Of a DNA stretch of 34,529 bases, positions 1 through 34,529 are shown piece after piece; positions within the stretch are counted from its first letter, which is position 1, and the number at the start of each line of letters is the position of its first letter. The DNA comes from Bacteroidales bacterium (lineage in GTDB: Bacteria > Bacteroidota > Bacteroidia > Bacteroidales > P3). Location of the stretch: NCBI GenBank assembly GCA_017962665.1, contig JAGCUU010000007.1, forward strand, positions 1 to 34,529, written 5' to 3'. The notes under the pieces were generated by a model, which saw only the letters and a list, made by a program, of their open reading frames with translations, did not search any database and was not told where the DNA came from. Both the position numbers and the translations under genes were made by a program.

Positions 1-1293
1 GAGTGAGAGGCTGCGGTCGTAGGTTACGAGGTCTTTCAGAGCAGCTCCAACTTTCTCATCGTCGTTGCTGTTGGCGGCCTTGACGGCTACAGTGTATATA
101 GGTGTCGGGAATTCAATCTCCTCGACGGCGTCGTCGGTGTTCTTCGGGGTGGTGAGGGTGTGGTTGATCTTGACGTCTTTCAGCTTGATGGTGCAGACGA
201 TATCACCTGCACAAGCTTTCTCTACGCGTTGGCGATCTTTGCCGCTGCATACGAGGACCTGGCTGACGCGCTCTTTGCTTTGGTTGTTGGCGTTGATGAC
301 ATCCTGGCTTTCTGCGAGCTCGCCGTCGAAGATACGCAGATAGGTGAGCTCTCCGAGGTTTTTGTCCTTGGCGCTCTTGAAAGCGAATGCGACGGTTGGG
401 TTGGCGCTGTCACATTTCAACTCTTTGCCGCCTTTGGTCTTCTTGGCATCGGCTACCTCGTTGGGGGCAGGGACGTTTTGGCATACGAACTCAAGCAGAC
501 GAGCTACTCCCATGTTCTCTTTTGCAGAGGAGCAGAGGATGGGGAAGAGGTCGCGTTTGTCAATGGCCAGCTTGAGGGCTTTGGTCAGCTCCTCAGCGGT
601 GAGGTCACCATTCTCGAAATATTTTTCCATCAATTCGTCGTCGGCAGCGGCAGCCTCTTCGACGAGGGCCATACGCATTTCTTCGGCTTTGTCTGCAAAA
701 GCGGCGGGAATATCGGCCTCTTCAGCTTTGCCGTCTTTGAAAGTGTACATTTTGTTGCTGACGATATCTATCACCTGATTGAAGCCCAGACCAGCATTGG
801 TGGGGAACTGAAGCACGGTGCACTTGCCACCGAAGAAGTCTTTCAGTTGGTTGACGCTTTCATCGAAATTGGCTTTCTCGGCATCAAGGTGATTGATGAC
901 GAACAGCATGGGAGTGTCAAGCTTGGAAGCGTAACGGTTGGCGATTTCGGTGCCGACCTCGACGCCGCTCTGTGCGTTGACAACCACAATGGCAGCCTCG
1001 ACTACGTTGAGTGCGCTTACGAGCTCACCCTGATAGTCGGCGAAACCGGGGACATCGAGAATGTTCACCTTCTTGCCACCAAATTCGGTGTACATCAGTG
1101 TTGTCTCGACCGAATATTTGCGGTCCAACTCAATGTCGCGGTAGTCGCTGATGGTATTTTTGCCGTCAACAGTGCCGCGGCGGTTGATCAGACCGCCACA
1201 AAAGGCCATAGCTTCGGCCATCGTTGTTTTTCCCGATTTAGCACCACCTACGAGGGCGATGTTACGGATGTCAGATGTCTGGTAAATCTTCAT
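1..1293 (-). CDS. EF-G paralog (EF-G2-like translation factor), 3' end beyond window
   Basis: This is the first 431 codons of an elongation-factor-G family protein; the gene runs off the left edge. The G domain has a P-loop GGAKSGKT at residues 16-23, a G3 box DVPGF at 80-84 and a G4 box NHLD at 134-137. Canonical EF-G has AHIDAGKTT, DTPGH and NKMD, so all three boxes are altered and the catalytic histidine of G3 is phenylalanine (F84). The switch and domain II sequence otherwise aligns well from memory. These changes match the second EF-G of Bacteroides (EF-G2), reported to support translocation without normal GTP hydrolysis, rather than the str-operon fusA. The ATG at 1293 is chosen because MKIYQTSDIRNIALVG is the expected N terminus. 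A -7 box lies about 110 bases upstream, so the gene has its own promoter. Confidence 0.9.
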   Translation of the reverse strand, partial: MKIYQTSDIRNIALVGGAKSGKTTMAEAMAFCGGLINRRGTVDGKNTISDYRDIELDRKYSVETTLMYTEFGGKKVNILDVPGFADYQGELVSALNVVEAAIVVVNAQSGVEVGTEIANRYASKLDTPMLFVINHLDAEKANFDESVNQLKDFFGGKCTVLQFPTNAGLGFNQVIDIVSNKMYTFKDGKAEEADIPAAFADKAEEMRMALVEEAAAADDELMEKYFENGDLTAEELTKALKLAIDKRDLFPILCSSAKENMGVARLLEFVCQNVPAPNEVADAKKTKGGKELKCDSANPTVAFAFKSAKDKNLGELTYLRIFDGELAESQDVINANNQSKERVSQVLVCSGKDRQRVEKACAGDIVCTIKLKDVKINHTLTTPKNTDDAVEEIEFPTPIYTVAVKAANSNDDEKVGAALKDLVTYDRSLSL

Positions 1294-1404
1294 TGTTTTT
1301 ATGTATTTATTAATTATTTATTTCTGCCTTATCGAGAATATATGTTTGTATACCAATACTTTCGGTGTTCTTTTATGCAAAAAGAACCCGATAGTTGTGA
1401 ACCG

Positions 1405-1412
1405 CAAAGATA
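1405..1412 (-). promoter_or_regulatory. Bacteroidota -7 box upstream of the EF-G paralog
   Basis: The minus strand reads TATCTTTG, a full match to TAnnTTTG, followed by GC. No good TTTG is found 19-21 bases upstream. The implied 5' leader to the ATG at 1293 is roughly 105 bases and AT-rich. Confidence 0.55.
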
Positions 1413-1488
1413 CAAAAAAATATTAATTATTGGAGTTTGGTGGTGAAATTCTTGTGTTGTTTGTCTTGGCGTTTTTATAACCAATACT

Positions 1489-2328
1489 TTAGATAGTCCT
1501 CTTTAGGTAGGCAATATCCTTTGGATTGATGATGCGGTACTGGATGGCTTTGGCTATGCGGGAGCCGGATTTATTGACGATGCCGAATTTACGGCTCAGC
1601 TCTTTCTGTTTTTCCTGAATGGATTTGTCGCTCTCGTTCCAGTGTGTCAGCCTCTGTGCTATCTCTTGCGCCGTGCATCCTGCAGCCTCGAGCAGTAGGA
1701 TTTCCCGTTCCTCATCGGAGATGGGTTCGTCAAGAGATGTGTGGCTTTCTTGATCGAAAAACAGTCTTGCCGCTTCCATGAGCGTCAGCATAACCGGATA
1801 GTTGAAGTAGTATTTCTCACCTCGTTCAAGGCATGACACAGCCCTGACGATGTTTTCGATGGAGAATCCTCCCAGTGCGTTTTTACTCACGAAAGCATTG
1901 GCTCCCTTGTCAAGTGCCTCAAATACCACTCCGCCTATCTCTTTTAATCTGTGCAACCTGTTTGATTCTGTTTCGAGAGGATTGTCGAAACGTCCGGAAA
2001 GTATTATAATTTTGATATCCTCGCCGAATATTGTTTTGTATTGTTTTCTGACGCGTTCGGTGATGAAGATGCCTCCTGTAGGCTCTCCTTGGAACTCCAT
2101 GTCTACGAGCAGATAGTCGGGCCGCTGTGCCTGTGTGCTGTTTAGGGCTGCAAAAAGCTGTGGACCGCTGGCAAAGGTGTCGAGTACCTCGAGTTCTTTT
2201 TGCTGCACATGGCCATCGTCGTCAATGCGGCAGTCTATCATGGTGTGGCTTTCATTGATTTCGTACTTGATGGCCTTGCGGATAAGCGGCTCATCGTCAA
2301 CAATCATTAGCTTTATTTTGTCTGTCAT
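1489..2328 (-). CDS. Response regulator with LuxR-like output domain
   Basis: The 279-residue protein starts with a CheY-like receiver. The acidic pair is D11-D12, the phospho-acceptor is D76 in LLVDMEF, the switch serine is S111 in ILSGR, and the conserved lysine is K149 in VSK. The distance from the acidic pair to the acceptor is about 20 residues longer than usual because of an acidic, polar insertion at about 27-57. The C-terminal part from about 203 (ISDEEREILLLEAAG, then TAQEIAQRL) resembles a LuxR/FixJ-type helix-turn-helix. The gene follows the histidine kinase by 22 bases, so the two form a cognate pair. DNA targets cannot be read from the sequence. Confidence 0.85.
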   Translation of the reverse strand: MTDKIKLMIVDDEPLIRKAIKYEINESHTMIDCRIDDDGHVQQKELEVLDTFASGPQLFAALNSTQAQRPDYLLVDMEFQGEPTGGIFITERVRKQYKTIFGEDIKIIILSGRFDNPLETESNRLHRLKEIGGVVFEALDKGANAFVSKNALGGFSIENIVRAVSCLERGEKYYFNYPVMLTLMEAARLFFDQESHTSLDEPISDEEREILLLEAAGCTAQEIAQRLTHWNESDKSIQEKQKELSRKFGIVNKSGSRIAKAIQYRIINPKDIAYLKRTI

Positions 2329-2350
2329 GAGGTGATGTGGTGTTTATTGG

Positions 2351-4495
2351 CTATTGCTTCTCGTCGTTGTCGGCATTGGCCCGTTGGATGCAGAAGTGGA
2401 AGATGCTACCTTCTCCGAGTTTGCTCTCCGCCCATATACGGCACCCTCGGATAGTGTTGTCGTCATGCTTCTTTATGATGTAGCGGCAAAGAATAAGTCC
2501 AAATCCGGTGCCGTATTCCGCCGTTGAGCCGTCTTCAGGTTTTTTTGATGTCTGTTTTGGTTTTTTGTCGGCTCTGAAAAGATTCTCAACTTCGTCGGCA
2601 TTCATGCCGCATCCGGTGTCCTTGACGCTGACCTGCACGAAGCGGCTGTCGTCGTTGCATACTTTTGCCATGATGTCTACGCTGCCTTTTTCGGTATGTT
2701 GGACAGCGTTGTTTACAAGGTTTCGCAGCATGATTTCGAGCAGGAGCCTGTCGCCGCGTACCGCAAGTGAGGTATTCTCGAAAGTGATTGTTACTGCCGT
2801 GCCTCTGAAATTGTTCACGCTTTGGCGTACATTGTCGAAAATGGCTTGAATAGGTGTTTCCGAGCAGCGGAATTGCAGTCCGCTGGGTATGGAGAGATTG
2901 GTCCAGTTCTTGATGTTCTCGAAGGTACGTATCAGCTGTTCGGTAACCTCGTGCCGCAGCTCGTCGGGCAGCTTCTCGTTTTGGAGATACGATACAAAGG
3001 GAGTTATGTCATGGCGTAAAACCGAGAGACAGGTCTCCACGTTGGCTATGCGTTCCACATCCTGTCTTTTGGCTTCCTGCAGGCGGGCGGTTTCCTGCTG
3101 CAGTGCTTTTGAGCGTCGGCGGAGCAGCAGCAAAGTGGTGAGAAGCGCCAGTGCCAGAGCCGACAGCACAATGGAGAAAACCATGAATGACTCTTTATTC
3201 CGTCGCACTTTCTCTAGCTCCAGCTGGAGCATGAAATCAGCTTTCTCGTTCTGTTTGATGTATGAAAGAAGTTCCAGCTCGTGACGAGTCCATTCGGTAA
3301 CTTCGTCGCTTGTCTGTGCGCATCCGGATATCAGCAACCCTTCATACAGCATGGCTTCGAATTTTGGGGCTATGCCGGTCATTGTGCTGTCAATAAGTGC
3401 TTCGGTGAAGTAGACCTGGGCGGCGGCTGTATCGCCCGCAGTCATGCAGTAGCGCCCGGTGGCGACGACGGCGCCGAGCCGTTGGTAGGGATCGTTATGC
3501 AGCCAGAAAAGGGCTGTGGCTTCCTGCATGAAAGCATAGCAAAGGTCTTGTTGCTCCTTGATATAGAAATGGAATGATTTGGCCACCAGATCGCAAATTT
3601 CATCGAAGAGTTTTTGGTTGTCTTGCCACGAGGATTGCTCTATCTTCGGACTCCATAGCATGAAGCCGAGCAGTTGGTAGGTGTTCCCTAAATGATATGT
3701 ACAAAAACGTGTGCTGTCGCTGAGTATAGTGATGTTCTCGCGGCAGTAGAGCAGTGCTTTTTCCAGATATTCCGACTGGTGGACGGTGTCGTTGCAGAGT
3801 GCGTAGTAACCGTATGCGATGGCATAGTTCAACGATAGGTCTTCAGCGTAGTCCACCATCAGCTTTTTGCGGAATTCCTCCATCTGGGCAAGCAGTTCGC
3901 TCTGCTCGTATTGTGACTTGCTGCGGTAATGGTAGTTGAGCGTCGTTGTGGTGATATAGAATTCGCTGCGAGCTAGATCAAGCAGCATGGGGGAGCCATG
4001 CATGTGTCTATTGTTGAGCAGACCGGATTCTTCGAGGTTGTGCAGTATTTGATAGGATCCTGCTATATCGCAGTTTCTCTGTTTGAGTCGAGACTCTAAC
4101 AGATGCGCCAGCACCTGCTCTAGCTCTCTGTTCTCCGACCTCATCTCATAAGAGAGTATGGAATCCACGTATATCATCACCGAGTCGTGAAGTGCGCGGT
4201 TGTAGTAGGCATTGGCTATGTTGTTCCAAGCTCTTAGTTTTCCGTCATGGTAATCGGGGAGGCTGTCGTTGACAAGTGCGAGAGCGCGGCGGGCATAAAC
4301 CTCGCTCTTGGCGGCGTCGTTAAAACGTTCCTTGAAAGAGTTTTTGTTCAATGCGTCAACACGCGAACGCATCAAGGCATCAACGGAATCATAGCGTTGA
4401 GTGCACGAAAACAGCATCATGGTCAGTGCAAGTAATGCTGTTGCGTAGAAGAGTGGTTTATTGGTTTTGGCTATAAGTTGCATTGTCGCCGGCAA
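2351..4495 (-). CDS. TPR-containing membrane histidine kinase
   Basis: This is a 714-residue sensor kinase. The N terminus is a hydrophobic segment ending in LFSC (C31), consistent with a lipoprotein signal or an anchor. Residues 35-420 are helical, TPR-like repeats, presumably periplasmic. A transmembrane helix spans about 438-457, followed by a coiled coil. The phospho-acceptor is H495 in LRHDITPF. The ATPase domain has an N box at RNLVNNAVQH (591-600), a G1 box DTGCG (626-630) and a G2 box GTGFGL (662-667). The domain order matches Bacteroidota kinases of the DUF5112/DUF5113 type, as far as I recall. A second ATG four codons downstream (MQLIAK) is an alternative start. The gene sits 2 bases after the DUF4956 gene and precedes its regulator. 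Confidence 0.88.
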   Translation of the reverse strand: MPATMQLIAKTNKPLFYATALLALTMMLFSCTQRYDSVDALMRSRVDALNKNSFKERFNDAAKSEVYARRALALVNDSLPDYHDGKLRAWNNIANAYYNRALHDSVMIYVDSILSYEMRSENRELEQVLAHLLESRLKQRNCDIAGSYQILHNLEESGLLNNRHMHGSPMLLDLARSEFYITTTTLNYHYRSKSQYEQSELLAQMEEFRKKLMVDYAEDLSLNYAIAYGYYALCNDTVHQSEYLEKALLYCRENITILSDSTRFCTYHLGNTYQLLGFMLWSPKIEQSSWQDNQKLFDEICDLVAKSFHFYIKEQQDLCYAFMQEATALFWLHNDPYQRLGAVVATGRYCMTAGDTAAAQVYFTEALIDSTMTGIAPKFEAMLYEGLLISGCAQTSDEVTEWTRHELELLSYIKQNEKADFMLQLELEKVRRNKESFMVFSIVLSALALALLTTLLLLRRRSKALQQETARLQEAKRQDVERIANVETCLSVLRHDITPFVSYLQNEKLPDELRHEVTEQLIRTFENIKNWTNLSIPSGLQFRCSETPIQAIFDNVRQSVNNFRGTAVTITFENTSLAVRGDRLLLEIMLRNLVNNAVQHTEKGSVDIMAKVCNDDSRFVQVSVKDTGCGMNADEVENLFRADKKPKQTSKKPEDGSTAEYGTGFGLILCRYIIKKHDDNTIRGCRIWAESKLGEGSIFHFCIQRANADNDEKQ

Positions 4496-4497
4496 GA

Positions 4498-5208
4498 CTA
4501 ATTGTTTTTGAATTTTGTAATCATGTCTATGTCGTTGAATGTGTCGCCTGCAGGCACGTAGGTTACCTTCAGGAAGGCGGTGTCTTTAAGGAAATTTATT
4601 GAGCCTACCTGCACTTCGAGAATATCCAGTCCGGTGCGGTTTTTCAGGTCTTCGACAAGCTCGTCGTGACGCTCAGGCTTTATCAGCTCGATTTTCTCGT
4701 AGGTAATTATCTTTGTGGCTTTGCGTCGCGACATGCCGGCAGCCTCTAAAATCCAGATAACAAGGATGAAGAGCAAGTTGGTGACAATGAGCGCCGTATA
4801 GCTTGAGGTCATTCCGGAACCGTTGATTATGCTTATGCCGATAAGGACGAAGAGGTACGTCATCTCACGGATGGGCAGCTGCTCGGTGCGGTAGCGTATC
4901 ATGCTGAATATGGCGAAAAGACCGAGTGCCAGCGTCATCTCCATTTTTAGTGCCTGAAGTTGGTAGAGAATCAGGAATATTGTGGCACTGAAGATGATAT
5001 AGGTGAAATAGTACTCTCGGCGATGGCTTTTGCGGTAATATAGGAAGTGAGTGATGATCCAGCAGACCAGCAGGTTGAAACAGAAGCGGATGATGAGGGT
5101 CCAAAGGCTGGGACCGTCGAAGAACGGCACCTCTGCCAGGATATCCATGGTTGATGCCTGTCCGCCGAACTCTTGAGCTATTGATGCATCGAAATCGGAT
5201 TGTATCAT
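4498..5208 (-). CDS. DUF4956 membrane protein
   Basis: The 236-residue integral membrane protein has about four hydrophobic helices between residues 35 and 157 and a soluble C-terminal domain of about 75 residues. The central segment (ALGLFAIFSMIRYRTEQLPIREM, roughly 94-116) carries the conserved arginine-rich turn of the DUF4956 family. Genes of this family are commonly next to VTC-domain genes, and here the VTC gene is 11 bases upstream. The biochemical role is unknown; a link to polyphosphate metabolism is only by association. It lies between the VTC gene and the histidine kinase in one probable operon. Confidence 0.85.
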   Translation of the reverse strand: MIQSDFDASIAQEFGGQASTMDILAEVPFFDGPSLWTLIIRFCFNLLVCWIITHFLYYRKSHRREYYFTYIIFSATIFLILYQLQALKMEMTLALGLFAIFSMIRYRTEQLPIREMTYLFVLIGISIINGSGMTSSYTALIVTNLLFILVIWILEAAGMSRRKATKIITYEKIELIKPERHDELVEDLKNRTGLDILEVQVGSINFLKDTAFLKVTYVPAGDTFNDIDMITKFKNN

Positions 5209-5219
5209 TATGTGGTATG

Positions 5220-5999
5220 TTATTGGTTAATAATCTTGTCTATATAACGCATCTTAGACTTGAACCTGTTGGCTTTCGCCGACGGGTTGGTCAGCACGGT
5301 GCCTATACAATATTTGCTTACTCTTTTCGGTTGTACTCGCATGTCGCGCAAAGAGCGTTCTATGGCGGATGGCGGCGCACCCGATTCGTGCTTTACCTCT
5401 AGTATCACAAGTCGTGATAGGCTGTAGTCAATCTCTGTCTGACAGTTGTGGAAGGTTATGCCGCTGTCGATGGTGACACGTTCGTTGAAGCCGTTGTCCA
5501 CAAGAGTTATTCGTGTGAAATTGTTTTCTAATTGTCGGCAAAGGTCGTTTTCTGTATACGGGGTCTTTTCGTGAAGGAATTGTCGGACCTCGTTTACTGT
5601 AAAAGGGTTGTCAAAATAATCTGCCGGTATGGCAACCCTGATTTTTTTTGTTTTCTTTTTGTTGTTCTTGTTTTTTATCTCGAAGAAAGTTGTTCGGGAG
5701 CTACGGTAGCAGCGTACGCGGAGCTTTTGGCGTGTCAGTTTGCTGTTGTGGTGCTGGGTGTACATATCCAGTCTCGGAGTGTCGAAATAAAGGGTGTGAT
5801 AGTCTGCGAAGGTTTCTCCATATATGCGTTGTACATAATAGTCTTCCGCAATGTTCCCTAGCAGTTCTGGCAGTCTGTCCACCGACATCATGTATTTTTG
5901 GTCGATGCGGTTCATTAACCGCACGGCTTTCATCTCCTCAAGTCCTATGGGTTTGAAGTCTGTGAGAATCAGTTCTATTTCCTCCTTGATGCCAGACAT
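5220..5999 (-). CDS. VTC-domain protein (polyphosphate polymerase-like)
   Basis: The protein has the basic tunnel motifs of the VTC catalytic domain. These are MNRIDQKYM near the N terminus, YFDTPRLDMYTQHHN, then the alternating basic strand with R-K-R-R (LTRQKLRVRCYR), and FFEIKNK with the metal-binding glutamate. In yeast Vtc4 this domain makes polyphosphate from ATP; bacterial members are annotated by homology only. A very basic stretch (NKNNKKKTKK) follows the FEIK strand. I chose the ATG at 5999 because it leaves a 13-base gap from the upstream gene; an in-frame ATG at 6032 would overlap that gene by 20 bases. Neighbouring DUF4956 supports the family call. Confidence 0.82.
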   Translation of the reverse strand: MSGIKEEIELILTDFKPIGLEEMKAVRLMNRIDQKYMMSVDRLPELLGNIAEDYYVQRIYGETFADYHTLYFDTPRLDMYTQHHNSKLTRQKLRVRCYRSSRTTFFEIKNKNNKKKTKKIRVAIPADYFDNPFTVNEVRQFLHEKTPYTENDLCRQLENNFTRITLVDNGFNERVTIDSGITFHNCQTEIDYSLSRLVILEVKHESGAPPSAIERSLRDMRVQPKRVSKYCIGTVLTNPSAKANRFKSKMRYIDKIINQ

Positions 6000-6012
6000 G
6001 ACAGAATTATGG

Positions 6013-6417
6013 CTATCTGTAACTGTATTCAAAAGTCTTGACAGATTCTCGTTTGCCGTTAGGCTTGTAGTTGGTCTGTTTCACCTTGTTCCCCTCTGCA
6101 TCGTATTCGTATTTCTTGATTCTGACGGGTTTGTTTTTGTCGTTGTACACTATCTCGCGGCTCACTTTTCGCGACGTGCCGCTATATTCATACACTACGC
6201 GGTTTTTCTGTCCGTACGATGCATACTCTATTTCCTCTATTTTGCGACCGAGGCTGTCGTATGTTGTCACATGGTCGAGAAATCTGGTTGTGGAGCCCTC
6301 TTTGATGTTCCATTCGTTTACGACCATGTTCTTTTTACGATCTTTTTTGCTTGTTTGGGCATAAAGGGAACCTCCGAGCAGGCAAAGTGCAATCAAAATA
6401 GTTAGTGTCTTGTTCAT
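6013..6417 (-). CDS. Small secreted protein with YD-like repeats
   Basis: The 134-residue protein has a clear Sec signal peptide (MNKTLTILIALCLLGGSLYAQ). The mature part is short beta-strand repeats such as TTYDSLGRKIEEIEY, YEYSGTSRKVSREIVY and KYEYDAEGNKVKQTNY. These resemble the YD/Rhs-like repeats found in many small Bacteroidota exported proteins. The reading frame stays open upstream to 6801, but that extension would cover the tRNA-Cys gene, so the ATG at 6417 before the signal peptide is used. No function is recognised. Confidence 0.75.
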   Translation of the reverse strand: MNKTLTILIALCLLGGSLYAQTSKKDRKKNMVVNEWNIKEGSTTRFLDHVTTYDSLGRKIEEIEYASYGQKNRVVYEYSGTSRKVSREIVYNDKNKPVRIKKYEYDAEGNKVKQTNYKPNGKRESVKTFEYSYR

Positions 6418-6454
6418 AGTGAGGACGTTTTTATATATAGTGGTGGTTATAAGC

Positions 6455-6490
6455 AAAAGACTCGGCAAACTTTTTGTTTGTCGAGTCTTG
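6455..6490 (-). terminator. Rho-independent terminator after tRNA-Cys
   Basis: A 14-bp stem (6457-6470 with 6476-6489, one G-T pair) closes a 5-base loop. On the minus strand it is followed by TTTTGCTT. It begins 9 bases after the tRNA 3' end, so it fits termination of the tRNA transcript before the next gene. Confidence 0.75.
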
Positions 6491-6498
6491 CTATTGAG

Positions 6499-6569
6499 AG
6501 GTCGCTTCCGGATTTGAACCGGAGTAGCAGGTTTTGCAGACCTGTGCCTAGCCCCTCGGCCAAACGACC
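6499..6569 (-). tRNA. tRNA-Cys (GCA)
   Basis: The minus strand folds into a complete cloverleaf of 71 bases. The acceptor is GGTCGTT/AGCGACC with discriminator T, as expected for tRNA-Cys. The D stem is GCC/GGC and the anticodon stem is CAGGT/ACCTG with loop CTGCAAA, which places GCA at the anticodon. The variable loop is CTAC. The T stem is TCCGG/CCGGA with loop TTCAAAT. The 3' CCA is not encoded; the sequence continues CTC. Confidence 0.95.
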
Positions 6570-6590
6570 TTTCGTTATGAAAAAGTTTTG

Positions 6591-6621
6591 CAAAAATACC
6601 ACTTTTCCCAGAATTGGCAAA
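6591..6621 (-). promoter_or_regulatory. Promoter of tRNA-Cys
   Basis: The minus strand carries TTTG, 19 bases, then TATTTTTG. This is an exact match to the primary sigma consensus of Bacteroides. The -7 box ends 21 bases before the tRNA 5' end. Confidence 0.8.
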
Positions 6622-6748
6622 ATTTTTTTTGAAAAAATCCTCGTGGTTAGATGTATAGTGCTGTTGTATAGAGGATTTGTTTCTTTTGTTCAATGGCTTT
6701 ACCGAGAGGTGGAATCTGTCGTTTTTTGTATCTTTCCACTTCCGTTTT

Positions 6749-6779
6749 TTTGTTTTTTCGTCTTTTGTTTGTAATTTTG
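6749..6779 (+). promoter_or_regulatory. Promoter of the SpoU methyltransferase gene, almost no leader
   Basis: The plus strand carries TTTG at 6749-6752, 19 bases, then TAATTTTG at 6772-6779, an exact consensus match. The ATG is at 6785, so the expected transcription start lies at or within a few bases of the start codon. Confidence 0.75.
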
Positions 6780-6784
6780 CAATC

Positions 6785-7612
6785 ATGAATATTGTCAACA
6801 TAGAGTCACTTGAGTCGCCGGAATTGGATGTCTATTCACGACTTACGGAGTCGCAACTGCGTAACCGTCTTGAACCGGAAAAGGGTGTTTTTATTGCGGA
6901 AAGCCTAAAAGTGGTGCGTATTGCTCTTGAAAACGGATTTGAGCCGCTCTCTTTTCTGGCGGAGAGGAAGTATGTGAACGAACAGATTGTGCCTCTGGTA
7001 GATGGCATTATTGACGTTCCTGTATACACCGGCAGTCGTGAACTGTTGTCGCAGCTGACGGGCTATGAGTTAAGCCGTGGATTCCTTTGTGCTATGCGTA
7101 GACCGCAGCTTCCCTCTTTTTCCGATGTCTGTCATGGCTGCAGGCGTATAGCCGTGCTCGACGGGGTTGTCAATTCCACCAATACTGGTGCAATATTCCG
7201 TGCAGCCACAGCGTTGGGCATCGAGGCATTACTACTGACACCAACCTGCTGCGACCCGTTTAACCGTCGCAGTGTTCGTGTCAGCATGGGCACAGTCTTT
7301 CAGATGCCGTGGACATATACCGATGCTGAGAGTGGTGTATCTTTTTATGACGTACAGCAGAGATTGCGTCAGCTGGGATTTGCAACGGTGGCGCTGGCTC
7401 TTAACGACAACGCAATAGCGATAGACAATCCTGTTTTGCAGAATATCGACCGTCTGGCAATAATTATGGGAACAGAGGGTGACGGCCTCGATAAAGATAC
7501 AATAGAGGTGTGTGACTATGTGGCAAAGATACCCATGCAACGGGGTGTCGATTCCCTCAATGTCGCCGCTGCGGCCTCTGTGGCTTTCTGGCAGCTGCGT
7601 CCACGTGACTGA
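6785..7612 (+). CDS. SpoU/TrmH-family RNA 2'-O-methyltransferase
   Basis: The 275-residue protein has a substrate-binding N-terminal domain (about 1-115) and a SPOUT methyltransferase domain. Motif 1 is N130-N133-G135-R139 in VNSTNTGAIFRAA. Motif 2 is RRSVRVSMG (161-169). Motif 3 includes MGTEGDGL (228-235) and SLNVAAA (257-263), which form the knotted AdoMet site. It should methylate the 2'-OH of a nucleotide in rRNA or tRNA; the target is not predictable from this. The open frame continues upstream to 6677, but the promoter lies inside that extension, so ATG 6785 is the start. It is the only plus-strand gene and converges on the next gene with 3 bases between stop codons. Confidence 0.9.
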   Translation: MNIVNIESLESPELDVYSRLTESQLRNRLEPEKGVFIAESLKVVRIALENGFEPLSFLAERKYVNEQIVPLVDGIIDVPVYTGSRELLSQLTGYELSRGFLCAMRRPQLPSFSDVCHGCRRIAVLDGVVNSTNTGAIFRAATALGIEALLLTPTCCDPFNRRSVRVSMGTVFQMPWTYTDAESGVSFYDVQQRLRQLGFATVALALNDNAIAIDNPVLQNIDRLAIIMGTEGDGLDKDTIEVCDYVAKIPMQRGVDSLNVAAAASVAFWQLRPRD

Positions 7613-7615
7613 CAG

Positions 7616-10114
7616 CTATATTCCTTCGGGTTTCATCTCGCAGTAGCGGGCATACCACTGCCTCTTTTCGGGTGTGTCAATGGGGCTGTATTCCGATATG
7701 ATGCAGCCTGTAAACAGGTCATCAGCCAAGGCAAGGATGAGGTTGTGGAGTTCCAGGGTCTCTTCAAAGCTCTTCCCTTCGGGACAGAAGAGGCGCTCTT
7801 CCTTTATTGCCTCATAACCGTAAATGGCACCCATGATGTTGCCTGTGATGGAACCTGTAGAGTCGCTATCTCCGTCATGGTTTACGGCGGCAATAATGGC
7901 CTCTTTCGTGCTGTCGATGTGGCGAAGGGCGCAAAAAAGCGATATGGCCCAGGCCTCTTCGCCAGTCCAACCTTCGCCCAACTGACAGATGGCGTCGGCG
8001 TCGGCTGTGTCGCTGTCTGCAAGTTGAATGGCTGTATTTGTCAAATTTTTTAGAATTTCTTTCTCTGCTGTATTCTGTTCACCTTCAACCTTAGCCATGA
8101 TATCAAGTCCATCTTGTATGATTTCACGGATTGTGGATTTCACTTCGTCGGGAGAGAGAGGAACGATTCGTTCAATAAGTAATGCCAGTAATGCTGCTGG
8201 CAGATAGCCCAAAGGATGCAGATGGGTAACCTTGGCAATCTTTGCTCCAGCCTCTGCCAGGTCCAGGGGGTTGTAAAAGCCGTGTACCGCATTGAAAAGC
8301 CCCATGGGAGCGACACGCATAATGCCACCGCAGCCTTTGCTGTTGTTCTGCGGATGTTCATGCTGTAGAAGACTCTCGCAGGCATTCATGCAGGTGGTTC
8401 CCGGTGCCCGGCGGTGTGCCAGTTCCGGCAGGTCGCGCAGCCAGGTATAATGGAAGTCCCCATCTCCCGTATGACTGTTCTTTTTGTAAGTCTGGGTGTA
8501 GTACCAGTCCAGGTAAGCACCATCTACGTAGTATTCAGGTTGTCCGCCGATGCCACGCATGTAGCCACGAGTGACTCCCATCAGCATCCCGTTGGCGGTA
8601 AAGAGCGTCATCTGCGTGTCGTCACTTACCAAAGCTTTGCCGTTGCAATCCAGCTCAAATCGCGTAATGCCGTTCTTCCCAAAACGTGAAAATATCTCGC
8701 TCCTGCCCATAAATTCCACGGGGTAGCCTAATGCATCGCCGGCGGCACCCGCCATCAGGCTGCCTCTGACTCGGTCTTTCAGCTGTTTTTCGTGTTGCTT
8801 CGCTCTCTCGGACATGCCCTCTATATACTTCCTGACGAACGCTTCCTGCCCCTTGGTTTCCGGTGTTGTACGGTATTCCGACTTTGGCATGTTGGAGAAC
8901 CGTGAGCGAAGACATTTCATGACGGCTTCAAACGACGTTTTTTCCATTTTCTCGGCCAGATAACAAGCTGCTATTGTTCCTGTCCTGCCTACACCTCCGT
9001 GGCAATGGATGTAGATATATCCATCGTCGCGATTCGAAAGTTCGGAGATTTTCTGTATGAGCCGGTGCACGTCGACGACGCTCTCGGGGACGCTGACATC
9101 GGGGATAGGGAATCTTGTGTATGTACAGTTGTCGGGTAGCAGTTGCGCATACGGATTTAATTCGCCCTCCTCGGTCAGGTCGACAAAATGACGTACACCG
9201 AAATGGAGCATCTGTTGAATCTTCCAGTCGGCTTTCACCGTGAACTTGTTACCTGGATATTCTCCGGCAAAGATATTTTGACCAAGGTAATACGACTGGT
9301 ATAACGGTCTGTATACAAAAGCTTCGAATTGATCATTTATTTCCATCAGCTCGGGTGGAACCAGTGCCCTGCACCGTTCTGTTATTTCGTCAGGGAGTTC
9401 GCTGCGTGACAAAAACCAGAGAGGTTGAGCGTCGGCTATGGCTGTCGCCATACATCCGATAGTGTCGGAGTCGCCGCCCATAGAGATGGCCAGACGCAGG
9501 GTGTCCAAGGCGTTGTCCCGTTGGAGGTATGCCATGATGGCAATGGGGACGCTCCCTTGACATGTCACGTCAAAGCTATAGCCGTCGCGGATCTCTTCCA
9601 ACTGGATGCCGAGGTCGTAGCCGAAAGTTTTTTCTATATATTGCTTTATTTTTTCTTTGACATCATTTTTTTCATGCATCTTCATGTATACGCATGCGGC
9701 AATGGCTTGGGCACCTTTGATGCCTTCAGGATGGTTGTGTGAGACGGATGCAGTAATCTTTGCCAATTCCAGTGCTTCCTCAAGCGACTTGGCATACATG
9801 CCCACAGGACTCACCCTCATGGCCGATCCGTTGCCAAAACTGCCGTAAGGTTGTGGATTGGCGGAGGCAAGCCATTTTCGAAAACTGCCTCCATAGCCGG
9901 CGTTGGGGTACTTGCGCCCCAAATCCTGCATTATCTCCACAAGGGTCTCTGGACTATGCCCATGGTCGTCCATAAGCCATTTGGCTACGGCCAGGGTCAT
10001 AATGCTGTCATCCGTGACTCGACTTCCTTCCGGCAGCAGTTCAAAATCTTCTGTCTTTATGTTGTGCCACTCTCTCGTTGAGCCGACAATATCGCCTATT
10101 AATGCGCCAAGCAT
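7616..10114 (-). CDS. ADP-ribosylglycohydrolase / dual-specificity phosphatase / ADP-ribosylglycohydrolase fusion
   Basis: One 832-residue protein contains three enzymes in tandem. Residues 1-265 are an ADP-ribosylglycohydrolase (DraG/ARH) domain with TDDS (34-37) and GGDSDT (214-219) as the two magnesium sites. Residues 275-435 are a cysteine-dependent phosphatase: general acid D339 in IPDVSVPE and the P-loop HCHGGVGRT with C371 and R377. Residues 447-800 are a second ADP-ribosylglycohydrolase with SDDT (497-500) and HDGDSDSTG (746-754). Both hydrolase domains keep their metal ligands, so both could be active in removing ADP-ribose or cleaving related compounds. No signal peptide is present, so it is cytoplasmic. 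A -7 box lies about 120 bases upstream. The substrates and the reason for the fusion are unknown. Confidence 0.88.
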   Translation of the reverse strand: MLGALIGDIVGSTREWHNIKTEDFELLPEGSRVTDDSIMTLAVAKWLMDDHGHSPETLVEIMQDLGRKYPNAGYGGSFRKWLASANPQPYGSFGNGSAMRVSPVGMYAKSLEEALELAKITASVSHNHPEGIKGAQAIAACVYMKMHEKNDVKEKIKQYIEKTFGYDLGIQLEEIRDGYSFDVTCQGSVPIAIMAYLQRDNALDTLRLAISMGGDSDTIGCMATAIADAQPLWFLSRSELPDEITERCRALVPPELMEINDQFEAFVYRPLYQSYYLGQNIFAGEYPGNKFTVKADWKIQQMLHFGVRHFVDLTEEGELNPYAQLLPDNCTYTRFPIPDVSVPESVVDVHRLIQKISELSNRDDGYIYIHCHGGVGRTGTIAACYLAEKMEKTSFEAVMKCLRSRFSNMPKSEYRTTPETKGQEAFVRKYIEGMSERAKQHEKQLKDRVRGSLMAGAAGDALGYPVEFMGRSEIFSRFGKNGITRFELDCNGKALVSDDTQMTLFTANGMLMGVTRGYMRGIGGQPEYYVDGAYLDWYYTQTYKKNSHTGDGDFHYTWLRDLPELAHRRAPGTTCMNACESLLQHEHPQNNSKGCGGIMRVAPMGLFNAVHGFYNPLDLAEAGAKIAKVTHLHPLGYLPAALLALLIERIVPLSPDEVKSTIREIIQDGLDIMAKVEGEQNTAEKEILKNLTNTAIQLADSDTADADAICQLGEGWTGEEAWAISLFCALRHIDSTKEAIIAAVNHDGDSDSTGSITGNIMGAIYGYEAIKEERLFCPEGKSFEETLELHNLILALADDLFTGCIISEYSPIDTPEKRQWYARYCEMKPEGI

Positions 10115-10234
10115 AGTGTATCTGTTAAATGTTGAATAATTGTAGGGTATGAGAATTCTATGGTTTTGGTAATCTCACATTTCTTTCTTATTTACAGAGA
10201 AAAAACCGTGACAACGGTAGTCTTTCTACAAATG

Positions 10235-10242
10235 CAAATATA
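10235..10242 (-). promoter_or_regulatory. -7 box upstream of the ADP-ribosylglycohydrolase fusion gene
   Basis: The minus strand reads TATATTTG followed by C. A weak -33 (TCTG) is about 20 bases upstream. The implied leader to the ATG at 10114 is about 115 bases. Confidence 0.55.
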
Positions 10243-10289
10243 CATAAAAATCTTGATATACACAGATGTAAAGCTTAAACAGGAACACG

Positions 10290-10312
10290 AACTATCAAAT
10301 ATGTTGATAGTT
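10290..10312. repeat. Perfect 9-bp inverted repeat between two genes
   Basis: AACTATCAA, a 5-base spacer (ATATG), then TTGATAGTT. It lies 33 bases after the WG-repeat gene and about 50 bases upstream of the -7 box of the next gene. There is no clean T-run after it on the minus strand, so it may be a regulator site rather than a terminator. Confidence 0.5.
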
Positions 10313-10344
10313 AGTGTCGGTAATTGTTTTGGAGGTTGTTCCAG

Positions 10345-11538
10345 TCACTCTACCTTTTGCCCTTTGCTGTTCAGCAGAACGCCACGGTCGTAATCGCTCT
10401 TGCACAGGTAAAGGTCTTTGTCGATAGCCTCGATGCTGGAGTAGATGGGCGGTGTGAGTGCACGACCGTCGGGGGTCATCAGACCGTACCAGTAGGATTC
10501 GGCTTCGTATCGCAGACATGTTGCTATGGCCATCCGTTGGGCGGGATTGCTGTAGCTATAGTATTCGTCAGAACACTCGTTGCCGTCTTTGTTGACAGGA
10601 TACAGAACCTCATGAGTCTCATACATAAGTTGGGTGATATTCCTGATTTGTGAGGCTTCAATCAGTTTGCCGTGCAACGAATATGTCTTCTGTATATGGT
10701 CTGCAAATGTGGCGAGGATTACGGTGTCGTAAATCATAAATGTTGCATGTGCCGGAGGCATGACGGTGTCCATGTTAAAGGTCAGGATGGTCTGCTCATC
10801 AAGTGCCTTGAAGTGCCAGAAAGTGTCTATCGGTACGATCTCCTGGTAGACAGGAGGTACTACCCATTCGCCATTGCGGTCAATGAGGCCTATATGTGTA
10901 CCCGTGTTGTCGCGCACTGCACAATGGCCACCATGGAAGACATAGCCGTCATCGTCAGTACGGTAGGCAAAATGACGGTTGATGACGACGTTGCCTGTTG
11001 TGTCGATAAATTTCACTTTGCCGTTCCGTTCCACCGCGGCCAGACCTTCGGAGAAGACCCATGCATGACTGTAGGTCGGAGGCACAATAATATGGCCGTT
11101 ACGCATGTGGAAGTATCCACGCTTCTCACCGTCGCTGTAACACACCAGCGAATCCCCCTCCATAGGTTTCGATATCCAAGTGATTTTCTTTAACACTATT
11201 TCCCCGTTGCTGTCTGCAACATATCCATAGATGTTGTATGAGTGTTCGTAGAAGGAAAGGTTTTCCGAAATGGTTTCGGAAAGATAGGCATCGCCGTATT
11301 CTTCGCCGCGGTCAAGGATGTTTCGTGCCATCCAACAGACTTTTTGTCCTGCTATGATGAGTATACCTACTGTCCATAGTACAACAACTACGGTAAAGGC
11401 TGTACCCACGATGCGTCGTAATACGCGACCGTACTTCGTCTCGTCTTTCATGCCAAAGAGAGTCGCTACCCAGTCGACTAATGTAGAGAAGACTTTCTTA
11501 ATCCCTCTCCAAAGAGATTTTTTTTCATTTGTTTCCAT
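10345..11538 (-). CDS. Membrane-anchored WG-repeat protein
   Basis: The 397-residue protein has a basic cytoplasmic segment, one transmembrane helix at about 44-64 (GTAFTVVVVLWTVGILIIAG) and then a long extracytoplasmic part. This part has degenerate WG/KWG beta repeats, for example EKRGYFHMRNGHIIVPPTY, SEGLAAVERNGKVKFIDTTG and HIGLIDRNGEWVVPPVY. The charge distribution (KYGRVLRR before the helix) predicts N-in, C-out. WG-repeat proteins are abundant in Bacteroidota and have no single known function; they probably act as binding scaffolds. The next upstream gene pair also encodes a WG-repeat protein, but a terminator separates them. Confidence 0.8.
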   Translation of the reverse strand: METNEKKSLWRGIKKVFSTLVDWVATLFGMKDETKYGRVLRRIVGTAFTVVVVLWTVGILIIAGQKVCWMARNILDRGEEYGDAYLSETISENLSFYEHSYNIYGYVADSNGEIVLKKITWISKPMEGDSLVCYSDGEKRGYFHMRNGHIIVPPTYSHAWVFSEGLAAVERNGKVKFIDTTGNVVINRHFAYRTDDDGYVFHGGHCAVRDNTGTHIGLIDRNGEWVVPPVYQEIVPIDTFWHFKALDEQTILTFNMDTVMPPAHATFMIYDTVILATFADHIQKTYSLHGKLIEASQIRNITQLMYETHEVLYPVNKDGNECSDEYYSYSNPAQRMAIATCLRYEAESYWYGLMTPDGRALTPPIYSSIEAIDKDLYLCKSDYDRGVLLNSKGQKVE

Positions 11539-11584
11539 AGCGGTTTTTGTTTTGTTGTGTAATTGGTGTATTGGTGTAAAGGTG

Positions 11585-11615
11585 TAAATGTACGATTTTT
11601 TTAACCTTTACTAAA
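11585..11615 (-). promoter_or_regulatory. Possible weak promoter of the membrane WG-repeat gene
   Basis: TTTA, 19 bases, then TACATTTA on the minus strand: one mismatch in each box from the Bacteroidota consensus. It lies within a run of GGTGTA-like direct repeats (about 11558-11588). Confidence 0.3.
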
Positions 11616-11655
11616 TATAGAATACCGCAATGGGGAAAAAATATCATCGGGGTTT

Positions 11656-11696
11656 AAAAAAAAACTGCGTCGGAAACGTATCCAGCGCAGCTTTTT
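11656..11696 (-). terminator. Rho-independent terminator after the aspartic protease gene
   Basis: On the minus strand an A-run leads into CTGCG...CGCAG (with an inner GG/CC pair), followed by eight T residues. It starts 24 bases downstream of the stop codon of the aspartic protease gene and marks the likely end of the long leftward transcription unit. Confidence 0.8.
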
Positions 11697-11720
11697 CGAT
11701 GCTTGTTATTGCTATATTTA

Positions 11721-12398
11721 TCAGAAGAGTAGTATGTTGCTTTTGAAATCCAATAGTACTTTGTACCTGTTAAACAAATCAAAACCAATAGCGCCTTCTA
11801 TGCCCATCATTTTAAGAGGCATTTCCAATGCTTGTGGCAGCACTCCGAAGTTGACGGGGAAAGTCTCTTTCTCAATGGAGGCCTCCATGGTATAGACTTG
11901 TGTTTTGTAGTTGCCAATCATGGGATTAAAATCATCTATCGTTTCAAGCAGTGTTTCTCCCTCTGTAAGTGTTTTGTCTATATATGATATTCTTGCACCT
12001 GTGTCAAGTGCTACTCTTACAGGAGTGTTTTTCACCGTCATGTTGATACAAACCTCTCCCATGTGACCACGCAGAATGGGTGTCGAGCAGGTGCCATCAA
12101 ATGGGATTGGCTCGTCGCTGAACGTCACTTGTTTCTGTTTGTAGTCCGTCAGGATATAGAATTTCTCTATGATGTCCATCCCCATAAAGACGTCAAGATC
12201 ATAATTCATTAGTTGGGATAGGCTATTGATATCCTTTCCACCCAGTGAGGTGTGACAGCTAAACACTTGTCCCATAAAGTCGAAGGAGCTTTGTTTCGCA
12301 ATCGTTACAGGACAGCCGGTGTCTACTAATACTTTCAAACCATCAATAATAATAATCAGATGGCCGTCATACAGGTCAATGTCAAATGTTTTGATCAT
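11721..12398 (-). CDS. Two-lobed retropepsin-like aspartic protease
   Basis: The 225-residue protein holds two copies of an aspartic protease fold in one chain. The first lobe has LVDTG with D26 and a later hydrophobic-glycine element VFMGMDII (70-77). The second lobe has ALDTG with D132 and GAIGFDLF (202-209). The spacing from DTG to the second element is about 45 residues in the first lobe and 70 in the second. Retropepsins usually have one lobe and dimerise; here both aspartates are on one chain, so a monomeric, pepsin-like active site is expected. No signal peptide or membrane helix is seen, so it should be cytoplasmic. It starts 9 bases after a WG-repeat gene and is the last gene before a terminator. 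Substrate unknown. Confidence 0.8.
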   Translation of the reverse strand: MIKTFDIDLYDGHLIIIIDGLKVLVDTGCPVTIAKQSSFDFMGQVFSCHTSLGGKDINSLSQLMNYDLDVFMGMDIIEKFYILTDYKQKQVTFSDEPIPFDGTCSTPILRGHMGEVCINMTVKNTPVRVALDTGARISYIDKTLTEGETLLETIDDFNPMIGNYKTQVYTMEASIEKETFPVNFGVLPQALEMPLKMMGIEGAIGFDLFNRYKVLLDFKSNILLF

Positions 12399-12407
12399 AA
12401 TAAAAAA

Positions 12408-13703
12408 TTAATCATGTAAATGAAGCCAAATATAAGGGAATTCGTCGCTTGTCCATATAATCTCGCCTTTCTGGTTGATATAGTGGAATTTCCCATCTTG
12501 TTTTATTGGAGCAACTTTTCCGATGAAATAATGTGCCTCGTCAAATTGTGGTTTGATAGCATATTCCCCCTTTTTGTTAATATAGCCGTATTTCCCGTTT
12601 TTTTTGACGGCAGCAAATCCCTCTTTGTAAGGTTTTGCATCGTCAAATCCTTTTATACTTATTAATAAACGACGGAAAAACATTCTTTTACCCCAAGCCC
12701 TTTTTGGTAGAGAATCCCTTGTTATATAGTGGCATTTATCGTTTATTTTGACAATGGCAATTCCATCGTTAAAATTATCTGCGTCGTCGAATAATGGTTT
12801 TATAAAATACTCACCTTTCTTGTTTATATAGCCGTACTTGCCATTGGCGCTGACACAAGCCAATCCTTGAGAAAAATCTGTAACTGTATCGAATTGTGGC
12901 TTTATGGCGAACTCTCCGTTTTTGTCAATATATCCAAACTTTCCATCTATTTTGACTGCTGCCAACCCTTCGATGAAATTACCCGCAATATCATATTGCG
13001 GATTAATGATAAACTGTCCAGTCTTATCGATGAATCCCCATTTCCCTTTTGAAGGTTTAACATACCAATGAATATAGGGCGAATCGTATAAAGGATTCTT
13101 TTCGGTTTCAATCATCACCCGGGCCAGCCCCTCATGGAAATTGTATGCGTCGTCGAACTGAGGGGTAATGGCATATTCTCCTGTCATATCTATAGGAATC
13201 CTATTTGTCCCGTAATGTAAAGTATTGGAAAAATCTTTGTTTTCAATTGTTTTCAGACTTATGTAACCCCATTTGCCATCTGTCTTGACGCATGCAAGGT
13301 CTTCGGAGAAAGTCATTCCAATATCTTCAAAAGCAGGATTTACAATAAAATCAATCTTCAATGACCAATGGTCGGAGATATCACAATTCTGTCGGATGTA
13401 TCCCCATTTACCATCTTTACCATTCATTACAATTGACTTTTCTGGCGGAAAAGATACATCATGGTCAAATTTGGGCTCGGCGGCCCAACGACCATAACAG
13501 TCTATATAACCCCACGTAGGCGGATAATAATCTGAAAGAAGAGTTTTGATAGGGGTGGTATTGTCAAGAATCATTGCAACACAAGCGGTGTCGCGGGAAA
13601 AAATATCTGCAAACTCAAACTGAGGCTTAATGACAATTTTCCCGTCAGCATCAATGTATCCTTCTTTATTATTTTGTCTTATTGGATATAAATCATGCAG
13701 CAT
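12408..13703 (-). CDS. Cytoplasmic WG-repeat protein
   Basis: The 431-residue protein is almost entirely WG (KWG) repeats, about nine or ten copies of roughly 40 residues. Well-preserved ones include KWGFIDKTGQFIINPQYD, KFGYIDKNGEFAIKPQFD and KYGYINKKGEYFIKPLFD, each followed by an F..GLA.V strand. There is no signal peptide or transmembrane helix. The gene is more AT-rich than most neighbours. It lies 9 bases before the aspartic protease gene and 39 bases after the M48-TerB gene, so it probably belongs to the same transcript. It may bind a partner or present a substrate to the protease, but this is inference from position only. Confidence 0.82.
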   Translation of the reverse strand: MLHDLYPIRQNNKEGYIDADGKIVIKPQFEFADIFSRDTACVAMILDNTTPIKTLLSDYYPPTWGYIDCYGRWAAEPKFDHDVSFPPEKSIVMNGKDGKWGYIRQNCDISDHWSLKIDFIVNPAFEDIGMTFSEDLACVKTDGKWGYISLKTIENKDFSNTLHYGTNRIPIDMTGEYAITPQFDDAYNFHEGLARVMIETEKNPLYDSPYIHWYVKPSKGKWGFIDKTGQFIINPQYDIAGNFIEGLAAVKIDGKFGYIDKNGEFAIKPQFDTVTDFSQGLACVSANGKYGYINKKGEYFIKPLFDDADNFNDGIAIVKINDKCHYITRDSLPKRAWGKRMFFRRLLISIKGFDDAKPYKEGFAAVKKNGKYGYINKKGEYAIKPQFDEAHYFIGKVAPIKQDGKFHYINQKGEIIWTSDEFPYIWLHLHD

Positions 13704-13742
13704 GTCAAAATGTTTTATGGAAATACTTCTTGGTTGACGTGC

Positions 13743-14951
13743 TTAGCAGATTGACTCCAGGCTTGGTACGTAGCTTTTCTGTATGGAATGGGCGATGGAT
13801 TGAGCCACCTCCATTTCGCTGAAGCCTATGCTTTCTCCGAAGTTGTAAAGCATATTTACCTCCTGTTCGGCGATTTTCTTGTCGCTCATCACGATATGAA
13901 TCATGTATTGTAGCAGGCTTTCGCGCATGCCGGGGTTGATGTTCAGAATATTGCCTACTGCTTTGTTGAAGGTGTCTCCGATGTCTCCTGCGGCAATCTC
14001 TTCCAGGTAGCGGCGTGGGAAAATCTGCAGGCTGGCCAGGGTGTCGAGAATCTGGTTGAATTCGTCATCTTTAATCTCTCCGTCTGAAGAGGCTACGATG
14101 ATGCCTGCCGAAGCCATGAAGCGTGCAAGGTGTTCGTCAAGTTCCGAGTTACCAACTTTCAGGAGTATTGCAATCAGTTCGTCCATGCCTTGTTTCAATG
14201 ATTCTTCCGTATCGGCGTTGGCAAAGAGGTTGAGAGCTTGCACGCGGATGGGGTTGACGGGGTGTGAGGCGCGGCTTACACCTTTGTCGTTAAGGAAGTA
14301 GTCCAGTCGGCGGTTGTTGTCGGCGAGAAGAGCTTCGATACTGACACTCATCTTCTCCAGGTCGAGACCGGAGGCCATCTTGAAGAATGCTGTCACGCAG
14401 ACGTTCAGGTTGTTCGTGGCCATATACCCATAGCGGTCAGCCACCAGTTCGGCCAGCTGTTCGTGTAGGCGGATCTTATACTGGAGCGAGACCGGTACAT
14501 TGGAGTTGGGAGGGAAGACGAAATAAATAAGACGGCTGAGTGATGTGTCGCGGTTGATAAGGTGTCCGAGCTCATGTCCAACCACGAAACGCAGTTCGTC
14601 CTGGGTCATCAGGTCAAATAGGCCAGAGTTTACATTGACGATGTGCGGCTGCCCTTCATCTTCGGCAGCCAGAGAGAAGGCGTTGACCGTTGAGTCGCCG
14701 GTGATGTAGAAATCCACAGGCTCGTCGAAGTTCAGCTGTTGCTTTACCTCTTGGCAAAGGCGGTAGAAGTCAGGCAACAACTCTGGCTGCACCTTGAGGC
14801 AGTGTCCCTCCATGCTGCTGCGCCAGTAGGCGTCGCTGCTGGAAATCTTTGTTTTGCGGAGCACCTCCTCTACTACAGGTCCTTGCAGAGCGTTGTAGAT
14901 TTGACTGCCAATCTGTTTCTCGAGTTCGATGGTTGGATTAAGTTTTTTCAT
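13743..14951 (-). CDS. M48-type metallopeptidase fused to a TerB-like domain
   Basis: The 402-residue protein has a gluzincin peptidase domain: HELGH at 126-130 binds zinc, and the ligand glutamate is E168 in LAELVADRYG, the usual M48 arrangement. Residues of about 275-395 look like a TerB helical domain, with ASSDGEIKDDE and MSDKKIAEQE acidic turns typical of that family. No membrane helix is seen, unlike many M48 proteases, so it is probably cytoplasmic. The frame is open further upstream, but ATG 14951 (MKKLNPTIELEKQ) is used because the upstream part is low-quality and overlaps an inverted repeat. TerB domains occur in tellurite/phage-type stress systems. The gene sits between a RyR gene and WG-repeat gene. 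Confidence 0.85.
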   Translation of the reverse strand: MKKLNPTIELEKQIGSQIYNALQGPVVEEVLRKTKISSSDAYWRSSMEGHCLKVQPELLPDFYRLCQEVKQQLNFDEPVDFYITGDSTVNAFSLAAEDEGQPHIVNVNSGLFDLMTQDELRFVVGHELGHLINRDTSLSRLIYFVFPPNSNVPVSLQYKIRLHEQLAELVADRYGYMATNNLNVCVTAFFKMASGLDLEKMSVSIEALLADNNRRLDYFLNDKGVSRASHPVNPIRVQALNLFANADTEESLKQGMDELIAILLKVGNSELDEHLARFMASAGIIVASSDGEIKDDEFNQILDTLASLQIFPRRYLEEIAAGDIGDTFNKAVGNILNINPGMRESLLQYMIHIVMSDKKIAEQEVNMLYNFGESIGFSEMEVAQSIAHSIQKSYVPSLESIC

Positions 14952-14986
14952 GACGGTATTGTTTTTGTGATCATTTTTCAGTGTAG

Positions 14987-15020
14987 CAAGGGAAGAGCGG
15001 TAAGGGTGGCTCTTCCCTTG
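14987..15020. repeat. Perfect 12-bp inverted repeat upstream of the M48-TerB gene
   Basis: CAAGGGAAGAGC, a 10-base loop, then GCTCTTCCCTTG. It lies 15 bases after the RyR gene stop and 35 bases before the M48-TerB start. No T-run follows on the minus strand. It could limit read-through, stabilise a processed end, or bind a regulator. Confidence 0.7.
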
Positions 15021-15035
15021 GATTGTCAAGCGCGG

Positions 15036-15329
15036 TCATCGTTTGTTGATGTCAAATCCTGCTTTCAGGATGAATTTTAGAGTTTCAGTGCAGGTGTTGC
15101 GGTCGTATACTTTCTCCTCTTCGGGCAGCTCTTCGTAGGGGATGAGGCATGGATGTTTTTTGTTGGCATCGTCGCGCTCTGGCCCGTAAGTCCAGCCTTG
15201 TTCGATGCGGGTTTCAGCCCAGATTTCATGCACGTTTTTCGACATCTTCTCTACTAATGGTCCCAATTCCTCTGGCAGCTGGACATCCTTTGTGTCTACG
15301 GGCTGCGGAATGTAATTCTCGGTTTTCAT
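15036..15329 (-). CDS. Stand-alone RyR-domain protein
   Basis: The 97-residue protein is a single RyR domain, the module first named in ryanodine receptors and common in bacterial signalling genes. Key features are VHEIWAETRIEQGW (33-46), TYGPERDD (47-54), KKHPCLIPY (57-65) and EEKVYDR (71-77). It is closely similar to the C-terminal domain of the next upstream gene (both have WTYGPxRDDANKKHP), so the two are recent paralogs. The ligand of bacterial RyR domains is not established to my knowledge; a nucleotide-like ligand is an inference. The gap of 130 bases to the upstream gene has no recognised promoter. Confidence 0.85.
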   Translation of the reverse strand: MKTENYIPQPVDTKDVQLPEELGPLVEKMSKNVHEIWAETRIEQGWTYGPERDDANKKHPCLIPYEELPEEEKVYDRNTCTETLKFILKAGFDINKR

Positions 15330-15459
15330 GTTCTTTCCTTTTTTGGTTTATTACAACATTAGAGAGCCTTGGCGCCTCAAAAAAATATCATCACTTCTCT
15401 TCAAATTCGCATTTTTATACAAGTTCCATAAAACATCTTCCATCATACATCACACATCT

Positions 15460-16398
15460 TCAACCTTTATCAATAATGTCGAATCCAAGCTTTTTCACCA
15501 GCTTGATAGTATCCATGGCCATAATGCGGTCGTATTCTTTTTCGCTGTCCGGTAGAGAAGAGTAGGGGAGTAGGTCGGGATGTTTCTTGTTGGCGTCATC
15601 GCGCACGGGACCGTAAGTCCATCCCTCCTTTATTCTTGCCGCAGCCCACACTTCATGGGCGTTTTCAGCTATGGCTTCTCTCAATTCCAGTAGATCGTCC
15701 GTAATCTGTATGTTTTCAAGGTTGATGGGCTGTGGCTCGTAGTCTTCTACCGACTGCAGGGCCCGAATCATATAGTTGCGCGATTCTTTCCATGCTGCCT
15801 CGAAATGTGAGGTGTGAACGGTATATGGATTACCGTCTTGGGGATCGAAAATGGTTACTGTGTTTGATTCTGAGTCAAGTCCTGTGACAACTATAGCGTG
15901 GTTTGGAGCATCTTCCATATCGGGACATTCGGGATGTAGTTTGTCGCTATCCACCACCACCAAAACGTCATTGTCCAATTCGAGCGCCTTGCGTATATCT
16001 TCCAGCGAGGCATCGTATTTTCGTGTAACCATCAGGCCGTAATGAGCCAGCAGTTGCCCTATGGAGTGAAGTGGCGAGCCTTGCGGCGTCAGCCAATTAT
16101 TCTGTTGTGCGATATCCAGCATTTCTTTCTCGTCGAACTGGATGTCGCGGCGATGAAGGACATAAGCTTCACACAGCACGCTGCAGATATTGTCCCCGCT
16201 TTCCGCCGCCATTTGCAACATAGGCAATATGTCGAAATTGGACAATGGCTCTTCTTTCACCCGTAAGGCAATTTCGAGAGTTTCTCGCAGCACGGGATCC
16301 GTTTTGAGGGCTTTCAACACTGCGAGCGTTTCCTCCTCGTTTGTATTGCCGTCAAGGTATGCAGCCAACAAATCGTCAGAAATATAGTTATTTGCCAT
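15460..16398 (-). CDS. Anti-sigma-like protein with papain-like (C39-like) and RyR domains
   Basis: The 312-residue protein begins with a short helical region (YISDDLLAAYLDGNTNEEE, TDPVLRETLE) that looks like the sigma-binding part of an anti-sigma factor, without zinc ligands. Residues 65-212 resemble a C39-like papain-fold peptidase: candidate nucleophile C72 or C76 in NICSVLCEAYVL, histidine H167 in NHAIVVTG, and D185 in FDPQDG. Residues 218-310 are a RyR domain with HEVWAAARIKEGWTYG. There is no transmembrane helix, unlike classical ECF anti-sigmas. The start overlaps the sigma gene stop by 11 bases, so the two are translationally coupled. I infer a soluble, ligand- or proteolysis-controlled regulator of that sigma factor. 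Confidence 0.78.
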   Translation of the reverse strand: MANNYISDDLLAAYLDGNTNEEETLAVLKALKTDPVLRETLEIALRVKEEPLSNFDILPMLQMAAESGDNICSVLCEAYVLHRRDIQFDEKEMLDIAQQNNWLTPQGSPLHSIGQLLAHYGLMVTRKYDASLEDIRKALELDNDVLVVVDSDKLHPECPDMEDAPNHAIVVTGLDSESNTVTIFDPQDGNPYTVHTSHFEAAWKESRNYMIRALQSVEDYEPQPINLENIQITDDLLELREAIAENAHEVWAAARIKEGWTYGPVRDDANKKHPDLLPYSSLPDSEKEYDRIMAMDTIKLVKKLGFDIIDKG

Positions 16399-16945
16399 AT
16401 TCTCTAATATCGTTAAGGGCGACTTGGGTCAATTGTTCCATGGCTCGCCGTTTGATGTTGTACAAATTAGTCGTTTTGATGTTCATTTCTTTCGCCAGTT
16501 GTTCGGGAGGCACTCCTTCGATGATGAGCTTTTGGATGACGTCGACATATCTTTTGTTGGGCATCAACGAGAAAAGCCTTTTGAGATCTTCACTTGCAAA
16601 ACTGTGGTTTGTCTCGGTTGCTATTTCGTCAGTGTGCTCATTATATGGAGTCTCGTGACTGTTCTTTTCTATCATTCTGGTGCGTTTCTCAACGAAGTGG
16701 CGGATGGCTACGATCTTCAACCACTGACAGATGGAACTCCGGTACTCAAATTTGCGCAGTTTCCTTGCATCGTCCTTCATTATGAAGAGGTATAGTTCGT
16801 TGACGAATTCGTTGTAGTCCACCTCGCAGTTAAAGACCTCGCGGATAATGCTGCAGAACAGCGGCCGGCATTTGACAAAGAAAAACTCCTCCGTCACTTT
16901 GTTGTCACGGTCTATCAGTCCTTGTATGATTTCCTTGTCGGTCAT
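16388..16945 (-). CDS. ECF-type RNA polymerase sigma factor
   Basis: The 185-residue protein has a sigma region 2 (about 20-105: EEFFFVKCRPLFCSIIREVF, then FVNELYLFIM and SSICQWLKIVAIRHF) and a region 4 helix-turn-helix (about 130-180: MPNKRYVDVIQKLIIEG, EQLAKEMNIKTTNLYNIKRRA). The frame is open to 17092, but the extension has no sigma-like sequence and overlaps the upstream gene, so ATG 16945 (MTDKEIIQGL) is used. It is followed directly by the anti-sigma-like gene. It is located in the middle of the gene run rather than at the front, and probably directs transcription of a promoter elsewhere or of the run itself. Confidence 0.88.
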   Translation of the reverse strand: MTDKEIIQGLIDRDNKVTEEFFFVKCRPLFCSIIREVFNCEVDYNEFVNELYLFIMKDDARKLRKFEYRSSICQWLKIVAIRHFVEKRTRMIEKNSHETPYNEHTDEIATETNHSFASEDLKRLFSLMPNKRYVDVIQKLIIEGVPPEQLAKEMNIKTTNLYNIKRRAMEQLTQVALNDIREYGK

Positions 16946-16965
16946 TGAAAAGATATCACTTTTTG

Positions 16966-18105
16966 TTATTCGTTGGACAGGTGCAGTTCGTCTATGAGTT
17001 CGCTGGAGATGACTTCGGCTGGTGCTTGGAGAACGGTGACGACCCAGGACTTTGTGATTTCGTCCCAGTTTTGCATTGTTATGAATTGCCAACCGTTGGA
17101 GAGCAGGTTTTTATTCCCTTTTGCTGCTTTTTTCCTCTCTTTGCGGTTTTGTTTCCAGTTTTTGCTATAATCGGACGTTAGACTGCATGACTCCCTGAGT
17201 TCAAGAGAGACCTGATATTCTCCGGTACCCCAAGCCGGGTGGGCGTCGCCTCGTGCATCCAAACAGCCGGAGTAAGAGCGTGGAACCACAAAACTGCTTC
17301 CAACAATGGTGTACTTCGGTTCCTCATTTCCATGACGTACGTATCGTAGGAATTCACTGGAATCCAGGTCCTCCTTTCTGACAGGAATATAGATGCTGAA
17401 TTCACCCAGCTGTTCATCCCGGAAAATCTGTGTGAGTTCATTCATCCATGAGGAGGTGATTGTTAGATTGATGTTCATGGAATAGTTAGTCCTCTCATTC
17501 CAGCAGAAAGCGGTGTCAAACGACGAGTTTGGAAGGTTGGAATGGGTGGGGCTGATGATCAAGGTGTCCAATACCAGTTCGAACTTGCTGTGTTCAATGA
17601 TGCGGTTGATCTTGCTTCGGTCAATATGCATTGAGATATAGAACAAAGTATCGTTGCCGCTTTTGCGCACAACACCGATGCCGTTGAACCTCATGCCCGA
17701 CGGGTCGAGAGGACTGGTCAGCGAAGTCGTCGAGTAAAAGTCTTTAAGTCCTGTAATGGTGTGTATTTGTGTACAAAACGTGTTTTCTGCCGCAACGGTT
17801 TGTGACCATTCCTGCTTGATGCGTTGCTGCCTTGTTATAAGATTTGCCACAGCTTGTACTCCGAAATCAAAGACCGATGTGACATAACCGGCGCCAATAC
17901 CTTTTGCGGCATTGAGTGTAGCCTCTAACAACATGTCGCTAAAAGCACCCCTATCGTCTGTGTGGAGAGACACCATATCGCTATAGTTTTTGATTTCGTT
18001 GGACAGGCTTTCGTCAGTGTAGATGAAGGCTGTATACGTTACCGTCTGAGCCATGATTGTGATGCTACATAGTATAGCTCCAAAAAAAACTATAATTTTT
18101 TTCAT
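16966..18105 (-). CDS. Secreted protein of unknown function
   Basis: The 379-residue protein has a Sec signal peptide (MKKIIVFFGAILCSITIMAQ). The mature protein contains helical sequence near 50-100 (FSDMLLEATLNAAKGIGAG) and then mixed beta sequence. A notable feature is a very basic stretch near the C terminus (NWKQNRKERKKAAKGNK). I do not recognise the family. It lies 19 bases from the secreted CHAT gene upstream and 20 bases from the sigma gene downstream, so it is presumably a periplasmic partner of the CHAT protein. Confidence 0.7.
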   Translation of the reverse strand: MKKIIVFFGAILCSITIMAQTVTYTAFIYTDESLSNEIKNYSDMVSLHTDDRGAFSDMLLEATLNAAKGIGAGYVTSVFDFGVQAVANLITRQQRIKQEWSQTVAAENTFCTQIHTITGLKDFYSTTSLTSPLDPSGMRFNGIGVVRKSGNDTLFYISMHIDRSKINRIIEHSKFELVLDTLIISPTHSNLPNSSFDTAFCWNERTNYSMNINLTITSSWMNELTQIFRDEQLGEFSIYIPVRKEDLDSSEFLRYVRHGNEEPKYTIVGSSFVVPRSYSGCLDARGDAHPAWGTGEYQVSLELRESCSLTSDYSKNWKQNRKERKKAAKGNKNLLSNGWQFITMQNWDEITKSWVVTVLQAPAEVISSELIDELHLSNE

Positions 18106-18124
18106 TGTTATGTTGTTTTTTACT

Positions 18125-20371
18125 TTATTCTAATCCGTCAATAAGGATAAATGCATCGGTAAAGAATGGCCTGTCAAAGCTGCTGTATTTAGTGCGGCCA
18201 TATTTCCTATATGACCATCTTTCGGAGCGAAGTTGTTGCCGGGCTTGGTAAAAGGCTTCGTGAATGGATAGTCCCTTTTCAATGTTGGCATATAGGTTTT
18301 TTATCAGAAGGCTGGTGGCTGTGTCGCTTACGTTCCAAAGACTGACAATGACAGCCTTTACACCGGCGGTCTTGAGTCCGCGTTGAAGGCCGTAGATGCC
18401 ATCGGGTGTGGCGAAGCCCAGCCCGGACACACAGGCTGACAACACGGCCAGATCTACCTCCGACAGATTCATTGCAGCCAGTTCACGGGCCGATAATATT
18501 CCGTCTGGCTTTTCCGCGTCAAAGGTGCTGTCTGACAGATTTTGCTCAGCGCCGGCCAGGAAAAGGCAGCTTTGTGACAATTGGGCATCGGTTGTCGCAG
18601 GTCTAAGGTCGGAATCCACAATTGCGGCGCGGTCAACCCATCCGTGGGTGGAAAGCAATACAATATGGTATTTCTCAATCAGGTTGCGAAGCGACGATTC
18701 TGTGGCCGAGTCTGCAACCAATAATGTGTTTGTTTTGTCTTTTCTCAAGCTGTCCACAGCTTCTATTTCAGCCAATGTTCCTTTCAGTTCCTTTAGATGG
18801 ATGTTAAGAGGCGCAAGCAATTGGTAGGCCAGGTCATCATTTGTTACACCGTCTTGTTTTGATTCTCTGTCGGGACGTGCGTTCTTATAGTCGATGCCAC
18901 CAACCATAAGCATATTGTCGGTACGTATTTTATGCGTAGTCTCAGTCAACATCCGTGTAGATGTCAAACGGAAAAATTTGTATTCCGGCAACATATACTC
19001 AATGGCGATACGGTGCAATATCCCGTCGGGAGTGAAATAAATGGTGTGGCATCCTCTTATTGCATTCCTAAGGGAGTCGTTCCATATCAGTTTGTGAAAC
19101 GAGGTGTCGTAATAGATGGTGTTTATGGCATTGATGTCATCAGTACATGGCAACAATTCTTCTATCGTTTTTCCATTGGGCAGAACATGATTTAATAGGT
19201 CGTTCAACGGAGTGATGGGGACAAATACGGGCTTGCCTTTTTTCTTCAATACAAGTGCTCCCAGATGGTCGGCATGTCCGCGCTCGTAAACTATGAATTC
19301 AATGGCAGCGGCAGTGTCGGGCAGCCTTCGTTGTACCTGTTGCCATGTGACGTTGATTTTGGAAAGAACTTTTTTCTTGTCGACGCTACTCATCCCTGGT
19401 TTGAATTTGCGGCCCATCTGCAGCAGTACTGCCTTGCTGAACAGTGCAACGTCATACAATAAGTCCGGGGCTTTGTCCTCCAGTCGGTAGCAGTCGGTGA
19501 CAAATGGCTGTTCGGTCATCCAGTATTGTTCACGTTCAGACTCGTTCATGTCTATAAAATGAGATTCGATGTATGCCCGCGAAAGCTGGAGATAGTCAGT
19601 GTAGTATTGGCGTGATTTAGGACTGTATTCTCCTGTCGCGTCATATTTAAGCATCAGGATTTTCGCTTTTTGTCGCAACAGTTCGGCCCGCTTGCGAGCT
19701 GTTTTTGCTTTTTGGCTCTCAAGCATCGAGAGAGCTTTGTCGTATTGTCCCAGTTGTGCCAGGCAAAGAGCCTGTTGGCTTGCAAGCTCCGGGTTCGGCA
19801 AGACGCTGTCCAGATGGTCCAATGCCTGCTGGTAAAGTCCCTTTCGATAATACAGTTGTGCAAATTCGTCGTGCAAATCACTTATAAACGATGTTTCGTA
19901 TGGTGAAGCAAGTTCCATCGCTTTGCGCAATTCTTTTTCCGTGATGACTAAATCTCCTGTGAGGAAATGCCTTCCGGCATCTAGTTTTATCAGCTGGGCA
20001 TAGCAGTCGTTTTTAGGAAACTGGAAGGAAGACATGGCAGAATCCATCTCGTCTGCCACCTGTAGCATTACGTTATACAGTCCCAACCGGTAAGCGGTCT
20101 CGGCTATGCTTCTGTTGATGGGCCACCAATAGTTCAGAAAGTCGTTTTCACTCAACATCTTTGCCGTTTTGCCGCGCATCTCGTTGAGCATCCGGTTTCG
20201 GACATCGGACATGGCTCTGTAGGCTTCAAGGTATTTCCCGGCATCGTTCAAGTTATAGGCCGCCTTGTAGTCGTTGTAAAGCGTATCACTAAAGATGCTC
20301 TGCGCATCAACAGTGTTAAGGATTTGCAACTGAACAATACAAATCAGGAAAGCTATGTGGATTTTTTTCAT
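18125..20371 (-). CDS. Secreted TPR-CHAT (caspase-like) protein
   Basis: The 748-residue protein has a signal peptide (MKKIHIAFLICIVQLQILNTVDA), TPR-like helices over about 25-300, and a C-terminal CHAT domain. The catalytic dyad is H576 in LLSTHGW and C647 in VLSACVSGLG, and the downstream motif YGLQRGLKTAGVKAVIVSLW is characteristic. CHAT domains are caspase-family cysteine peptidases that cut specific partners, as in the gRAMP/Craspase TPR-CHAT. A signal peptide means the protease is exported, which is the usual situation for Bacteroidota TPR-CHAT proteins but differs from cytosolic defence CHATs. Its start overlaps the upstream pseudokinase gene by 4 bases (ATGA-type coupling). Confidence 0.9.
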   Translation of the reverse strand: MKKIHIAFLICIVQLQILNTVDAQSIFSDTLYNDYKAAYNLNDAGKYLEAYRAMSDVRNRMLNEMRGKTAKMLSENDFLNYWWPINRSIAETAYRLGLYNVMLQVADEMDSAMSSFQFPKNDCYAQLIKLDAGRHFLTGDLVITEKELRKAMELASPYETSFISDLHDEFAQLYYRKGLYQQALDHLDSVLPNPELASQQALCLAQLGQYDKALSMLESQKAKTARKRAELLRQKAKILMLKYDATGEYSPKSRQYYTDYLQLSRAYIESHFIDMNESEREQYWMTEQPFVTDCYRLEDKAPDLLYDVALFSKAVLLQMGRKFKPGMSSVDKKKVLSKINVTWQQVQRRLPDTAAAIEFIVYERGHADHLGALVLKKKGKPVFVPITPLNDLLNHVLPNGKTIEELLPCTDDINAINTIYYDTSFHKLIWNDSLRNAIRGCHTIYFTPDGILHRIAIEYMLPEYKFFRLTSTRMLTETTHKIRTDNMLMVGGIDYKNARPDRESKQDGVTNDDLAYQLLAPLNIHLKELKGTLAEIEAVDSLRKDKTNTLLVADSATESSLRNLIEKYHIVLLSTHGWVDRAAIVDSDLRPATTDAQLSQSCLFLAGAEQNLSDSTFDAEKPDGILSARELAAMNLSEVDLAVLSACVSGLGFATPDGIYGLQRGLKTAGVKAVIVSLWNVSDTATSLLIKNLYANIEKGLSIHEAFYQARQQLRSERWSYRKYGRTKYSSFDRPFFTDAFILIDGLE

Positions 20372-21408
20372 TTTGTCGACTGACGTGAGTTGTAATTGAT
20401 AATGACAAACGATAGGTTGCTCTTAGAGGAGTTGACAATTTTCAAGGTCAGGACATCGCTGGTCTTGACGTTTTTGTCAACGGTGATATATTTCACTCCG
20501 TCCACTTCGTGGATTTTCCCTATAGGCACATTGTTCTGTGACAGGGAAACGCTGAAAATGGATTTAGGGTTGTATGGTATCACAGCAAAAGTCTGAGTTC
20601 CTTCACGGCCGGTGATGTTGTATTTCAATGTAGCATTGCGTTTGGCGGTGACTTCAATAAAAGAATAGTTGTAGCGTGGGTCTTGACCGTTGCGGAATCG
20701 TCCTCCGGTATTGCTCACTCCGCGGTTGTATCTGGCTATTTGGTATCCCATCTGGTTGAGGCCCAATGTAGTTACCTTGTCGCGGACGGTGCACTCACCG
20801 GCGCTGTCAATCTCTAATTCGTCCATCAGTGTCCATTGGCGGTCATCGTACAGGGCACGTTCAATACGGACCGAATTTTTTGGATTGCGCAGGTCACAGA
20901 CGTGTTTTACGAGGGTTTCCATCTCCTGTGTCAGTTTTGGGGCGTTTTGCGTCAATGCTGCAAAGGGAAGTATAAGCAGAAACAGCATAATGACGACAGG
21001 GTTCATCTCCTCGGGCCAGAATTTTGTGATAGGGGATTTGTAGCTTTTACCGGTAGACGAGAAAAGCCGTCTTGTCGGTTCGGTTTTGGCCGCGAGAGCA
21101 TCATTGGCGGCAGCGAGCAACTCTTGCTGTGAAGGTCTCTCTTCGGCATTGAACGAAAGACAGCGATAGATAATGTTGCTCAATTGCCGGCTGCAGTGAG
21201 CCTCCCCGATGCGTGGAACAGGAGTGTTTGCGTTTTGTGTCTCATGTCCCTTGCCGGCGAACACTTCAACACCCATCAAGGCATAGAAAGCCGTTGCTCC
21301 TATACTCCATACGTCAGGTTGTTGTGTCGAAGCCTCATCTTTGATTATCTGCCATACTGCTTTTTCAGTCAGATAGCCGGCAACTTCTTTTAGTTGAATG
21401 TTTTCCAT
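20368..21408 (-). CDS. Shortened membrane pseudokinase with periplasmic domain
   Basis: The 346-residue protein starts with only the C-terminal lobe of a Ser/Thr protein kinase. It has LTEKAVWQII, then DVWSIGATAFYAL (subdomain IX, 32-44) and CLSFNAEERPS (subdomain XI, 83-93). The ATP-binding lobe, the HRD catalytic loop and DFG are absent, and the upstream gene ends 5 bases away, so nothing is hidden upstream. A transmembrane helix spans about 137-153, preceded by lysines, giving N-in, C-out. The rest (about 155-346) is a beta-rich extracytoplasmic domain not recognised. It cannot be an active kinase. It may be a docking module that responds to phospho-signals. It is coupled to the CHAT gene. 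Confidence 0.78.
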   Translation of the reverse strand: MENIQLKEVAGYLTEKAVWQIIKDEASTQQPDVWSIGATAFYALMGVEVFAGKGHETQNANTPVPRIGEAHCSRQLSNIIYRCLSFNAEERPSQQELLAAANDALAAKTEPTRRLFSSTGKSYKSPITKFWPEEMNPVVIMLFLLILPFAALTQNAPKLTQEMETLVKHVCDLRNPKNSVRIERALYDDRQWTLMDELEIDSAGECTVRDKVTTLGLNQMGYQIARYNRGVSNTGGRFRNGQDPRYNYSFIEVTAKRNATLKYNITGREGTQTFAVIPYNPKSIFSVSLSQNNVPIGKIHEVDGVKYITVDKNVKTSDVLTLKIVNSSKSNLSFVIINYNSRQSTK

Positions 21409-21413
21409 AATAC

Positions 21414-22793
21414 CTACCTCCTGTATAAGTCTTGGGATGAGAGTTCGTCATCATTTGTTTTGCTCTGGGTGGCATGTGTTATCTCTGTGGCGGGAACGGC
21501 CCAGAAGGTGCCTTGGCTTGCGTAAATATCCACCTTTGAGACAATTCCAATCACCTTGATTTTGTTGCCGATGAGAGCCAAAATCGGACCTCCGGAATTA
21601 CCTTGGTTGATTTGTGCAGACATCTGGATGCAGCCTTTTATGCGCGATGATACACCGTCAAGGGCAATGTGCTGGCTGTTGCCGAATGTGAGTGTCAGTG
21701 CTTCATTGTCATTCTCTTTTTGAGGATAGCCCAATATGGCGATGTCGCGGTTGGTCTGCTGGTCAAAACGGTTCAGGTCTTCAATGTCAGCCATTGCAAA
21801 GGCGCCCTTCAATCCCTTCGGAGACTCTACGTAAACCAGATCGCCGAGCTCCATGTCGCGACGGTTGGCGACAGGGATGATGGTGCGAAGCCACAAGGGG
21901 CGTTCGCGTGAACCAAGCTGTAGAACCAAGTCGTGCTCTCGGTTGATGAAGAAATCATCCGACAGGTATTCGTAGCTTTCTCCATCCCGACTGATGGTGC
22001 AGTGTGTTCTGACCCTCCATTTGCCTTCTCCGTTGCGGTTGGCAGTCTCGGCCAACACCGCTAGGCGTACCTCGGCAGGCATGGCCATCTCAAAGGCACC
22101 GTCCCAGCTCTCGTCGGCCACCCAGGGCTCTATGCAGTGACGGGCGGTGACAAATTTCCCGTCATCGGTCAGGAAGCATGTGGCAGAGAGAGGGTTTTCA
22201 AAGGCAGCGCTTTCAACGACAATTTCATCGACCACGCCCTCTATTATAGTGTCTTTTACAAGCATTACGTAATCGGTAACAATATGGTATACCGAAGCAT
22301 TGTAACTGTCGAGATTTACATTGTGAATACCATTGTTGTTGCGGCTGCTGTAAATGGCATAGCAAGCCACCAGCAGAGCGACAACGGTCACTATTGAGGC
22401 TATCGCAAGGGCTCGTCTTCGTGGCTGATGATATACCACCACACCTGAAGCATCGTCATAGTCGCTGTCTTTACGAATATTGAAGGTGAACTGTACGGCA
22501 TTTCCAAAGCCTGAAAAACAGATGGAGTCACCGTCGTGCAGCTGGAGTGCGGACATCAGCGGTTTACCATTGACTGTAATGTCAAAGGAGTCAGTGCGGC
22601 GGACAATGCACCATCCGTCACTTTCCAAAGGAAGAATTGTCGCAAACAGCAGCGGCTCATAGAGGTCGGACTCAGGTATGGCTACATCGCATGCGGCGGT
22701 CTGCCCTATGTCGAGCGGACGTTTGGCGCACAGGATACCGTCTCCTGCCTTGTGTCCCTGCCAAGAGTTATTATATGTCAGTCTGTAGTACAT
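21414..22793 (-). CDS. FHA - transmembrane - trypsin-like serine protease
   Basis: The 459-residue protein has an N-terminal FHA-like domain (about 20-105, LDIGQTAACDVAIPE, ITVNGKPL, LHDGDSICF), which would bind phosphothreonine in the cytoplasm. A transmembrane helix follows at about 128-148 after an RRR stop signal, so N-in, C-out. The rest is a trypsin-fold protease with H219 (TARHC), D288 (REHDLVLQL) and S400 (QGNSGGPI), all three catalytic residues present. The FHA match lacks a strong RS motif, so its phospho-binding is less sure. The gene overlaps the next upstream gene by 16 bases and lies 5 bases from the pseudokinase gene. Confidence 0.85.
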   Translation of the reverse strand: MYYRLTYNNSWQGHKAGDGILCAKRPLDIGQTAACDVAIPESDLYEPLLFATILPLESDGWCIVRRTDSFDITVNGKPLMSALQLHDGDSICFSGFGNAVQFTFNIRKDSDYDDASGVVVYHQPRRRALAIASIVTVVALLVACYAIYSSRNNNGIHNVNLDSYNASVYHIVTDYVMLVKDTIIEGVVDEIVVESAAFENPLSATCFLTDDGKFVTARHCIEPWVADESWDGAFEMAMPAEVRLAVLAETANRNGEGKWRVRTHCTISRDGESYEYLSDDFFINREHDLVLQLGSRERPLWLRTIIPVANRRDMELGDLVYVESPKGLKGAFAMADIEDLNRFDQQTNRDIAILGYPQKENDNEALTLTFGNSQHIALDGVSSRIKGCIQMSAQINQGNSGGPILALIGNKIKVIGIVSKVDIYASQGTFWAVPATEITHATQSKTNDDELSSQDLYRR

Positions 22794-24247
22794 GTCTTGA
22801 GGATTAAAGGAATACCTTGAGTCAAAGCCTTGTCGTACACAGCAACGTTTTTGCCGGTAGCATCTTCGCGGAGGTCGCTGAAGGCTCGCAGGTCATAGTG
22901 AATCTTGCGGTCGCGCAGTTTGCGTTTCAAGTTGATGTCTTGGTCTACAGCTGCCTGTTCTTCGTCGGTAACGGGGCGGTAACCGAGCAGCAGCTCTTCC
23001 ACGCTCCAGCGGTTGTGTTCTACCTCGGAGAGGGTGTCGATTTCTTCTTTCGACAATGCGTAATAGGCTTTCCAGTCTTCGACAGTGAGACCTACAGAAT
23101 GCATCTTCGTCGCCAAAGTCATTGAGTTCAAAACATTGGAATAGCGTTTTCCGAACGAAGTCAATTCTGCCCATTGCCGTTCCATCTTGACGAGGTTGAT
23201 GTCGTTTGGGGCGGTGACGGGTTCCTCGGGGGCGAGCGAATAGCAGTGGTTGTAGATGTAGTTGACCCTCATAGCCATCTGCTTCAGAGTGTGGAGGGTG
23301 CTTATGTCACATATCTCTTCTGAGAAGGGAATGATGTTTCTGTTTGCGGAAAAGTTGAAATGGGGAGAGCCGAAAGTTTGAAAAAGGACGGGGATGTTGT
23401 TGGCATTCAGTTCGTCGGGCAAGGTAAGTGCGGTGGTGGCGTTGCTGTTCGGATTTGAGCCGCAGACGGCTACTGTTAGTTGTTGTGTGTCCGTCGTGGC
23501 CCATTCCGACAATTTCTGGCGAACGGCATCGTTGCTTGCATCGGCTTTCACAAATTCCCATTCAATGTCGACAAAGTCTTTTCGCTTACCTTCATACATC
23601 GGACGGTGCAGCACACAGTGTGGCTCACGTTCGTCGAGGTTCAATGAGCGATGGTAGGAGTGTTCGAACAGGTGGCGATAGCGTTGCTGCATATGGTTGC
23701 GAAACGAAAAGATGTCGTTGTCGATGAGGGTGATTCTTGTACGCAGACGGTTGTCGCGGCAGTAGTTGGGATAGTGGGCGATGAAGGCGGTATTTATTGC
23801 CAGCGCTTCAGCCATGGCTGTCGAACCGAATATCACCAAGTGTACGGTCTTGTTGCTGTTGCGGTATTGGGGCTCGCGGTCCAGAAAAAGGAAAGACGAC
23901 GATAGGGTGTGTTCTTTCGACGCAGAGTTATGGCTCATTTCAGGCAGTTGCAACAGGAGTGTTTTGGCGATGAGATCCTCTTTGGTGGTAATCATGACAT
24001 CGGCTTTCCCTGATATTTCGTCCGGAATCCCCAGCGTCAATACCTGCCACCACGAAGAGATGTCGTCGAACAGCAAGGTGCATTCCATCCGTTTGCCGTC
24101 ATGTTCCTCGCATCGGTATTCTGCTGCCTCGTCGCGCAATCTTCCAAGGATGGCGTTGTCGTCCTCTTCGACAAAGACCTTTTTGCCTTTTTCCTTCTCG
24201 GCAGAGATAAAAAATGCGTCTTTATATTTTTTGTTAACTATCAACAT
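22778..24247 (-). CDS. Rossmann (TrkA-N-like) and RyR-domain protein
   Basis: The 489-residue cytoplasmic protein has a central Rossmann-like domain (about 135-295) starting VHLVIFGSTAMAEALAIN, with the acidic end of strand 2 at LIDND (174-178). This suggests NAD(H) or a related dinucleotide as ligand, as in TrkA-N domains. Residues about 403-485 form a divergent RyR domain: EHNRWSVEELLLGYR (410-424), IHYDLRAFSDL (449-459) and VAVYDKAL. The N-terminal 130 residues are unassigned. It is the first gene of the codirectional run, preceded by a -7 box, and so is probably the promoter-proximal sensor component. Confidence 0.78.
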   Translation of the reverse strand: MLIVNKKYKDAFFISAEKEKGKKVFVEEDDNAILGRLRDEAAEYRCEEHDGKRMECTLLFDDISSWWQVLTLGIPDEISGKADVMITTKEDLIAKTLLLQLPEMSHNSASKEHTLSSSFLFLDREPQYRNSNKTVHLVIFGSTAMAEALAINTAFIAHYPNYCRDNRLRTRITLIDNDIFSFRNHMQQRYRHLFEHSYHRSLNLDEREPHCVLHRPMYEGKRKDFVDIEWEFVKADASNDAVRQKLSEWATTDTQQLTVAVCGSNPNSNATTALTLPDELNANNIPVLFQTFGSPHFNFSANRNIIPFSEEICDISTLHTLKQMAMRVNYIYNHCYSLAPEEPVTAPNDINLVKMERQWAELTSFGKRYSNVLNSMTLATKMHSVGLTVEDWKAYYALSKEEIDTLSEVEHNRWSVEELLLGYRPVTDEEQAAVDQDINLKRKLRDRKIHYDLRAFSDLREDATGKNVAVYDKALTQGIPLILKTCTTD

Positions 24248-24348
24248 GGCAATTGATGGTGGTTTCTCTACGAGTGTGGTTCTACTAATATTTTGAATTT
24301 CTCTTTCTTAAAGTTTTTATGGTGCGTTGTTTGTTAAAAAACAATGTG

Positions 24349-24356
24349 CAAATTTA
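24349..24356 (-). promoter_or_regulatory. -7 box of the long leftward gene run
   Basis: The minus strand reads TAAATTTG followed by C. No TTTG is correctly spaced upstream. It is about 100 bases before the ATG of the Rossmann-RyR gene and is the only candidate promoter found before the run 24247-11721. Confidence 0.5.
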
Positions 24357-24404
24357 CAAAAAAAATGTTTTTAATAATGGTAAAAAAATAAGGTGTAACA
24401 ATAA

Positions 24405-24465
24405 TCATTATTAGTTTGCTGATAATGAGTGGGAATAATCTTTCTGCCCACTCCGCAGGCCTGCG
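24405..24465. repeat. Three consecutive inverted repeats
   Basis: First, TCATTATTAG / CTGATAATGA with loop TTTG (one wobble). Second, GAGTGGG / CCCACTC with a 13-base loop (24427-24453). Third, the perfect palindrome CGCAGGCCTGCG (24454-24465). They could terminate the LTA-synthase-like transcript, but there is no strong T-run. Confidence 0.6.
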
Positions 24466-24680
24466 AGCCCGATGAGCAAACCGTTAACCTTTACTTATTG
24501 CGAAAACTATGGAAATTACGAAATGCACGAAAACCTTTCTTGAATCTGAATCTTCTTTTTCTTCTTTTTGAACAGGAATTGCACTAATAGCACGAATGGT
24601 ACGAATCCTCTTTGGTCACCTCAAAATCGCTAAAAAATAAAATAAAACTTACATATCACATCAAGCATCTAAAACCTTTA

Positions 24681-26567
24681 CTAAAGTCTGGCGGTTCGCT
24701 GATAGATATATTGGATAAGGGCCTTTGAAAACTCGGGGCTGTCCTTGGAAGGAGTACCGCTGACAGTGTCCGTCGCATAGTCAACGCAGTCGAAGCTGGT
24801 GACACCCGAAGGTTCTATCAGATTAAAAGCGTTCTTGTAGGCATGCATGGCAAAATGACGCAGACTCTGAAACTTCGGGCTGAACACATTGCGGCTAAAC
24901 GTAAACTGCGATGCGTCGATGCCCAACTGTGACAAAAGGGTTGCAGCTATATCGCTCTGGTTCAGTAATAAATCTACCTCACGAGGTTCCTTTATTGCAC
25001 CGCCAAACATCAGCAGTGGTATGTGCGCCACCACCGGGTCTCTGACCACCAGATTGCTCTGTGGATCGGAACAGCCATGGTCGGCAACGATGACTACAAG
25101 CAGGTTGTTCCATTGCGGTGTGTTGCGCAGCTTGTCGATGAGAACACCGATGCATGAGTCTGCATAGGCGAACGAATTCATTCTCTGGTTGGAGAGCTTC
25201 TGCATTGGGACTTCCCACGGCTCGTGGCTGCTGAGTGTAAGAATCACGTCGAACGTTGGGTTGTTGCCTTTTTTATTCATAAAGGAGAACGACTCAGGGA
25301 CAAGAGTGTAGGCGTCGGGCGAGCCCCAGCTGCTCAGCTTCTTGCTGTCGGGGAAAGCATCATATCCTATGATTTCATCGAAGCCAGTCTCAGTTAAATA
25401 TGCGCGCATGTTAGTGAAATCGATATCGCCTCCATACGTGAAACGCGTGGTGTAGCCTGCCTTGCGGAGTGTCTCTGCCAATGCCGGCAGTTTGCGACAT
25501 TTGTCGGTCATCTTCATCAGCGACGTTGTTGGCATACCCATCCAGCCGTTCAGGATGGAGACCATGCCGCGGTCAGTACGGAAATTATTGGCATAGCAGT
25601 TGTTGAAGCACACCGACTCGCGTGCAATTCGAGTGATGTTGGGCCCCACACTGTCGTTCATGGTCATATACCATCCGCCACCTTCCCAAACTATCAGCAG
25701 AATGTCGGGGCGCGTGGTGTTGAATAAAGTGTCAGTGATATTGCCGTCTGTAGCAAAGCAAGGGGCGACTATAGCCTCAGCCTCTTCGAATGTCATGAAA
25801 TTGAATTCATGTTCAAGATCCTCTGCCTTGAAAAGCGAGTGAATCATATTGAACAGAGGGTTGAGGGCTGAATGGTTGCAGAAATTATACTTGGAAAAAT
25901 AGACGTAGGAAGGGTTTGCAGTCGACTGGGTGACACTGCATCTCATTCCAAGGAATATTAGTCCGCCGACAAGCAGAAAAAATAGAGCAAACCATTTGTT
26001 GCGAAATTTAGGGAGTACGGTTTTGTACTTCGACGTGTTCGTCACATGTCGGAGAAGGTTTTTCTCCTGTTTTGTTTTTTTGGAAATGAGAGGTGACGTG
26101 GCGTGACACAGACGTTTGAAGTAGTGCCATGTAATAGCAGCGATGGCAATGACACCAGCAATGATGGCCCACCAATTCACGCTTGCCAGCATGTCTTTCG
26201 GCTTGGCTGCATAAATCAGTTCGTTTGCGTCAAGCTTGGCTCCCCAGAAAGAATAGAGGATGCAGTCGGCAATGAAGATGACCGACATCAGCAGTGCAAC
26301 AATAAAATAGTATGGCTTCAAAGCCTTTAGTATGTTGAACGGCTTGACAAAGCAGCTGACAATTACGATTATGAATGGAATAATAAGAATGTAGCACGCT
26401 GTCGCCGAGTCGAGACTCAACCCATGCCACAGGACAGCGACACAGCTACTGAAAGGAGCATCACCGGCATAACCGATGTTCACGAGCATGAAAACTATCT
26501 TCTGGGTGACAAAGACAAGCAGCAAGGTGATGTATAGTCGAAGCAGTATTATCAGACGCTCTTTCAT
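24681..26567 (-). CDS. LTA synthase-like sulfatase-fold membrane enzyme
   Basis: The 628-residue protein has five to six transmembrane helices in the first 210 residues, then an extracytoplasmic alkaline-phosphatase-fold domain. Metal and catalytic residues fit the LtaS family: E295 in LIVWEGGG, nucleophile T331 in NFRTDRG, D380/D382 in YGGDIDF, and D496-H497 in VADHG. Gram-negative relatives transfer phosphoglycerol or phosphoethanolamine to envelope glycans or lipids. I chose ATG 26567; an upstream in-frame GTG at 26612 gives a 643-residue version. The gene is not clearly tied to its neighbours. No consensus promoter was found upstream. Confidence 0.88.
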   Translation of the reverse strand: MKERLIILLRLYITLLLVFVTQKIVFMLVNIGYAGDAPFSSCVAVLWHGLSLDSATACYILIIPFIIVIVSCFVKPFNILKALKPYYFIVALLMSVIFIADCILYSFWGAKLDANELIYAAKPKDMLASVNWWAIIAGVIAIAAITWHYFKRLCHATSPLISKKTKQEKNLLRHVTNTSKYKTVLPKFRNKWFALFFLLVGGLIFLGMRCSVTQSTANPSYVYFSKYNFCNHSALNPLFNMIHSLFKAEDLEHEFNFMTFEEAEAIVAPCFATDGNITDTLFNTTRPDILLIVWEGGGWYMTMNDSVGPNITRIARESVCFNNCYANNFRTDRGMVSILNGWMGMPTTSLMKMTDKCRKLPALAETLRKAGYTTRFTYGGDIDFTNMRAYLTETGFDEIIGYDAFPDSKKLSSWGSPDAYTLVPESFSFMNKKGNNPTFDVILTLSSHEPWEVPMQKLSNQRMNSFAYADSCIGVLIDKLRNTPQWNNLLVVIVADHGCSDPQSNLVVRDPVVAHIPLLMFGGAIKEPREVDLLLNQSDIAATLLSQLGIDASQFTFSRNVFSPKFQSLRHFAMHAYKNAFNLIEPSGVTSFDCVDYATDTVSGTPSKDSPEFSKALIQYIYQRTARL

Positions 26568-26665
26568 AATCAATATTTTGTAAAGTTCTAACTTCCCCTG
26601 AAATAGGTTCACTCCATTAAGTCTCGAGTCACAGCAGACAGATTTGGGAAGGTCAAACTGATATT

Positions 26666-26840
26666 TTATTCAGCTACAAGGTAGTCGCCTACCGTCATGG
26701 TGTCGCGGTACATCATTATTTCCTCATCCAACGTCGGTCATGTAGCATATACCGATTTCGAGCGTTCTGGCCCGTTGTTTCAGGTATTGTTCAGGCGAGA
26801 GAAACTGTTGTCCCTGCTTTTTCTGTTTCTTTTTTGCCAT
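26666..26840 (-). pseudogene. Broken fragment of a conserved small protein
   Basis: A 38-codon frame from ATG 26840 reads MAKKKQKKQGQQFLSPEQYL then KQRARTLEIGICYMTD before a stop at 26724. In another frame, EEIMMYRDTMTVGDYLVAE ends at 26666. The first part looks like the N terminus of a roughly 200-residue Bacteroidota hypothetical protein; the second looks like a C-terminal end. I infer an internal deletion with frameshift. The match is from memory and needs a database check. Confidence 0.5.
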
Positions 26841-26853
26841 GGTTTAGTCGTGT

Positions 26854-26997
26854 TTATTTGTTCAAGTCTTTCCCAACTTCCTGCAGCAACCTCGCCCACT
26901 TCTCATCCTCTCGCTTGTAGCTTATGAATGCGTAGTATTCTTTATTGTCGTCCATTCTGTGGTTTATATAGTTCTGCCAGAAGAATTTTTCAATCAT
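26854..26997 (-). pseudogene. Remnant of a TIR-domain gene
   Basis: A 47-codon frame contains MDDNKEYYAFISYKREDEKW, the characteristic start of Bacteroidota TIR proteins (YxxFISYxxxD), then ends after ARLLQEVGKDLNK. A TIR domain needs about 130 residues, so this cannot fold. The ATG may be at 26955 rather than 26997. It resembles what the start of the TIR-WD40 gene at the right end of the window should look like, though that N terminus is outside the window. Confidence 0.6.
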
Positions 26998-27070
26998 CTA
27001 AGGGCATTCCCCCGTGTTCCTTGATAACGCCCATTAGCTCATTTCTTTGTGGAATTAGATTTGCTATTAC
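26990..27070 (-). pseudogene. Possible C-terminal gene fragment
   Basis: A 26-codon open stretch ends RNELMGVIKEHGGMPLDD then stop, and is closed by a stop codon upstream. It reads like the tail of a protein but I cannot name it. It overlaps the start of the TIR remnant. Confidence 0.3.
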
Positions 27071-27102
27071 CTAATTATTCTTTCCAATTAATTGAAGCTT
27101 TT

Positions 27103-27783
27103 TCAAAAAACGTAATAGCATATTCTTTTAAAAATTGGAATGGCTCCAGTTCCATAATCTCCATAGTATTCGTAATCTCCAACCTTTTTATATTTTTCAT
27201 CATGTACTTCTCCCATTATATATTCCACCCGTTTTTCTACATGATGTAGAACATCTATTGGATTATAGTTGTTTTTTGAACATTCAACAACATTGCTTGG
27301 CGCTATTTCATATCTGAAATTACATACGCATTTGGGCTGGATATAGTTATTATTCCCCCCTCTATCGACATCTGAATACAATTTACAAAAAACTGTTTGA
27401 GCATCTCCTTGAGCATATAGAAGATAAAAGAAGTCGCCATTATTTGAACTCCATCTTGTTAAATCTAATTGTTTTATTATAGGTTTGCTTTGAACATTTT
27501 TTTGGACAAATTCTTCAATATGGACATTTTCTGTTTTCTGAAAGCCAGCTTTACTCAATCGAAGATAGAGCTTTTTTGTTTCATTATTAAAATCACCATT
27601 ACCATACTGAACCGTATCCACATAAATATACAATGGATATTTCCCACCAAATGCAATTATCGGGGTCGCATCACTTCCACAGCAATAATAGTATAGACTA
27701 TTTGCCATTAACTCACGGCTGCTATCATTATTTACTCCTTGATTAATGATATTGAAAATAAGATCTTTTGTTATCGTAATCAT
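27103..27783 (-). CDS. AT-rich gene of unknown function
   Basis: The 226-residue protein (from ATG 27783, MITITKDLIFNIINQG) has no signal peptide or membrane helix. It is rich in aromatic residues, for example YPLYIYVDTVQYGNGDF, GDFFYLLYAQGDAQTVFCKLY and KVGDYEYYGDYG. I do not recognise the family. The open frame extends to 27906 and would overlap the next gene. Base composition is lower in GC than the housekeeping genes at the left end, which suggests acquisition. It lies 107 bases downstream of the other unknown gene. Confidence 0.6.
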   Translation of the reverse strand: MITITKDLIFNIINQGVNNDSSRELMANSLYYYCCGSDATPIIAFGGKYPLYIYVDTVQYGNGDFNNETKKLYLRLSKAGFQKTENVHIEEFVQKNVQSKPIIKQLDLTRWSSNNGDFFYLLYAQGDAQTVFCKLYSDVDRGGNNNYIQPKCVCNFRYEIAPSNVVECSKNNYNPIDVLHHVEKRVEYIMGEVHDEKYKKVGDYEYYGDYGTGAIPIFKRICYYVF

Positions 27784-27890
27784 AGTTAAATATTGGATTG
27801 ATAGTTTTCTAAAAAAGAATAAAACACTACTCTGAATTCTTTTTTTTGATGTATTTCTGAATGCGTTACGGCGTCCCACGATGCATACCT

Positions 27891-28514
27891 CTAAGATGTT
27901 GCCCATTGCGAATTAATGTCGAACTCGTGAGACAGCAGGTCGACCAAATGCATCAAATACTGGCTGACACGTCTGCGCATAAGCATACGACAAGCCCATA
28001 CAGTGTGCTCTATTAAGGCATGATAATATTTGATTACGTCATTGTCATTGCTACCAGTCACACGTTCCATAAATGTAACCTGCTTTGCCGCTGCATATAG
28101 TTCGCGCAACTCAGCGTTGTCATACATTGGGGTTGGCACAAAACATAGTTGTTTTCGAACGAAATGATGCATATTTTCAAAAGCCTTATTCAAGTCCTTC
28201 TGAGCTTCTTTCCGATCACAATACCGACCTGTCAATGTTTTCACGTTGTCAATGACTGTCTTTTCAATTGCCTCGGACTTCTCCGCCAACAATTCATTAC
28301 CATAAGTAATAAATTCATTTAGAATCCGGTGCTTAATATCAATTTCTATCTCCTTGTCCACAGTCTTTCCGAGTGCAACAGCACCTTGAAAATAGTCAAT
28401 ATCAATATCGTTTAGTTTCTTCAGCATCAGTTTGTAGGGAGAATCAACATCGTACAATACCGGTCCTGCGATGGTTTCGAAAAAAGCCTTTGGTGATAAT
28501 TCTATGTCTTCCAT
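27891..28514 (-). CDS. All-helical protein of unknown function
   Basis: The 207-residue protein is predicted to be almost wholly alpha-helical, with no signal peptide or transmembrane helix. Possible conserved features are HHFVRKQLCFVPTPMYD near the middle and EHTVWACRMLMRRRVSQYL near the end. I do not recognise the family. A -7 box lies 22 bases upstream of the ATG. It precedes the AT-rich unknown gene and the two may be a pair. Confidence 0.65.
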   Translation of the reverse strand: MEDIELSPKAFFETIAGPVLYDVDSPYKLMLKKLNDIDIDYFQGAVALGKTVDKEIEIDIKHRILNEFITYGNELLAEKSEAIEKTVIDNVKTLTGRYCDRKEAQKDLNKAFENMHHFVRKQLCFVPTPMYDNAELRELYAAAKQVTFMERVTGSNDNDVIKYYHALIEHTVWACRMLMRRRVSQYLMHLVDLLSHEFDINSQWATS

Positions 28515-28854
28515 TTTTGTTATTTCAAATCTGTTGCAAATATATGCATATTTCTTATAATATTCCCAGACTTACAAAAAATATGATTCATTGTTGTATA
28601 CAAAGTTTTTATTGTCAATTATCTAAATGTATAAAGATTACGGGGGGATAAATATCAGTTAATGCTTATTAGAAGAGAATTCGTGGTATTCTTTAACTTG
28701 GTTCGTTTTGTGGTTAATCGTTTTTTTCTAGTTCTGCGGGTGATGTTGCTACTTTATCAAAAACTTGTGACAGATGCATGGAGGAATGTGAGGAAATATT
28801 GTGTGTATAAAAGTTCATGTCCACATTGTCCTGTCCTGTTAGTTATCATATGAA
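28515..28854. other. 340-base non-coding AT-rich stretch
   Basis: It holds the promoter just described near its left end. A 63-codon plus-strand frame (28662-28853) is present but is not supported by any recognisable domain or start signal. No hairpin terminator for the CHAT gene was found. Confidence 0.45.
28537..28544 (-). promoter_or_regulatory. -7 box of the unknown gene pair
   Basis: The minus strand reads TATATTTG followed by C, 22 bases before the ATG at 28514. No TTTG at the usual spacing upstream. Confidence 0.5.
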
Positions 28855-31800
28855 TTAAAATGCATCAAGCAATATAAAAGCAGCCCAAAATATGGGGTCT
28901 TCCCAACCTTTTGTCCCTCGTACCTTCCGCTTGGCTATTTCCAGTGCGTCATGCAGATTTGTACCGTTGGCCCAATTGCGATAGAATTCGCTCATCAAAA
29001 CACAGGTGGCTTTGTCGTCCACTTTCCACAATGACATCAGTATAGACTTTGCACCAGCCTTCTTGAAACCTCGCTGCAAGCCAAACACGCCATCGCCATT
29101 TACAGCACCTTTACCTGTCTCACAGGCTGAAAGTGAAATTAATTCTAATCCACGCAAATCCAATTCTTCAATTTCTCGGGCTGATAGGACTCCATCTTCC
29201 ACACCCACAGGGATATCTTCGCCAAATCTTCTATTGTCGGCTCCGGCAAAGTATAGCCCGCTACGGTCAAGAGCACTTTCAAAATCCGATACATGTGATT
29301 CCTCGTCATAGAACCCATGGGTTCCTATATGGATTATTCGTTTTCTTTGTCCACTCAAAGCCTTGAATGAGGCTTCGGTCCCGTTAGCCTCACTAAACCG
29401 TTTCACGGTCATTTTTTTATTCAACGCATTGGTAATACTGTCAGCCTCTTCCAATGTCCCTTTCAGGTAATCAAGCTCCGTCAATGCGGCGCGTTTCCCT
29501 TCGGTTACTGTCAGTAAATCAGTTTCCGACTTCTCATACTTCTTTGCATCTTCGCGCATCTCGGCTACGGAGGCGTCGTAACGCAGACCGCCATAAACAA
29601 CTGCATCATGGCCTTCTTGATTATTGTCTCTGATGGCCAGCCAGCGGGTCGATGACACACGGTGAAGCTTACGAGAAGCAGTTTCTACAAATTCGCCATT
29701 TTGAAATGTGGCTGATTCTATTGGCAATTGATATAGAATAGCCGTTGGAGCGAAGTAGATATCATGTATAGACAAACCAATATATTCCAATATCGGCTGC
29801 CACACAAGCGTTCCGATTTGGTTTTGTTTCTGTCGCAGTTCCGACTCGTAGACGAGGGGAATAAAGTGGACGTGAGGTTTGTCTGGCAGAAGAACCAAGG
29901 CACCAATTTTTGTAAGGTTATCTTTCCCTGGATAGTCAACAAACTCCACCGCTGCACATTCTGCAGGCAAATGAGCTTTCACATCTTTCACCCCGACTTT
30001 CAGAAAATCCATAAACTGATGCATGCTGCTGGCTTGTGTCCCCAATTGCCGTTCGATTCGATCGGCCTCTGTCAATGCCTTCTCGCCCTCCGCTGGGGAC
30101 GTTTGAGGATCAAGAAACTTTTTGCGCAGAGCCCGTATTTTCTCGAAAGCGTTCTTCAAAGTGGCATCACCCGATATGGCTCTCCGTAGTTCACTCTCTG
30201 CCGTCAGCAATAGACCTTTTGCAAGCAACTGTTCTTCATACAATGCGTCTGTATACTCGCTTTCAAAGTCAGACAGCCCATCGGCAAATACGGCCATCTT
30301 ACGCATATTGTCGCTGAATCGTTTCCAATATGTCGCTCTCTCAGTTGTTGTCAGGTATGCAAAATTGTGCACCACATTGTTTCGTACGATATCAAAGCAG
30401 TGCGCCATGTCGTTCAATGAACGTTCTTTCTTTCCGCATATAGCAGATGTGTTGGCACGCAGGTCGTAGGCATCCAGTGTCTCTGTATGCAATGGACCAT
30501 AAAAGTCTTCCGTTACGGTCACACAGCTGTCTGCCGCCTCCATAGCCTCCACCTTTTTTCCTTCATGCTGGTATATCACAGATAGTCTATACCAAGCGGT
30601 GGCCTTCGTTTTTTTTCCAACCTCTCCGATTTGATTCATACATGTCAAAGCCCTCAACCCATCTTCTTCTGCACCGGTATAGTCTTTCATCTTCATTTTG
30701 GCGTTGCTGAGACTGCTATAGCATTCGCACAACAAGTCCATCATTACCTCGTCATTCCGTTCAATATCCTTCGCTAAAACGGATAATGAATCAACACCTT
30801 CTTGAAACCGACCATTGGCAACGAGTTTCATTCCATTAGTCAATCGTACAGTTGCTTTAATACGGTGATCGGTCTGTTTATGTTCATATTTTTGTCCTCT
30901 TTCTGCTATCAGTCTATCCCTTTTAGCTTGCTGTGCTTCGGATTCGATTTTGCATTCGCGACTGTTTTTCTCCCAGAGTTTCCTCATCTCCTCATTTGGG
31001 ACATACCGTGTATATAGACTTGCCAGCTCGTTGGCAGCCATCAGGGCTGTATGCATTATGCCGGATTTTTTGCTGAGGGTATATCCTTCCTCCAATAGTT
31101 TTAATGCATCGTTGTATCGATCCTCATCTCTCGCCATTTGTCCCAATCGATATGATGCCTCTCCTACATATTGCATCAAGGTATCATTTGTTCTACCAAT
31201 GGTTTTTACCTCATTCAGCAGACGTTTGGCTTCTTCTTTTTTGCTCAAATCTATAAGACACATCGCTCGGTTCAGTTTTGAATTCAATGCCTTGTCTTGT
31301 TTCTGTGCAAGCAAAAAATGTTTTTCGGAGCGTTTGTATAATTCAATCGCCTCTTGCAAATGAGGTTTGCTGTTCGACAATTCCCTTGCCTCACGTTCAA
31401 ACAAGTATCCAGCCCATTTGTTGGCCTCGTAATAAGGCTTGCTTTCCGGCTGAGCCATCTTCAGAGCATGACTTATGTGCTCTTTTGCCATCTGATATTG
31501 CTCTTGGGCAATCAATTTTGTCACAATATGAGACTCCTTTATGGCAATTGTATTATTAATAAATGGAATCCGAAGCTGCAACCGCGGCGATGCAGTGTCC
31601 AGATGAGCCAGCATTCGCTCTAGACATGCAATCTCATACTCCAGTTCTTCTTCTGTTTTGTCTTCCTCTTTTTTGTTGTTGTATTTATTGAAATCCAAAT
31701 TGATGTTGTTTACAGTCACCATATCGCGGTGCCCTTTGATAAGAGATTCTATCATCAAAATCAACGAATCATTTTTTGCGACACCCTTTTGCAGCATCTG

Positions 31801-31986
31801 ACTTTCAATACTGTCAAAATAAGCTATAGCCATAGTGTGGTACTTGTTTTCCTGCACGTAATCATTCTGCTTTTGATATTTATTAATCTGTGCCGACAAA
31901 TAGTTGTACCGAGTGTCTTGACCTTGTCCGAGAACAGTGAGGGGTAAGAGTATCAATATTAAGCAAGGTATCAATATTCTTTTCAT
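28855..31986 (-). CDS. Second secreted TPR-CHAT protein
   Basis: The 1043-residue protein has a signal peptide (MKRILIPCLILILLPLTVLG), many TPR-like helices over about 25-560, a helical linker, and a C-terminal CHAT domain. The catalytic dyad is H890 in IIHIGTHGF and C955 in LISLSACETGKG, followed by VFGLQRGFKKAGAKSILMSLW. It shares architecture with the CHAT protein at 18-20 kb but is longer in the TPR part. The gene starts 37 bases after the TIR-WD40 gene on the same strand, so they are probably cotranscribed. Substrate unknown; the TPRs may hold the target or an activator. Confidence 0.9.
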   Translation of the reverse strand: MKRILIPCLILILLPLTVLGQGQDTRYNYLSAQINKYQKQNDYVQENKYHTMAIAYFDSIESQMLQKGVAKNDSLILMIESLIKGHRDMVTVNNINLDFNKYNNKKEEDKTEEELEYEIACLERMLAHLDTASPRLQLRIPFINNTIAIKESHIVTKLIAQEQYQMAKEHISHALKMAQPESKPYYEANKWAGYLFEREARELSNSKPHLQEAIELYKRSEKHFLLAQKQDKALNSKLNRAMCLIDLSKKEEAKRLLNEVKTIGRTNDTLMQYVGEASYRLGQMARDEDRYNDALKLLEEGYTLSKKSGIMHTALMAANELASLYTRYVPNEEMRKLWEKNSRECKIESEAQQAKRDRLIAERGQKYEHKQTDHRIKATVRLTNGMKLVANGRFQEGVDSLSVLAKDIERNDEVMMDLLCECYSSLSNAKMKMKDYTGAEEDGLRALTCMNQIGEVGKKTKATAWYRLSVIYQHEGKKVEAMEAADSCVTVTEDFYGPLHTETLDAYDLRANTSAICGKKERSLNDMAHCFDIVRNNVVHNFAYLTTTERATYWKRFSDNMRKMAVFADGLSDFESEYTDALYEEQLLAKGLLLTAESELRRAISGDATLKNAFEKIRALRKKFLDPQTSPAEGEKALTEADRIERQLGTQASSMHQFMDFLKVGVKDVKAHLPAECAAVEFVDYPGKDNLTKIGALVLLPDKPHVHFIPLVYESELRQKQNQIGTLVWQPILEYIGLSIHDIYFAPTAILYQLPIESATFQNGEFVETASRKLHRVSSTRWLAIRDNNQEGHDAVVYGGLRYDASVAEMREDAKKYEKSETDLLTVTEGKRAALTELDYLKGTLEEADSITNALNKKMTVKRFSEANGTEASFKALSGQRKRIIHIGTHGFYDEESHVSDFESALDRSGLYFAGADNRRFGEDIPVGVEDGVLSAREIEELDLRGLELISLSACETGKGAVNGDGVFGLQRGFKKAGAKSILMSLWKVDDKATCVLMSEFYRNWANGTNLHDALEIAKRKVRGTKGWEDPIFWAAFILLDAF

Positions 31987-32023
31987 TATTATGGCGTTTA
32001 CTTTCTGAATATTTTTTTTGTAT

Positions 32024-34529
32024 TTATTCTAAGTAATATTGTCTGCGTTCCTCAGGAGTGAGATGACGAGTGTTGAAGCGTTTACGAGTATCTTTTATTA
32101 GTTGGTCGAGGGATGGGAAATCCCAAATACTAATTATTCCATTCAATGATCCGGATATTATTTTCTTGCCATCAGGACTGAAAGAAACAGAACTGAAGCA
32201 ATCTGTACCTTCTTCCATATTCAAATCTGAATATCCTTTCAGAGTACATATAACCTGACCTGTATTTACATCCCATATAATAATAGAATTATCAAAAGAC
32301 ACTGAAACTACATAGTTGCCATCTGGACTGAATGATGCTGAAATGACATCGTTTTTATGCGCCTCAAGTTTATGGAGTTCTCGACCATTTTTGGCATCCC
32401 ATATCCTAACGGTATTATCATCTGATGCTGAAACAATGTATTTACTGTCAGGACTGAAGACTGCAGAATTAATTCTGTTTGTATGGCCTTGTATCTTTCG
32501 GAGTTCTCTACCGGTTTTGGCATCCCATATCCTAACGGTATTATCGGCTGATGCTGAAACAATGTATTTGCTATCCGGACTGAAGACTGCAGAATTAATT
32601 CTGTTTGTATGGCCTTTTAATTTAAGGAATTCTTGACATGTCTTTGCATCCCAAATTCTAATGATATCGTCATAAGAAACAGAAACAATGTATTTGCCAT
32701 CTGGACTGAATTCAGCATACATTGTTTTATCCTCTATCCTACGTAGTTCTTGACCAGTCTTGACATCCCATATTCTAATTGTATTGTCTGCTGCTGCCGT
32801 TAAGATGTATTTGTTGTCACGACTAAATGTGGCAGATTTAATATGTCCTTTGTGCCCCTTTAAGCTGTGAAGCTCTTGATTAGTCAAATGATCCCAAACA
32901 CTAACAATCCAAGATTCTTCTGAAGCTGAAATAATTAGTTTACCGTCTGGGCTGAATGAGACAGAACTGATTTTACTTGTAAGGCTTTTTCTCCTACTAA
33001 GTTCTCGACATGTTTGAATATCCCAAATTCTAATAGTCCTGTCAAATGAGGCCGATACGATTCGCTTACCATCGGAGCTAAAGGAAACAGTTGACACTTC
33101 TTTATTATGATTTCTTAAGGGCATACATAATTGTTCCCATGTAAATGTATCCCAAATTCTAATGGTTCCATCAAAAGAAGACGAAACAATACTTTTCCCG
33201 TCTGGACTATAACATGCAGATGTTATAGCATCATGTTCATGACCAATTAACTTTGTAATCTGTTCTCCTGTTGCAACATCCCATATTCTGATTGTTCCAT
33301 CATATGAGGCCGAGACAATTTGCTTACAATCTGGACTGAAATAGACGGATCTGATATAACAAGATTGACCTTTCATTGTATGACCGATCTGACGCCGAGT
33401 AATCACATCCCATATACTTATTGACCCATCAGCAGACGCCGCAACAATGTGTTTGCCATCAGGGGAAAAAGAAGCGAATGTAAACCAGTCAGAATGCCAT
33501 TTGATAGAGGAACCGACCTGTTTTCTAGTGTTGACATTCCAAAAGCGAATTGTACTATCCCTTGAAGCCGAAATGATAAGATGACAATTGGGGCTAAAAA
33601 AAGCAGAATACACTTCATTATCATGTCCTTTCAACGGTGTTCCTATTGGTTGTCCAGATGCAGCATCCCAAATTCCAATAGTTCCATCATCTGAAGCCGA
33701 AACTATTTGTTTCCCATCTGGGCTAAAGGATACGGTATTTACAGCTTTTGTATGTCCCTTTATGGGAGGAACCTTCAATAATCCTGTAGTTGCATCCCAA
33801 ATTAGAATCGTAGTATCATCGGAAGATGATACGATTAACTTATCATTAGGACTGAAAGATGCAAATAACACCGAACCCGTATGACCTCTAAGAATAGTAG
33901 ACCTATTCATATCAGCATTTCTTAAGGCTCTTTCTATTTCAATTGAGCAAGAACCATTCAAAGTAATTGACTCTAATGCTAAAAGACTTGCCAAATAGGA
34001 GTCACCGGCTTTAACCAATCTATCGGCGGCCTCGGCAATAGCACGGGTTTGGGCAATGGATTTTGCAGCGTTTATGCGTGTCAAGTTGGTGTTGTTCTGC
34101 TCAATAATGTCATATTGTATACGAATGCTGTCTTCTGCAATTTCGGCTCGTTGACGTTCTTTCTCTGCAACATTTTTGGCATTAATTGCTTCTTGTTTTT
34201 CATTTTTTAGTCGACCATTTAAAATCCAAATATATCCTGCAACACCCAAGATTGATAAAACAAATACAGCAACAGCAATAATCATCCAATTGCGTCTACG
34301 GCGTTTCTCTCGTTCGTGCCGCTGCCATAGAGTGTCAAATTTCAAATTGAACATTCTGGCTACTACTTTGATTGCAGCGGCGTCTCTTCCCATCTCATTG
34401 ATGTTGGCGGCGAGGAGTTCTTTTCCACCGGTAAGATTTCGTAAAGAGTCAGGATAGCATTCTGTAGCGGTATCATTGGAGAATGGATTACCTTCGATAA
34501 CAAAAGGAATGATATGGTCTTCTCGCCCA
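32024..34529 (-). CDS. TIR - transmembrane - WD40 protein, 5' end beyond window
   Basis: At the right edge, the in-frame sequence (GREDHIIPFVIEGNPFSNDT and onward to KELLAANINEMGRDAAAIKV) is the C-terminal part of a TIR domain. After basic residues (REKRRRRNW) comes a transmembrane helix, a coiled coil (EKQEAINAKNVAEKERQRAE), and then fourteen WD40 repeats, each ending in IxIWD. Fourteen blades suggest two seven-bladed propellers. The basic segment before the helix predicts TIR in the cytoplasm and propellers outside. TIR domains of this kind often cleave NAD or make signal nucleotides; the catalytic glutamate region is partly outside the window and cannot be judged. The next gene is the secreted CHAT protein. 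Confidence 0.85.
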   Translation of the reverse strand, partial: GREDHIIPFVIEGNPFSNDTATECYPDSLRNLTGGKELLAANINEMGRDAAAIKVVARMFNLKFDTLWQRHEREKRRRRNWMIIAVAVFVLSILGVAGYIWILNGRLKNEKQEAINAKNVAEKERQRAEIAEDSIRIQYDIIEQNNTNLTRINAAKSIAQTRAIAEAADRLVKAGDSYLASLLALESITLNGSCSIEIERALRNADMNRSTILRGHTGSVLFASFSPNDKLIVSSSDDTTILIWDATTGLLKVPPIKGHTKAVNTVSFSPDGKQIVSASDDGTIGIWDAASGQPIGTPLKGHDNEVYSAFFSPNCHLIISASRDSTIRFWNVNTRKQVGSSIKWHSDWFTFASFSPDGKHIVAASADGSISIWDVITRRQIGHTMKGQSCYIRSVYFSPDCKQIVSASYDGTIRIWDVATGEQITKLIGHEHDAITSACYSPDGKSIVSSSFDGTIRIWDTFTWEQLCMPLRNHNKEVSTVSFSSDGKRIVSASFDRTIRIWDIQTCRELSRRKSLTSKISSVSFSPDGKLIISASEESWIVSVWDHLTNQELHSLKGHKGHIKSATFSRDNKYILTAAADNTIRIWDVKTGQELRRIEDKTMYAEFSPDGKYIVSVSYDDIIRIWDAKTCQEFLKLKGHTNRINSAVFSPDSKYIVSASADNTVRIWDAKTGRELRKIQGHTNRINSAVFSPDSKYIVSASDDNTVRIWDAKNGRELHKLEAHKNDVISASFSPDGNYVVSVSFDNSIIIWDVNTGQVICTLKGYSDLNMEEGTDCFSSVSFSPDGKKIISGSLNGIISIWDFPSLDQLIKDTRKRFNTRHLTPEERRQYYLE
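32393..32616 (-). repeat. Near-identical tandem WD40 DNA units
   Basis: Bases 32393-32490 and 32519-32616 match at 93 of 98 positions with a period of 126 bases, which is one WD40 blade (42 residues). Both encode GHTNRINSAVFSPDSKYIVS. Other blades are much more diverged, so this is a recent duplication within the coding region. Confidence 0.85.

Follow-up and report, generated by a model that had tools for sequence, protein, structure and literature searches.

In Thoeris systems, a TIR protein makes cADPR isomers and an effector binds them. The CalpL/CalpT/CalpS cascade, another point of reference, reportedly includes a sigma factor. This type III CRISPR cascade contains a nucleotide-activated protease, and its sensor domain also degrades the ligand, as set out in the available portion of the source (PMC11417357). 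Phage versions of the RyR domain, a small domain by which ryanodine receptors of animals bind nucleotides, have been given a function in the RyDEP preprint (2026, PMC13232231). In the part of that text available, the phage protein RyDEP, which carries an RyR domain, cleaves TIR-made cADPR (an anti-Thoeris activity); of eight further phage homologs, six bound signals, with no cleavage reported for any of the eight. For bacterial RyR domains, the literature found gives no role, despite a Bacteroides thetaiotaomicron structure released in 2010.

Here, we describe a locus encoding RyR domains together with peptidases and a sigma factor. The window, by which we mean the whole stretch of DNA analyzed (34,529 nucleotides), comes from a Bacteroidales bacterium (assembly GCA_017962665.1, 77% complete; contig JAGCUU010000007.1). 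On its minus strand, from 24247 to 11721, lie eleven codirectional open reading frames (g1 to g11), as the preliminary description had reported; the mostly tiny gaps or overlaps that it noted are likewise confirmed, with intergenic distances of -16, 5, -4, 19, 20, and -11 bp from g1 to g7, followed by 130 (g7-g8), 84 (g8-g9), 39 (g9-g10), and 9 bp (g10-g11). All features given below are on the same strand. A pattern scan based on TAnnTTTG, which we take to be the Bacteroidota promoter consensus, retrieved a single minus-strand site for TAnnTTTG[CT] between 28543 and 10243, namely, the promoter-like -7 element TAAATTTGC (24348 to 24356), which starts at 24356, about 100 bp ahead of g1. Of seven T-runs of at least 7 nucleotides on this strand, just the one past g11 is preceded by a stable hairpin, forming an intrinsic terminator at the end of the run (11656 to 11696; -18.0 kcal/mol). 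Judged from this layout, g1 to g11 are likely one transcription unit. We assign a probability of roughly 0.5 to the reading that the locus is a TIR/ADP-ribose-type signaling system, in which RyR domains would be the nucleotide-binding parts and the outputs would be proteolytic and transcriptional; the ligand and the activity are those that we infer from the comparisons below.

Linkage to TIR genes was gauged in 69 RyR loci and in 20 control regions of 20 kb, the latter drawn from six genomes carrying RyR loci. TIR genes were present in 43 of the 69 RyR loci, which are a convenience sample, versus 0/20 control regions (Fisher p = 1.4e-7). The count was 40/66 after dropping three loci that had supplied or duplicated HMM seeds (the window, L087, and L090). 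A search of the order was positive in 37 of 393 genomes, from which 20 stretches were fetched; L022, L023, and L066 to L069 were left out as duplicates, L091/L092 and L096/L097 are adjacent stretches of single contigs, and L127/L128 look alike. Among the local HMMs, those of SUMF, sigma, and TM-WG each gave a single match in the control regions. RyR-linked TIR genes were on the same strand in 42/43 loci, with a nearest RyR-TIR gap of <100 bp in 21/43, and 26/69 loci had no TIR gene within the stretch read. Pfam confirmed TIR_2 in 50 of the 51 TIR proteins scanned (69 were listed) and SIR2-like domains in 8/51, and one macro-TIR protein was confirmed among related loci. In the window, the sole TIR gene not plainly broken is 7.8 kb from the nearest RyR gene and runs off the end of the contig. 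It encodes a TIR-WD40 protein (32024 to 34528), the C-terminal end of whose TIR domain is read at the edge; this protein is 38% identical to a TIR-WD40 protein of L067 in which the TIR is whole. A second TIR gene remnant of 33 codons (26854 to 26955) resembles, by eye, the start of the L067 TIR. The TIR association, absent from the preliminary description, is the chief pointer to the ligand.

The three RyR domains claimed previously were all recovered: those of g7 and g8 by Pfam, and the C-terminal one of g1 with the help of an alignment and a local HMM. Each keeps all four RyDEP ligand residues (H75, W78, H100, and D117), with the RyDEP spacing in g7 and g8 and a different spacing in g1, and the four are invariant in three alignments (13/13, 15/15, and 9/9). 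Among 75 short-type RyR proteins, equivalents of H75, W78, and D117 occur in 75/75 and of H100 in 56/75; this phosphate-contacting His is replaced by Asn or Thr in the other 19, including the full-length C39-RyR proteins of L091, L094, and L096, so that the ligand or role may vary. The 52 long RyR proteins, for which a fixed-spacing count is unsuitable, were judged by alignment in A5 and A6 only; the four residues are present in 9/9 sequences of A5, and in 20 rows of A6 the W, H, and D are invariant and the first H nearly so. Because TIR immune enzymes often adjoin RyR genes in relatives, the RyR domain probably reads or removes an NAD-derived immune signal. The suggestion that RyR and Rossmann parts read a ligand is the best fit to genomic context, and the ligand residues do not fix the role, since phage homologs bind without reported cleavage. 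An unlikely alternative, though one to be taken seriously, is that RyR is mainly a signal sink or hydrolase, resembling a ring nuclease, that checks a neighboring TIR/Thoeris-like system, while the fused protease and the sigma factor follow another cue. In the available text of PMC13232231, RyDEP has glycosidase activity and its phage relatives with RyR domains act as sponges, and the RyDEP His-Asp dyad is among the residues kept in all 75 short-type proteins. Small stand-alone RyR proteins, moreover, make up 48 of the 127 RyR proteins counted, and relatives of g8, the stand-alone RyR domain of the window (15036 to 15329; PF02026, 127.7 bits), occur in 281 phage records. Fusion of RyR to anti-sigma/C39 and RCK-like proteins is, however, more typical of a sensor, and the conserved pairing with a sigma gene described next also argues against a sink.

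Signaling through RyR, the reading we prefer, would involve a two-gene module (module B) that, by its sequence, consists of a sigma factor gene followed by an anti-sigma/C39-peptidase/RyR gene. The first, g6 (16388 to 16945), encodes an ECF-type sigma factor (TIGR02937, 45.5 bits; cutoff, 42.9) and was the only one of ten proteins scanned to give an NCBIfam match above cutoff. Its start is most likely the ATG at 16945; a TTG at 17092 was rejected because relatives begin at MTD. The second, g7 (15460 to 16398), comprises an anti-sigma-like N terminus, a C39-like peptidase, and an RyR domain, the latter two above the curated Pfam cutoffs (C39_2, 32.0 bits; RyR, 110.0 bits). Modeling supports the C39 and RyR folds, and the C39 part has both a papain-like fold in the model and the Cys-His-Asp residues. 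Within the family, the N terminus gives weak matches to RseA_N (3/15) and zf-HC2 (3/15), all under curated cutoffs, and a relative paired with a sigma gene (L158) has an H-x3-C-x2-C motif along with a weak zf-HC2 match; the VIA-align lists barely cover g7 outside positions 52 to 218, so that a missing anti-sigma match there is uninformative. Of the sigma/anti-sigma pair proposed earlier, the sigma factor therefore stands, and the anti-sigma is a weakly suggested N-terminal segment of g7 instead of a separate gene. Counting the window, the sigma gene adjoins the C39-RyR gene in 19/19 loci with a full-length second gene, at a distance of 50 bp or less in 18/19. A TIR gene is present on the same strand within the locus in 17 of these 19, and 2/19 have no TIR.

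The remaining RyR domain belongs to module A, which is recognized by sequence as an RCK-like protein with RyR, an FHA-trypsin protein, a kinase remnant, an exported CHAT protein, and the exported protein g5. The first gene, g1 (22778 to 24247), encodes an RCK/TrkA-like Rossmann protein lacking a transmembrane helix. Pfam reported no family for it; the RCK-like fold comes from modeling, where VIA-align lists barely cover the part after residue 373. Enkurin, the sole PDB sequence-profile match of a mixed g1 alignment (E value, 0.01 to 0.03), was taken as chance. Next is g2 (21414 to 22793), an FHA-like protein with a transmembrane helix at position 129 and a trypsin-like peptidase above the Pfam cutoff (34.7 bits), to which PADLOC gave no more than partial matches (RT-Protease_XI, LmuA, and PDC-M35A). 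The protein encoded by g3 (20368 to 21408) has a transmembrane helix at position 135, a C-terminal part of no recognized family, and a Pkinase match of 24.2 bits (cutoff, 31.7) that spans positions 168 to 259 of the 263-position model; as the match is limited to the C-lobe, it is a remnant, with partial PADLOC matches only (mad6, PD-T4-6, and others). The FHA and pseudokinase domains named in the preliminary description are thereby retained as an FHA match below cutoff (17.4 versus 20.7 bits) and a kinase C-lobe but not a full pseudokinase. A TPR-CHAT caspase-like peptidase (CHAT, 144.5 bits) with THG and LSAC motifs and a hydrophobic, signal-peptide-like N-terminal segment is encoded by g4 (18125 to 20371). 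The last member, g5 (16966 to 18105), also has a signal-peptide-like start and matches nothing in Pfam or NCBIfam. It occurs in 7/119 genomes of the genus, the window included, and is often near CHAT: in seven further loci, a CHAT gene is within the stretch in six (L176 to L181) and absent in L175, a 6.7-kb contig.

The five-gene block of module A was found in four loci (the window, L089, L177, and L181) from at least two families. In 4/4, the key residues of trypsin (His, Asp, and Ser), CHAT (His and Cys), and RyR are kept. A TIR gene lies immediately upstream of the block in L181, g5 is inverted in L177, and g3 is split into two open reading frames in L089 and L177. The block is rare (FHA-trypsin in 3/386 genomes of the order), and L182 has FHA-trypsin but lacks the block. 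Modules A and B are separable, since local HMMs found no sigma/C39 gene in the fetched stretches of L177 and L181, and L087 has the sigma pair and an RCK-RyR gene but lacks trypsin, kinase remnant, CHAT, and g5. Sequence-based prediction gives the trypsin a membrane helix and CHAT and g5 signal-peptide-like starts, with neither feature in C39 and M48 and just a borderline hydrophobic stretch in the aspartic protease g11. With proteases divided between compartments, a single linear form of the cascade tentatively envisaged earlier is unlikely. Such placement at the membrane or outside it would suit an envelope-stress system, in which external trypsin/CHAT proteolysis signals to the sigma/anti-sigma pair and RyR gauges energy through an ordinary adenine nucleotide, for instance ATP or ADP. 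Proteolytic control of sigma/anti-sigma pairs is common, and the available part of PMC12627627 describes structures of animal RyR Repeat12 in complex with AMP-PCP or ADP. We nevertheless regard this explanation as improbable: g7 has no predicted membrane helix, which leaves no direct report from outside, and the TIR linkage and the SIR2 and macro domains of TIR proteins would go unexplained.

The M48 metallopeptidase g9 (13743 to 14951, the latter most likely its start) has a TerB domain and an HELGH motif (M48, 52.2 bits; TerB, 29.0 bits, scanned in a longer open reading frame). It is followed by the WG-repeat protein g10 (12408 to 13703; WG_beta_rep, 269.1 bits over 8 stretches) and g11 (11721 to 12398), a two-lobed retropepsin-like aspartic protease with two DTG motifs (RVP_2, 24.5 bits, above cutoff; partial PADLOC match only, PDC-M08B). 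Catalytic motifs and curated Pfam cutoffs thus bear out the five unrelated protease folds first proposed (trypsin, CHAT, C39_2, M48, and RVP_2); the matches of g8 to RyR, of g9 to TerB, and of g10 to WG likewise exceed their curated cutoffs. Among the 19 C39-RyR loci, M48 occurs in seven (on the other strand in L085), CHAT in four, trypsin in two, and the aspartic protease in the window alone; the M48-TerB, WG, and aspartic protease genes are, in our reading, exchangeable cargo. Past the terminator, the TM-WG protein g12 (10345 to 11538) is a recurrent neighbor, found by local HMM in 4/19 C39-RyR loci versus 1/20 controls, and a protein 53% identical to it comes after RyR in L067. Upstream of the run are a second TPR-CHAT protein with a hydrophobic, signal-peptide-like start (28855 to 31986; 179.4 bits) and the small protein gC (27891 to 28514), whose relatives adjoin RyR genes in L030 and L031 and, by local HMMs, share one open reading frame with RyR in L030, L031, L117, L119, L125, and L129.

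The full set of eleven genes is present in just 1/19 C39-RyR loci, and its members occur separately across related loci; we therefore reject a single conserved unit. The run is two modules, A and B, plus cargo. The claim of one system is partly supported, by the likely single transcription unit and the recurrent five-gene block, if not by conservation of the eleven as a set. Variable cargo, an aspartic protease found only here, and modules found apart would fit a defense island in which unrelated defense cassettes accumulated and were mistaken for one system. This explanation appears quite improbable to us given the overlapping or tightly spaced genes between g1 and g7, the single promoter-like site and single terminator, the RyR domains in both modules, and the adjacency of modules A and B, in reversed order, in L089 as well.

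For the TIR/ADP-ribose-type system, we propose the following sequence of events. Once triggered, a TIR protein of the locus would make an ADP-ribose-type nucleotide from NAD+, a step suggested by the TIR linkage and by TIR activity elsewhere. Proteins g1 and g7 would then bind the nucleotide through their RyR domains, as suggested by relatives in the PDB and by the retention of the RyDEP ligand residues. In the transcriptional arm, for which gene fusion and pairing are observed, binding would activate the C39 peptidase of g7 to cut the anti-sigma segment of the same protein, thereby freeing the sigma factor g6 and raising expression of the locus. In the proteolytic arm, g1, with its RCK gating-ring-like and RyR parts, would relay its state to the membrane pair g2 and g3, which would in turn act, beyond the inner membrane, on the exported CHAT protein g4 together with g5 as its partner; the block recurs, and the direction of flow is our proposal. 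Finally, in the manner of RyDEP or of ring nucleases, the stand-alone RyR protein g8 may remove or buffer the nucleotide and thereby reset the system. The purpose is likely phage defense. A bolder version, to which we give somewhat less than even odds, is bacterial cADPR/RyR signaling, in which an ADP-ribose nucleotide made by TIR enzymes would be read by host RyR domains and the outputs would be a self-cleaving anti-sigma/C39 switch that turns on transcription, a trypsin-CHAT relay spanning the inner membrane, and, in relatives, an RCK-type membrane channel.

The literature search gave no published account of the locus, in agreement with the earlier remark that the combination was not known as described. 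Our data locate chromosomal RyR domains in operon-like runs with TIR enzymes and in fusion with a peptidase that is paired with a sigma factor. If the proposal is true, the outputs of TIR signaling in Bacteroidales extend to transcription, proteolysis, and channels, the question of cADPR and the animal ryanodine receptor gains a simple bacterial model, and the link between the two in animals would have a bacterial forerunner in immunity. The main steps are amenable to brief biochemistry on proteins of 97 and 312 residues.

Compared with the systems described to date, the locus resembles Thoeris in that TIR genes adjoin putative ADPR-binding proteins and in that TIR proteins of related loci carry SIR2 and macro domains. 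It differs in its putative sensor, RyR, and in its outputs, a sigma factor and proteases. Pfam found no SIR2, SLOG, or Macro domain in 20 window proteins (the TIR-WD40 protein being judged among 25 of the 75 families listed), and strict Thoeris membership was rejected, as no described ThsA-type effector (SIR2-SLOG, macro) was found among these proteins. The same 20 proteins gave no Pfam match to SAVED or Lon. The logic of a nucleotide-activated protease, described in the available text on CalpL, is a precedent for the proposed g7 switch, and the sigma factor reportedly present in that cascade is a further likeness; SAVED-Lon and cA4 are used there, whereas a C39-like protease, RyR, and a putative anti-sigma segment are joined in one chain in the window. 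The EACC2/caspase loci (PMC8195603, in the part available), which also have TPR, likewise combine caspase-fold and trypsin-like peptidases with an ECF sigma factor in a predicted conflict system; no EACC2 domain is among the Pfam matches reported in the window, and in that part of the source "RyR" does not appear and ryanodine occurs only in the references. The g7 family profile matches repeats of the animal ryanodine receptor, and the bacterial proteins are far smaller; similarly, the gating rings of plant CASTOR/DMI1 are matched weakly by long relatives of g1, which itself is far smaller and has no membrane part. The closest likeness in the ligand site is to RyDEP, with which the window shares the PF02026 domain and the same H, W, H, and D, at the same spacing in g7 and g8. 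RyDEP, however, is phage borne and destroys or sequesters the signal in the available text (PMC13232231), whereas the RyR domains of the window are chromosomal and, in g7 and g1, fused to a protease/putative anti-sigma protein and to an RCK-like protein, and the chromosomal RyR genes of relatives adjoin a TIR source.

Eleven minus-strand genes, designated g1 to g11 in transcription order, span positions 24247 to 11721 of the window, which is one entire contig of a genome assembly that is 77% complete. They encode an RCK-like protein with an RyR domain (g1), an FHA-TM-trypsin protein (g2), a kinase C-lobe remnant with a TM segment (g3), a TPR-CHAT protein (g4) and a protein of no recognized family (g5), both predicted to be exported, a sigma factor (g6), a protein combining an anti-sigma-like segment, a C39-like peptidase and an RyR domain (g7), a stand-alone RyR protein (g8), an M48-TerB protein (g9), a WG-repeat protein (g10), and a two-lobed aspartic protease (g11). 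What we take to be the catalytic motifs of the respective protease types are kept in trypsin (TARHC and GNSGG), CHAT (THG and LSAC), M48 (HELGH), and the aspartic protease (two DTG motifs); the C39 part of g7 likewise retains Cys, His, and Asp. Because a single promoter-like site lies ∼100 bp upstream of g1 and a single strong terminator lies downstream of g11, these genes likely form one transcription unit, and the boundaries drawn in the preliminary description fit this sequence-based prediction. The five protease types, RyR domains, and sigma factor reported there are indeed encoded in one codirectional run. Its reading of the run as one proteolytic signaling system is partly supported: a more fitting description is that of an RyR-bearing, TIR-linked signaling locus in which two recurrent modules (g1 to g5 and g6-g7) are combined with cargo.

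The g6-g7 module was traced by a search of genome contigs with the N-terminal part of g7, which gave 16 loci under record titles of Bacteroidales or families within. Fourteen of these, four order-level loci (L091, L094, L096, and L110), and the window make up a set of 19 full-length C39-RyR proteins; L077 (cut) and L088 (no RyR) were left out. The sigma gene adjoins the C39-RyR gene in all 19, within 50 bp in 18 and with an overlap of 88 in L081, and a same-strand TIR gene is present in 17. Cargo varies: M48 (7/19, one on the opposite strand), CHAT (4/19), TM-WG (4/19), trypsin (2/19), and aspartic protease (1/19). An order-wide search with the same part of g7 matched 15 of 393 genomes. Some of the matching proteins lack RyR but are still located after a sigma gene (L157, L158, L159, and L163), and the sigma/anti-sigma/C39 chassis is therefore not bound to RyR. 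By eye, an M48-type gene is next in order in L157. L158:858-3681 holds, in sequence, a sigma gene, an anti-sigma/C39-like protein (H-x3-C-x2-C motif, no RyR), and what is by eye a TIR-like gene.

The g1-to-g5 block is present in the window, L089, L177 (with g5 inverted), and L181, a locus from a different family (f42) in which a TIR-SUMF gene lies immediately upstream; L182 has FHA-trypsin without the block. Relatives of g5 occur in 7 of 119 genus genomes and those of FHA-trypsin in 3 of 386 order genomes, both counts including the window, and a CHAT gene lies in the stretch read for 6 of 7 further g5 loci.

Using local HMMs, a TIR gene was found in 43 of 69 RyR loci, a nonrandom sample, versus 0 of 20 control stretches (Fisher P = 1.4e-7); no TIR was found by these models in the stretch read for the other 26. 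The closest RyR-TIR pair shares a strand in 42 of 43 loci and is separated by <100 bp in 21. Of 69 TIR proteins listed, 51 were scanned with Pfam, which confirmed TIR in 50; a SIR2-like domain also occurs in 8 of the 51 and an FGE-sulfatase domain in 11. TIR_2 matches occur in 41 of 119 genus genomes, and thus TIR genes are not ubiquitous. In three two-gene cassettes (L033:12753-15554, L034:6598-9424, and L035:9474-12678), a membrane RCK-RyR gene comes immediately after a TIR gene; these cassettes resemble minimal systems built from a TIR and an RyR channel. Pfam places a macro domain at the N terminus of one TIR protein (L076:5305-6396), and three others (L082:10970-12280, L083:11009-12385, and L110:12104-13465) appear, from their sequence starts, to be among those with a SIR2-like domain.

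In the window, g1 to g11 share their orientation with the larger ORFs that lie between the contig end and 24681. These minus-strand genes encode a TIR-WD40 protein truncated by the contig end, a second CHAT protein, two small proteins with no Pfam match above the cutoff (gC, 27891-28514, and gD), and a sulfatase-family membrane protein. Between gD and the sulfatase gene is a minus-strand TIR gene remnant of 33 codons followed by a stop (26854-26955). Beyond the terminator, g12 encodes a TM-WG protein that recurs in related loci. A single run in L067, from the same genus, combines RCK-RyR, TIR-WD40 (TIR whole), a gC-type protein, sigma, C39-RyR, RyR, and TM-WG, and it appears to be a version of this locus that carries other cargo. 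The two may also share a chromosomal site, since a histidine kinase/response regulator pair lies beyond the L067 run and resembles the window's pair (1489-4495, minus). Also on the minus strand are adjoining DUF4956 and VTC-domain proteins (4498-6032) and a tRNA-Cys gene (6498-6569) within a long, probably spurious ORF. The protein at 7616-10114 (minus), which joins a dual-specificity phosphatase-type domain to an ADP-ribosylglycohydrolase domain matched in two stretches, is close to this ADP-ribose-type locus and may be housekeeping.

Among 75 short-type RyR proteins, 19 (L091, L094, L096, and 16 others) carry Asn or Thr at the equivalent of H100 in RyDEP, a phage RyR-domain protein that cleaves TIR-made cADPR, and retain the three remaining ligand residues; a ligand change is possible. 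A gC-related domain appears fused to RyR in a single ORF in L030, L031, L117, L119, L125, and L129. Relatives of g8 (97 amino acids) occur in 281 of 50,697 phage records, the nearest two of which are unannotated and fecal.

Alongside the observed gene pairing, fusions, residues, strand and neighborhood counts, and predicted folds, we infer a ligand, an order of events, and a purpose. The RyR domains would bind a TIR product. In g7, binding would switch the C39 peptidase, which would release the sigma factor by cutting the anti-sigma segment of the same chain. Binding to g1 would affect the membrane pair g2/g3 and, through it, the exported CHAT protein and g5. Stand-alone g8 would terminate the signal. 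We regard the locus as a novel form of the nucleotide-based conflict systems of bacteria, and there is a real chance that it represents a new class.

According to PMC8195603, predicted conflict systems can bring together genes for a caspase, a trypsin, and an ECF sigma factor; "RyR" is absent from its text, as is any mention of RyR from PMC9503650. Among the matches listed from the open-licence PMC literature, no paper concerned bacterial RyR-TIR operons or tied a sigma factor to RyR; the RyDEP preprint was found there. In the CalpL system, the output is a sigma factor. The CalpL sensor domain degrades the very ligand that activates its protease, according to PMC11417357, and CalpL is the nearest precedent in logic for the proposed scheme.
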